Shown here: piece by piece, positions 1 through 44,438 of the stretch
How positions within the stretch are numbered: position 1 is the first letter of the stretch
Layout: each line of letters opens with the position of its first letter
Origin: a virus
IMG/VR virus record: IMGVR_UViG_3300042305_000935
Location: 1-44,438 of that record
Length of the DNA: 44,438 nucleotides
Reading direction: 5' to 3' (one strand)
Translations under genes and position numbers: made by a program
The notes under the pieces: model-generated
Told to the model about the DNA's origin: nothing
Databases searched by the model: none
Seen by the model: the letters and a program-made list of their open reading frames with translations, nothing else

Positions 1-184
1 TCAGCATCTGGATCAATTGTGGCAGACTGGGTGCCGACCACGATGTTTTCGGGAAGCGTGATCGTGTTTGCGTTCCCGGTGTAGTCCCGATCGGTCTTGT
101 CGATGGCAACGCAGCGCGCAGAAATGACCTCGCTCAGATAGGTACTACCTCCGGTCTGGTATCGGAATACCTCGTTCAACGTCG
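1..184. repeat. Terminal redundancy, left copy
   Basis: The first 184 bases recur as the last 184 bases (44255-44438), differing only at base 57 (C here, T at 44311). The repeat lies inside a reading frame that continues in phase across the join, so the contig is a circular or circularly permuted genome of about 44,254 bp. The difference is a synonymous Thr codon change (ACG/ACA on the minus strand), which looks like population variation rather than decay. A true direct terminal repeat inside a structural gene would be unusual, so assembly overlap of a permuted genome is my preferred reading. Confidence 0.9.
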
Positions 185-2999
185 GAGATCCCGGCGTCAC
201 GGAGAACGCCCAGACGTTTTTCGAATCTCCAGTAGGCTGCGAGTTCCAGTATCCCGGAATCCAGAACGTTCCATCGCTGTCTACATCGACTCGTGGATGC
301 TTGTAGACGTAGTCCTGAACAGTACCGCTGGAGTTCATTGAAAATGAAGCCAGCAAAGAACAAGACGGGCCGGAGTCTTCGAACACATTCACGGTGGGCG
401 CGTCCGTTTCAACTGACGAGTCAAACGGACCAATGCCCATGACTCGGTCGCCGTGCGAGGCTACGGCATAGCCAACGCCAGCCTGAGATTTGACCCATCG
501 GATGCCACGCTGGAAGTTCCACTTGCACATCAGCGCGTCCGGCGATGTCCAGACGATGCCGTCGATGTCCGCCGACGCAGCTCGGCTGACGGAAGGCGGC
601 CCGCCAGTAATCCCGACGTTCTGACGGGCTGGCGTCGAGTACGGATGCGAATACTCGGATTGCCCGATGCTCCCGATGCCCATGTTCGTGTTTGTCCACA
701 CGGGCTGCGTGTCCGGCGTTCTTCCTCCACGATCAAGAAGATGAGCGATCCCGTACTTCCACGCGAAGTATCCCTCGATCTTCTCGAGCTCGGTGTCGCT
801 CGAGCTGTTGAACGCCGGGTTCGTGTCGATGGCGTTTGAGTTGTAGTCGGGGAACGTGCAAACCTTTTTGAGGCTATCCCCTTCGTCCGTGTAGCGTCGG
901 ATGACGAACATCTCGTAGATGTCCGCATCCAAGCCCTTCATAACGTTCGTCAGGTTGAGGCGGATGGGATCGAATGACGTGCTTCCTCCACGCGCTGTAG
1001 AGTCCGTTGCCGCCAAAGCACCGATTACGCTTCGGTTGCCCGTGTCCGATCGGATCTTAAGCCCCTGCCATTGATTGATCGGGACACCGTTGACACGCAC
1101 CTGAGAAACTGAGTAGTCAGAGTCGCAGTCTTCGTTGTCGCGAAGAACCGTGATGATGGCCATGTTGCTGCCGTTGTCGGAACGACCGCGAGTGTCTCTG
1201 GCGTATCCGTACTTCCGAGTCGGGTAGTATGTAAAGTTTTCCGGAGACCGATTCTGATAACTTTCGGCCATCACGGAAATAACCCCAGCGGAATACACAG
1301 GATCTGTGTAGTCCGTGTATGTCACATTCTTGTTTACGCCATAATTAATCTCAGTTCTTGTGTTTGCAGAAGGCGTAATTCCGTCTGGCTCCTGCGATGT
1401 CACCTTAATGCCGTAACCGAATCCGCCGGGAATGTTGTATTTCCCCTTAACGTATCTGGTTAGACCGTCAATAGTGACTTTGTCATTATTGAACAGGTGG
1501 ACTCCCGCAGGGCCCTCAAGAAACGATCCGGAGCTTTCCCACTCAAATAAAGCAGTCTTTGTATTTGGAACTCCGTTAACGTAGATCATGTGATCTACTC
1601 TGCAGTTACCTTCAGCTCCGGGATTGTTAGATCCGGTTTGAGGCCAGCAGAAGTAGTCATCCATCACATCCCTGCTCGGCCACAGGGAGTTGTTCTGGTA
1701 GAACAGCGAAGACGGTACTTCGTAGTCGCTGTTGATGCTGGCGACGATAACCATCAAGTACCCGCGAGTGCCGGGAAGCATGGTTTTCTGAGAGTCATCC
1801 TTGGACGGATCCTCGCCAAGCGATCCGGGGGACTGCAGGCGGAACTTGTCTCCGCTGAAGCGCACCGCAGATCGGCCAGCAGCGCCGGAGCGAACGAATG
1901 TTGGTGCCTTGAAGTTTGTCGTGTCGGAAGACGGAGATAGGTACACCTGACCACGACCGGAAGAATCTTCCCACAGCGACACTTCATCGCCGTCTGCGAT
2001 AGCTTCGCTGCCAAGCTGCGAAGGAATCTTGCTGGCATCAAGCCAGCACCACCGACGATCTTCCCATTGCGACAGCATCGTCGGATTCCATCGCATGGCA
2101 GATGGTTCAACAACGTGCGTCGTTAGCTGGCTTGCGGGATCATAAGAGCGAGGGCCTAGAAAGCGGTATGTCAGCGCACCGTATGTGGTTTCGGCGGGCT
2201 GGTGCGCGGTGATGATCTCGCCATCCTCATTAAACGTCGCATCGTTCACGGGGAACGGGACGTACCAGCTTTGAACCTCAGACGGAGCAGAAGTGTAGAT
2301 CGACTCGTAGACAACGATGCGCGACTTCGCCGTGTCCGTCGAATTGACGGCAGCGTAAAGCTTGTCGTTGCGGATGAGGATCTTTTCCGTATACCCCTGC
2401 GGCTTCATCGACCACAGCAGTCGAAGAACTGTCTCGTCATCGCGCTCGTAGGCTCGGATCCACGCAAGATGCTGCCCCGTGGTGCCTTCGCTGACTCCGA
2501 CAAAGATGGTGCCGTACTCGTCAATCGTCAGAGTGCGAACGGCATGGTTGGCCGTGAACACGGGGAGGCTGAACTCCCATTGCTTTACTTCATCTCCGTT
2601 GTACTGGATCAGCAGCGCATCTTCGTCGATCGTGTACACGTTTCCGAGAGTGTCAACAGCGCAGACGAAAACACCCTGCGTCGATCCAGAGGTGTAACTG
2701 TTGACGCTTTTGGACCAAAGCGTCAGGTCGCCATCCTGAGTGCTGACAGCGTCGCTGTAGACCACCTGACGCTCATCGTGAACCACGGACGTAAGAGCCT
2801 GAACCTTGCCGTTGCCAGCGCCGAGCGCTGATGGGCAGAGTCGAGCAAGCCCTTCGCGCTGCGCTCCTCGGGCACGGCCAGTCTTGCTATCGATCGACCG
2901 CACGTTCAGCGCATCAACGGTCGTCCCCGGAGGCTGCGCCTCGTACGAGAACGTGTCGCTGATGCCTTCCTGCGGAAACGGGATCGGTAGTTCGGCCAT
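1..2999 (-). CDS. Hub/nozzle-like tail protein with ConA-like insertion (5' part; continues at 44254)
   Basis: This is the first 999 codons of a 1,454-residue protein that starts at ATG 2999 and continues, in phase, from 44254 to the stop at 42889. The N-terminus carries the phrase QPPGTTVDALNVRSIDSKTG, which I recognise from phage tail proteins of this genome type, followed by beta-propeller-like strands (about 60-310). Residues about 315-785 look like a concanavalin/LamG-type module: WEDSSGRG and VRFSGDKF near its start, EMFVIRRYTDEG near 698, IEGYFAWKYG near 740 and HPY near 781, the usual closing phrases of such domains in phages. The start codon follows the IPT gene stop by one base. The position after capsid and adaptor genes fits a tail hub or nozzle; the lectin-like insertion may touch the host surface. 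The family call is from motifs only. Confidence 0.75.
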   Translation of the reverse strand, partial: MAELPIPFPQEGISDTFSYEAQPPGTTVDALNVRSIDSKTGRARGAQREGLARLCPSALGAGNGKVQALTSVVHDERQVVYSDAVSTQDGDLTLWSKSVNSYTSGSTQGVFVCAVDTLGNVYTIDEDALLIQYNGDEVKQWEFSLPVFTANHAVRTLTIDEYGTIFVGVSEGTTGQHLAWIRAYERDDETVLRLLWSMKPQGYTEKILIRNDKLYAAVNSTDTAKSRIVVYESIYTSAPSEVQSWYVPFPVNDATFNEDGEIITAHQPAETTYGALTYRFLGPRSYDPASQLTTHVVEPSAMRWNPTMLSQWEDRRWCWLDASKIPSQLGSEAIADGDEVSLWEDSSGRGQVYLSPSSDTTNFKAPTFVRSGAAGRSAVRFSGDKFRLQSPGSLGEDPSKDDSQKTMLPGTRGYLMVIVASINSDYEVPSSLFYQNNSLWPSRDVMDDYFCWPQTGSNNPGAEGNCRVDHMIYVNGVPNTKTALFEWESSGSFLEGPAGVHLFNNDKVTIDGLTRYVKGKYNIPGGFGYGIKVTSQEPDGITPSANTRTEINYGVNKNVTYTDYTDPVYSAGVISVMAESYQNRSPENFTYYPTRKYGYARDTRGRSDNGSNMAIITVLRDNEDCDSDYSVSQVRVNGVPINQWQGLKIRSDTGNRSVIGALAATDSTARGGSTSFDPIRLNLTNVMKGLDADIYEMFVIRRYTDEGDSLKKVCTFPDYNSNAIDTNPAFNSSSDTELEKIEGYFAWKYGIAHLLDRGGRTPDTQPVWTNTNMGIGSIGQSEYSHPYSTPARQNVGITGGPPSVSRAASADIDGIVWTSPDALMCKWNFQRGIRWVKSQAGVGYAVASHGDRVMGIGPFDSSVETDAPTVNVFEDSGPSCSLLASFSMNSSGTVQDYVYKHPRVDVDSDGTFWIPGYWNSQPTGDSKNVWAFSVTPGSPTLNEVFRYQTGGSTYLSEVISARCVAIDKTDRDYTGNANTITLPENIVVGTQSATIDPDA

Positions 3000-3000
3000 G

Positions 3001-3360
3001 TTAGATGTACGTCCAGACGTCGATGCCAACAGCGCGAATAGAAGGGTTCATCTCAACGACGACGTTGAACTCTCCGGGCCCAGAGGGCGTAGATGGCATC
3101 GTTGCAGTTACCTGCGTGGTAGAGATCGGAGTCAGATCAGCAAGCGGATCTCCACCGACACCGGAGGCGTCGCAGCCGACACGGACCTCGTTGGTTTCGT
3201 AGGCGTCGAACCCGCTGATCGTGATGGTCACGCTGGTCCCTCCCATTTCCGTACCGACGCTAGGGGAAATGGACACGAACGTGGGCACGGGCGACTCGCC
3301 CGGAAACTCAATAGTCGAGCTTTGACGAAGCCAATCGGTGGAGATTCTGGGTCTAAGCAT
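3001..3360 (-). CDS. IPT/TIG-domain small virion protein
   Basis: A 119-residue protein made mostly of one immunoglobulin-like IPT/TIG fold: after a short lead comes PTFVSISPSVGTEMGGTSV, the classic opening of these domains, then ITISGFDAYETNEVRVG and later TTQVTATMPS, the typical closing strand. I take ATG 3360 because it overlaps the upstream stop in the sequence ATGCTTAG, giving translational coupling; another possible start at 3375 lies inside the upstream gene. It sits between the paralogue pair and the hub gene. IPT domains on virions commonly decorate tails or bind carbohydrate, but the role here is inferred from context. Confidence 0.75.
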   Translation of the reverse strand: MLRPRISTDWLRQSSTIEFPGESPVPTFVSISPSVGTEMGGTSVTITISGFDAYETNEVRVGCDASGVGGDPLADLTPISTTQVTATMPSTPSGPGEFNVVVEMNPSIRAVGIDVWTYI

Positions 3361-3772
3361 ATCGGAAGAACACATGGATAAGGCCGACGTAGTCAGCGCC
3401 AGATGTGTACGGAAGCGAAGTAGTTCCGGACCCGTCTACGCGAACGCAGAAGTTGTCCGGGATTGTCATCCCGTACCGTCCGCCGATAGAAATGTACTGG
3501 CTCGTCTGCGTGGTCGAAGCCTTGACGTACACCGTGTGATAGACGACGGTCGGGGTCGCCAAGTCTTGGATCCGAATCTCTCGGTTCGCTCCTGTGACTC
3601 CTTCGACCAGAATTCCGTCAATCACTACAGGCCGTCCAGCGCTGGCACCAGCAACCAAGCTAGAGCCTGCACCTGTAATAGTGCCTCCCTGTCCGTCTGA
3701 CGGAAACTCCGCCCTGAACGACTGCTTAGTCATCCAAAGCGATGCGGTCTGGTTGCGAACCTCTGAGTTCAT
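3353..3772 (-). CDS. Tandem paralogue B, small beta-rich virion protein
   Basis: A 139-residue protein that is clearly related to its upstream neighbour (3772-4161). Both share GQGG near residue 30, the block VAGASAGRPVVI, a GG(A/R)YG turn and an aromatic FRY/YRY ending. The two genes overlap by one base in TGATG, so they are translated together. Neither has transmembrane segments or an enzyme motif. Lying between adaptor and hub genes, the pair are probably small tail or neck proteins, perhaps forming mixed oligomers after gene duplication. I do not recognise the family. Confidence 0.7.
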   Translation of the reverse strand: MNSEVRNQTASLWMTKQSFRAEFPSDGQGGTITGAGSSLVAGASAGRPVVIDGILVEGVTGANREIRIQDLATPTVVYHTVYVKASTTQTSQYISIGGRYGMTIPDNFCVRVDGSGTTSLPYTSGADYVGLIHVFFRYA

Positions 3773-4161
3773 CAGACGTAGCGGTAGTAGACCTTGACGC
3801 TGTTCGCAACAATTGTCGTAGATGACAATCCGACCGAAAATCCTTGGTTGACCTGAACTCCGTAGGCTCCGCCTAGAGCAAAGGTCTGAGTTTTCCCGGC
3901 GTCCGCTTTAAAACGGACGGCAAATAGATCGGATGACCCGTCAAAGTTTTTGATGTAGACAATGGAGTCTGCGCTGCACGAAATTTCGACAGATTCGATG
4001 ACCACAGGTCGCCCAGCGCTAGCTCCAGCGACTTCGCTCGATGCCAAAGTTGTAGTAGATCCGCCTTGACCATTTGTGGGGTAATGCGTCGTAGTCACGT
4101 TGGACGGGTGCGTAATCCAACGCGATGCGGTCATCACTCGAAGTCGATCGTTCACGCTCAT
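3772..4161 (-). CDS. Tandem paralogue A, small beta-rich virion protein
   Basis: A 129-residue beta-strand-rich protein, paralogous to the next gene: it shares GQGG, VAGASAGRPVVI, GGAYG and a C-terminal KVYYRYV-type strand. The N-terminal parts have diverged. Start ATG 4161 lies a few bases after the adaptor stop at 4170. Its place in the neck/tail part of the late operon suggests a virion component. No homologue with a known role comes to mind; the copy number of two is the notable fact. Confidence 0.7.
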   Translation of the reverse strand: MSVNDRLRVMTASRWITHPSNVTTTHYPTNGQGGSTTTLASSEVAGASAGRPVVIESVEISCSADSIVYIKNFDGSSDLFAVRFKADAGKTQTFALGGAYGVQVNQGFSVGLSSTTIVANSVKVYYRYV

Positions 4162-4169
4162 GTTAGATC

Positions 4170-4892
4170 CTAAGAAGGCGGGTCAAATCTGCCCGCGATG
4201 CCAATCTTGACGCCGCCCTCGTACAGGTACTCCTGCGCGATAGCTCCACCGCGCATCCTGCCGATGAACGGCTGCACACTACCATCGCGTCGCTTCATGT
4301 TAGCGAACTCGGAGCTTTGCTGGAGCAGCGCGAGGCGCTCGGACAGCGAAGCCACGTCGTGCTCGTCATAGCTCTGAGCGAACGCGAACAAGATCTCGAG
4401 GTAGAAGAACTCAAGCCAGCTCGGGACGGGGATCGCGGCGATGTCGCTCGTCAGATCAACCCATCGTGCTAGGTACGGCAGCGTGAACGCATCTGCCGTC
4501 GTGGTCGTAGGAGTCGGCCAGATCGTGATGCGCGGCGTCAGAGCACCGGACACCGTCTCGTAGATGATCGAGCCAAGGTAGTGAGGGCCGCCATCGAGGA
4601 AGTCCTGCCGATAGCGCAGATACTCCTCCATCGACACCATCTCGAGCGTCACGACGGATGACACCGTGGTGGGCTTGGGTTGGCCGTACATGCGGCCAAA
4701 GTCGCTGGGCAGCGTGATGTACGTCTGGGCGTTCGTCAGCGTTAGAAGCGCTGGCTGGCGAATGAGCCAAGACCATGTGTGCATGTCCGCGAGATACGAG
4801 CCAGCGCGGTTGCACAGCGTGAGCACGGAAACGGAGGGCTCACCGTCAAGACGACGGAGAAGATAGTCAGCGCAGTCGGTGACGGTGAGCAT
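4170..4892 (-). CDS. Head-tail adaptor-like protein
   Basis: A 240-residue protein in the position where short-tailed phages encode the head-tail adaptor (T7 gp11/P22 gp4 class). The N-terminal helix MLTVTDCADYLLRRL with following NRAGSYLADMHTWSWL resembles the start of such proteins, where a helical bundle packs against the portal; a beta-rich middle has ITLPSDFGRMYG and ITIWPTP, both typical of this class; the C-terminal half is helical. A strong ribosome site, GGAGGA, lies about six bases before ATG 4892. Call rests on gene order, length and these phrases. Confidence 0.65.
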   Translation of the reverse strand: MLTVTDCADYLLRRLDGEPSVSVLTLCNRAGSYLADMHTWSWLIRQPALLTLTNAQTYITLPSDFGRMYGQPKPTTVSSVVTLEMVSMEEYLRYRQDFLDGGPHYLGSIIYETVSGALTPRITIWPTPTTTTADAFTLPYLARWVDLTSDIAAIPVPSWLEFFYLEILFAFAQSYDEHDVASLSERLALLQQSSEFANMKRRDGSVQPFIGRMRGGAIAQEYLYEGGVKIGIAGRFDPPS

Positions 4893-4953
4893 TTGGTTCC
4901 TCCAAGGATCCCCAGCGGAGCGCAGTCATGCTGCGCCCCGCCAAGGGTTAGGG

Positions 4954-5487
4954 CTAGGCGTTGACGCCGAAGCCGTACAGGCCATCAAACCAAGTAAGCG
5001 GAAACGTGTCGCTATTGCTTCCGAGCGTACCAGCGGGCTCTCCAGCCGAAGGGCTGATCGAAAGAACATGCGCGATGATCTTGTGTCGCGACGCGGTTCC
5101 CGGAGTAACGGACAAGGCTGCCGTGTTCGTTGTCCCCGGAGGGGCAACAAGTTGATCGGCCTTTGCCGCTTGGGCGGATTTCACGTTAGTGATTCCAGAG
5201 ATCATCACCGGACCAACGCCGCCGTTTCGCGCAATAAACGATTGGCAGACCCCAAAGATACCACCTTGATGGTGGGTCTTTGCGCCAGTATCATTCGGAA
5301 CAGTCTTGACGGTGTAGAAGGCCGAAACTTCATTTCCCGGAAGTCCCGTACCGGAAACAAAGTCAAAATAGACAATGTCTCCGACAACAAGATCGCTACT
5401 GGGGTTCCCGTTTTTTGCCTGAACAATGATTTCTTGCGGATGAAGGCCCTGAACGCCGGGTCCGCCAACAGTCTTAAGGTAAGTCAT
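4954..5487 (-). CDS. Small capsid-associated (decoration-like) protein
   Basis: A 177-residue protein directly downstream of the major capsid gene. It is Gly/Thr/Ser/Val rich and beta-stranded (IVQAKNGNPSSDLVVGDIVYFDF resembles a small beta-barrel), with no membrane segment. Short beta-barrel proteins in this slot are usually capsid cement or decoration proteins, which is the inference here. A ribosome site AAGGAG precedes ATG 5487 by about 10 bases. I do not recognise a named family. Confidence 0.55.
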   Translation of the reverse strand: MTYLKTVGGPGVQGLHPQEIIVQAKNGNPSSDLVVGDIVYFDFVSGTGLPGNEVSAFYTVKTVPNDTGAKTHHQGGIFGVCQSFIARNGGVGPVMISGITNVKSAQAAKADQLVAPPGTTNTAALSVTPGTASRHKIIAHVLSISPSAGEPAGTLGSNSDTFPLTWFDGLYGFGVNA

Positions 5488-5507
5488 GTGATTAGGCTCC
5501 TTTGGTA

Positions 5508-6665
5508 TCAGCCTTCGAGTTCAGCCGAGGGGTAGACGATGCCGTGGTGACGGCGAGAGGTGACGTAGAGGTTAAACCACGTCTGAATGGGAAGGACGTA
5601 CTTCGTGCGGTTGCGCTCGGGGCTGAACACGTCGAGGTACTTGAAGTAGTAGTTGGAGTGGAACGCCATCTTCATGTAGTTGGCGTTGATCCAGTAGTAG
5701 CGAGGGCCAGTAAGGACTTCGGCGCTGCTTGCGGTAGACTCGGTGACGTAAGCACTAGTCGTGCCGTACAGGAGTTCCGTCTCGAGCTGCGGAGCACGCT
5801 CGAGCGGGATACCAGCGTAGGTCGCGTTGACGTAGGCCGGATCCTGACGGCTCGGGACCACCGTCACGTCGTTCTCGGTGCGGAGGACTTGCTTGTACTC
5901 CGTGATGCCGAGTTTCGTCGTGTAGATGACCTGACGGAAGATATCCGTGTTCTCGAAGTACTCGTTCATCGTCCCCGGAGTGCGGAACTGAAGATCGAGG
6001 AAGATCGAGTCAAACGCATTCAGAAGCGTCGTGCCGGAACCCGTGTAAGCGCTATACGACTGACGGACGGGCTGCCAACGGGTCTTCGTCGCCGGGTTGA
6101 TGCCCTGCACCGTGCTGGTGTACGGGCTGCCGACGTTGCTGATGCCCCAGCGACCGTTCGCGTACTCGTTGACGAGCGCGGGGATCGACTGCGGCTCACC
6201 GGGAGCGGCGGTGAACGATTCCATCTTCGTCGCGTTCGGCTGCGCGAAGAGCTTGGCGTTCATGCCGTTCACGATGTCGTTCGCCAGACCCGTCTGCTTG
6301 ATGCGCTTGACGCGCTTCCAGACCGCAGCCGACGCGCCTTCGTTGAGCTCGACCTCTTGAGCGGTCCAGCTCATGTGGCATTGCGCGAAGCGCCACGGAA
6401 CCTGCCACTCGGAGAGGGTCTGGGTGTTCGTCCAGACGCTTTCCGTCTCAGGGTCGATCATCTGGAACGTGCCAGCCGAGTCGAGGATGATGCCATCCTT
6501 GATGCGCTCGCCGTTCTGGAAGGTTTCAGCGGAGTCGCGGCCCTTGAGGAAGCGCGCGAGGGGGTAGTTCTTTTCCTGAATTTCGTTCACGAACGCCTCT
6601 TGGGAGCTAGCCCAAGCAGGCGCGGTGGACTTCATAAAGTCGCCAAAGTCGTTGAGAGATGCCAT
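5508..6665 (-). CDS. Major capsid protein
   Basis: A 385-residue protein between the scaffold gene and a small capsid-associated gene, the canonical place for the major capsid protein. It starts with a helical segment (SLNDFGDFMKSTAPAWASSQ), then a region with NGERIKDGIILDS and a helix-strand core typical of HK97-fold capsids of short-tailed phages, and ends in QTWFNLYVTSRRHHGIVYPS. There is no long N-terminal coiled delta domain; assembly is presumably directed by the separate scaffold protein next to it. Its start lacks an obvious ribosome site (see the leader entry). Identity rests on position, length and overall composition rather than one diagnostic motif. Confidence 0.8.
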   Translation of the reverse strand: MASLNDFGDFMKSTAPAWASSQEAFVNEIQEKNYPLARFLKGRDSAETFQNGERIKDGIILDSAGTFQMIDPETESVWTNTQTLSEWQVPWRFAQCHMSWTAQEVELNEGASAAVWKRVKRIKQTGLANDIVNGMNAKLFAQPNATKMESFTAAPGEPQSIPALVNEYANGRWGISNVGSPYTSTVQGINPATKTRWQPVRQSYSAYTGSGTTLLNAFDSIFLDLQFRTPGTMNEYFENTDIFRQVIYTTKLGITEYKQVLRTENDVTVVPSRQDPAYVNATYAGIPLERAPQLETELLYGTTSAYVTESTASSAEVLTGPRYYWINANYMKMAFHSNYYFKYLDVFSPERNRTKYVLPIQTWFNLYVTSRRHHGIVYPSAELEG

Positions 6666-6690
6666 GTGTGTGGTGTGTTTGGGTTAGGAG
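6666..6690 (-). promoter_or_regulatory. Capsid leader without Shine-Dalgarno
   Basis: Read on the minus strand, the 25 bases between the scaffold stop and the capsid ATG are A/C-rich (AACCCAAACACACCACACAC) with no purine-rich ribosome site. That is odd for what should be the most translated phage gene, since the adaptor and decoration genes nearby have good GGAG sites. An unstructured CA-rich leader may itself act as a ribosome entry enhancer; this is inference. Confidence 0.5.
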
Positions 6691-7632
6691 CTAGGGAAGA
6701 CGCATCAGCCGCTCTTTGGCCTCCACATCATTGCGGAAAATCGCGTCCAGAAGCGCATCTTCCCGCTCTGCGGGACTCATAGCCTTCGGGCTCGACGCCT
6801 TTCCGTTCGGAGGCGTGGGTTGCGAACCAATGCGCTTGCGGTGGGCCGCAAGTGCCTTGCCCGCTTCGCTGGCCTTCACTTCATCAAAGAGAACGGTTCG
6901 CGCCGCATCACGCATCGCCATCTGAGCCCGCTCTTGCACGGGAAGATCTTGATACTTTTGCAGGTGCAGCCCCATCTCGTTCTGAACTTGTTCCAGCTTC
7001 GCGGGATCGTCGAGCTGCGGGAACTGATCTCGCAGCGACGCCTTTGCAGATCCGATGATTTCGCGAACGCGATCGGCCTCGAGCGAAGCAATGCGCTGCT
7101 CGTAGGACTGACGCTCTCGCTTGATCATTTCTGCAAGGGGAGTCGCAAACTCTTCACCGTACATCTCCCGGATCTTGGTCAACGGGTCGTCGTCGGTTGC
7201 GGTTGGAGCGCTTGTCGCAGTCTCCGCTACCTTCGTTGTGACGCCGCTCTCAAGTTCCTTGATGCGCTCGGCTCGAGACTTCAACTCATTGGCGGTCTTT
7301 GCCTGACGCTCTTTCGCCTTGGAAGCCCACTCAAGGACTTCTGCACGGTCGAGCTTTGACATTACCGTCTTGGTGACATTGTCGAGCGCAAGCACGCTAC
7401 AAGCCTTCTCCCATTCGGAGTCGCTCTGCGCCTTGCCCTCGCTCAGGGTCGCCTCATCATCCCCTTCGCCGCTAGGCTTCGGGGTGTCTTGTTCGCCAGC
7501 ATCATCGCTGGCTGCTTCGTCCGCCTGCTGCTCCGACTTGGGTGCAGCGAACAGCTTGGACAGAAACGCATTATCAGCGGCCTCGGCAGCCGCCTTCGTG
7601 TCAGTCGCGATCGTTTCGGTTTCTTGGCTCAT
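6691..7632 (-). CDS. Capsid scaffolding protein
   Basis: A 313-residue, strongly charged, helical protein upstream of the capsid gene. The N-terminal third is acidic and Ser/Glu/Asp-rich (SDDAGEQDTPKPSGEGDDEATLSEG); the middle is coiled coil (residues about 110-220); the C-terminus is basic and short. This composition, with gene order portal-scaffold-capsid, is typical of scaffolds that are lost before DNA packaging. It is coupled to the upstream gene by a TAATG overlap at 7632. Confidence 0.8.
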   Translation of the reverse strand: MSQETETIATDTKAAAEAADNAFLSKLFAAPKSEQQADEAASDDAGEQDTPKPSGEGDDEATLSEGKAQSDSEWEKACSVLALDNVTKTVMSKLDRAEVLEWASKAKERQAKTANELKSRAERIKELESGVTTKVAETATSAPTATDDDPLTKIREMYGEEFATPLAEMIKRERQSYEQRIASLEADRVREIIGSAKASLRDQFPQLDDPAKLEQVQNEMGLHLQKYQDLPVQERAQMAMRDAARTVLFDEVKASEAGKALAAHRKRIGSQPTPPNGKASSPKAMSPAEREDALLDAIFRNDVEAKERLMRLP

Positions 7633-7970
7633 TAGTCGCCTGAAAAAGCATCCCGTGCGTTGGTGATGGTCTCACCAACAACAGCCGCATCACGACGAGC
7701 GGCTTCCCTAGCCGCTCTGGAATCGATAATGGGCCGTCCGTCGCTCGTGTAGTGCTTGTAGAAGCCACCCTTCTTCTCCTTCATCCCATGCCAGCGAGGC
7801 GAGGAATGGGAGATGACGGGCTTCTCGTCGGGGCGGACGCTCGGCATTGATGGAACGCGCCGATACGCAACTCCCTCGACCACTACTTCGTCTCCGATCT
7901 TCGGGGCTTCCGACATCGGATAGTAGAGCTCAAGCCTGTCTCCCTTTTTGGATTCAAACTCGTAGATCAT
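7632..7970 (-). CDS. FmdB-like small protein that has lost its zinc cysteines
   Basis: A 112-residue protein between portal and scaffold. Its first 45 residues follow the plan of FmdB-type zinc ribbons often found in this phage position: IYEFESKKGDRLELYYPMSE, then APKIGDEVVVEG and AYRRVPS. Where the family normally has two CxxC knuckles, this protein has none (no cysteine at all). The C-terminal half is basic and helical (SRAAREAARRDAAVVGETI). Starts in an ATGA overlap with the portal stop. The relationship is by pattern and needs a profile search; if right, the fold has been kept without metal. Confidence 0.5.
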   Translation of the reverse strand: MIYEFESKKGDRLELYYPMSEAPKIGDEVVVEGVAYRRVPSMPSVRPDEKPVISHSSPRWHGMKEKKGGFYKHYTSDGRPIIDSRAAREAARRDAAVVGETITNARDAFSGD

Positions 7971-9835
7971 TGCTGGCCTCGGGCTGCGGCTCCGATCTTA
8001 GCTCCAGAATTCTTTCCCGGCAACATGCTATTCCCGGTGCCTAATTCGCTGGGACGGCTAAGTCTAGACAATCCGCCAGACGGAGCCTTTACGTCGCCGG
8101 ACATGCGCGGAGGACTTTGCGCCTTCTGGGGCGACGCAACCATCGCCTCCTGCTGCTGCATCATCATCGAGCTGAACTGGGAGACGATGTCAAAATCAAC
8201 GCTCTCGCCAAGTTCGGGCATGTAGAACCGCTCACCCAAGGTGTTGAGCATCTTGTTCCAGTCCATCCACGGCGTAGCCGGGATCTGCTGGGCAATATTG
8301 GTCATAAGCTGGAAGAACTGGAGGGTCTTGGCCTGCTCGCCAGCCTCGTCCACGCGACGCATGGAATAGGGCTCGATCTCCAGCTCGAGGTCATCGAACG
8401 ACCCCTTTTCACCGCCCTTCCACTCCAACGGAACGGAGAAGGCCAACTCCGGAGGGACGCCCTGCTTAACCAGCTCGCGCTGGAAGTCGATGCCAAGGGG
8501 CTGCACTATGCTTTCGTCACGCCAAGCAAAGTAGGCGACCGTCTTGAGGTCTCGCTGGACGGCGTCGTACACCTTCTGCTCGAGGAAGCTCAGGCGGGCT
8601 GCGCTGCCACGGGCCGCGATTGCGTCCGCAGTAGCCGAAGCGCCGCTGGCTGCGTTACCGAGCTCAGCCGACGACAGGCCCGATCCGCGCTTGAGCAGGT
8701 TGTCGAGCCATTGCTCGTAGCCCAGCTCGTCTTCGTTGACGCCGCCGATGTTGACGCGCTCGAACTTTGCCCCCTCGAACTGCGAGATACCGACGCCAGC
8801 GCCGTCCGGCGCGTTCAGAATCTTTTCTGCATCCTTGGTATCGCTCTCGTCGAACAGCAGTAGATCCTTACGGTGGCGGGCACGGCGCAGGTTGACGCGA
8901 GCCTGAGCGTTCAGAGCACGGACGAGGCCGTCCATCGCTTGGAATGGGCCCATCGGCCACGGGCTGCGCGGAACGTAGTAGGCGTCCCAGATGTTGTACG
9001 GACCCCAGCGCGGGCCGTAGTACGGGCGCGGCTCGCGCAGGAAGGTGGACTTCGGGCCGTCTGCGCTGCTGTAGTTTCCGATGCACAGCAGCGTGCCGTT
9101 TTCCATCGAGTCGCTCTTGCTCGAGGCGGGCGGGATCCAGACTTCCCAGTAGCAGACTTCACCTCGGTCAAGCGTGGTATCGGGCCGACCGATTTCCTTG
9201 ACATTGCTAGCCGTCATCAGCTTCTTGATGGCCTTCTTGTCCCAGCCCTCCTCCTTCTCCGCGCGCTCGAGCAGCGAAGCTTTGTCTTCGACGCACTTGT
9301 GGAAGAAGATGCGGCTTTCTTCCCAGCTTCGGGCCAGAGAGTCCATGCCGAACTGGGAAGGATCGATGACGATCTTGCGCGGTCGAGAGACGGGATCGTC
9401 GTAATCCCCGGGCGTGTAGTCATCCAAAACCGTCATAGTGACGCCGTGCCCAAACGCCATGTGCGTCGTGGCTCGCTCGACGGTGCGGATGTAGTGCGTA
9501 TCTCGAATCCAGCGATTTAGGTAGTGCTCCAAGGCGATCGCCTGAAGACCGTTAACATCGGGCTTCTTCGATCGCACACGCACTCGCGGATTCTGGAATG
9601 CAATCTGCGGGCGGACAAGCGACATCCACTCGTAGTAGAAGTTGTACGGAAGGAAAGCCTCGTCCGTAACCTCTTGACGACCGGGGCCCTCGTACAGACG
9701 AATCATCTGAGACATCTTCCCGATGCGCTTGTCGCGCTCACGCTCCGCTTCCTCGATTTCTCGGCGGATGTTTTCGGGGTTGTCCCAGTAATACGAGCGA
9801 TCACGCTCTTTTTCGTTCAGCTCTGTTTCGGCCAC
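7967..9835 (-). CDS. Portal protein
   Basis: A 622-residue protein immediately after the large terminase gene. It begins with a charged helix, then FLPYNFYYEWMSLVRPQIAFQNPRV, a recognisable portal segment, a helical wing, and a long acidic/Gln-rich C-terminal part. The portal forms the ring at the capsid vertex through which the terminase pumps DNA and on which the adaptor docks. Translation starts at GTG 9835, inside the last codons of the terminase gene (19-base overlap), and ends in an ATGA overlap with the FmdB-like gene. Length fits portals of podoviruses. Confidence 0.85.
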   Translation of the reverse strand: MAETELNEKERDRSYYWDNPENIRREIEEAERERDKRIGKMSQMIRLYEGPGRQEVTDEAFLPYNFYYEWMSLVRPQIAFQNPRVRVRSKKPDVNGLQAIALEHYLNRWIRDTHYIRTVERATTHMAFGHGVTMTVLDDYTPGDYDDPVSRPRKIVIDPSQFGMDSLARSWEESRIFFHKCVEDKASLLERAEKEEGWDKKAIKKLMTASNVKEIGRPDTTLDRGEVCYWEVWIPPASSKSDSMENGTLLCIGNYSSADGPKSTFLREPRPYYGPRWGPYNIWDAYYVPRSPWPMGPFQAMDGLVRALNAQARVNLRRARHRKDLLLFDESDTKDAEKILNAPDGAGVGISQFEGAKFERVNIGGVNEDELGYEQWLDNLLKRGSGLSSAELGNAASGASATADAIAARGSAARLSFLEQKVYDAVQRDLKTVAYFAWRDESIVQPLGIDFQRELVKQGVPPELAFSVPLEWKGGEKGSFDDLELEIEPYSMRRVDEAGEQAKTLQFFQLMTNIAQQIPATPWMDWNKMLNTLGERFYMPELGESVDFDIVSQFSSMMMQQQEAMVASPQKAQSPPRMSGDVKAPSGGLSRLSRPSELGTGNSMLPGKNSGAKIGAAARGQQ

Positions 9836-11328
9836 GGTAGCTCCTTGCCCTCAAACGTTAGCAAAGCGCCAAGAGAATTGGGCTTGTACGTTCTTCGCAT
9901 ACGCTTCGGCTTGAGGTCTTTTTTCCACGCAAACACATGCGCGTAGACCGCTGCGTCAATCGCGTGGTCTGCGCTGTTCGGATCGGGCTCCTCGAGCTCT
10001 GCCGCACCGTTCTTGACCTTTTTCCAGACGTAGGAAGTCATCTCTTCCTCGAGGCAGGTCGGCTTTCCCTTCGTTTTTAGCTCGGTGTCTCGGCCAAGCC
10101 GCAGAGCGTCCTTGAACAGGAACGTGCGGGGCCCGTTGCTTTCCTTGGTTAGGCCCCATCGGAACTGATCAAGACCGTGGAGCTTTCCGCCGCTCTTGTC
10201 TGACGGCTGGATGATTCGGCGCAGATCTCGACCTCGAGCCCTTCCAAGCCTGTCGTTCAGTAGATCGATGGCAAGCGGGTCAGCGCAGTCGGCTACTCCA
10301 CGGTTGAATGGGAATTCTTGGGCAAGCGAGCAGAGCGTGTCAGCCCACCAGTCCAAGTTGCGCCCTCGCTGGTACACCTCGACAACGCGATACAGCTTGT
10401 TGTCTTGGTCAACGGCCCAGACCTGAAGGCATCCCGGCGCGCGGAAGCCGAAGTCCATCGACACGAAGTACCACTCAACAGGGATTTGTTTCTCGACTCC
10501 GGCGATGCTGATGAAGTGATCGCCGAAGCGATGCTCGATACGGGCGTCAACAACGTGGACGGTTTTACTGTACTCGGGGAACACAAGACCGTCAGCGCTG
10601 CACCACTCACCGTCAAGGATTCTTCGTCGAGTGTATCCCGTCATCTTGCGAAGGCCGTCGATGTACGAACGGCCCTCGTCGGTCCAACCGCTTTCCGCAT
10701 ACGATCCGTCTTCGTTGAGCGAACCGTTGTGCCAGCGCGGATTGTCTTCGTGTTTCGTCGCAAACGTCTCGCACTCATTCTCGACGATGCGCTGGCGCAC
10801 CCAATGCTCAGGATACGTCGGGTTGCAGGTGCCGATCAGTATGTGCTGCCCGTTGATCGGCTTGTTGCCACGAAGGCCGCGATAGAACAGCTCCCATTGC
10901 TCGAGCGTCACGCCCTCTTCGGTCAACTCCTCGAAGTAGATGATGTCCCACTTCGTCGAGAACACCTTCTGCGGCTTGTCGAGGCCGATGACTGCTACTT
11001 CGGAGCCATTTTCGAAGTGGTAGATGCTGCGCTGTTCACGCTGAGGTCCGTTCAGAACTTCGTGGCCCTCGGGGAAGCATTCCTCCCACTCGACCAGCGT
11101 CGATGATGTCATGCTCTCGCGAGTCTTGCGGCAGAGCAGCACGCGAAGGCCCGGATACGTCTCGCAGAAGTATGCAATAACCTGCAGGATGCCGCGTGAT
11201 TTCCCGGTTCCGCCCGGACCTGCGATGATGATCTCTCGCTTGACCTTCTTTCCGTTATGACGAAGGACAGATTCCAAGAACCAGCGCGGTGCGCCGCGAA
11301 GTTCAACGGAGCTGTCGGCTTCGGTCAT
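9817..11328 (-). CDS. terL: Terminase large subunit
   Basis: A 503-residue packaging motor. The ATPase half has Walker A GPGGTGKS at 37-44, LLCRKTRESM after it, and Walker B with catalytic acids DIIYFEE near 128-134. The nuclease half begins at about 290 with SMDFGFRAPG (first metal-binding Asp about 292), followed by VADCADP near 347 (second acid) and DHAIDA near the C-terminus (third), the RNase H-like plan of terminases. I choose ATG 11328 because it forms an ATGA overlap with the stop of the upstream gene; a start at 11364 would lie inside that gene. The small subunit is not adjacent; candidates are at 16190 and 26662. Confidence 0.92.
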   Translation of the reverse strand: MTEADSSVELRGAPRWFLESVLRHNGKKVKREIIIAGPGGTGKSRGILQVIAYFCETYPGLRVLLCRKTRESMTSSTLVEWEECFPEGHEVLNGPQREQRSIYHFENGSEVAVIGLDKPQKVFSTKWDIIYFEELTEEGVTLEQWELFYRGLRGNKPINGQHILIGTCNPTYPEHWVRQRIVENECETFATKHEDNPRWHNGSLNEDGSYAESGWTDEGRSYIDGLRKMTGYTRRRILDGEWCSADGLVFPEYSKTVHVVDARIEHRFGDHFISIAGVEKQIPVEWYFVSMDFGFRAPGCLQVWAVDQDNKLYRVVEVYQRGRNLDWWADTLCSLAQEFPFNRGVADCADPLAIDLLNDRLGRARGRDLRRIIQPSDKSGGKLHGLDQFRWGLTKESNGPRTFLFKDALRLGRDTELKTKGKPTCLEEEMTSYVWKKVKNGAAELEEPDPNSADHAIDAAVYAHVFAWKKDLKPKRMRRTYKPNSLGALLTFEGKELPWPKQS

Positions 11329-11717
11329 CCCGCCCAAGGCAGTACCTTCACGTTCCAGACCCACTTCACGATCTCTGTTCCGCTCGTCGAGAACTCGAGA
11401 CGATACGTTTTGCCGCCCTCGTATTGCTCTCCAGAAACTCCCACGATGTAGGTGCTCGGATTGAAGACGTACTCAAAGTTGTACCCAACCGTGTCGCGGC
11501 TCCAGCCGTTTCCGGTTTGCATCGTGTTGTAGAAGTTTGACTTGTCTGCGCTTGCGTTCACAACGACATGGGCCGTTGTTCCGCTGATGACCTTGAGCGT
11601 CCAAGTTGAGAAGTCGGAGCTAACGAGCGCTGTCTGGTCCGACGTTACAAGCCGGTTCTGCAAGCGAACGGGAGCGCCTTGGAATACCTCAGCGTCGGAA
11701 ATAAGGCTCTTTTTCAT
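11325..11717 (-). CDS. Unknown beta-rich protein before terminase
   Basis: A 130-residue protein made mainly of beta strands (RLVTSDQTALVSS, WTLKVISGTTAHVVVNAS, KTYRLEFSTSGTEIVKWVW). No signal peptide, membrane segment or enzyme motif. It overlaps both neighbours by ATGA junctions, so it belongs to the late operon. Small beta-sandwich proteins at this site could be head fibres or fibre accessory proteins. I do not recognise it. Confidence 0.65.
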   Translation of the reverse strand: MKKSLISDAEVFQGAPVRLQNRLVTSDQTALVSSDFSTWTLKVISGTTAHVVVNASADKSNFYNTMQTGNGWSRDTVGYNFEYVFNPSTYIVGVSGEQYEGGKTYRLEFSTSGTEIVKWVWNVKVLPWAG

Positions 11718-12136
11718 GTTAGTTGATAGTCCGATTCAACAGATCCAGACGCCTGTGAAGCGTTAGATATGCTGCGCGAAGGGCTGTAGTCAGACTCAGC
11801 AAAGTACGTCTGAAGTGTGTACGCATCTAAATAGATAACGCAGATGCCTTCCGATAGAACGCCACACGGAGACTCTCCGTGCATGAACCTTGTGAAGTAC
11901 GCGCCAGATACAGAGTCACCGTCAGACAGTTCGCCAACGACCGAGTCGCCATCGATGCCGACGCGCATCGCATGAAGAATAGTGCCGTCTGTAATAGATC
12001 CAACTGCAGAGTCACCAAAGCATGAGATAGGTACGAGCGCATTGCCTCTATCTCCGTCAGGAAGGAACCCGACAAGGGCCTCTCCGTAGACGTACCACGT
12101 CGAGATAAGTACAGGCTCTTCAATCTCTCCCGGCAT
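11714..12136 (-). CDS. Short repeat protein, possible beta-solenoid
   Basis: A 140-residue protein whose first 100 residues hold four copies of a pattern G(E/D)(A/S)xxG-hydrophobic-x-(D/E)G: GEALVGFLPDGD, GDSAVGSITDG, GDSVVGELSDGD and GESPCGVLSEG, starting 22-24 residues apart. The regular spacing suggests a small beta-solenoid or beta-hairpin repeat, as in phage fibre tips. The C-terminus is Ser/Tyr-rich. It overlaps both neighbours (TAATG upstream, ATGA downstream). No known family recognised; fibre or head-decoration role is a guess from context. Confidence 0.65.
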   Translation of the reverse strand: MPGEIEEPVLISTWYVYGEALVGFLPDGDRGNALVPISCFGDSAVGSITDGTILHAMRVGIDGDSVVGELSDGDSVSGAYFTRFMHGESPCGVLSEGICVIYLDAYTLQTYFAESDYSPSRSISNASQASGSVESDYQLT

Positions 12137-12939
12137 TACGCAAGCCTAGCAGCAGTAAGCGCCAAAGCCGCGAACGTAGGAACAGACCCGACGCTTACCG
12201 TGACCTCTCCAGATTTAATAAAAAGGAATGCTGCTCGAGATGTTGGGATGATCACGGAGCCAACGGCTGTAAGCTTTAGCCTAAACGTGTTTGAATCGAC
12301 AACGTCAACAAACAGTCGTTGACCATCGGACGTTCCATTCAGGAATTCCGATGGGATGTCTCCGGCAGCGGAGTTGTACACGCGATGAACAAACACGACA
12401 TCGTTCGTTGCAAGGCCATGACCTTGGCAAACAATGTTTCCAGCCGCCACATCCGTTGCTTGACCGATTTTCCAACTGGATCCGCTCGCCTTTAGGGGGC
12501 CATAGGTCACCAAGTTTCCACCTGTGGCCGCATCGTAAAGACCCCAGTACCTAATCGTAGGCCCTGTTCCTCCTACGCAGGCAGGGGCCTGAATTGTCTC
12601 GGCATTGGAAACGGTGGCCAATACAGACGTAGACAAAGCAGGTGATACAACAGACGTAATCTGCCACTTATCTCCTGCCGGAAGCGAACCAGTAACAGAT
12701 CCGTTCCTTACAATTGCGGGCCGAAAATATCCGGTCCATTCACCAGAAGTCGGCTCAGTAGATAAAGCTGTGTCGGTCGGGTTTGTCTTGTGGAACGAGA
12801 GGTACAGGTAGCTTCCGCCGCTTGTCGTACCCTGCGATACGTTGAAGTTAGTCCAAAGCTGCCCAGCGCCAGTCGTCGGACGACCGTTAAAAATGAGCTT
12901 GGCGACTTCAATGCCTGCGGTTTGAGATAGGAATGTCAT
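12136..12939 (-). CDS. First gene of late operon, structural-type protein
   Basis: A 267-residue beta-rich protein. Residues about 95-225 include TGPTIRYWGLYDAATGGNLVTY, a phrase I associate with phage virion or fibre-associated proteins, and CQGHGLATNDVVFVHR, which resembles carbohydrate/fibre-type beta repeats. ATG 12939 is preferred; TTG 12960 is in frame. As the first leftward gene after the intergenic control region, its mRNA leader includes the hairpin at 13000-13031. Likely a tail fibre or head fibre component; not established. Confidence 0.6.
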   Translation of the reverse strand: MTFLSQTAGIEVAKLIFNGRPTTGAGQLWTNFNVSQGTTSGGSYLYLSFHKTNPTDTALSTEPTSGEWTGYFRPAIVRNGSVTGSLPAGDKWQITSVVSPALSTSVLATVSNAETIQAPACVGGTGPTIRYWGLYDAATGGNLVTYGPLKASGSSWKIGQATDVAAGNIVCQGHGLATNDVVFVHRVYNSAAGDIPSEFLNGTSDGQRLFVDVVDSNTFRLKLTAVGSVIIPTSRAAFLFIKSGEVTVSVGSVPTFAALALTAARLA

Positions 12940-12999
12940 GGTCGGCTTGTACCATGACAATGGCTGCCTTGGAAGACCTCAGGCACTTCCCAAAAGAGA

Positions 13000-13035
13000 G
13001 ACGGCGAGGCCCTCTGGTAAGCCCCGCCGTCTTTT
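13000..13035 (+). terminator. Hairpin plus T-run between late and early promoters
   Basis: GACGGCG at 13000-13006 pairs with CGCCGTC at 13025-13031, with an inner GGC/GCC pairing after one mismatch, followed by TTTTCTT on the plus strand. On the minus strand the same stem is followed by TCTCTTTT, so it can work both ways. On the plus strand it would insulate the early promoter from read-through; on the minus strand it lies in the leader of the late operon, where it could attenuate late transcription until an antiterminator acts (inference). Confidence 0.65.
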
Positions 13036-13040
13036 CTTCA

Positions 13041-13076
13041 GCGCGGTATTGCACCAGACCATGCTTGGGGTTAGCT
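13041..13076 (+). promoter_or_regulatory. Candidate early promoter I with 14-mer shared with promoter at 21.65 kb
   Basis: The 14-mer GCGCGGTATTGCAC (13041-13054) holds a -35-like TTGCAC at 13049-13054; 16 bases later TTAGCT (13071-13076) is a weak -10. The same 14-mer occurs exactly at 21645-21658 before another plus-strand gene, which is the main support for function. Predicted transcript starts near 13083. Confidence 0.45.
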
Positions 13077-13084
13077 TCCGCGCC

Positions 13085-13105
13085 TAGTCGGGTACAGACC
13101 GACTA
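13085..13105 (+). promoter_or_regulatory. Leader inverted repeat
   Basis: TAGTCGG (13085-13091) and CCGACTA (13099-13105) form a perfect 7-bp inverted repeat with a 7-base spacer, just downstream of the predicted transcript start and 22 bases before the initiator GTG. It could be a repressor operator or a 5'-end mRNA stem. Confidence 0.5.
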
Positions 13106-13127
13106 ACGACCACGAAGGAGAACAAAC

Positions 13128-13958
13128 GTGACCGCTGAGAACAAAGATAGGCCCATCAAGGCCAGAACGCAACCCCTAGGTTTCCTTCCCATCAACGTCG
13201 CCAAGCTGATGCTTGCCGATGGCGTGGTGGAGATCTTCACCCGCAACGACCTTGTCGGGGCGATGTTCAAGCTGGCGATGCTGACTTGGAACGAGGGGCC
13301 CATCTCCGAGGCCCGCGCCGAGTCCAAAGTCGGTCTCGAAGAGGTGCAGGCTCTGCTCGAGGCCGGAGCCATCTCCGAGGATGACGGACTGATCTCCGTC
13401 CCTTGGGTGGAGGCGGCGAGGACCGAATCCGACGCCATGCGCGTCTCCAAGGCAGAGAAGGCCCGCAAGGCAGCGCAAACGCGATGGGAGTCGGATGCAT
13501 CTGCATGCAACCGCATGCAACCGCATGCATCTGCATCACAGTATGCTACAGAGAGAGAGGAGAGAAAGAGAGATAGGGACATTTCTTCTCCTTCGGAGAA
13601 GAGCCCGCGCAAGCGCGGGACTCCGGCGACGAACCTCTGGGCGTCTCTCTGGTCTGAGCTTCGCGGCATGGACTGGGTGTGGAAGCAGAAGGATGCCGTT
13701 GCGATGTCTCGATGCATGTCTTCGGCTGGCGGCGACCTTTCGGAGGTCGAGCGCAGGGCGCGGCGCATGCTGATGTCCACGAACGAGTGGGTCGCGACCA
13801 ACGCCTCGCCGTGCCTGCTGCTCTCGAAGTGGAACGAGATGGGCATCGAGGTCGTGCGACTGACAGCTACCGAGCGCGCCGCGATTCCGACTGTAGAATC
13901 GCAGGATCTGCTTCGCGGGCTTCAGGAGGCCCAGCGAGCCATGAAGGAGATCCGATGA
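13128..13958 (+). CDS. Replication initiator-like protein containing origin iterons
   Basis: A 276-residue protein starting at GTG 13128 after a GGAG ribosome site. Residues about 15-105 (FLPINVAKLMLADGVVEIF, VGAMFKLAMLTWNEGPI, VEAARTESDAMRVSKAEKAR) resemble the YdaU/DUF1376-type winged-helix replication proteins of phages. The middle (AAQTRWESDASACNRM through YATEREERKRDRD) is low-complexity and is encoded by a decamer repeat array, as in lambda O-type genes where the origin lies inside the initiator gene. The C-terminal third (SLWSELRGMDWVWKQKDAVA onward) is helical and could contact the helicase loader. The next genes follow by overlap. Initiator role is inferred from fold pattern, iterons and the loader-like gene downstream. 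Confidence 0.65.
   Translation: MTAENKDRPIKARTQPLGFLPINVAKLMLADGVVEIFTRNDLVGAMFKLAMLTWNEGPISEARAESKVGLEEVQALLEAGAISEDDGLISVPWVEAARTESDAMRVSKAEKARKAAQTRWESDASACNRMQPHASASQYATEREERKRDRDISSPSEKSPRKRGTPATNLWASLWSELRGMDWVWKQKDAVAMSRCMSSAGGDLSEVERRARRMLMSTNEWVATNASPCLLLSKWNEMGIEVVRLTATERAAIPTVESQDLLRGLQEAQRAMKEIR
13493..13619 (+). other. Origin-like module A: decamer iterons, purine tract, two hairpins
   Basis: Four consecutive 10-mers with core GCATGC/GCATCA start at 13501, 13511, 13521 and 13531, with a partial copy at 13493. They are followed by GTATGCTACA, then a GA-only tract at 13549-13574 ending AGATAG. Next is an 8-bp stem with TTC loop (13584-13602) and a second 7-bp GC stem (13604-13619). 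Ten-base spacing places each box on the same face of the helix. The same order of parts, inverted, occurs at 21397-21510. An origin of replication is the simplest reading. Confidence 0.6.
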
Positions 13959-14086
13959 ACAACCAAGCAACAACCAAGGCTACTGGCAACGCGAAACTGG
14001 ACGCTGATGCCCTGATGGCAGCGCTTGGTGAGGCAATTGTTGGTAAGCCGCTAGTCCGCTCTACAAAGGAGAATTCCGATGCCTGA
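13955..14086 (+). CDS. Small protein, 43 residues
   Basis: Starts in an ATGA overlap with the initiator-like gene and ends at TGA 14086, inside the start region of the next gene. The protein begins with a polar Asn/Thr/Lys stretch (MNNQATTKATGNAK) followed by one amphipathic helix (DADALMAALGEAIVGKPLV). No family recognised. The tight coupling on both sides argues that it is translated; a role as partner peptide of the initiator is possible. Confidence 0.5.
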   Translation: MNNQATTKATGNAKLDADALMAALGEAIVGKPLVRSTKENSDA

Positions 14087-14243
14087 CTACAACGTTTGGA
14101 CGACCGCTGAGCTGTTCGAGGAGCTTGACCATCTCATGGCAAGCATCGCGGCTGGCAACGCCGCCGACCCTAGGATCCTCGCCGCGACGATGAGCCAGAT
14201 GTCCCTGATGCTTGCCGAGATCCAGCGCCGAGGTACTCCGTGA
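14079..14243 (+). CDS. Small helical protein, 54 residues
   Basis: Begins at ATG 14079, eight bases before the previous stop, with a clear ribosome site AAAGGAG seven bases upstream. It is a two-helix protein: WTTAELFEELDHLMASIA and RILAATMSQMSLMLAEIQRR. It ends in the overlap with GTG 14240 of the helicase-loader-like gene. Unknown function; the good ribosome site and coding composition support it as real. Confidence 0.6.
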   Translation: MPDYNVWTTAELFEELDHLMASIAAGNAADPRILAATMSQMSLMLAEIQRRGTP

Positions 14244-14629
14244 ACCTTCCCGAAGCGATCGCCAAGGCGTTCCAGTTGTTCGACGGAGCCTACCAGAAGA
14301 AGTGGTCACCGAACGGCAACAGCGCCGTGGCGTGGACCGTGGTACTCGATGGTCAGGATCCTAAAGAGGTTCTCGCCACGGCCATCAAGTGGGTTCAGGA
14401 CGGAAACGAGTGGCCTCCGAGCCCCGCAGACATCCTCAAGCACATGGGATCCCGCTGCCGATGCGGCGACTGCATCCCCTGCAAGCGCAAGGTCGCCAGA
14501 CAGATCATTGAACGTGGAGGCGCGAAGCGCCTGTACGGATCTGGAGGTGCCTTCATTCCGCCCCCCTCATGGTCTGACGCAGTTCCCAGCAAGCTTCAAC
14601 AGCTACCCCAACATGAGGGCGAAGAATGA
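14240..14629 (+). CDS. Helicase loader/inhibitor-like replication protein
   Basis: A 129-residue protein starting at GTG 14240 (GTGA overlap). Residues about 28-70 (AVAWTVVLDGQDPKEVLATAI, WPPSPADILKHM) match the pattern of G39P/DnaI-N-like phage proteins, in which a helical domain ends in a (F/W)PP-x-(I/A)-ADI motif and binds the replicative helicase. A cysteine cluster CRCGDCIPC follows at about 74-82 and probably binds zinc. Lying just after the initiator-like gene, it would load the host helicase at the phage origin. Assignment is by motif and context. Confidence 0.6.
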   Translation: MNLPEAIAKAFQLFDGAYQKKWSPNGNSAVAWTVVLDGQDPKEVLATAIKWVQDGNEWPPSPADILKHMGSRCRCGDCIPCKRKVARQIIERGGAKRLYGSGGAFIPPPSWSDAVPSKLQQLPQHEGEE

Positions 14630-14898
14630 CACACGGTCGCAGATGGTCTATGTCTGTCACGGTCAACAGCGATAAGTTCGGAGAGTTCGAGATCCGATTC
14701 TTTGTCGATGACAGCCTCATTCAGAGCTGCAACGACTTTGTCCTAGATCGTGGCCTAGCGCTTGGGCGCATGTTCCCTGAGGCCCGCATCGGCTGCTCTC
14801 AGGTGGACATGATCTGCTACGACTGCGGCTTCGATAGTCGTACCCAAGGATCTGGCCTAGGGTTCGCATGTCCCTGCATGTACATTCCTAACTTGTAA
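14626..14898 (+). CDS. Unknown cysteine-containing protein, 90 residues
   Basis: Starts in an ATGA overlap with the loader-like gene. It combines beta strands (SVTVNSDKFGEFEIRFFVDD) with a Cys-bearing C-terminal half (IGCSQVDMICYDCGFD, FACPCMYIP), which has CYDC and CPC pairs that could bind zinc. No family recognised. It belongs to the same early transcript. Confidence 0.6.
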   Translation: MTHGRRWSMSVTVNSDKFGEFEIRFFVDDSLIQSCNDFVLDRGLALGRMFPEARIGCSQVDMICYDCGFDSRTQGSGLGFACPCMYIPNL

Positions 14899-14905
14899 CG
14901 ACACA

Positions 14906-15118
14906 ATGAAGAAGACCTCCAAGACAAGCAATCGCGAGTACTCGGCTGCATTAACTTTCCGCATGAAGCCGGAGCATCTCGAGAAACTCCATTCCGACGC
15001 CAAGGCCGCTAACATGGGGCTTAGCTTGTATATCCGGTGGATGCTCAAGCTTCAGCGCGCTCCCTACGGATTGGGCACGAATGGCGAACAAGAGAAAAAA
15101 GTGCAAGACGTGCGGTGA
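14906..15118 (+). CDS. Ribbon-helix-helix-like small DNA-binding protein
   Basis: A 70-residue basic protein. YSAALTFRMKPEHLEKLHSD gives a beta strand followed by a helix, and AANMGLSLYIRWMLKLQ a second helix, the plan of ribbon-helix-helix repressors and relaxosome proteins (strand with alternating polar residues, then helix-loop-helix with a G-x-S-xx-hydrophobic turn). It could be the phage's early regulator; no other repressor is evident in the genome. The next gene begins inside its 3' end. Confidence 0.55.
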   Translation: MKKTSKTSNREYSAALTFRMKPEHLEKLHSDAKAANMGLSLYIRWMLKLQRAPYGLGTNGEQEKKVQDVR

Positions 15119-15383
15119 GCCTCTGACTCCGGACCAGTCCCCAATCGACATGGAAGCCAGCAAGGTTGGCCTGTGTCCTTGGTGCAATCACGTTGCTGGA
15201 GCCGCCGAGAAGGCTCAGCGGTTCCAGCATTGCGAGCACCTGTGGACTCCTTGGATCGAAGTGCAGCAGCAGGGCCAATGGGCTCGCCAATGCAGCCTAT
15301 GCGCCATGACGCACCTGTCATGGGCCAAATTGAAACCTACGATCGAACCGGAATACGACATCTCATGGTGCAGCCTTGACTGA
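15081..15383 (+). CDS. Double zinc-ribbon protein
   Basis: A 100-residue protein with two zinc-binding sites visible: CKTC (8-11) with CPWC (32-35), and C51-E-H53-x-W with CSLC (71-74). The second has the CxHxW...CxxC form common in phage zinc ribbons. It overlaps the preceding gene by 38 bases and is followed by an overlapping TTG-start gene. Small zinc ribbons of this kind usually contact nucleic acid or host proteins; no specific role is seen. Confidence 0.65.
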   Translation: MANKRKKCKTCGEPLTPDQSPIDMEASKVGLCPWCNHVAGAAEKAQRFQHCEHLWTPWIEVQQQGQWARQCSLCAMTHLSWAKLKPTIEPEYDISWCSLD

Positions 15384-15588
15384 ACTCTACAACCACGACG
15401 GCGACGACTTCATTCGGCAGGTGGGCCTGTCTCGAGCTGTCGCTTGGGACATCTTTGCGTCTGCAGCTCTGAGCATGTCCATGCACCCCGGCACGACCCG
15501 CGACAAGGCGCAGCCCAAGACCGTCGAGGAGATTGCTGCTATCGCAGACGCCATGCTGGCCGAGCGGGACAAGCGTTGGTTCGTATGA
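15376..15588 (+). CDS. Small phage protein with AIADAMLAER ending
   Basis: A 70-residue protein starting at TTG 15376, eight bases before the upstream stop. The phrase FIRQVGLSRAVAWDIFASAAL followed by TVEEIAAIADAMLAERDKRW is the form of a widespread small phage family in which the last helix reads (I/A)ADAML-x-(A/E)R. Function unknown in the family as far as I know. It ends in an ATGA overlap with the zinc-finger gene. Confidence 0.65.
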   Translation: MTELYNHDGDDFIRQVGLSRAVAWDIFASAALSMSMHPGTTRDKAQPKTVEEIAAIADAMLAERDKRWFV

Positions 15589-15851
15589 AGAAGTATCGCT
15601 GCCCGTTCTGCCCAGACGGCTTCTCCACGGTCGAGAAGTACGACATGCACTTCCAGAGCCTCCACCGTGTGGACCGTTTCACCGGACGTGTACAGGGCTA
15701 CCGAGAGCCTCTGCCCTACAGCCGCCCCAAGCGCGAGAAGCCCCCGCTCAAGGACGACCTAGACGGCCTCTTCTCATGGGGCCAGCAAGATGACTTTGAG
15801 CAAGAGGTACCTGACAACAGGCCGCCTCCTCCTCCCGTTTCCCCCTTTTGA
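15585..15851 (+). CDS. C2H2 zinc-finger protein
   Basis: An 88-residue protein starting in an ATGA overlap. The N-terminus is one C2H2 finger: C6, C9, H22 and H27 (C-x2-C-x12-H-x4-H) with aromatic residues at the expected core sites (F13, Y19, F23). A basic linker and a Pro-rich acidic tail (NRPPPPPVSPF) follow. Single C2H2 fingers of this kind in phages are small DNA or RNA binders; the Pro-rich tail could bind a partner protein. Confidence 0.65.
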   Translation: MKKYRCPFCPDGFSTVEKYDMHFQSLHRVDRFTGRVQGYREPLPYSRPKREKPPLKDDLDGLFSWGQQDDFEQEVPDNRPPPPPVSPF

Positions 15852-15859
15852 AACAGAAC

Positions 15860-16090
15860 ATGCCTAAGAAGAAAGCGAACCTGTCCGTTGGTCGCGGCGA
15901 GAAGCTCCCCGTCAGCCGTGGCGCTGGCCTCACCGCCAAGGGTCGGCGTAAGTACAACGCCGCCACCGGATCCAACCTGAAAGCTCCGACGAAGGACAAG
16001 AACAACCCCCGCCACAAGAGCTTCTGCGCTCGCTCCCGAAGCTGGAAAGGCGCTCGCGGGAAGGCCGCTCGAGCTCGCTGGGGCTGCTAA
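15860..16090 (+). CDS. Small basic protein with KSFCARS motif
   Basis: A 76-residue, highly basic protein. It carries LPVSRGAGLTAKGRRKYNAA, GSNLKAP, and KSFCARSRSWKG followed by RGKAARARW, phrases shared by a common small phage family (DUF6321-like, from memory). I choose ATG 15860; TTG 15848 is in frame and would overlap the finger gene. Function is unknown; charge suggests nucleic-acid contact. It is the last gene of this rightward block, just before a convergent gene. Confidence 0.65.
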   Translation: MPKKKANLSVGRGEKLPVSRGAGLTAKGRRKYNAATGSNLKAPTKDKNNPRHKSFCARSRSWKGARGKAARARWGC

Positions 16091-16157
16091 ATCCTCGGCC
16101 CTAAACCTTTACTAACACTAGCGGTTAGGAAGTTCCCACAACTTCGCCTCTTGACAG

Positions 16158-16188
16158 ACCCCCACCAAAACCAGCATTTTCTGGGGGT
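16158..16188 (+). terminator. Stem-loop between convergent genes
   Basis: ACCCCCA (16158-16164) pairs with TGGGGGT (16182-16188) across a 17-base loop ending in TTTTC. It lies between the end of the rightward early block (16090) and the stop of the leftward gene (16190), where a two-way terminator is expected. There is no long T-run beyond the stem. Confidence 0.4.
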
Positions 16189-16189
16189 A

Positions 16190-16753
16190 TCAGGGGGCGG
16201 CAGTTCCCCCTCCCCGAGGGGGAACAACGTCCGGCAAAGTAAGCTGGATACGCGGAGCAGCGGGGGTCATTTCCGAAAAATTCTGCTCCCCAGTACATGT
16301 ACTGGGGAGCAGCGCACGCAACCTGCGGTTCTCCTCCTCCAAAGCCGCCAAGCGGTCCTCCAGCCGGACCTCCGGCACCACCGCGCCACCTCCTAGGTTC
16401 AACACCACTCGCTTCTGCACAGAAGATGTCTCGCTCTTAGTCGTCTCCAGACCGTCAATCCACTCCTTCAGACGCGAGATGTAATCCAACTGGCGCGGGT
16501 TGTCAGGGTCCATAGCACCCTGCAACAACTGATGGGCAATGCCCCATGACTCAGAAGAGCCCACAAGGGCACGCACAGCCCCACGCACGCTTCCAGTCAC
16601 TCCTGAAGGCAACGGGCGCATCTCTACGCCAAGCTCCTCTGCACGCGCTACAGCCTTCTCTAGGTCCGCCTGAGCCTGTGCCCGCTTACGGTCCCTAGAA
16701 CGCACAGCACGACGAGACATCACTTCCTTGAACGATTTGTCTTGGGTTCCCAT
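16190..16753 (-). CDS. Coiled-coil protein, possible small terminase
   Basis: A 187-residue protein starting at ATG 16753. Basic N-terminal helices (SRRAVRSRDRKRAQAQADLE), a central helical region (GAVRALVGSSESWGIAHQLL, PRQLDYISRLKEWIDGLE) and a heptad-type coiled coil LEDRLAALEEENRRLRALL near 135-153, then a Pro/Thr-rich tail. Length and a basic N-terminus with an oligomerising coiled coil would suit a small terminase subunit, which is otherwise missing, but no diagnostic motif is seen. Its 3' part contains a 28-bp perfect palindrome (16284-16311) and a 10-bp hairpin (16203-16225), so the coding sequence there also serves as structure. Confidence 0.6.
   Translation of the reverse strand: MGTQDKSFKEVMSRRAVRSRDRKRAQAQADLEKAVARAEELGVEMRPLPSGVTGSVRGAVRALVGSSESWGIAHQLLQGAMDPDNPRQLDYISRLKEWIDGLETTKSETSSVQKRVVLNLGGGAVVPEVRLEDRLAALEEENRRLRALLPSTCTGEQNFSEMTPAAPRIQLTLPDVVPPRGGGTAAP
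16203..16225. terminator. 10-bp GC-rich hairpin at gene end
   Basis: GTTCCCCCTC (16203-16212) and GAGGGGGAAC (16216-16225) form a perfect 10-bp stem with a CCC loop inside the last codons of the leftward coiled-coil gene. With the stem at 16158-16188 it makes a double hairpin at this convergent junction. Likely transcription stop or mRNA end protection. Confidence 0.45.
16284..16311. repeat. Perfect 28-bp palindrome inside a coding region
   Basis: The 14 bases TGCTCCCCAGTACA are followed directly by their exact reverse complement, with no spacer. On the minus strand it encodes LLPSTCTGEQ at the end of the coiled coil. A perfect palindrome of this length is far above chance; options are a dimer-binding operator, a cruciform or a transcript hairpin. 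Confidence 0.85.
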
Positions 16754-17173
16754 ACGCAACCAACCCTACCAAAAGGGGCCCCTTCTGCAAGACAGCGACG
16801 CAATACCCCCATCACCCCCATTGGCCGCCTGAGCACGGGCAGCGAATGGAGCGGGGGCCCCGATGGGACCCGGGGCCAGACGGCGACGGGGGGCGGGGCG
16901 GGGGCCGGAGGGGGGGCGGCGGGCGGGGTGGGCGGGGTGGGGGGCCGTGGCCGCTTGGGCAGCGGGGGCCGCTCGGCGTGGCGCGCGGTAGCGCAGGGTG
17001 GGGGGGGGTGGCGCGCCGTCCGCCGATCGCGCCGAGCCTGCGCCTCCGGCGGCTGCGGCGGCGGCGGCTGGCGGTTGCGTCGGGCGGTCACGCCTGCGAC
17101 CGCGCGCGCGTGAAGCAGAGCAGCCCCACCAACCTCGAAGGGCGGGCGGGGCTGCGTTGGGGTGGCGGCTGGC
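16754..17173. other. G-rich intergenic stretch with G-quadruplex potential
   Basis: About 420 bases with no convincing gene. Between 16888 and 16944 the plus strand has nine runs of three to seven G separated by one to three bases (e.g. GGGCGGGGTGGGCGGGGTGG), and a nine-G run occurs at 17000-17008. Both strands stay open for over 100 codons, but the products are Pro/Arg or Gly/Arg low complexity, as expected from composition. No promoter is visible. The run density predicts stable quadruplexes on the plus strand, which is the template for the leftward genes around it. Confidence 0.7.
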
Positions 17174-17302
17174 CTAGCGGGTGGCGAGCCAGCGGGCGAG
17201 CTCGTCGAACAGCCAGATGAACCAGGCGATAGAGAAGGCCGCGAGTACTCCGGCGATGAGCTGCAGCAGGGCGAGGAGTTCGGCGCGGCGGCGGGGGGTC
17301 AT
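17174..17302 (-). CDS. Small membrane peptide, 42 residues
   Basis: Starts at ATG 17302 in an ATGA overlap with the upstream gene, with GGAGGTGA three bases before the ATG. After a basic start (MTPRRRAELL) a hydrophobic helix ALLQLIAGVLAAFSIAWFI (about 11-29) is followed by WLFDELARWLATR, an amphipathic end. One membrane span with positive N-terminus predicts N-in. It could be a holin-like or inhibitor peptide; nothing decides. The strong ribosome site and coupling make it a credible gene despite its size. Confidence 0.65.
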   Translation of the reverse strand: MTPRRRAELLALLQLIAGVLAAFSIAWFIWLFDELARWLATR

Positions 17303-17700
17303 TGGTCACCTCCGACGTCGCTCCGATCGATCAGGTATCCACGCTCGCACGGCTTGTCGATGTGCTCGAAGGTCCAGCGACGGCAGGCGGCATCGACGAT
17401 CGGCAGGGCGAGCTGCTGCCAGTTCACGTCCTCCAGCGCCTCGGCGGCGAGATCTGCCAACGCTCGCGAGCGAGGCGAGGCCTTGCGGGCGAGGCGCTCG
17501 TAGTGCGTCTCGAGCTTGCGAGCGAGGGCCTCGCGGACGCGGTCGAGGTCCGGCCCGTCGGGCCCGCAGTCCGCCGCGCTGGCGCTGACCAGCTCGTCCG
17601 CCTCGTACGCCCAGTCGCCGTCGTGGTCGGCCTCTTCGAGCTCGGCGGCGAGACGCCACGTCGCGTAGTTCGACCAGCCGTGATAGGTGGTGCTGGTCAT
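17299..17700 (-). CDS. NGWSNYETW-type phage protein
   Basis: A 133-residue protein opening with TYHGWSNYATWRLAAELEE, the hallmark of a small phage/plasmid family (consensus NGW-x-NYETW; DUF7249-like from memory). The rest is acidic and helical with REALARKLETHYERLARKAS and a C-terminal segment VNWQQLALPIVDAACRRW. Function of the family is unknown to me. It starts in an ATGA overlap and its last codons GGDQ contain the ribosome site for the membrane peptide gene that follows. Confidence 0.7.
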   Translation of the reverse strand: MTSTTYHGWSNYATWRLAAELEEADHDGDWAYEADELVSASAADCGPDGPDLDRVREALARKLETHYERLARKASPRSRALADLAAEALEDVNWQQLALPIVDAACRRWTFEHIDKPCERGYLIDRSDVGGDQ

Positions 17701-17954
17701 TGGTCACCTCCGGCGGGCTCGACGTCGAGGATCCCTTCCCTGAGGAGGACGCCGCCGACAGCGTCGGGCCCTCGCTCGACGGCTCGCCTGACGATCTGGC
17801 GCGCCGCCTCCATCGCGAGGGTGACCCCGACGTGGTACGAACGGTCGGGGAGGTTGCGACCCTCTTCGGCGAGTTTGAAGTGCTGCTGGCCGATTCGGTG
17901 CAGCGCGGCGAGGATGGCCGCGGTGGACGCTTCGGTGAGGTGTTGGGTCTTCAT
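17697..17954 (-). CDS. Unknown helical protein, 85 residues
   Basis: Starts at ATG 17954, ATGA-coupled to the upstream gene, and ends in GGDQ plus stop, the same nucleotide junction as the next gene. Sequence: helical TEASTAAILAALHRIGQQHF, then RSYHVGVTLAMEAARQIVRR and VGGVLLREGILDVEPA. No family recognised. The frame on the minus strand is longer (open from 18452), but the overlap start gives the regular operon spacing. Confidence 0.55.
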   Translation of the reverse strand: MKTQHLTEASTAAILAALHRIGQQHFKLAEEGRNLPDRSYHVGVTLAMEAARQIVRRAVERGPDAVGGVLLREGILDVEPAGGDQ

Positions 17955-18391
17955 TGAGCGCCTCCGTTGTTCGCCTCGCGGCGGGCGGCGTCGAGCATGC
18001 GCTCGGCGGCGGTGCGGGCAACCTTGCGAAGCTCCTGCTCCGCGCGCCACACGCGCTCGCGCTCGGCGCGTTCCTGAAGCCATGCCGCCTCGGCGGCGGC
18101 CTGCTCGCGCTGGAAGATGCGCTGCTCCTCGCGGCGGTCGTCGTTCCAGCGTTCCTGCTCCGAGTTGACGGAAAGCGCGAGGCGCACGGCGGCGCGTTCG
18201 GTTGCGGCAAGCTTGAGTCCGGTATCGTCGAATCCGGCAGAGCGCGCCGCGCGAAGGACGAGGAAGGTGGCGCGGAGCAGTCCGGAGCGCTCCCCCAAGT
18301 CCCAGCTCCGGTCGGTGGTGTCTCGTTCTTCCGTACGGGCGACCGCCTCGTAGAGATCGGTGAGAAGGTCTTCGAGTTGTAGTGCGTTCAT
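17951..18391 (-). CDS. Charged coiled-coil protein, 146 residues
   Basis: Starts at ATG 18391 after the leader ACAGGACAACAGGGCAGCC. N-terminal helices LEDLLTDLYEAVARTEERD, a middle with LKLAATERAAVRLALS, and then a long Arg/Glu/Ala-rich helix from about 85 to 140 (REEQRIFQREQAAAEAAWLQ) that predicts a coiled coil. No enzyme or DNA-binding motif. Reading starts further upstream are possible but lack a ribosome site. Unknown role. Confidence 0.55.
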   Translation of the reverse strand: MNALQLEDLLTDLYEAVARTEERDTTDRSWDLGERSGLLRATFLVLRAARSAGFDDTGLKLAATERAAVRLALSVNSEQERWNDDRREEQRIFQREQAAAEAAWLQERAERERVWRAEQELRKVARTAAERMLDAARREANNGGAQ

Positions 18392-18442
18392 GGCTGCCCT
18401 GTTGTCCTGTTGTTGTCCTGTTGTCCGGCGCCCACGAAGTGC

Positions 18443-18477
18443 GAGCGCCCACCCACTAATACGGCGGGCGGGCGCTC
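18443..18477. other. Long imperfect hairpin between small genes
   Basis: GAGCGCCC (18443-18450) pairs with GGGCGCTC (18470-18477); after one mismatch CCC (18452-18454) pairs with GGG (18466-18468). It lies in the 128-base gap between the membrane peptide gene (stop 18520) and the next leftward start (18391). It could end part of the transcripts or protect an mRNA end; a T-rich stretch follows only on the plus strand. Confidence 0.45.
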
Positions 18478-18519
18478 TTTGTTGCCAGTTTCTCGGGATT
18501 TCTTGGGGGCCTCGGGGCG

Positions 18520-18630
18520 TCAGCCTAGCAGCGCCCCCAGCGCGGACGCGAGCGCCCCGAGGGCCAGCAGCGCGAGCAGCCCCGCGAGCGCTTCGCGGCG
18601 CTCTCGGTCTGCGGGTCCGTCCCGTCTCAT
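18520..18630 (-). CDS. Second small membrane peptide, 36 residues
   Basis: Starts at ATG 18630 in an ATGA overlap with the GP88-family gene stop. A charged front (MRRDGPADRERREAL) is followed by one hydrophobic segment AGLLALLALGALASALGALL to the C-terminus. Same plan as the peptide at 17174: basic/charged N-terminus, one span, coupled to an upstream soluble protein gene. The composition of this GC-rich DNA can create hydrophobic Leu/Ala runs by chance, so confidence is moderate. Confidence 0.5.
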   Translation of the reverse strand: MRRDGPADRERREALAGLLALLALGALASALGALLG

Positions 18631-19436
18631 CGCGCGACCGCCTGTAGCCAGCGGCTCGGCACAGCCTCGAATTCGGTACGGGGTTCGGCGGGACGCGAGC
18701 CGCCCGCGCCCTTGGCCGCGAGGGCGAGCACCGCTCCGCGCTCGGCGTCGGGACGTCGCCAGAAAGCGTCCGTGACGTCACCATCCACGATGGGCAGGCG
18801 GCGACGGCCCACCACAGCCTCGCGGCCTACCATCTGAGCGTGCAGGGGCTCCGGAAGCACCACGGCGAGCCAGACAGGCCGCGCGCCTCGGCGGCGGCTG
18901 ACGTGTCCCAAGCAGTCGCGCAGGCTCGGGCCACGCTCGGAGACTGAGAAGGCGAGCGAGTAGTTCGGCGGCAGTTCTCCCCGTAGGAAGCGCTGCCACC
19001 TCGCGTGGCTCTTGGTGTAGTCGTAGAAGCGCAGCGGAGATGCGGCCCAAGATCGGAAGAGCGACGGCGAGAGGGTCGGCCAGTCGTAGTCGGTCTCGAC
19101 GTTGAGGCGGGCGGCGGGGGTCAGCCCTTCGGCGTCCGCGCGGCACGCCAGAGCGTCTAGGTCTTCATGCATCGCCACCATACCTTCGGACGTGGGCAGC
19201 CCGCCCGCGCCGATTAGGAAGCGATGCCGACGGCGGCGGGACTCTCGTACGGTGTCGAACACGCCGCGCCCCGTCTTCGAGATGCAGAACTTCGCGCACA
19301 GCCCCGCATCGGGGCAGGCGTTGCCGCGCTTCGCCTCGTTCATGGGCAAACCCTGAAAGCCGAGCGCGAGCACGCGATCGCGCACGCAGGTTTCTAGCTT
19401 CGCGTTGGACGTGAGAATGTCGGGGCGATTATTCAT
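18627..19436 (-). CDS. GP88-family protein
   Basis: A 269-residue protein. NAKLE near the N-terminus, then ACPDAGLCAKFCISKTGRGV with Cys 41, 47 and 51, VRESRRRRHRFL, and later FYDYTKSHARW match the plan of the phage/plasmid 'gene product 88' family: a cysteine cluster C-P-x-A-G-x-C-x3-C, a basic helix and a YDYTK motif. The family's biochemical role is unknown to me; the cysteines suggest a metal or Fe-S site. The C-terminal third is less conserved. Coupled by overlap to genes on both sides in a GC-rich leftward operon. Confidence 0.7.
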   Translation of the reverse strand: MNNRPDILTSNAKLETCVRDRVLALGFQGLPMNEAKRGNACPDAGLCAKFCISKTGRGVFDTVRESRRRRHRFLIGAGGLPTSEGMVAMHEDLDALACRADAEGLTPAARLNVETDYDWPTLSPSLFRSWAASPLRFYDYTKSHARWQRFLRGELPPNYSLAFSVSERGPSLRDCLGHVSRRRGARPVWLAVVLPEPLHAQMVGREAVVGRRRLPIVDGDVTDAFWRRPDAERGAVLALAAKGAGGSRPAEPRTEFEAVPSRWLQAVAR

Positions 19437-19678
19437 TGCGCGCCCCCCTGCACCTGCTTGGCGCGCTGCTCTTGCTGGTACTCTTCGATCAGCTCGCGGG
19501 CGAAGATGGGATCGTTGAGCAGTTGCATAGCCTGCAGATAGGACGTGTAGACGGTCACCCAGAGGTAGCGTTCATCCGAGGCCTCGGCCTGCTTGGAACG
19601 GTCGAGGGCTCCGAGCGCGAGGATGCCGAGGATCTCGCGAGCCTCGGAGAGAGAGAGGGGACGGGGTTTTGTGGTCAT
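19433..19678 (-). CDS. Unknown helical protein, first gene of leftward accessory operon
   Basis: An 81-residue helical protein (LSLSEAREILGILALGALDR, YLWVTVYTSYLQAMQLLNDP, FARELIEEYQQEQRAKQ). ATG 19678 follows a leader with ACAACAGGACAACAG, nearly the same as the leader of the gene at 18391. It overlaps the GP88-family gene by ATGA. No family recognised; the middle YLWVTVYTSYLQAM could bind a partner. Confidence 0.55.
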   Translation of the reverse strand: MTTKPRPLSLSEAREILGILALGALDRSKQAEASDERYLWVTVYTSYLQAMQLLNDPIFARELIEEYQQEQRAKQVQGGAQ

Positions 19679-19926
19679 AGTCTGTTGTCCTGTTGTGTCC
19701 GGCGCGGGCGACGTGCCCGCGCATGCGCCGATTGTAGTCTCGAGCGCAATACCTGCGGCGCGAGATTCTCAAAAAATCTTGGAGAGGCCCGCGCGCCCCG
19801 CTCGGACGCTGCGCCCCGCCCCAAGGGGCCCCGACCGAGCCGCTCCGAGCGCGCTCCGCACCTGTTTCCTCGGGGGCTTCGCGCTGGCCCCGTATGGCGC
19901 TGTCGCTGCTCGCGTGCGTAGCGGCG
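19679..19926. other. Divergent intergenic region, left part
   Basis: Gap between the leftward accessory operon and the rightward early block II. On the minus strand TACAAT (19736-19731) is a good -10 but has no -35 at 16-18 bases. The leader ACAGGACA repeat is next to the leftward gene. The middle is GC-rich without a convincing gene; open frames through it are composition effects. The right part holds promoter II (next entry). Confidence 0.5.
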
Positions 19927-19990
19927 GCACAGACTTGCACAGGTTCCTGCACATTCGGGTATTGACACGGGCGCGCGGAAGCTCCAAGAT
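19927..19990 (+). promoter_or_regulatory. Candidate early promoter II with three phased GCACA boxes
   Basis: TTGACA (19962-19967), a 17-base spacer and CAAGAT (19985-19990) form a good sigma70-type promoter. Upstream lie GCACAG at 19927 and 19937 and GCACAT at 19949, about one helical turn apart. The promoter at 21653 has the same three boxes at 21609, 21619 and 21629, so the pair probably share a regulator. The predicted transcript start, near 19997, is next to an in-frame ATG at 19998. Confidence 0.6.
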
Positions 19991-20039
19991 TTCGCACATG
20001 CCTCGACACTTCGTCGGGGCTGAACAGGACACACAGGAC

Positions 20040-20318
20040 ATGAACAACGAAACCAAGCATCGTTCTCCGTCTGAAATCGCGGGCGACATCGTGGCCGAGA
20101 TGCAGTCTCAGCAACCCAAGGTGTGGCGTCAGCGCTTCTTCGCGTCGGTGCCGTACCTCGACGCGATGCTCGATCTTCACGATTGGAATCAGCTCTGCAT
20201 GTGCGAGCCCGCGCGCACGATCGGCATCTACTGCCTCGGCAATCTCAACACGTTCCGTGGCCCTGAGGCCAAGCGCCTCAAGGAAGAACTGCGCGCCGCG
20301 CTGGGGGTGTCGCTGTGA
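20040..20318 (+). CDS. Unknown small protein, first gene of early block II
   Basis: A 92-residue protein from ATG 20040 (KHRSPSEIAGDIVAEMQSQQ, VWRQRFFASVPYLDAMLDLH, PEAKRLKEELRAALG). The DNA before it, ACAGGACACACAGGAC, resembles the leaders of two leftward genes here and contains AGGA at a usable distance. ATG 19998, in frame and at the predicted transcript start, would give a 106-residue product from a leaderless message. The single Cys pair CMC sits mid-protein. Family not recognised. Confidence 0.6.
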   Translation: MNNETKHRSPSEIAGDIVAEMQSQQPKVWRQRFFASVPYLDAMLDLHDWNQLCMCEPARTIGIYCLGNLNTFRGPEAKRLKEELRAALGVSL

Positions 20319-20608
20319 GCTTCAATTTCAAAGTCTACATGCGCGTTCCCAGTCCGAAGGGCGGCACGAAAGCGCTGTACGTCGCCGGATTTCGATCGAT
20401 GTTCGACGCTGTCGATTACGTCCGCCGACTGCAGCTCGGCCCAAACTACCTCTCGGTGAAGAGCCATCGTGGGGTCATCTTCAGCAACCGCGAGGCATCG
20501 ACCTCGCAAGCCGCCGACTACACGCTCGCCTGTGAGCGTTACGGCAAGCTCTACTACAGCAATCTGGGCTCCACGGAGACCGTGTCCGTCACGGAGGTGC
20601 AGGCATGA
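20315..20608 (+). CDS. Unknown small protein, 97 residues
   Basis: Starts at GTG 20315 (GTGA overlap) and ends in ATGA. A compact alpha/beta protein: FNFKVYMRVPSPKGGTKALY, FRSMFDAVDYVRRLQ, YLSVKSHRGVIFS, KLYYSNLGSTETVSVTEV. The strand-helix-strand order is like small ferredoxin-fold domains, but no family is recognised. Part of the block II operon. Confidence 0.6.
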   Translation: MSFNFKVYMRVPSPKGGTKALYVAGFRSMFDAVDYVRRLQLGPNYLSVKSHRGVIFSNREASTSQAADYTLACERYGKLYYSNLGSTETVSVTEVQA

Positions 20609-20850
20609 GCCCGTGCGACATGTGCGACGGCGACACCGTCGTGCTCGGCCATCTCGGTGGCACCGTGCATCTCCGCTGCCGCGCCTGCGGCTGGCAGATG
20701 GAGGCGAACATGGATGAGGGCGCGTCAGTCTGGTGCTACCAGACGGGTGCCTACGTCCGGCCCGCTACGTCCTGCGAGTGGGCTGCGTCCGTCTGCGCTG
20801 GCGAGACGGGCGTGATCGAGATCGACGGCGAACTGGTCTTCGTGAGGTAG
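20605..20850 (+). CDS. Small zinc-ribbon protein
   Basis: An 81-residue protein with CDMC (4-7) and CRAC (24-28 region) spaced by a beta hairpin, a simple zinc ribbon: SPCDMCDGDTVVL, HLRCRACGWQME. The C-terminal half is beta-stranded with two more single cysteines. ATGA-coupled to the upstream gene. Such ribbons in phages often bind nucleic acid or modify host complexes; no further clue. Confidence 0.6.
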   Translation: MSPCDMCDGDTVVLGHLGGTVHLRCRACGWQMEANMDEGASVWCYQTGAYVRPATSCEWAASVCAGETGVIEIDGELVFVR

Positions 20851-20852
20851 CC

Positions 20853-21275
20853 ATGAAACCCATCGACACAGCCCTTCTTCTGCGTGCGGCCTTCGAGGCC
20901 GAGTACCCCAGCCCTGACGCTCTGCAGTCTGCCATCCGCACAGGTGGTCGATCTGTCGAGATGTTCTTCACGGCGGCTCGCGGATGCCCCTGCGGCAGCG
21001 AGGCGAGGATCGAGAGGATCTTCTGTGGCGACGAGCTGCGCGACGTTTCGTGGGAGCGCCTCATCGACGAAGGCTGGCATGTGGACTACCTTGGGGTCGG
21101 GGTCTATGTGGACTACCTTGAGGTCGGCGGCCATCGCAAGACCCACAGAGTCGATAACGGGGTGTTCGTCTCCTCGTTCGACGATCCCGAAGCGCTCGCT
21201 GAGTGGTTCTGGCGTCTCGTTCAAGATGTCCGAGATCGCGCAGACCTCGAGGAGCGCCGTCCTCGCGTCTTCTAG
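20853..21275 (+). CDS. Unknown protein with internal nine-residue duplication
   Basis: A 140-residue protein from ATG 20853, two bases after the previous stop. It includes SVEMFFTAARGCPCGSEARI (a CPC pair) and a tandem duplication VDYLGVGVY-VDYLEVGGH at about 77-94, encoded by two nearly identical 27-base units. The C-terminus is acidic/helical (DDPEALAEWFWRLVQDVRDR). No family recognised. It is followed by a 400-base non-coding region. Confidence 0.6.
   Translation: MKPIDTALLLRAAFEAEYPSPDALQSAIRTGGRSVEMFFTAARGCPCGSEARIERIFCGDELRDVSWERLIDEGWHVDYLGVGVYVDYLEVGGHRKTHRVDNGVFVSSFDDPEALAEWFWRLVQDVRDRADLEERRPRVF
21081..21134 (+). repeat. 27-bp tandem duplication in coding sequence
   Basis: Two adjacent 27-base units (21081-21107 and 21108-21134) share 14 identical leading bases GTGGACTACCTTGG/A and GTCGG after them. 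The unit length keeps the frame and adds nine residues, so it looks like a recent slippage or recombination event. Confidence 0.75.
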
Positions 21276-21396
21276 AACGCTCTAGGATCGCGCAGGATCG
21301 AAGATGGGCTCGGGGCCATGCCTCGGGCCCTTTCTGTTTCTGCGTCGATCCTACGCGATCCCGTGCGGTCGATGATCATGCGGCTCGCGAGGGCCG

Positions 21397-21510
21397 CTGG
21401 TAGCGAAGCTACCAGATCTATCTCTCTCTCCTCTCTCTCCTCTCTGTGGCATAGTGACATGCAGACGCATGCAGTCGCATGCACGCGCATGCGGACGCAT
21501 GCATCGGCAT
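21397..21510 (-). other. Origin-like module B, inverted copy of module A
   Basis: Read on the minus strand: five decamers with the core ATGCG(N)3GC/GCATGC start every 10 bases (21510 to 21461), then TGTCACTATGCCACA, a GA-only tract ending AGATAG (21447-21418), then an 8-bp stem CTGGTAGC/GCTACCAG with TTC loop (21415-21397). Part order, decamer phase, ACAGAGAG start of the purine tract, stem length and loop are the same as at 13493-13602, while the stem sequence differs entirely. It lies in non-coding DNA; the translated minus strand still reads HASAC...YATERRERRER, like the initiator protein. Confidence 0.6.
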
Positions 21511-21608
21511 GTGCCGGATGTGGCGCACCGTCCGGCCTGCGCCCCTGCTTCGCGCCAGATCCGGCGTGACGTGCTCCGGTCCCGTTCGGCTGGGACCATG
21601 CCGAGCGC

Positions 21609-21680
21609 GCACAGACCCGCACAGGCCTGCACAGATTTTCTGGCGCGCGGTATTGCACGCACATGCACATGCCCTAGTAT
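21609..21680 (+). promoter_or_regulatory. Candidate early promoter III with three phased GCACAG boxes
   Basis: TTGCAC (21653-21658) and TAGTAT (21675-21680) are 16 bases apart. The -35 is part of the 14-mer GCGCGGTATTGCAC, exact at 13041. Three GCACAG boxes at 21609, 21619 and 21629 have 10-base spacing, as before promoter II. The predicted start, about 21687, coincides with ATG 21688. Confidence 0.6.
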
Positions 21681-21687
21681 GTACCGC

Positions 21688-21879
21688 ATGAAGCGCAAGG
21701 ACATGTTGGTCGTGCTGTTCAAGCTCCGCAACGCTACCTGCACAGATCCGCGAGCGGATGAGTTCTGCTCGACCGAAGAAAGCCTCTGCACGTCTTCGCG
21801 TGCTGAGGGAGATCGAAACGACGAGATCGCCGCCAGCGTCGTTTCGCACCAACAGGGCGGCATCACTCAAAAGGACTAG
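21688..21879 (+). CDS. Small basic-then-acidic protein before SSB
   Basis: A 63-residue protein from ATG 21688 (MKRKDMLVVLFKLRNATCTD), or 66 from ATG 21679. It ends seven bases before the SSB-like gene. The N-terminus is basic/hydrophobic, the C-terminus Ser/Glu/Asp-rich and probably disordered. It may be a leaderless reading frame because the promoter's predicted start lies at its ATG. No family recognised; it could also be only a leader for the SSB gene. Confidence 0.4.
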   Translation: MKRKDMLVVLFKLRNATCTDPRADEFCSTEESLCTSSRAEGDRNDEIAASVVSHQQGGITQKD

Positions 21880-21885
21880 TACGTC

Positions 21886-22503
21886 ATGGGACTGAAGATT
21901 ACGAGCAACGACAAGGGCAGTTCGATTGAGGCGGGCGCGTGGCCCGCCGTGTGCTGCGGCTACGTCGATCTGGGGACGCAAACGTCTCAGTTCGAGGCCA
22001 AGGTCGCGCACAAGATCATGATCTTGTGGGACATGCCCGACCAGCGCATCAGCATCGACGGCAAGTCGTTGCCGCGCCGCATCAGCGCTCGCTACACGGC
22101 TAGTTTGCACGAAAAGGCCAGCTTCAGGAAAGTTCTGGATGGCTGGCTGGGCCGCCTCAAGCCCGAGGAGGTCGCCTCCTTTGACCTCGATACGATCGTC
22201 GGCAAGCCTTGCTTGCTGAACATCAGCAACAAAGAGAAGCCCGATGGCAAGAGCTTCGCGAGCGTGTCGTCGGTGATGCCGCTCCCCAAGGGCATGCCTC
22301 GTCCGGCGCTCGAGGTCGAGGCTGTGCGCTACTGCCTGACCGACGACAAGGGCAACGTCAACACCGACTTCGGTCTGGTGGCAGACTGGATGCAGAAGAT
22401 CATCAAGGAGTCGCACGAATGGAAGGCTGCGATGGGCGAGGCTCCGTCGCAGGTGGGCGGCGACAACGAAGTCCGTCACCTCTCTTCGGAGGTGCCTTTC
22501 TAA
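21886..22503 (+). CDS. Phage single-stranded DNA-binding-type protein
   Basis: A 205-residue protein. GAWPAVCCGYVDLGTQTSQF near the start, then ILWDMPD, and later LLNISNKEKPDGKSFASVSS and PLPKGMPRPALE match a phage replication protein family with an OB-type fold, and the C-terminus ends in an SSB-like tip (HLSSEVPF, acidic then Pro-Phe) that usually binds host replication proteins. It is the main product of the promoter III transcript. It would coat single-stranded DNA formed at the origin. A proper profile search is needed for the exact family. Confidence 0.7.
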   Translation: MGLKITSNDKGSSIEAGAWPAVCCGYVDLGTQTSQFEAKVAHKIMILWDMPDQRISIDGKSLPRRISARYTASLHEKASFRKVLDGWLGRLKPEEVASFDLDTIVGKPCLLNISNKEKPDGKSFASVSSVMPLPKGMPRPALEVEAVRYCLTDDKGNVNTDFGLVADWMQKIIKESHEWKAAMGEAPSQVGGDNEVRHLSSEVPF

Positions 22504-22736
22504 TGAAGCTTTCCAGCAACCGAGCCTGCATCGCCATCGCCGTGCTCGAGGAGTACATCTCCGGCCTCGATCGCGTCATCGAGGGCGCGGAGATCTGCAT
22601 CACCGCGCATGGGCGCATTCCCGATGCTCCGGCTCCGGAGATGGAAGACTTCCGGATCCAGATGATCGAGATTCGGAATGTCCTTCAGGCACAGGTCGAT
22701 GAGTGGAAGGCGCAAGACGCCGTGGAGGCGAACTGA
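22503..22736 (+). CDS. Unknown helical protein, 77 residues
   Basis: Starts in a TAATG overlap with the SSB-like gene. Three helices: ACIAIAVLEEYISGLDRVIE, MEDFRIQMIEIRNVLQAQVD and a short acidic end. No motif. It sits between SSB and the Gp157-like protein, suggesting a recombination/replication accessory, but this is only context. Confidence 0.55.
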   Translation: MKLSSNRACIAIAVLEEYISGLDRVIEGAEICITAHGRIPDAPAPEMEDFRIQMIEIRNVLQAQVDEWKAQDAVEAN

Positions 22737-22737
22737 C

Positions 22738-23301
22738 ATGAGCACTCTCAAGGAGCTGATGTCCGAGTTCTACGCGATCGAGTCGCAGATCGTCGCCGCT
22801 GGCGGCGAGCTGCCTCCGGGGTCCGACCTCGAGATGAAGTGGGACGCTCTCTGCACAGCGATGACGGAGAAGGCCGACAACTGCGCCCTCTACATCATCG
22901 ACCTGCGCGCTCGAGCCGAGGCCCGTCGTGAGGCCCACAAGAAGGGCCTCGCGGCGTGCGACGCGATGGACAAGCTGGCGGATCGCTTCCTCCGGCACAT
23001 CGACTTCGTCATGGGCGAGCGCAAGGAAATCGCGGGAGAGACGTTCACGCTTCGTCGTGTGGCGAACCCGCCCAAGGTGGATGTGCTCGAGGAGTGGAAG
23101 GTGAAGATGTACCTCCCCGAATGCGTGAAACGGGGCGAGCCCATGCCGCATGGCAGCTACGAGCTTCGGATGTCGCCCGACGGCGGATCCGAGGTGATCC
23201 CCCTGTCGATCGACAAGAACGTGCTCCGGCGCGCTCTACTCGACGGCAAGTGCATCGACGGCGCGACCATCACCCGTGGACACAGGATCGATGTGCGATG
23301 A
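22738..23301 (+). CDS. Gp157-like protein
   Basis: A 187-residue protein matching the siphovirus Gp157 plan: helical N-terminal half with ALCTAMTEKADNCALYIIDL and RREAHKKGLAACDAMDKLAD, RFLRHIDFVMGERKEIAGE, then the family's signature strand FTLRRVANPPKVDVLEEWKV, and a C-terminal DKNVLRRALLDGKCIDGATI followed by RGHRIDVR. The family is found next to SSB and recombination genes and has been linked to phage resistance in Streptococcus phages; its mechanism is unclear. Operon position here agrees with the family. It ends in an ATGA overlap. Confidence 0.75.
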   Translation: MSTLKELMSEFYAIESQIVAAGGELPPGSDLEMKWDALCTAMTEKADNCALYIIDLRARAEARREAHKKGLAACDAMDKLADRFLRHIDFVMGERKEIAGETFTLRRVANPPKVDVLEEWKVKMYLPECVKRGEPMPHGSYELRMSPDGGSEVIPLSIDKNVLRRALLDGKCIDGATITRGHRIDVR

Positions 23302-23531
23302 GCGGCTTCAAGGAAGTGTCGATCGAATGGCAAGATCTCGTCGTCCACGGCGAGGTCGATTTCGATGAAGGCTCCACCGACCGAGAGAACGGATATCCTC
23401 CGGCGTGGGAGGTCGTCATCAACTCCATCGAGTTCGGGAACAAGGCTCTTCCCGATCTGGTTCAAGACCTGATCCTCGCGAGCTACAGGTTTGAGCTCGA
23501 GGAACTTCTGATTGAAGAAGCTCGAGACTAG
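23298..23531 (+). CDS. Unknown acidic protein, 77 residues
   Basis: ATGA-coupled to the Gp157-like gene. A small acidic alpha/beta protein: EVSIEWQDLVVHGEVDFDEG, AWEVVINSIEFG, and a helical C-terminus LVQDLILASYRFELEELLIE. No motif or family recognised. The opening strands with a later acidic helix resemble small phage proteins of unknown role that travel with Gp157. Confidence 0.55.
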   Translation: MSGFKEVSIEWQDLVVHGEVDFDEGSTDRENGYPPAWEVVINSIEFGNKALPDLVQDLILASYRFELEELLIEEARD

Positions 23532-23534
23532 CTG

Positions 23535-23756
23535 ATGAAGCTCAGCCTCGAGCTAGAGCGTGTGTCCCGCCTCCTTCGCATCGCGATTCAGGCTCGCGAC
23601 AACAAGGCGGCGGGACACTTCATTGATGAGGACGCGCGCACCCGATGCATGCGGTTTATGAACGATCGCATCAGTAGACTCTCGGTCGAGCGCGACGAAG
23701 TCCTCAAGAAGATCAACGAAACACCAGAACACAACGACCCAAGAAACGAGTGGTAA
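23535..23756 (+). CDS. Small coiled-coil protein, 73 residues
   Basis: A 73-residue helical protein (LELERVSRLLRIAIQARDNK, FMNDRISRLSVERDEVLKKI) with a polar tail. The last helix has heptad spacing and may dimerise. Its stop forms a TAATG overlap with the nuclease gene. No family recognised. Confidence 0.5.
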   Translation: MKLSLELERVSRLLRIAIQARDNKAAGHFIDEDARTRCMRFMNDRISRLSVERDEVLKKINETPEHNDPRNEW

Positions 23757-24103
23757 TGACCCCCACCCAGCGTGCCCTCAAGCTCATGCGTGAGCTGGGC
23801 TACCAAGCGGCCATCGTCGAGCGATGGAACCCGCACGCAAAGATCCGGCAGGATCTCTTCGGCGTGTTCGACATCCTCGCCGTGGGCGACGGGAAGATCC
23901 GTGGCCTTCAGGTCAGCAGCGGCAGCAACCACGCTGCCCGTGTTCGCAAGATCCGCGAGTGGGCTGGCCTTCGGGACTGGCTTGCTTGTGGCGGAACAGC
24001 GGAGGTTTGGACATGGGCCAAGCGAGGCCCGCGAGGCAAGCCGAAGCGTTGGACGCTGAGGCAGGAAACAGTTGATTTGTCAGGACTAAAAACAAACAAG
24101 TAG
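23756..24103 (+). CDS. PD-(D/E)XK-like nuclease
   Basis: A 115-residue protein from ATG 23756. It follows a small phage nuclease plan: ELGYQAAIVERWNPHAKIRQ (conserved Glu in the first helix), DLFGVFDILAVG (metal-binding Asp), then GLQVSSGSNHAARVRKI, where Q-V-S/T corresponds to the ExK/QxK strand, and AEVWTWAKRGPRGKPKRW at the end. This architecture fits the Holliday-junction/VRR-type PD-(D/E)XK family. It lies with SSB and Gp157-like genes, so it may resolve recombination or replication intermediates. The catalytic assignment is by eye. Confidence 0.65.
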   Translation: MTPTQRALKLMRELGYQAAIVERWNPHAKIRQDLFGVFDILAVGDGKIRGLQVSSGSNHAARVRKIREWAGLRDWLACGGTAEVWTWAKRGPRGKPKRWTLRQETVDLSGLKTNK

Positions 24104-24108
24104 ATCCA

Positions 24109-24396
24109 ATGACCAAGAAGAAGATGGTTCCCGTTCTAGTAACGACCTTGCATCGAGGTGTGTTTTTCGGTTACACAACCGACTACAGCGGAGACACCAT
24201 TACGCTCAAGGATGCGCGGATGTGCATCTACTGGAGCGCGGATGTGAAGGGCTGTTTTGGCCTCGCGGCGACTGGCCCTTCGAGCGGATGCAAAGTTGGG
24301 CCGAAGGCGGACATCCAAGTTCGCAACGTGACCGCAGTCGCGCTGTGCAGCGATACTGCCGTTGCAGCTTGGGAGAAGGCTCCGTGGAGCAACTAA
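24109..24396 (+). CDS. DUF6948-like small phage protein
   Basis: A 95-residue protein with phrases of a widespread phage family (DUF6948, from memory): VTTLHRGVFFGYTTDYSGDT, TLKDARMCIYWSADVKGCFG, LAATGPSSGCKVGPKADIQV, ending in WEKAPWS. Function unknown; the family often precedes a Gly/Tyr-repeat gene, exactly as here. Confidence 0.75.
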   Translation: MTKKKMVPVLVTTLHRGVFFGYTTDYSGDTITLKDARMCIYWSADVKGCFGLAATGPSSGCKVGPKADIQVRNVTAVALCSDTAVAAWEKAPWSN

Positions 24397-24557
24397 TTCG
24401 CGGTGTGATGAGCCGTGATGGTTACGGCTATGGTTATGGCCTTGGCTATGGCGATAGTGTTGGCAACGGCTATGGACATGGCGATGGCGGTGGTAGCTCT
24501 GGCGATGGCTCTGGCGATGGCTATGGTGAAGCGGACATTGTGGAGCAAAACCAATGA
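24384..24557 (+). CDS. Gly/Tyr repeat peptide
   Basis: A 57-residue peptide starting at GTG 24384, inside the previous gene's end, with GGGAGAAGG upstream. From residue 13 it is GYGYGYGLGYGDSVGNGYGH and more GDG/GYG repeats, encoded by 6-base units GGCTAT/GGCGAT. This partner gene of the DUF6948-like protein occurs in many phages. It is probably disordered or forms a sticky Gly/Tyr/Asp phase; the role is unknown. ATG 24408 is an alternative start. Confidence 0.65.
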   Translation: MEQLIRGVMSRDGYGYGYGLGYGDSVGNGYGHGDGGGSSGDGSGDGYGEADIVEQNQ

Positions 24558-24760
24558 TCGAACGATACAACATCAGAATGTACAAGTATTGCCCGAAATG
24601 CAGAACGTCAGAATACAAGTCTGATGTTGGCGCGTGGGTCAAATACGAAGACCACGCGGCTCAAATTGAATCGCTCATGGGCCAGATCAAAAGCCTCAAG
24701 GGTATGATCGACGAAATTCTTTCCACCGACAGTTCGACTGGTGATAGGATTTTTCCATGA
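24554..24760 (+). CDS. Small protein with CxxC and coiled coil
   Basis: A 68-residue protein, ATGA-coupled at both ends. CPKC (about 13-16) could bind zinc or be a partial ribbon; WVKYEDHAAQIESLMGQIKS and a following LKGMIDEIL give a short coiled coil. The layout (CxxC near the N-terminus, then a heptad helix) is common in phage Lar-like or treble-clef proteins, but half the ligands are missing. Confidence 0.5.
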   Translation: MIERYNIRMYKYCPKCRTSEYKSDVGAWVKYEDHAAQIESLMGQIKSLKGMIDEILSTDSSTGDRIFP

Positions 24761-24930
24761 ACAAGTACACCCAAGAAGAGATCGATTCCAAGATCGTTGA
24801 GGCCGAAGCCCTGCTCGACATGCATGGCGGTCCCAAAGCGGTCGATCCTGCGACAGTCATCGTTGTTGCGCGGCTCCTGCTTGAGATCATCAAGTATCTG
24901 CGCGACAAGAACTCGACCGAGCGAGTCTAA
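24757..24930 (+). CDS. Last gene of early block II, 57 residues
   Basis: A helical 57-residue protein starting in ATGA overlap and ending at TAA 24930. Two helices: QEEIDSKIVEAEALLDMHGG and ATVIVVARLLLEIIKYLRDK; the second is hydrophobic on one face. Unknown role. After it comes the two-way termination region. Confidence 0.5.
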   Translation: MNKYTQEEIDSKIVEAEALLDMHGGPKAVDPATVIVVARLLLEIIKYLRDKNSTERV

Positions 24931-25101
24931 ACAGGCGCATAGGCTCGGTGCGTCCGCCTCACGGCGGGGAGCGCGAAGCGGACGGCTTGGTCCGCTACAC
25001 CTGTGCTGATGCGTGGACGCACGATAGGCACAACCAGCAGGGAGCGATATGAGAGAGGGAGGGCGCTGGTCCCTCCCTCTCGGCCTATCAGGCAGGCAGG
25101 A
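24931..25101. terminator. Convergent terminator region with 11-bp stem
   Basis: Between the end of the rightward block and the last leftward gene. GAGAGGGAGGG (25053-25063) and CCCTCCCTCTC (25071-25081) form an 11-bp perfect stem with loop CGCTGGT. A second stem AGCGGAC/GTCCGCT (24977-24983 and 24990-24996) lies upstream. Neither has a T-run, so termination may need Rho or depend on stem strength. Otherwise nothing coding is seen here. Confidence 0.6.
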
Positions 25102-25146
25102 CTAGCAGCCCTTGCCCTTGCCCTTCTTCTTCTTCATGCCCTTCAT
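25102..25146 (-). CDS. 14-residue Lys/Gly peptide
   Basis: The minus strand reads MKGMKKKKGKGKGC then stop, from ATG 25146, nine bases after the exported-protein gene. A run of six GGC/AAG codons is unlikely as chance, and it keeps the spacing of the operon, but no clear ribosome site precedes it. Similar Lys/Gly mini-genes occur in phage late operons. It could be a DNA- or membrane-binding micropeptide, or only a relic. Confidence 0.35.
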   Translation of the reverse strand: MKGMKKKKGKGKGC

Positions 25147-25154
25147 GGGTTCGC

Positions 25155-25637
25155 CTATCGGGGTTCGGTGAAGGCATCCTCAGCCCCAGCCCGCACGCCG
25201 GATGCGATGGCGTGCAGGAGTGCGAGGCCGCGCTGGCCCGCAGGGAGTCCGCCTCGAGCGTCCAGCAGAGCTTGGCCCTCGAGCAGCACAAGTTTCGCCA
25301 TCGGAGTCACCCAAGCAATCTTGTCCGCCGACGTGGCGACGAAGTCGCTGTCCGCGCTGGCCGTCGCCTCGGCCAGCATCTCAGAGTACGCGACGACGTG
25401 TTCGTATTCGTCGGGCTGAGCCTTCACGACCGTGTATCCAGCCGCCTCCGACCACGCCTTCACGCGAGTGAGGTACGCCTGCCATTGAGGCTCTTCCATC
25501 GTGGCGAGCTGGTCGAGGCTCTTGGGAGCTCCGACGCACGATGCTCCTGAGACCGAAACAGCGAGCGTGGCGAGGAGAGCCGCGATCAGAAAGATGACGA
25601 TGCGCTCGGTGCGCTTGGTGATGTGGTGGCAGGTCAT
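25155..25637 (-). CDS. Exported protein, possible lysis accessory
   Basis: A 160-residue protein, ATGA-coupled to the phosphoesterase gene. Basic start then a hydrophobic segment IVIFLIAALLATLAVSVSG (about 13-31) ending at GAS-C34, so a signal peptide or, with Cys34, a lipoprotein-like anchor (the box lacks the usual Leu at -3). The mature part is helical: QWQAYLTRVKAWSEAAGYTV, VVAYSEMLAEATASADSDF. At the end of the late operon near a membrane coiled-coil protein, it may be an outer spanin-like or periplasmic protein; no direct motif supports this. Confidence 0.55.
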   Translation of the reverse strand: MTCHHITKRTERIVIFLIAALLATLAVSVSGASCVGAPKSLDQLATMEEPQWQAYLTRVKAWSEAAGYTVVKAQPDEYEHVVAYSEMLAEATASADSDFVATSADKIAWVTPMAKLVLLEGQALLDARGGLPAGQRGLALLHAIASGVRAGAEDAFTEPR

Positions 25638-26668
25638 TTGAGTGCGTGGGTTAGGTAGATGGGGCGGTCGGCCACGAGCCCGTGCTCGCGGCTCCAGAAC
25701 TGTAGACGCTGGACTGGCGAGCCGGAAGCCGCCAGCTCCTCACGGGCGTAGTCGTTGTCGCTCTCGGTCGTCCCGTTGCAGAAGTAGAAGCGTCCGTTGA
25801 TCGAGCCGCTGACGTAGGTGTGGAAGTGCCCGAAGTACAGGTGGCTCCACTCCTCCTCGATGCTGTCGATCCAGCCGCCCATCTTCTTGCCGACCCCGTA
25901 GAACGGGAAGCCGGCGAAGCCGCCTCGGATCTGGTGACCGTGGACCATCAGGTGGTGGTGACCCATCACCGTGTTCACGGCAAAGAAGTCGTCGGGGATG
26001 ACCCACGAGACGCGAGGCTGCTTGCCCACCATCATCTTCGTGGCCTCGTAGCACACCCTGTCCCAGTTGGTCTTGGGATGCGACCCAGCGTGGGGGCTCG
26101 CAGGACGCCCGTGGTTGCCCGCTACGCAGACCACGCGCACACGGTCAACTTCTGCAGCAAGTCGCAGCACAAGCGAAGCCAGAGCGTTTGGGCAGGTCGC
26201 CACGGCCTGGTCGATCACAGGCTGGTCGATCAGGTGCGCTTGTCCGGGGAAGATCTGCTCGCCTTCCACCATGTCGCCGCCGAGGTACAAGTGGATCTCG
26301 TCCACGTTGGCGTAGTGGCGGTGGGCCTCGATACAGCGTAGCGCCCGCTCACCGTACTCGGCCACACGGGCCGACGCGATCTCGCTGTCGTAGGTCTTGG
26401 TGATCTTCCCGAACTGGGTGTCCGAGAGGTGCAGGACCGCAGCCTCCGTCTCCCGCTTCGGCTTGCGCTTGGGCGGCGGCGGGATGGTCGGCGTCTCGTA
26501 CTCGGCCAGCGCATCACGCACAGCGTGCATGATCAACTCGGCCTGTGCGCCAGCCGAGGTGAGCTTATCGCGTAGCTGCTTGTTCGCCTTGCGAAGCTCT
26601 CGTACAGCGGGCGGCTCCTCCGCGAACTTCTCCGCCCACTTAGCCGCCTGTCGCTTCTTACTTACCAC
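25634..26668 (-). CDS. Calcineurin-like metallophosphoesterase
   Basis: A 344-residue protein starting at GTG 26668. After a basic coiled N-terminus (1-72) comes the two-metal phosphoesterase fold: HLSDTQFG (D83, Q85 in place of the usual His), LGGDMVEGE (D132), GNHGR at 184-188, VHGHQ at 242-246 and GHFH at 280-283. These give the expected metal ligands and catalytic His. Substrates of phage members are mostly unknown; nucleic-acid ends or phosphoproteins are possible. Just downstream of a HTH gene and upstream of the exported protein; the long helix suggests it may be attached to a partner. Confidence 0.85.
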   Translation of the reverse strand: MVSKKRQAAKWAEKFAEEPPAVRELRKANKQLRDKLTSAGAQAELIMHAVRDALAEYETPTIPPPPKRKPKRETEAAVLHLSDTQFGKITKTYDSEIASARVAEYGERALRCIEAHRHYANVDEIHLYLGGDMVEGEQIFPGQAHLIDQPVIDQAVATCPNALASLVLRLAAEVDRVRVVCVAGNHGRPASPHAGSHPKTNWDRVCYEATKMMVGKQPRVSWVIPDDFFAVNTVMGHHHLMVHGHQIRGGFAGFPFYGVGKKMGGWIDSIEEEWSHLYFGHFHTYVSGSINGRFYFCNGTTESDNDYAREELAASGSPVQRLQFWSREHGLVADRPIYLTHALK

Positions 26669-26925
26669 TTGATGCCGAGGTGATGCTTGATGTGGTTGTA
26701 CATCGTGGAGTGCCCGACGACGAAGCCGAACTCAGTCTTCAGCATCTCGCAGACCTGCGGCTGACTCACCTTCGTCTTGCCGCTCTGCCTCATCTCCGCG
26801 ATCACTCGCACCGATTCCTGAACATCTTTCGCAGCGACACAGAGCGTACACGCATAGCCACCTGTCCGAGCCTTCGTTGAGGTCGCCCATTCGGCAGCGT
26901 TGAAGCCCTTCTTCACCTTTGCCAT
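26662..26925 (-). CDS. Small helix-turn-helix protein with CxxC
   Basis: An 87-residue protein. CTLC at about 26-29 is followed by a helix and then a helix-turn-helix-like segment SQPQVCEMLKTEFGFVVGHS, where TMYNHIKHHLG is the recognition helix. The pattern (C-x2-C, then I/V-x-xx-F-G-x-S-xx-S-x-HxxxHL) is seen in small phage proteins near terminase or late genes. It could be a late regulator or a small terminase, which is otherwise not identified. TAATG overlap with the membrane protein gene. Confidence 0.55.
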   Translation of the reverse strand: MAKVKKGFNAAEWATSTKARTGGYACTLCVAAKDVQESVRVIAEMRQSGKTKVSQPQVCEMLKTEFGFVVGHSTMYNHIKHHLGIKW

Positions 26926-27293
26926 TACGCATGTTCCTTCCTTGAGACGATTGCCAGATCCTTCTCAAGCAAAGCAAGGATTCGCTCTTGTGTCCACACG
27001 ATTCGCTGCTGCGAAGCAACGAGCTGGGTCACCGCGCCCTCGTTGGCCTCGACGCTACCCGTCGCCGCTTGCACGGCATTGCGAAGAGCATGGAGCGACT
27101 CCTTCAATGTCTTGCGATCCTCGTCAGCCGCCGCACGATCTGCGTCCATCCGCTTGAAGAGGTCGTCGCGGTCACGGTCGCTCCGTGCCACGATCCATTT
27201 CACGACCCATACCCCGCCGCCCACAAGCGGCGTGGTCATGGCGACCACGGTTTCCCATGAAAGGGTGACGACTTCGGGTGATTCGATGAACAT
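26925..27293 (-). CDS. Membrane-anchored coiled-coil protein
   Basis: A 122-residue protein following the giant gene by two bases. One N-terminal hydrophobic segment ETVVAMTTPLVGGGVWVVKW (about 14-33), then a basic/acidic coiled coil from 40 to 110 (RMDADRAAADEDRKTLKESL, NEGAVTQLVASQQRIVWTQE). One span plus a long coiled coil is the plan of inner-membrane spanins (Rz-like) and of some pinholins; no endolysin is nearby, so the role is open. Confidence 0.55.
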   Translation of the reverse strand: MFIESPEVVTLSWETVVAMTTPLVGGGVWVVKWIVARSDRDRDDLFKRMDADRAAADEDRKTLKESLHALRNAVQAATGSVEANEGAVTQLVASQQRIVWTQERILALLEKDLAIVSRKEHA

Positions 27294-27295
27294 GT

Positions 27296-30200
27296 CTAGT
27301 AGAGGTAGGAGCGGCGTTGCTGCTCTTTATTGATGCGAATGCCTAGGGAGGTTAGCGGTGCCTTGATGGCACCGTATAGGAACCCATCTTCACGCATCGT
27401 CTCGATAATCTCAACACCGCTAATGGGCAGGAAGTATTGCGACAGAGTCCAGATCTTTTCTGGATCAGCCCCGAACTTTCGCTCTTCACCAATGATGTTT
27501 GTGCCGGACAGGTAGTCAACCATGATGCCGATGGGCGGCGTGAACTTCGTTCTGGCGAAATCGGCAAGAACGTCATAGGCATCGTCTTGACCGAAACCGA
27601 GCTTGCCTCGAATGGGCACGATCTTTCCAGATCGAGTCATCTTCTGGCCGGAAGTCACTCGGGCCATCAAGGTCGCGAACTGAGCGAGCCCGCCCATGTA
27701 GTCAACCCTGACATCGCCAATCTGCATCTGGCCGAAGCTCGAGGAGCGCGGATCGTCGAAGAACTTGATCTCGTCCTCCTCGTCCATCGCCAGCGCGAAC
27801 ATGTAGGTGGCGAGGCGGACGGCTGCGTAGCCCATAGCCGCCTTGCCGTACATCTTCGCGATCTCCTTGCGGACAAACTTGGTGTTGCCCTTGTCGCCCG
27901 TGACGTTGAGTCCGGCGACCTTCAGCGGCATCAGGATGAGCTGGACTCGGGACAGGTACAGCTTCGGTGCCCACAGCGCGTAGCCCAAGAACTGAATCAC
28001 GTTCGTGAACGCTCGGCGCGTCTGCATCTTGGTGGCGCGCTGGATGGCAGCATCGACGCTCTCAGTAACACCGCGACCTGTCGCAATGTTCACGAAGCCA
28101 GCGATGCTTCTGATCTCGTCCTTGCTCACGTCAGCAGGGGCGGACGAGACGATCGTATCGAGCTGCCACACTCGCTGCTGATTCAGATACAGGTTAAACG
28201 CTCGGTTGCTTCCGCGAATCATCGGGCCGATGAACGGCAGCTTTTCTGCGAGCCTCGAACGCAGCATCTCCTCTGCCTTCGTCGGGTCGCCATCAACCTC
28301 GCTCAGGTCGAGGCCGGAATCAGCGTATTTCTTATCGACGAAATCTCGCAGCTTGGCTTGCTCCGTCTGGAAATAGCTCTCAGACATGCCTGCCTTGATT
28401 GCATCGGAAATCCACTTGGGGGCGCGCTTCAGGTTTCCGATGGTCACGAACACGGACTGCGTGAACACCATCGAAAGGTCAAGCGATGCGCGCAGAGCCG
28501 TGATCAGGTCGCGTGAGGCGGCCAGAATCGTCAAGGCTTTCTGCAGGCGAGTCTTGTTTCGATCAATGATCTCTTGGTTCTTCTCGAGAGCTTCACGCTT
28601 AGCCGCATTGGCCTCGATGTCTGCCGCGATTTCCTCGGGGCTCTTCTTGCGCTCAGTACGCTTGGGAGCGTCGTAGGGCTTTCCGGTGGCGTCCATCTCT
28701 GCCGAGATGTCGAGCCACTTCTGCCGCTCCTTAGCCTTGCGCGCAAGGTAGTTCTTGCGAGCGCGATCCTCGGGCGACAGCTTCGGGTTCATCTCGGAGC
28801 GCATGGCCTCGGCTTCAGCCTCCAGCGCATCAAGTTCGCCGAGCATGCGCTTAGCTTCCGGACTCATCCCGACAAGAGCCTCGAGCGCTGCGCGCTTCTC
28901 GACCTTGTCGTTGAGAATCTGATCCTTCGTGCGGGCTACGCTGCGCTTGAAGTCGCGCTTCTCAATGCGCTTACGAAGAGCCTCGAGCCTACTCCGCATG
29001 ATCGATTCAGCGCGGCGCAGGCGGCGCTCTGGATCCGTCTTGCGACGGGCTTCGAGCTGGGATTGGACCTCACGGACCTGATCTTGCAGTTTCTGAGCCT
29101 CGGGGCTCAGGGCCTTGAACGGATTCGCCGCCCTGAGCCTGTCCTCGGATGCCAATGTCTTCTGCAGATCTTCGAGCTTCTTCTCCAGCGCTTCGATCTG
29201 GTTGTCCTTGGCATGCAGGGCGTTATGAACTTCACGCTTAGCGGCAAGCTGCTCGCGAAGCAGCTTGAGCTCAGGGTCTGCCTCGATCTCCCGACGCCCT
29301 CGATTGAGCTTTTCCTTTGCCTCGATCGCGGCATCGAGATCGACGATCTCGTTACGCACTCGCGTCTTTGCAGCCTCGAGAGCGCCCTTGACGTTGTATT
29401 CGGACTGGGAGTTGAGGCCCTTCTTCTTGGCAAGAATCCTCCAGTCCCGCGTAATGCTGCGCTGCAGATCAGAAGGACCGACACGACCAATGCCAGTCAG
29501 CATGGGGGCGATGTCGGCCTGCACGTCTCGAAGCTTCGCAGACTCTCGGGTCTCACCGACAGACTGGGCGAGCTTGATCTCGGCCTCGTTCTTCGTCGGC
29601 GGCCTGTAGTCGCCATATCCAGAGAAGATGTCCGCCGTCTGCTCGATCGTGATCTCGGGCATCTGGCCAACGGTGCTCGAGTGCAGCTCGCTGACGATCG
29701 AGTGCAGCTCGCTGACGATCTGCTTGGAAGTGATCTCCAGATCTTCGTTGATCAGCTCCAGCGCGTACTTACGCATCAGCGAGCGCAGGCGGCGCTTCTC
29801 CCAAACTTCAAGATCGGCGTAGCCGCGATCGTTGACGATGTCGGACACGCGCTCGATGAAGACTTCGCGAGTGAACAGTTCTTCATCGAGCGGAACGGTT
29901 GGCCCGCCCTTGGAAGGCGTCTTCCGCGCAGGCTTCGGAGCCTCGGGCGTAGCCATCGACGGAGCGGCGGGAGTCTCGGCTCGGATGCGCTGCTCGATCT
30001 GCTCCACGATGGACTTGTCGATCGACCCTCCGGCGATCGTCCAGATTTGGAAGACGGATTCTGTCGCGCTCGAGAAGCCGCCAATGTACTTCAGCGTGTT
30101 GTCGATGAACTCATTGACGCTTAAGCCACGTTTCACATATGCACGCGCAAGTTCAACGTATGCTTGATCGAATACGTTCAGCTCATCTTCCCGTGGAGGA

Positions 30201-33200
30201 GCAGACGCAGTACCAGACTTGAGGTTGTCGAGTTTGCGTTTTGCGGCCATCAGGGCCGCTCGGATTATCGGGTCAGTAATGCCAAGAGCGTCTAGTTGTG
30301 CTTCATCGGATTGAGCGGGCGCAGCAGGCTTGGCGGGCGCAGCAGGCTTGGCGGGCGCAGCAGGCTTGGCGGGCGCAGCAGGCTTGGCTGGCGCAGCAGG
30401 CTTGCGAGCAGGACGAGCCTCAATCTCAGCCTTGAGAGCTGCGACCTCGTCCTCGAGGATGCCCGTGCGGAACTCCATCTCCGCTCGCAGTCGGCGCTCG
30501 AGCTGGGCCATCTCGGCCTGCTTGATCCGCTCGTAGGATTCCTTTGCTGCGGCCAGCGCCCTCGCGAGCTCAGCCTTGTAGACCTCCGCAGTCATGTTGT
30601 CGCGCACCTGCGCCAGCGCAGCCGTCGCACGCGCCTCCATGACAGCAAGCGAGTAGTCACGGTTGACCATCATCTTGCGGATGTTGAAGGCGCGGCCCGA
30701 CTCCGTGCCGACAGCCTTCGTGACCATCCCGAACGTTTCGAGATCGTTGTTCGCGTCATCGAGAGCCGACTTCAGCTCAGGAGTCGGATCCTTGATGTAG
30801 CGGCGCATCAGGTCGTCACGCGAGTTCAACAGTCGGTTCAGCTCGAGCGCCAGAAGCGCTGTCTCCTGCGTCGTGGTCGGACGAGCCTGAGCAACGAGCT
30901 GCTTCACAAGCTCGGCACCGGAGTACGGGTTGCGCGAGAACTGAGCCATCGCAGCTCCAAAGCTCTCCTCCCACTTGATCGGCACATGATCCTCGAAGAA
31001 CTCGAGGCCCATGCGACGGAAGAGTTCGCGCATCGAGGCGTTCTTGATGCCAACGGGGCCCGGCTCGATGTACATGCCGGAGTCGGCGTTCGTCACGACG
31101 CGAGTGGCGAAGTCGGGAACCTTGGCTTCCGATTCATCGGGCAACTCGGACGGCGGATCCTCTGGCGTTCCCTCGACTTCCTCGTCGGGATCGCGCGGCG
31201 GGGCGAAGAACCGCTCGGGGCCTTTAGCTGTGATTATTCCCGCCGACTTTGCGGCCTCATCTACCATCCTTTGCGCCGTCTCTATATCGCCAGCATTTGC
31301 GGCTTGAGCGGCATACAGACCTCCTGTTTCGATAGCCGGAGCTTCGACTGCGATGTTGTTGGGGTTGGCTGTCGCGATGGCGTTGGAGCCCTCGAGCACA
31401 GCTTCTAGAACGGAACCGGACTCCACGGGGATGCCGAGGATTTTGCCAACGGCATTCACGAAAGCTCGCCACGCGGAAGGCTTGCGAGCATCAGGATACT
31501 TGACGGTGTTCAGCCAGTTCTGGAACTCAACATCGGTGAGAGATCCAGCGATGAACTCGTCAACGTTCGACATGTAGTAGTTGAACGGACCTTTGAAGCG
31601 CGTCGAAAGCTCGGAGTTGATGGTCCCGCCCTGCAGGGCCGAACGATCCTCCGAAGGCATCTTCGCCTTCTTCGACGGAGCCTTCTTGCCGTGCTGCTTG
31701 ACGTAGGCTTCCCAAGCGGCGACGTACGCCTTGAACACAAGGCGAGCGCCATCGGCCTGCTGGCTGGTGACGCCTTCAGGGTTCTTGGCACCGGGCTTGA
31801 TCTGCTCGCGAACGCGAGACATGTACTCGCCGGACTCCATCTTTGGAGATCCGGAAGCGAGGTTGAACGCCGCGACCACATCGATCGTCACGCCGTGGGC
31901 GACTTCGTGAAGCACGACCTCCGTCGTCGAGTCACTCTTGAGTGACATCGGCTGTCCGATGTTGCGCGGCGTGTTTTCTCGGAAGTCCTTGCCGAGCGTG
32001 ATCGACTGCTGCAGGCGATCGGATCCAGTCTCCAAGATCGCCGCCGCGATCGCGCCAAAGCCGGAGTCCTTGTCCGTGGACTCCGTGTTGATGACCTGCT
32101 GGAGGATGCCGCGAACGTCCTTGGTTCCCGCCGTGGAGTACCAATCGCCAACCCAGTTCTTGGCGCGATGGTCCGTCTTCTGCGGGGTCGGGCGGGGTTC
32201 GACGTACGAGATCTTCAGCTCACGGCGGAAAGCGTCCTCGACCGACTCTAGAGCGCCGCCGCCACCGAACAGCGATCCTTGGTTCTGCAGCTTGTCGTAC
32301 GCGACCTCACCGATCGATGCCAACTTGGAGGCGAGCTCGGTGGGCTTGTAGCCCTCGATAGCCTCGGCAAGGATGATCGCGTCAGGATTGTTGCGCCATT
32401 GCTCCGTCCGCGCCGTGGGGTCGATGGGCGGCTGCCGCATCGTATCGCGAATAGTGACAATGCCCTTGCCGGACGACGCCTGAATCGAGTTCTTTGCCGC
32501 AATGGCATCGACGGCCAGAGACAGCGTCGGCGTGAAGCCTTCCCATGCGAACTTGATACGCATGATGTCGGGGAGTGCGCGCATCAGCTTCTGAGTCGTG
32601 TCCGGCGTCATCATCCGCATCGTCTGGATGTCGCCAGCAACGACAGCAAGGATCAGGCGCTCGATCTCCTTCGCCGCCTCGGGCGTGATCGACTGGTTCC
32701 CGCTGGGATCAGTCTTGATCATTCTGACCGCTTCGTTCGGAGTGATCGCTCCAGAGTCGGACAGAACCTTGATGATCTCGGAACGCGAGCCCTTGTTATC
32801 CAGAGCTGTGGCAAGCGTCCCATCTCCGATTGCTCGCGAGATCGCAACGGCAGCAGAGAAGTCAATCTTGGACGCTCGGCTCAGAGCCATCGACTCGGGC
32901 GTCGTGGTCGCCATCGTGCCGATGTTGAACGAGCGAGAAAGTTCGCCGGGCTTGCCAGCCGTCTCGAAGCTGATGCGGCGCACCAGCACCGGGTTCTTCA
33001 TCGCCGCGACCTTGGCCGAGTCGATGCCGAATCGAGCGGAGTTGTCGATGACGTACTGACGAAGCCTCTGCGCGTTCGCTTCAGGGTTGCTGTTGGCAAT
33101 CAGGACCGAAGGACGCTGCCCCTCGGCCATGCCATAGGTGATCAGCATCGCCATCGAGCGGCGGTTGCCGGACAGAACGGAGTTGTCCGGAGCCAAGATG

Positions 33201-36200
33201 GGAGCGCCCTCGGTCGGGACTTGGATGTCCGTGACGACGCGCTCTGGCGTCATCTGGTTTCCGGAGATGCCAGCGACGAGGTTCTGCAGCTCGGGGTCGT
33301 TCTTGTAGTCGCGCGCCGCTTCGTTCTTGTCGCCCAGAGGGTTCGGCTTGAAGTCCTCGAACGGAAGGTGGCTGGGCTCGAGCTCAGAAGCCTCAATGAT
33401 CTCCCACTCCGCATCGAGGCGGCGGTTGTCGGCCATCAAGATCGAGGTCTTGCTGCCAACCAAACCACGGGGACGCTCTTTGTTCCATCCCGATTCGGAA
33501 GGCTCCTTGGGCCTCTTCGCCTTTTTAGGCTTTAGAGGTTTCGGAGTCTCCACAGCCGGAGGTTCTTCGGGCTGCATGCCCTCGATGACCTTCGCGGCCC
33601 CACGCTTGCCTTCTTCCTTGGATACGACCACGAGGGTCGGCGCGACATCATCGACCTTAGAGAAGGGATCCTCTTCGAGGTCGAAGTTCTCGAGGCGCTC
33701 GGCTTCCTTGAGCGTGCTCCCGTACACAGCCGCGCCCATGTCGGCCATTCGACCGCCGACTCGCGCTGCAAGCTTGCGTTCATAATCGATCTGATCGTTG
33801 AACAAGAAAACGATCTCTGCCTCAGACCGCAGACCGTATCGAGCGTTGCGCTGCGCGACCTGCTTAACCTGCGTCGCTGTCCACGGCATGTTGATGACGA
33901 TCTGCGTCGAGGGATGGTTGCCAACCTTGTCGTGCAGCGACAGGCCAGTACCACCCTTCGCCATCGTCGCGATAATCACGCGCTTTCGGCCTTCCTTCCA
34001 GTCGGCAAGGTTTTGCGCGGCCTGCGATTCACCAACATCGCCGTGGAAAAGCGCGATATCCGAAATGCCAGCGGATTTCAGTCGATCGGAAAGCTCAGTA
34101 GGAGTTGATGGTAGTTCAATTTTAGACAGTCCGGTCATCGCCCTGTAGTTGAGGAAAATCTCTACGACGCCCTCTGGTGGGAGCCCGTAGTCCTTTCGCT
34201 TTGGAATATCGCGCATCATCATTTTTGCCATAGCCTTTTCGGCTCGGTATTCCGCTTCGCGCTCTTCCCATTTGTCGATGTCAATCTTTCGATCTGCCTT
34301 CGTCTCAACAAACAGGATCGCAAACCTTCCACGGCGCACGGCAGAAATGGCTTCGTTCGCGGCGCTTTCTATCTTCGACGCTTCGAGCACTCTTTTCTGA
34401 TAGTTGCTAAACCAAGCTCTAACTACGTTATTTTTAGGCTTGCTGTCGTCCTTGGGATACGTCGCTGCGTATGCCTCTGCAAGGTTGTTGTACAGGATCT
34501 TGATTTCGTCGGGGATAGGGACAGTAGCCATTCGGCTATCAACCATCCCAGCCGGAAGCCTAATTGGCCGCGTCGTGAACACTCCCTCGCGAACAAAAAA
34601 GTTTCTGGCGGCAGATGCGTTTGCGTCAGAGGTCGGTCCACGGTTCCACTTAAGTGATTTACCTGAGACCACAGCTCCATACGCCTCAGCGAATATACGG
34701 AAGCCGCTGTCCTTCTCAGTTTTGAAAGGATCGAAGATTCCGGTAGGCTTAAGATAGGCCGACTGAACCGGGTTCTCGAACGGAGTTGCGCTTGAGAAGA
34801 TTGTGAACTTCGAGTTCTCGATAATCTTCCTTGCAGCCTTTGCTTGCTGCGACCCACCTTCATCTTCGTCGTCCATGTTCTTGATTTGATGCGCCTCATC
34901 AAAAATAAGCACATCAATTGGTCCGACGGAGATTACCTCATCAATGTTATCCCTGATGCCGGGGTAGGTGACGAACTCTACGTTGCCAGCGTCAAACGGA
35001 GACAGGTCGTCCTTGTTCTGGCTAATCAGTTCGTTACGCAGGGTCACATAGACGATGCGCTTTTTGCCGGGAGTCTGCCGCAGCCGCTTGTTGAGTTCCT
35101 GAATCGCCCCGCCTAGGACGAACGTCTTTCCAGATCCGGGGTCGCTAGCGAGCAGGAACATCTTCGAGCCGTTGTCATATGCCGAAGCAATTCTGGCAAC
35201 GTCTTCTGCCTGCTCAGCTAGGACGAAGTCGGGGATTCCGAAGGCGGCTCCTCGATTGAGGACAGATCGAGTATCGTCTCCGATGATCTCTCCAATAGGG
35301 CGATCAAGTCTTGATCTGTCAGGTCTCTGCTCAGCAGCTCGGCGCAATTCTCCGATCTCAATATCGCGTGCACTAAGCCGTCTGCGACCTTCGGATCCTT
35401 CAGCAGTTCCTGCAGCTCCTTGCTGCTGATCCCGCGCGGCTGCGATTCGGTCGGCAAGTTTTGCTGTGACGGCCTCGAGGGCTGCTTGGGCATTTGACTC
35501 TGGAGTCTTCCATCTCTTTGCATTGGGATCCCACCTGAATCCGGCTTGGCGTATTGCATCTTTGTGATCGAATGTTTTTCCGTGTAAGAGGATCGACCCA
35601 TCGGAGACATCAACCTTGATCCCAAGAACGCTCAGGTCGTCTCGAGCCTGATCTGTCCCCTTGGGCTGTTCTGCGCCCTGAACGGGCTTGGGGGTCTCAA
35701 CCGGAACCGTCTGCGGCGGTAGGCCGCTTGTGGTCTGCGGCTCGAATGCGGGCCCCGGAGCCGGAGCGGGCGCAGGCGCGGGCTTGGGCGCAGGCGCGGG
35801 CTTGGGCGCAGGCGCGGGCTTGGGCGCAGGCGCGGGCTTGGGCTTGGGCGCAGGCGCTGGAGTGGGAGCAGGCTGCTGGGGCGGGGTTACGGTCTTCGGT
35901 CCACCACGGAGCCGCTTAACCTCACCCTCAATCTGTTCAATGCTACGGATCGTTCCGCTCGAGATGCTCGGAAGGATCTGATCGGCAAGGTCAGGGTGCG
36001 ACTCCTGAGCGTACTTCTGAAGGCGAGTCTGCAGTTCCGTGGGAGGCTTCGCAGGCTTGCCCGCAGGCGGCGCGACGGTCTCAACCGTGGTCGGCGCAGG
36101 GGCCGAGACGGGTGCCTCAGTCTTGGCGCGCTGCTCCATCTGCTGCCGCGCGCCCTGCATGAGCGATACGGACTCGGGGCTCGTCTCGTAGGTCAGGAAC

Positions 36201-38413
36201 GGAGACTCGCCTCGGTTGATGTCCGAACGGAACTGCTTGAACGTCCGGCGGGCTTCAACCGTGTTGGCAACATCACCAAAGCGCTCTCGGTAGAAGTTCC
36301 AAGCCGCCTGCGCTTCGACCTTGGACTGGACGTTGCCCTTGTCGATCTCCTGCAGGACTAGGTCGCTAATCTCAGAGGTGCCCAAACCGCTTGTTCGGCT
36401 GAAGTCCTCGGTCGAAAGGTCGCCCGTAACGAAAGCGCGGATATCGTCGAACTGCCGCTGCTCCGGATACTGGATGATCTCCTGCGGCTTCCCAGCCTGC
36501 GCCTGCGGCCTCTCAGCGCGTGCGGCGGCAGGGGCTGCAGGCTGTTCAGCCTGAACTTTGGGAGCCTCCTGCGCGGCCTCCGGCTTGGGTCTGGGCTGCG
36601 CCAAGATGTCGGCGGCCAGATTGACTCGGCTTTCTCGCGTCTCAGCGGGCGACGGGGCGCGGGAAGGAGTGGGGCGGGCCTCTTCTGCCGGAGCGGCTTC
36701 CTCTACGGGAGCAGCCTCTTCCGTCGGAGGCGCAGCCTCTTCCTCCACAGGCGCGGCTTCCGGCTCAGGGACTTCAGCCTCTTCCTCTGGCTTGACCTTA
36801 GGCTGCCATCGGATGCTGTTGATCGTGCCGTCATTCTCGGCCTCGAGGATCAACTCCTGAATGTCCGGCGGCGGTTCGTCACCCTTGAGCTCGTAGTACT
36901 TGGAAACGCCGCCAAGCACCGCGCCCGTGATGAACGCAGGGAACTGGTTGTTGCGGAGGAGGGACTCCGCGATGGGGACGTACTGCCCTTGGTTGATCAG
37001 GGTTCCACGGATGTTGTCCATCCACAGTTCCTGCAAGGTTTCCGCCGCAACCTCTTCACCACCTTCAGCAAGAGACTGCAGGAGGACGGGCCAGAACTTT
37101 CCGCCAGAGCGGGCGTTGACTCGACCGAGGAATCGAGAGGCCTGATCACCGATCGGGATCGACTCGAACCATCCGGAAGGCGCAGCCTCGACCGAGAACT
37201 TCAGAGCCTTCGAGTAATCAGGCTTTCCGCCCTCGGTCTTGAACTTCTCGAGGCCCTCCGTGTACGCAGAGGTGACCGCGCTAAGCTCACCAAGCTTCGC
37301 CGCAGAAATACGCGCAAGGATGTCGCGGGTGCCCTCTTGAAGAGCGGTTCGCGAGCCAAGGATGTCAACGACCTCGCCGCCGACCGAGACCTTATCGGGA
37401 ACGACGTTGATCGCTCCGGCCTGCGAGCGCGCCTCAAGATACGGAACTAGGTTGCCGCTGCGAGATGTGACGGCCCTTCCGGGAACCTCAGAGATTCCCT
37501 TCTCAAGAAGGTTCGCGGCTCGGCGGCTGGCTCGGGCTTCTCCAACGAAGCCGCCAATGGCTTCGATCGGTCGAAGGGGACCACGGCCAAGCGCGTAGGT
37601 CTCCACAAGGAACGGCACAGTTCCGCCGAGAGCATCGCCAATCTGTGCGAGCGTGGATACCTGATCGATCGGCTTGCGCGGGATGATGTTCTCCGCTTCT
37701 TGGACATCGCGAAGCCGAGCGTTCGCGTAGTCCTCGAGGGAAACAATGTCCAGCTCGCCAACGCCGGGACGCTGCGGAGCGCCTTCCTTCGCAGCGGCGG
37801 TGTTCAGCCGAGAGATCTCATCGTTCGCAGCGCGTCGATACTGCTCATGGATGCCGAGCAGGCCCCTATCGCTGAGGATCTGACGGAACTTAACTTCGAC
37901 TGCGCGCGATTCGGCATCTTCAGCCGAAACTGGCTGATCCTGCGAGGGGCTTACGTCGTAACCGAGAGCGACCCTATTCGGAAGATTGCCCGTAGCGCCG
38001 CGAGTGCGCTCAAACCACGGAGTGCCAGCCTGCTCTTCCTTGACAGCCTTGTAGGCGTCGCTTCGAGCTCGGGTGAACTCGGATGCGTACTGCTGGAACT
38101 CCTCTAGGTCATCCGCAAAAGCCTGCTGCGCCGTGGTGCTGATTGCACCTCCGGGGATCCGGGCAAGCATGCGAGTGACGGCTTCGCCCCACGTCGGCTC
38201 CAGCTTCGTTTCAGGAGCCTTCTGAGCAGGCGGATTGAAGTATTCCTGCAGATCCTTGTAGCGCTCGCCGCGCTTCCGATCTTGCTCCAGCAGACTCTGG
38301 ACGAACGGGTCCAAGTCTTCCGCGCCGGAAGATACTGGCTGGCTGGGCTTCTGCTGCCCAAGGATCTTCGAGACAAACGGATCGAGATCTGAAGATTGGT
38401 CGCTCTGAGCCAT
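27296..38413 (-). CDS. Giant polyvalent protein (3,705 residues) with helicase, ParB/DdrB-like and metallopeptidase domains
   Basis: One frame of 11,118 bases, about a quarter of the genome. N-terminus: two DLDPFV motifs (about 9 and 33), then hydrophobic/amphipathic segments of ejection-type proteins (about 250-520). Linkers: acidic Pro/Ala/Glu (532-638) and PAPAPK repeats (846-884). About 940-985: a small RWDPNAKRW domain (DUF5710/HARP-like). About 1055-1545: SF2/SNF2-type helicase with Walker A GSGKT (K1096), DEAH (1172-1175), SATPFENP and QVAQRNARYG. About 1640-1820: DdrB/ParB-like, with LSGNRRSMAML near 1750. HEVAH at 2169-2173: zincin-type metallopeptidase. About 2540-2700: VGTESGRAFNIRKM polyvalent segment and PAAPAK linker. 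About 3014-3338: long coiled coil. About 3330-3705: LRASLDLS...ASNRAF-like C-terminal domain of phage polyvalent proteins. It follows two ejection-type genes, so it is probably packaged and injected; acts on host DNA or proteins on entry (inference). Confidence 0.85.
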   Translation of the reverse strand: MAQSDQSSDLDPFVSKILGQQKPSQPVSSGAEDLDPFVQSLLEQDRKRGERYKDLQEYFNPPAQKAPETKLEPTWGEAVTRMLARIPGGAISTTAQQAFADDLEEFQQYASEFTRARSDAYKAVKEEQAGTPWFERTRGATGNLPNRVALGYDVSPSQDQPVSAEDAESRAVEVKFRQILSDRGLLGIHEQYRRAANDEISRLNTAAAKEGAPQRPGVGELDIVSLEDYANARLRDVQEAENIIPRKPIDQVSTLAQIGDALGGTVPFLVETYALGRGPLRPIEAIGGFVGEARASRRAANLLEKGISEVPGRAVTSRSGNLVPYLEARSQAGAINVVPDKVSVGGEVVDILGSRTALQEGTRDILARISAAKLGELSAVTSAYTEGLEKFKTEGGKPDYSKALKFSVEAAPSGWFESIPIGDQASRFLGRVNARSGGKFWPVLLQSLAEGGEEVAAETLQELWMDNIRGTLINQGQYVPIAESLLRNNQFPAFITGAVLGGVSKYYELKGDEPPPDIQELILEAENDGTINSIRWQPKVKPEEEAEVPEPEAAPVEEEAAPPTEEAAPVEEAAPAEEARPTPSRAPSPAETRESRVNLAADILAQPRPKPEAAQEAPKVQAEQPAAPAAARAERPQAQAGKPQEIIQYPEQRQFDDIRAFVTGDLSTEDFSRTSGLGTSEISDLVLQEIDKGNVQSKVEAQAAWNFYRERFGDVANTVEARRTFKQFRSDINRGESPFLTYETSPESVSLMQGARQQMEQRAKTEAPVSAPAPTTVETVAPPAGKPAKPPTELQTRLQKYAQESHPDLADQILPSISSGTIRSIEQIEGEVKRLRGGPKTVTPPQQPAPTPAPAPKPKPAPAPKPAPAPKPAPAPKPAPAPAPAPGPAFEPQTTSGLPPQTVPVETPKPVQGAEQPKGTDQARDDLSVLGIKVDVSDGSILLHGKTFDHKDAIRQAGFRWDPNAKRWKTPESNAQAALEAVTAKLADRIAAARDQQQGAAGTAEGSEGRRRLSARDIEIGELRRAAEQRPDRSRLDRPIGEIIGDDTRSVLNRGAAFGIPDFVLAEQAEDVARIASAYDNGSKMFLLASDPGSGKTFVLGGAIQELNKRLRQTPGKKRIVYVTLRNELISQNKDDLSPFDAGNVEFVTYPGIRDNIDEVISVGPIDVLIFDEAHQIKNMDDEDEGGSQQAKAARKIIENSKFTIFSSATPFENPVQSAYLKPTGIFDPFKTEKDSGFRIFAEAYGAVVSGKSLKWNRGPTSDANASAARNFFVREGVFTTRPIRLPAGMVDSRMATVPIPDEIKILYNNLAEAYAATYPKDDSKPKNNVVRAWFSNYQKRVLEASKIESAANEAISAVRRGRFAILFVETKADRKIDIDKWEEREAEYRAEKAMAKMMMRDIPKRKDYGLPPEGVVEIFLNYRAMTGLSKIELPSTPTELSDRLKSAGISDIALFHGDVGESQAAQNLADWKEGRKRVIIATMAKGGTGLSLHDKVGNHPSTQIVINMPWTATQVKQVAQRNARYGLRSEAEIVFLFNDQIDYERKLAARVGGRMADMGAAVYGSTLKEAERLENFDLEEDPFSKVDDVAPTLVVVSKEEGKRGAAKVIEGMQPEEPPAVETPKPLKPKKAKRPKEPSESGWNKERPRGLVGSKTSILMADNRRLDAEWEIIEASELEPSHLPFEDFKPNPLGDKNEAARDYKNDPELQNLVAGISGNQMTPERVVTDIQVPTEGAPILAPDNSVLSGNRRSMAMLITYGMAEGQRPSVLIANSNPEANAQRLRQYVIDNSARFGIDSAKVAAMKNPVLVRRISFETAGKPGELSRSFNIGTMATTTPESMALSRASKIDFSAAVAISRAIGDGTLATALDNKGSRSEIIKVLSDSGAITPNEAVRMIKTDPSGNQSITPEAAKEIERLILAVVAGDIQTMRMMTPDTTQKLMRALPDIMRIKFAWEGFTPTLSLAVDAIAAKNSIQASSGKGIVTIRDTMRQPPIDPTARTEQWRNNPDAIILAEAIEGYKPTELASKLASIGEVAYDKLQNQGSLFGGGGALESVEDAFRRELKISYVEPRPTPQKTDHRAKNWVGDWYSTAGTKDVRGILQQVINTESTDKDSGFGAIAAAILETGSDRLQQSITLGKDFRENTPRNIGQPMSLKSDSTTEVVLHEVAHGVTIDVVAAFNLASGSPKMESGEYMSRVREQIKPGAKNPEGVTSQQADGARLVFKAYVAAWEAYVKQHGKKAPSKKAKMPSEDRSALQGGTINSELSTRFKGPFNYYMSNVDEFIAGSLTDVEFQNWLNTVKYPDARKPSAWRAFVNAVGKILGIPVESGSVLEAVLEGSNAIATANPNNIAVEAPAIETGGLYAAQAANAGDIETAQRMVDEAAKSAGIITAKGPERFFAPPRDPDEEVEGTPEDPPSELPDESEAKVPDFATRVVTNADSGMYIEPGPVGIKNASMRELFRRMGLEFFEDHVPIKWEESFGAAMAQFSRNPYSGAELVKQLVAQARPTTTQETALLALELNRLLNSRDDLMRRYIKDPTPELKSALDDANNDLETFGMVTKAVGTESGRAFNIRKMMVNRDYSLAVMEARATAALAQVRDNMTAEVYKAELARALAAAKESYERIKQAEMAQLERRLRAEMEFRTGILEDEVAALKAEIEARPARKPAAPAKPAAPAKPAAPAKPAAPAKPAAPAQSDEAQLDALGITDPIIRAALMAAKRKLDNLKSGTASAPPREDELNVFDQAYVELARAYVKRGLSVNEFIDNTLKYIGGFSSATESVFQIWTIAGGSIDKSIVEQIEQRIRAETPAAPSMATPEAPKPARKTPSKGGPTVPLDEELFTREVFIERVSDIVNDRGYADLEVWEKRRLRSLMRKYALELINEDLEITSKQIVSELHSIVSELHSSTVGQMPEITIEQTADIFSGYGDYRPPTKNEAEIKLAQSVGETRESAKLRDVQADIAPMLTGIGRVGPSDLQRSITRDWRILAKKKGLNSQSEYNVKGALEAAKTRVRNEIVDLDAAIEAKEKLNRGRREIEADPELKLLREQLAAKREVHNALHAKDNQIEALEKKLEDLQKTLASEDRLRAANPFKALSPEAQKLQDQVREVQSQLEARRKTDPERRLRRAESIMRSRLEALRKRIEKRDFKRSVARTKDQILNDKVEKRAALEALVGMSPEAKRMLGELDALEAEAEAMRSEMNPKLSPEDRARKNYLARKAKERQKWLDISAEMDATGKPYDAPKRTERKKSPEEIAADIEANAAKREALEKNQEIIDRNKTRLQKALTILAASRDLITALRASLDLSMVFTQSVFVTIGNLKRAPKWISDAIKAGMSESYFQTEQAKLRDFVDKKYADSGLDLSEVDGDPTKAEEMLRSRLAEKLPFIGPMIRGSNRAFNLYLNQQRVWQLDTIVSSAPADVSKDEIRSIAGFVNIATGRGVTESVDAAIQRATKMQTRRAFTNVIQFLGYALWAPKLYLSRVQLILMPLKVAGLNVTGDKGNTKFVRKEIAKMYGKAAMGYAAVRLATYMFALAMDEEDEIKFFDDPRSSSFGQMQIGDVRVDYMGGLAQFATLMARVTSGQKMTRSGKIVPIRGKLGFGQDDAYDVLADFARTKFTPPIGIMVDYLSGTNIIGEERKFGADPEKIWTLSQYFLPISGVEIIETMREDGFLYGAIKAPLTSLGIRINKEQQRRSYLY
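29677..29718 (-). repeat. 21-bp tandem duplication adding one heptad
   Basis: Two exact 21-base units (29677-29697, 29698-29718) in the giant gene encode IVSELHS twice in a row. Twenty-one bases is one helical heptad, so the duplication extends an amphipathic helix without breaking frame or phase. It looks recent because the units are identical. Confidence 0.85.
30315..30404 (-). repeat. 18-bp tandem repeat coding PAAPAK linker
   Basis: Five 18-base units, the first four identical (GCGGGCGCAGCAGGCTTG on the plus strand), encode (PAAPAK)5 at about residues 2670-2700 of the giant protein. It is a flexible linker between the polyvalent segment and the following domain, and a likely site of length change. 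Confidence 0.9.
35769..35840 (-). repeat. 18-bp tandem repeat coding PAPAPK linker
   Basis: Four identical 18-base units (GGCGCAGGCGCGGGCTTG on the plus strand), with degenerate copies on either side, encode PAPAPK repeats at about residues 857-882 of the giant protein. The unit length equals that of the PAAPAK array although the sequence differs. It separates the N-terminal virion-type part from the helicase part. Confidence 0.9.
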
Positions 38414-38424
38414 CTTGCGAGAGT

Positions 38425-39966
38425 CTATTTCCTGTTAGCTGCCTCCGCAAGCTGCTTCAGAATCAGTTTCTTGCGCTCCTCGGGCATGGCATCGAACTCT
38501 GCCTGCTGCTCAGGTGTCAGGTTCAACATGCCGCTTTCGAGCTTGGAAAGCTCCTCGCTCTTGCCGACGACTGACTCGGCAGAACGCCTAGAAATAACAA
38601 TGTCCTTTGCGATCTTTTCTGTCAGCCTAGAAAGGACTTGCTCGTCGGACAAAGAGGCGTACTCTTCCGGCTGCTGTTCCCTGAGATATTGATAGTATTC
38701 CTTGCGAGTTTTAATGTTGCTGTTCGCTTGAGCATTAGCCTTGTAAAGATCATCGATTTGCTTCGCGGCCTCCTTGTAAACGTCTTCCGATAGCTTCCCG
38801 ACCCTCGCGGATTCCTTCTCGGCGGTTTCTTGGGCCTGCTTCTCGGTCGCCGTCTGGCGCGCTTGGTTGGCCCTGATTTCGGCTTCGGCCATTCCAGCAA
38901 ACGAGCCCGCCATTCGAGCGCTGGCCTGCTCCCTAGCGACCGCCTTCATACGGGCGTTGTCCTGCTCGTTCTGCAGCATCTGCGCGAGCTGCGACTGAGT
39001 AACCCAGACCTTCTGGTCCGCAGCTCCGGCCTCACCCTTTACCGTATAAGGGACGTATCCGTTGGCAAACTGCGTCATGTCAGCGATGGCCTGCGTCGGA
39101 TCGACCTTGCTGCCCCTGAACATCAGGGATCGCTGGATGGCCTCGATTGCTGCTCGATTGGGATGGTTGTCCCATTGCCCACCAGCCTTCAAGCCATTTA
39201 CAACGCCAGCCGCCTGCTCAAGCGCTGCGGGGAGTTGGGCAATCCGGAACTCCTCCGTCTCGATCGCATCGCGCATGGCGGCGACTTCGTTGGCGAGGAG
39301 CTTTGACTCTTCGTACTGCTTGTCGGGGGTCAGGGACGACAGCATGTCGAAGCGTCGTCGCATGTCCTCCATCTGAGGCTTGTACTTTTGCGACAACCCG
39401 TTTTGGTTGTAGTCGAGCGCCATGTCGCCAAAAGCCGACTGGGCACCCTCGACGGAAGCGCGCAGCTTGCGGTTGCGGACAACCTTATCCAAGCCCTCCA
39501 AGTACTTCGGCTGGAGATCCGCCGGGAGCGTCTTTGCGTAGTCGATGCCACGCTGGTACTCAGCGTCGATCGCTGACTCGTCGATGGCACCTCCCTTGGT
39601 GAACGAGCCCCAGTTATCACCGTAGCTATCAGCGGTCTTCGGAGTCGGAGCTGCCTGCAGTTCCGCTAAGTTGACAGCCGCTTCTGCGCCCTTTACGCGC
39701 AGATCATCGGCCATAGCTCGGTCGGACTGACGCCATCCTTGCTCTTGGCGAGCCCAAGACTGGCGCTCGGATGCCATCTGCATCGACTGCTCTTTAGCAG
39801 CCATGTCCTGCTTGAGAGCCTGCTCCTCGAGACCAGCTCGTTTGAGCTGAGTGCCAGTCATCAGGCCCTTAATGATCTTGTCATCAAGCCCGCTCCATGC
39901 ATCCATCGTCTGCTGGAACGGAGCAGTTTGCTCTTGCTGTTGATTGAAGCGGGGAATGATCGGCAT
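38425..39966 (-). CDS. Ejection-type internal virion protein, Gln/Glu-rich coiled coil
   Basis: A 513-residue, Gln/Ala/Glu-rich, almost fully helical protein (QLKRAGLEEQALKQDMAAKE, RMKAVAREQASARMAGSFAG, RQTATEKQAQETAEKESARV). No signal peptide or enzyme motif. In podoviruses, two or three such helical proteins encoded between tail genes and a very large protein are the internal core/ejection proteins that form a channel through the cell envelope. It starts four bases after the previous gene stop and precedes the giant gene by 11 bases, matching the order of T7 gp14-gp15-gp16 or P22 gp7-gp20-gp16. Confidence 0.7.
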   Translation of the reverse strand: MPIIPRFNQQQEQTAPFQQTMDAWSGLDDKIIKGLMTGTQLKRAGLEEQALKQDMAAKEQSMQMASERQSWARQEQGWRQSDRAMADDLRVKGAEAAVNLAELQAAPTPKTADSYGDNWGSFTKGGAIDESAIDAEYQRGIDYAKTLPADLQPKYLEGLDKVVRNRKLRASVEGAQSAFGDMALDYNQNGLSQKYKPQMEDMRRRFDMLSSLTPDKQYEESKLLANEVAAMRDAIETEEFRIAQLPAALEQAAGVVNGLKAGGQWDNHPNRAAIEAIQRSLMFRGSKVDPTQAIADMTQFANGYVPYTVKGEAGAADQKVWVTQSQLAQMLQNEQDNARMKAVAREQASARMAGSFAGMAEAEIRANQARQTATEKQAQETAEKESARVGKLSEDVYKEAAKQIDDLYKANAQANSNIKTRKEYYQYLREQQPEEYASLSDEQVLSRLTEKIAKDIVISRRSAESVVGKSEELSKLESGMLNLTPEQQAEFDAMPEERKKLILKQLAEAANRK

Positions 39967-39969
39967 GGC

Positions 39970-40725
39970 TTAGCTCGTACGGAAGGACTGATACACGTTG
40001 GCAGGAGACTGCGATTGAGATAGCCAATAGGCATTTGCGGCAGCGCCCGGGCCTGCGGCGGGTGCAGCGCCGCCGCCCATCATCGCGCTCATCCCATAGA
40101 ACTGTCCGAAAGTACCTAGCGCCTGTCCAAGGGTTTGCCCGAAAGCAGCCGTACTGCTGAACTTCGCAGGCTTGTCTCGCAGCAGGTTGATGTAGTTCTC
40201 CATCGTATTCTGCTTGGCCCCGTATGCAGAAGCTTGGTACGAGCCAAGAGACTGCAGGGCTGACGACTTCGCCATCGCCTGCTGCTGCGCTAGACCAGCA
40301 CGCATCTGCCCGACCTGCGCGTTCACGTTCATAAGATTCCGCGACAGATCGCTTGAGATACCTCGCTGTGCGTTGTCGAAAGCCGTCGTACCGTACAAGC
40401 CTCGGCTGATCATCGACTGCTGCATTCCAGCCGTCGCCTGCTTCGCTTGACCAAGCGCAGTTCGACGCGCTGCGGCTCCGATGCCGCCAAGATTCCTCGC
40501 TGCTTCCGCATAGCCCTGATCGATTGCTCCCAGAGCGCCCTGCATGCTGCGCTCGCCTCGGGTGAGGTAGGAGTTGGGGTCATTCATAAAATCCCCGTAG
40601 ATACCAAGAGCCTGTTTGTGCAAGCCCCGTTGTTCCGCAGCGCGTTTCTTAGCTGCGCTAGAGCCGAGCAGGCCACCAAGAATTTGACCTCCAGCGGCCA
40701 ATCCACCAGCAATAAGGAACGGCAT
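39970..40725 (-). CDS. Ejection-type protein with hydrophobic N-terminus
   Basis: A 251-residue protein. The N-terminal LIAGGLAAGGQILGGLLGSS is a Gly/Ala-rich hydrophobic segment as in T7 gp14 and P22 gp7, which insert in the envelope; then amphipathic helices (RRTALGQAKQATAGMQQSMI, GQMRAGLAQQQAMAKSSALQ) and a Gly/Ala-rich C-terminus. No enzyme motif. Position right before the helical 513-residue protein supports an ejection role. Confidence 0.7.
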   Translation of the reverse strand: MPFLIAGGLAAGGQILGGLLGSSAAKKRAAEQRGLHKQALGIYGDFMNDPNSYLTRGERSMQGALGAIDQGYAEAARNLGGIGAAARRTALGQAKQATAGMQQSMISRGLYGTTAFDNAQRGISSDLSRNLMNVNAQVGQMRAGLAQQQAMAKSSALQSLGSYQASAYGAKQNTMENYINLLRDKPAKFSSTAAFGQTLGQALGTFGQFYGMSAMMGGGAAPAAGPGAAANAYWLSQSQSPANVYQSFRTS

Positions 40726-40727
40726 AA

Positions 40728-41912
40728 CTATCTCTCCGTGAAGTTGAACTGCCCGTGGAGCGTCACACCGGACGACGACACGGACTTGTGAAACATATGC
40801 AGGTTCGCGCCCGTGTAGATCTTCACGCCGGGCGACGGGAACACATACTCGTAGCCGTTGTTGACCACGTTGTTCGTGAAGCCGCAGATGGGACGTGCCA
40901 CGATCAGCGAGATCGAGCCAGCTCCAAGCGAGGTGTTCAGCGTGATGCTCTGGATCGACTGCACGCCATCATCGCCAGCAGCAAGCTGGAACCAAACCAC
41001 GGTGCCGATGACGGCTGACGGCGGGATCTGGTCTCCAGCCGTAGCAATTAGCGTGGCCGTGCGAGATCCCGTGCCGCCCGAGTTGGTGTAGGTGATCGTG
41101 GAGTTGCTGATCGCAGCAGCGTTCGTAGACGCAGCCGTGAACAACATACCGATCATGCAACCCTCGCCATTCACCGTGCCGTTGATATCGCGGGCAGGGA
41201 AGGCCACCGAGTTCACAGTCTGCGACGTAGTGGTTGTCACGACCAATCCCGTGTTCACCCAGAGGATGTCCATGAGCATCGGGAAGCAGGTCGCCTGAAC
41301 CGTGGTCAGCGCACGGTCCAAGTAGATCGTTCCAGTCGGAGTCCACAACGGGACGCAACCTGTGTCCGCAGCCGTCATGCCATTCGTGGCTCGACCTGCT
41401 ACGCCGGGTGTGCCGGGGCTCCACGCACCCGGCATACCGTTGTCCTTGGCGAACGAGTACCAGTAAGACGTACCTTCGCTTGCCGTGCCCGTCTTGTAGT
41501 AGTGGATCGGGCGCGTGCCCGACACCGCCTCCTTCTCAGGGTTCGCGGTACGGATGCGGCCTTGCGCGTCAAACACGTTCCAGCCGCGCCCGTCCACATA
41601 CTGAGCGGTGTGGCTTGACTCCAACAGCGCCACGAACACGACGTACTCCGTGCCGCCGACATCCTTCTTGACTTTGATGGTCTGGGATGCGGTGTTCTTG
41701 TTCGTGACCGACACCTGCTTGATCTGCCGCTGCGTCGAAGCAGCAGGAGCAGCCGCGATGGTGGTCGTGGTAGCCGAGGCTACGTTCCCCTGATTAGATC
41801 CCGGAGCGATGTCCGTCGTCGTGATATCGACGTAGGAGCAGGTCCAGTCCGTCGATGACGAGGTGCTGGTTTCCAGCTCAAGCGAATGATTTGTGCCAGT
41901 CAGGAGGATCAT
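40728..41912 (-). CDS. Virion structural protein, beta-rich
   Basis: A 394-residue protein from ATG 41912 (ATGA overlap). N-terminal phrase LLTGTNHSLELETSTSSSTD followed by APAASTQRQIKQVSVTNKNT and QYVDGRGWNVFDAQGRIRTA, a pattern I know from phage virion proteins with a repeated 'NNTT...APAASTQR...YVDG-GW-V-D' form. The rest is Thr/Ser-rich beta (TGLVVTTTTSQTVNSVAFPA). Between a fibre-like gene and ejection genes; probably part of the tail tip or a fibre. Confidence 0.6.
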   Translation of the reverse strand: MILLTGTNHSLELETSTSSSTDWTCSYVDITTTDIAPGSNQGNVASATTTTIAAAPAASTQRQIKQVSVTNKNTASQTIKVKKDVGGTEYVVFVALLESSHTAQYVDGRGWNVFDAQGRIRTANPEKEAVSGTRPIHYYKTGTASEGTSYWYSFAKDNGMPGAWSPGTPGVAGRATNGMTAADTGCVPLWTPTGTIYLDRALTTVQATCFPMLMDILWVNTGLVVTTTTSQTVNSVAFPARDINGTVNGEGCMIGMLFTAASTNAAAISNSTITYTNSGGTGSRTATLIATAGDQIPPSAVIGTVVWFQLAAGDDGVQSIQSITLNTSLGAGSISLIVARPICGFTNNVVNNGYEYVFPSPGVKIYTGANLHMFHKSVSSSGVTLHGQFNFTER

Positions 41913-42889
41913 ATGCGGAGGCTGACAATCCTTTGGATAGATCCTACAGAACCGCCGCCGGACACGGTAGCCCAAGTCTGGTCGCCGCGCAGGTATGTCG
42001 AGGCACTAGCCGTGCCACTCGCGAGGTACTGGGTGCCGATGAGGTTGGGCACATCGTTCGTTCGGCCCGGACCCATGACGAGGATTTCTCCAGTATTAGC
42101 ATGGACCCTAAAGACTCTGGCGATGTTCTGCACCAGATCGGTAGAGGCAGTCGGTCGCGTGGGCGTGAGCCCGCCTCCGGGTGCGACATACAGCGGTGAG
42201 TTGATGGTGTACGAGCCCGTGTCAAGGCCACGAATCACACCCAAGGCGACGGCGAAGCCCTCGCCATTATTCAGCAGCTCGGCCTCTAGCAAACCGATGG
42301 CGGGCATCTTTCCGGACACCGAACTGTCCGAGGCGGACACTTCTACCTCGCCGCTTGCCCCGACCGCCCCCGTCACGTACACAGGGTACGCCTTCGGGAT
42401 CGTCGAGCCGCTGGTGTTCTTGACGGGGAAGCGGACGCTCTCAATGTGCGCCCAAGTGCGGTCCCCGCGCAGGAAGGTGCTGTCATCCGCCGTCCCAGAG
42501 CCCAGCATCGCATCCGTGATAGTCAGCGAGCTAGAGTTGACCGTCCAAGTGGACCCGTCATCGGACACGGTGATCCCACCGTAGTCCTTGTCCGCCACGG
42601 ACATTTCGTAGATGACTTTGTCGCTGGACGGAATGTCCGCTTGGCGGATCGTTACGCTCGACGTAGGCGAGAGGTCGATGCCGCCACGGTTCGCGATAAC
42701 CGTTCCAGCGGTGGATAGAGCAATCGAACCTGCTCCCGTTCCGCCAGAACCACCACTAGTCGCACCAGTCGTAGAAGTGGCCGAACGTGACTCAGCAGCT
42801 TGGATACGGGCGTTTCGCTCATAGCGAGGGTCATCATAGGCATACCCTCGAGCTATGTTGCTAACGCGCCCGATCTTCTTGCGAGCCAC
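41909..42889 (-). CDS. Tail fibre-like protein with YLRGDQTWA repeats
   Basis: A 326-residue protein starting at GTG 42889, which overlaps the TAG of the hub gene as TAGTG. Two copies of a fibre-type repeat are visible: GTADDSTFLRGDRTWAHIES (about 150) and GTASASTYLRGDQTWATVSG (about 295), the 'ASxxTxLRGDxTWA' motif common in phage fibre shafts/tips. A Gly/Ser/Thr-rich N-terminal part (ATSTTGATSGGSGGTGAGSI) may attach it to the hub. The product is a likely receptor-binding or fibre protein. Confidence 0.75.
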   Translation of the reverse strand: MARKKIGRVSNIARGYAYDDPRYERNARIQAAESRSATSTTGATSGGSGGTGAGSIALSTAGTVIANRGGIDLSPTSSVTIRQADIPSSDKVIYEMSVADKDYGGITVSDDGSTWTVNSSSLTITDAMLGSGTADDSTFLRGDRTWAHIESVRFPVKNTSGSTIPKAYPVYVTGAVGASGEVEVSASDSSVSGKMPAIGLLEAELLNNGEGFAVALGVIRGLDTGSYTINSPLYVAPGGGLTPTRPTASTDLVQNIARVFRVHANTGEILVMGPGRTNDVPNLIGTQYLASGTASASTYLRGDQTWATVSGGGSVGSIQRIVSLRI

Positions 42890-44438
42890 TACGGAGCCAC
42901 CCTTCGGCCAGAGTCGATCGTCTCGATCTTGCCCGACTCGTAAGCCCAGCGCTGGCCGTATAGGGCTCCGCGCAGGCGCAGCCAGCAGTAAGCCCCACGG
43001 ACACCGATCATCTTCTTCGGGTTCTGTCCGGGACCAAGCAGGGCGCTTTGCTGCGGATCCCCAACAACGTCCGGAGTATCGCTTGAGAACAACTCCACCC
43101 AGCATCCGCCTTGATCGCGGGCAAGCGTGATCTTGGGGTTGCGGATTCGGAGGGACTGAGAGCCCGTATAGAACGGCCCGATAGTGACGTAGCTATCGAT
43201 GACGTATCCGTCGTCCGTGGCGGCGTCTCGGCTGGTGTAGCGCACCACACCGTCTTGGCATCCGATGGCGACGACTCGGTCATCGGCAGCGTCTCCGTCC
43301 ATCACCGCGACAGCAGTCGGGCTCAGATTGACATTGGAGAAGCGATCAACCCACCACGCGCCCGTGCGCTTCTCCCAGCACCAATGGTCAACGGACCCGA
43401 CGTTGACATCGTAAGGCATCTGGTAGACGTGCAGGCGGTGCTCCGCGTCGTCCCACACCATGCCGATGTAGTGCGTCTCGAGGTCAACCTCGGACAGGCG
43501 TCGGTCGATGGACTGCGTGCTGATGCGCTGCGGGTGGTTCGAGATGCGATCGGATTGCCCGCCCGGAGCCATCGCGTAGACGCCGCCACGCGACCCGTAG
43601 AAGTACAGAACACCGGAGGAGTCCTTGCACCAACCAGTCCCGAAGGCGATGCCCGTGACATCAGACAACATCGCGATCACGCCGCCAGCCATCGGGTCGC
43701 CCCACATCATGTGAATGCTGTGGTCGCCGCCGATCATCATGCGTTCGCGATCGTATGGGATCAGACAGTTGATGATGTCGTGGTTTCCGCCAATGACGCT
43801 GTTGTTGCCAGAAATGGCCTGCGTCTCGAGCGGGCCGTCCGGAGGGAATTGATCCCAGTCGGTCGGGTCTCCGACTGCGCTCATGTGCCAGTTGTGAGGA
43901 TCGTCAGGGCCTCTGGCGAGAACCATGCGGCCACGCCAGAAGGTCATAAGTCGGCAGCCTTCAGGGATTCGGCCAGCTTTGGAAGACACCCACGGCTCAA
44001 CCGTGTTGGTCTTAGGGTCGTAGACCTTGTAGGTCAATCCATCGGTCATGTAGACCTTGGAGAAGGCCGTGACGCAGGTCGTAAACCGAGAGTCAGGGTC
44101 AAACGCATTCGCTCCCGTAGGGACGGGGGTCACCGATGTCGTGTCAAACGTGTAGACGTTTCCGTCGCACACTCCGACCCAAGTTATGTTTCTGGCGTTT
44201 GTGCTTGCAGATACTTCGGACTGCACAAGATCGACGTAGTGAAGCGTAGGCTGCTCAGCATCTGGATCAATTGTGGCAGACTGGGTGCCGACCACGATGT
44301 TTTCGGGAAGTGTGATCGTGTTTGCGTTCCCGGTGTAGTCCCGATCGGTCTTGTCGATGGCAACGCAGCGCGCAGAAATGACCTCGCTCAGATAGGTACT
44401 ACCTCCGGTCTGGTATCGGAATACCTCGTTCAACGTCG
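42889..44438 (-). CDS. Hub/nozzle-like tail protein (3' part, continues from base 1)
   Basis: C-terminal part of the protein starting at 2999; bases 44255-44438 repeat 1-184, so the unique continuation is 44254 down to TAG 42889 (residues about 1000-1454). It contains the phrase SAVGDPTDWDQFPP (GDPTDWD near 1128), typical of podovirus hub/stabilisation and nozzle proteins (P22 gp10/T7 gp12 class), with repeated beta strands such as DGLTYKVYDPKTN, GVLYFYGSRGGVYAMAPGG and HVYQMPYD that suggest a propeller. TAG overlaps the GTG of the fibre-like gene. A nozzle at the end of the tail would agree with the order after the adaptor. Confidence 0.75.
   Translation of the reverse strand, partial: TLNEVFRYQTGGSTYLSEVISARCVAIDKTDRDYTGNANTITLPENIVVGTQSATIDPDAEQPTLHYVDLVQSEVSASTNARNITWVGVCDGNVYTFDTTSVTPVPTGANAFDPDSRFTTCVTAFSKVYMTDGLTYKVYDPKTNTVEPWVSSKAGRIPEGCRLMTFWRGRMVLARGPDDPHNWHMSAVGDPTDWDQFPPDGPLETQAISGNNSVIGGNHDIINCLIPYDRERMMIGGDHSIHMMWGDPMAGGVIAMLSDVTGIAFGTGWCKDSSGVLYFYGSRGGVYAMAPGGQSDRISNHPQRISTQSIDRRLSEVDLETHYIGMVWDDAEHRLHVYQMPYDVNVGSVDHWCWEKRTGAWWVDRFSNVNLSPTAVAVMDGDAADDRVVAIGCQDGVVRYTSRDAATDDGYVIDSYVTIGPFYTGSQSLRIRNPKITLARDQGGCWVELFSSDTPDVVGDPQQSALLGPGQNPKKMIGVRGAYCWLRLRGALYGQRWAYESGKIETIDSGRRVAP
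44255..44438. repeat. Terminal redundancy, right copy
   Basis: Copy of bases 1-184 with T at 44311 in place of C57. It closes the genome into a circle of about 44,254 bp. See the left copy for interpretation. Confidence 0.9.

Follow-up and report, generated by a model that had tools for sequence, protein, structure and literature searches.

The window analysed here is the whole of a 44,438-base IMG/VR record from an uncultured bacterial virus. Its two ends map near each other when aligned to relatives, so the window is probably close to a whole genome, circularly permuted. The genes encoding the terminase, the portal and other structural proteins run leftward on both flanks and the early region is placed in between. 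A leftward accessory block at 17000-19700, which includes a GP88-family gene (18627-19436), has a GC content of about 70% compared with about 59% for the genome. On the minus strand, 27296-38413 encodes a polyvalent giant protein of 3705 residues with ddrB-ParB and ResIII/DEAD helicase domains.

In the early region, the gene at 13128..13958 (plus strand) encodes an initiator-like protein of 276 residues, with a predicted winged-helix-like domain at the N-terminus, a variable linker and a C-terminal domain. No confident family match was obtained for this protein and none at all in Pfam, including the lambda O family; its homologue in a relative, G001, with which it shares 45% identity, presented a weak match to PHROG 9327 "primosomal protein". 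The winged-helix-like part was modelled with a pLDDT of 72-89 at residues 31-100, the model being poor outside the N-terminal domain, and a structure search returned just weak winged-helix matches. The initiator-like gene is followed by a small helicase-loader-like gene (14240..14629, plus strand; PHROG 2289 helicase loader, E 2.6e-5), whose product gave a predicted model of poor quality, and the same order of these two genes is found in G001. No replicative helicase gene was identified. The gene 21886..22503 (plus strand) encodes a putative ssDNA-binding protein (PHROG 862), and is followed by a Gp157/Mu Gam-like gene and, further on, by a nuclease gene.

The middle of the initiator-like gene, which encodes the linker, contains a compact set of elements on the plus strand that we call module A (13493-13602). 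It starts with four decamers placed from 13493 in exact steps of 10 bases, GGATGCATCT, GCATGCAACC, GCATGCAACC and GCATGCATCT, to which a GCAT is added (13493..13536). A junction box, TATGCTACAGAGAG (13542..13555), leads to a tract of 24 purines (13550..13573) followed by TAGGGA, and the module closes with the hairpin TCTTCTCC-TTC-GGAGAAGA (13584..13602), which has an 8-bp stem and reads C-GAA-G on the complementary strand. The duplex around the purine tract is among the 0.14-0.26% least stable of the genome.

Module B (21512-21397, minus strand) is located in the intergenic gap between a rightward operon ending near 21285 and genes starting near 21679. The upstream operon is ended by an intrinsic-terminator-like hairpin with a T-rich tail (21306..21330, plus strand), placed just before the module. 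On the minus strand, a GCATG unit repeated five times at intervals of 10 bases (21457..21512) is followed by the junction box TATGCCACAGAGAG (21440..21453), 25 purines and then TAG (purine tract 21421..21445), and the hairpin CTGGTAGC-TTC-GCTACCAG (21397..21415), whose tip on the plus strand is GCGAAGC. Here the duplex around the tract is among the 0.6-1.3% least stable of the genome. A GTG-started frame (21454-21879) can be drawn through the iterons of module B, but not through its purine tract or hairpin. A role of the module hairpins as terminators of the flanking genes was ruled out, as there is no T run on the transcribed strand.

The two modules share the same order of parts, namely 10-bp-phased GCATGC iterons, TATGCYACAGAGAG, a purine tract and an 8-bp stem with a TTC loop. 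An earlier note on this DNA had described two modules of one plan, with one in the initiator-like gene and the other in non-coding DNA; the order of parts, the coordinates and the 10-base steps of the decamers proved correct, and the gene map bears out the placement. Two details had to be amended. The purine tracts, present in both modules as claimed, are 24-25 nt long rather than 26-30 and each is broken by a T before AG, and the stems, which were said to differ completely, differ at seven of the eight positions and have the loop-closing C-G pair in common.

These similarities are far from what chance would produce. When the window is ranked by lag-10 periodicity, the top two stretches coincide exactly with A and B. 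Triloop hairpins whose stem reaches 8 bp or more number only three in 44 kb, and two of them sit in the modules. The composite of a purine tract of at least 18 followed by such a hairpin was counted twice in the window itself (0 in 200 first-order Markov resamples), and the alignment of A with B that the note had proposed gave a local score of 77, the best among 100 shuffles being 22. Linkers of phage initiator genes often hold simple purine repeats, which could suggest that A and B are a chance or low-complexity artefact of such a linker. This is scarcely credible given that the composite was never seen in the resamples, that module B lies outside coding sequence and that the pair is also kept in G001.

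Direct DNA and protein searches found nothing close to the initiator or to the modules among named phages. With the terminase as query, seven IMG/VR contigs were retrieved (80-86% protein identity in six of them), four of which contain an initiator homologue; the linker is reached in three of these four, and in each of them it contains a purine tract and the hairpin TCTTCTTC-TCC-GAAGAAGA. Besides the window, A modules are present in the loci L052 and L055. Distant relatives recognised through the terminase or an exonuclease (G004, G006 and G007) have no homologous initiator, and in G004 and G007 no strong lag-10 iteron-like array was seen. Likewise, no paired modules were found in phages sharing just the ssDNA-binding protein or the nuclease, nor in Dagobah. 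An IMG/VR search with the purine tract and the exact hairpin pattern gave zero matches, and the matches of a pattern search in bacterial genomes were rejected as chance.

G001 (40,252 bases, about 75% identical to the window where aligned) is the sole relative long enough to show both modules, and the argument from the pair is therefore based on one relative. Its second module lies on the minus strand in an intergenic gap (about 15830-15716 of L062), upstream of the homologue of the window gene 21886-22503 (46% protein identity), and by this comparison of sequences the A/B pair is conserved and syntenic. The earlier note had drawn attention to relatives in which one module might have decayed; the one long relative keeps both. 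Directly after the first hairpin of its module B, G001 has a second one, AAGGCTGAAC-CTGTC-GTTCAGCCTT (L062:15690-15716), and at the same place in module A of the window we observed CCCGCG-CAAG-CGCGGG. Near the initiator gene of G001 there is also a long Gly-Tyr/Ser-rich repeat frame, Arg-Ser on the other strand (L063:3312-3683).

The orientation of the pair is not kept. A and B are inverted in the window and direct in G001, while the neighbouring genes keep their orientation, so the importance that had been given to the inverted layout is not supported. Since the G001 modules point the same way, recombinational flipping, converging forks and polar trapping at inverted sites find no support as conserved features. 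It would seem that retention of the second site does not depend on how it is oriented.

The recognition sequences, in turn, have changed together. Within each genome the iterons and junction of A and B are similar (score 57 in the window, 54 in G001), whereas module A of the window and module A of G001 score only 12 over the same parts, against a mean of 12.6 for shuffled sequences. In fact, the window uses GCATGC and the junction box shared by its two modules, and G001 uses RCATGGCC-like units with AGTAAGGAGAG. A joint change of A and B, accompanied by an initiator at 45% identity, is what would be expected if one protein binds both, and the matched divergence can be read as the signature of a single DNA-binding protein reading both sites. 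The identity between the initiator homologues is consistent with an altered specificity.

Independent copying is the main alternative for the matched divergence. Module B would then be a recent duplication of A in each lineage, with no conserved function, which agrees with A and B being alike within each genome and not between genomes and with the different orientation of B; repeated copying of A into B could also give the matching within genomes. Nevertheless we consider this improbable. Module B occupies the same intergenic place in both genomes, and the spacer bases of the iterons have diverged while the GCATGC cores have not. Moreover the stem of B is no copy of that of A and yet the length of 8-9 bp, the triloop and C-GNA-G are kept, which copying does not explain.

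The hairpins obey a common loop rule. Read on the pyrimidine strand, all four module hairpins of the window and G001 are C-GNA-G (C-GAA-G in three, C-GGA-G in one), compared with only 8 among the 140 triloop hairpins (stem of at least 5 bp) that form the background in the same two genomes; the four are not fully independent, as those of the two A modules have a coding ancestor in common. The stem length of 8-9 bp, the triloop and the closing pair are kept across modules and the stem sequences are free, which agrees with the claim of the note that the hairpin is maintained as a structure, here in both modules of two genomes. C-GNA-G is the loop rule required for the supercoil-driven hairpin extrusion of phage N4 (PMC4496689) and defines a class of unusually stable DNA mini-hairpins (PMC4686876). 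The module hairpins resemble the N4 early promoter hairpins in having a short stem, a triloop closed by C-G, a loop with G first and A last and a form suited to extrusion; they differ in that the stem sequence is free and in being linked to iterons and not, judging from the Pfam matches of the giant protein, to an RNA polymerase.

This resemblance, together with the giant 3705-residue protein encoded by the phage, could suggest that the hairpins are promoters for an N4-type hairpin-reading RNA polymerase, making a primer or early RNA at both sites. We regard this as very improbable: in Pfam the giant protein was assigned to ddrB-ParB and ResIII helicase families, with no match to an RNA polymerase family, the stems have no sequence in common, unlike N4 promoters, in which the recognised bases are kept, and the hairpins are tied to iterons.

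The reading that we favour, with a probability of roughly 0.6, is that A and B are full origin-type elements served by the same phage initiator, A being the primary theta origin and B an oriR-like second site. The twin modules, and a relative which keeps the pair with a different and again matching code, indicate that replication of the virus is probably started or controlled at two sites, in a manner similar to SPP1. We infer the protein binding, the melting, the extrusion of the hairpin and the division of labour between A and B as follows. The product of gene 13128-13958 would bind the iterons, which are all aligned along the same side of the helix, and melt the adjoining purine tract. This tract can take the place of an AT-rich unwinding element since the surrounding duplex is in the lowest 0.14-1.3% of genome stability. 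The C-GNA-G hairpin beyond the tract would be extruded under negative supercoiling and may mark, or hold open, the single-stranded site at which the helicase loader and helicase enter. The pair thus suggests that the origin includes a DNA hairpin sensitive to supercoiling. Module A, inside the initiator gene, would be the primary (theta) origin. Module B, placed before the ssDNA-binding and recombination genes, may act like SPP1 oriR, either as a late or alternate origin, as an initiator-bound fork barrier aiding the switch to concatemeric replication, or as both.

Iteron plasmids are known to have iteron-only control sites outside the origin, and module B, located 170-370 bp upstream of the genes of its operon and right after the terminator-like hairpin, might similarly be bound by the initiator without ever starting replication, as a titration or handcuffing site for copy control or as the operator of the ssDNA-binding/recombination operon. 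This alternative deserves serious consideration, but we find it unlikely. Module B has the whole origin plan, including the purine tract and the hairpin, in two genomes, which exceeds the needs of a decoy, and no sigma-70-like promoter was seen there.

A more specific version of the origin reading is also unlikely and is put forward tentatively. In this twin-origin system the supercoil-extruded C-GNA-G cruciforms would be required, the hairpin sensing the superhelical state and the same initiator binding the intergenic twin, so that A would fire early on supercoiled circles and B would set the switch to concatemers. If this is true, the origin would include a kind of element, the cruciform, that has not been described for origins of the lambda or SPP1 type.

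Phage initiator genes commonly contain iterons with simple repeats behind them, and this extends to unrelated families that have the same GCATGC decamer; module A alone is therefore ordinary. The DUF1376/DUF6291 phage genes at L078, L083 and L084 belong to protein families different from that of the initiator described here and also have 10-bp-phased GCATGC iterons within the gene, with a purine-rich repeat behind them in L078 and L083 and, in L083, also a 9-bp hairpin, as in the modules of the window; no second GCATGC array was found elsewhere in these partial contigs. Among 31 DUF1376/DUF6291 loci, simple repeats were present in many linkers and hairpins in few, and a hairpin can therefore not be regarded as general. 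What is unusual is the presence of a second complete module, together with its matched divergence and the rule followed by the hairpins. In the initiator-like genes of two unrelated phage or prophage loci (L083:6718-6810 and L132) the hairpin loop is TGAC, which reads C-GTCA-G on the other strand, a GNNA tetraloop analogous to the C-GNA-G triloop rule. Several phased GCATGC arrays were also seen within about 130 bp of one contig (L079:4350-4540; G010:23858-23989), possibly an intergenic origin.

With the lambda-type origin located in gene O, module A shares the iterons and a readily melting tract, placed in the central part of the initiator gene, where the linker is encoded. The iterons are 10-bp decamers here and about 18 bp in the lambda type, and the purine tract, the hairpin and the second full module elsewhere are differences too.

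The closest parallel is SPP1, where oriL lies within gene 38 and oriR is intergenic, 12-13 kb apart, gp38 binds both, and oriR-bound gp38 has been proposed to act in the theta-to-sigma switch (PMC3485210, PMC6316719). As with oriL/oriR and gp38 (G38P), there are two distant and similarly organised sites with direct repeats and an unwinding element, one candidate initiator, one site inside the initiator gene and the other intergenic, and a helicase loader in the same early region. In contrast to SPP1, the place of the AT-rich unwinding element is taken by a purine tract (within the 0.1-1.3% of duplex with the lowest stability), a C-GNA-G hairpin is added, the sites are 7.9-8.6 kb apart, the initiator has no detected relation to known families and the orientation of the pair varies between relatives. 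The pair is thus SPP1-like in plan and not a proven member of that group. The passage from theta to concatemeric replication in phages is best modelled in SPP1, where the initiator at the second origin is proposed to stall forks, and a co-evolving pair of one in-gene and one intergenic origin in another lineage, apparently unrelated to it, would make the SPP1 model testable by comparison.
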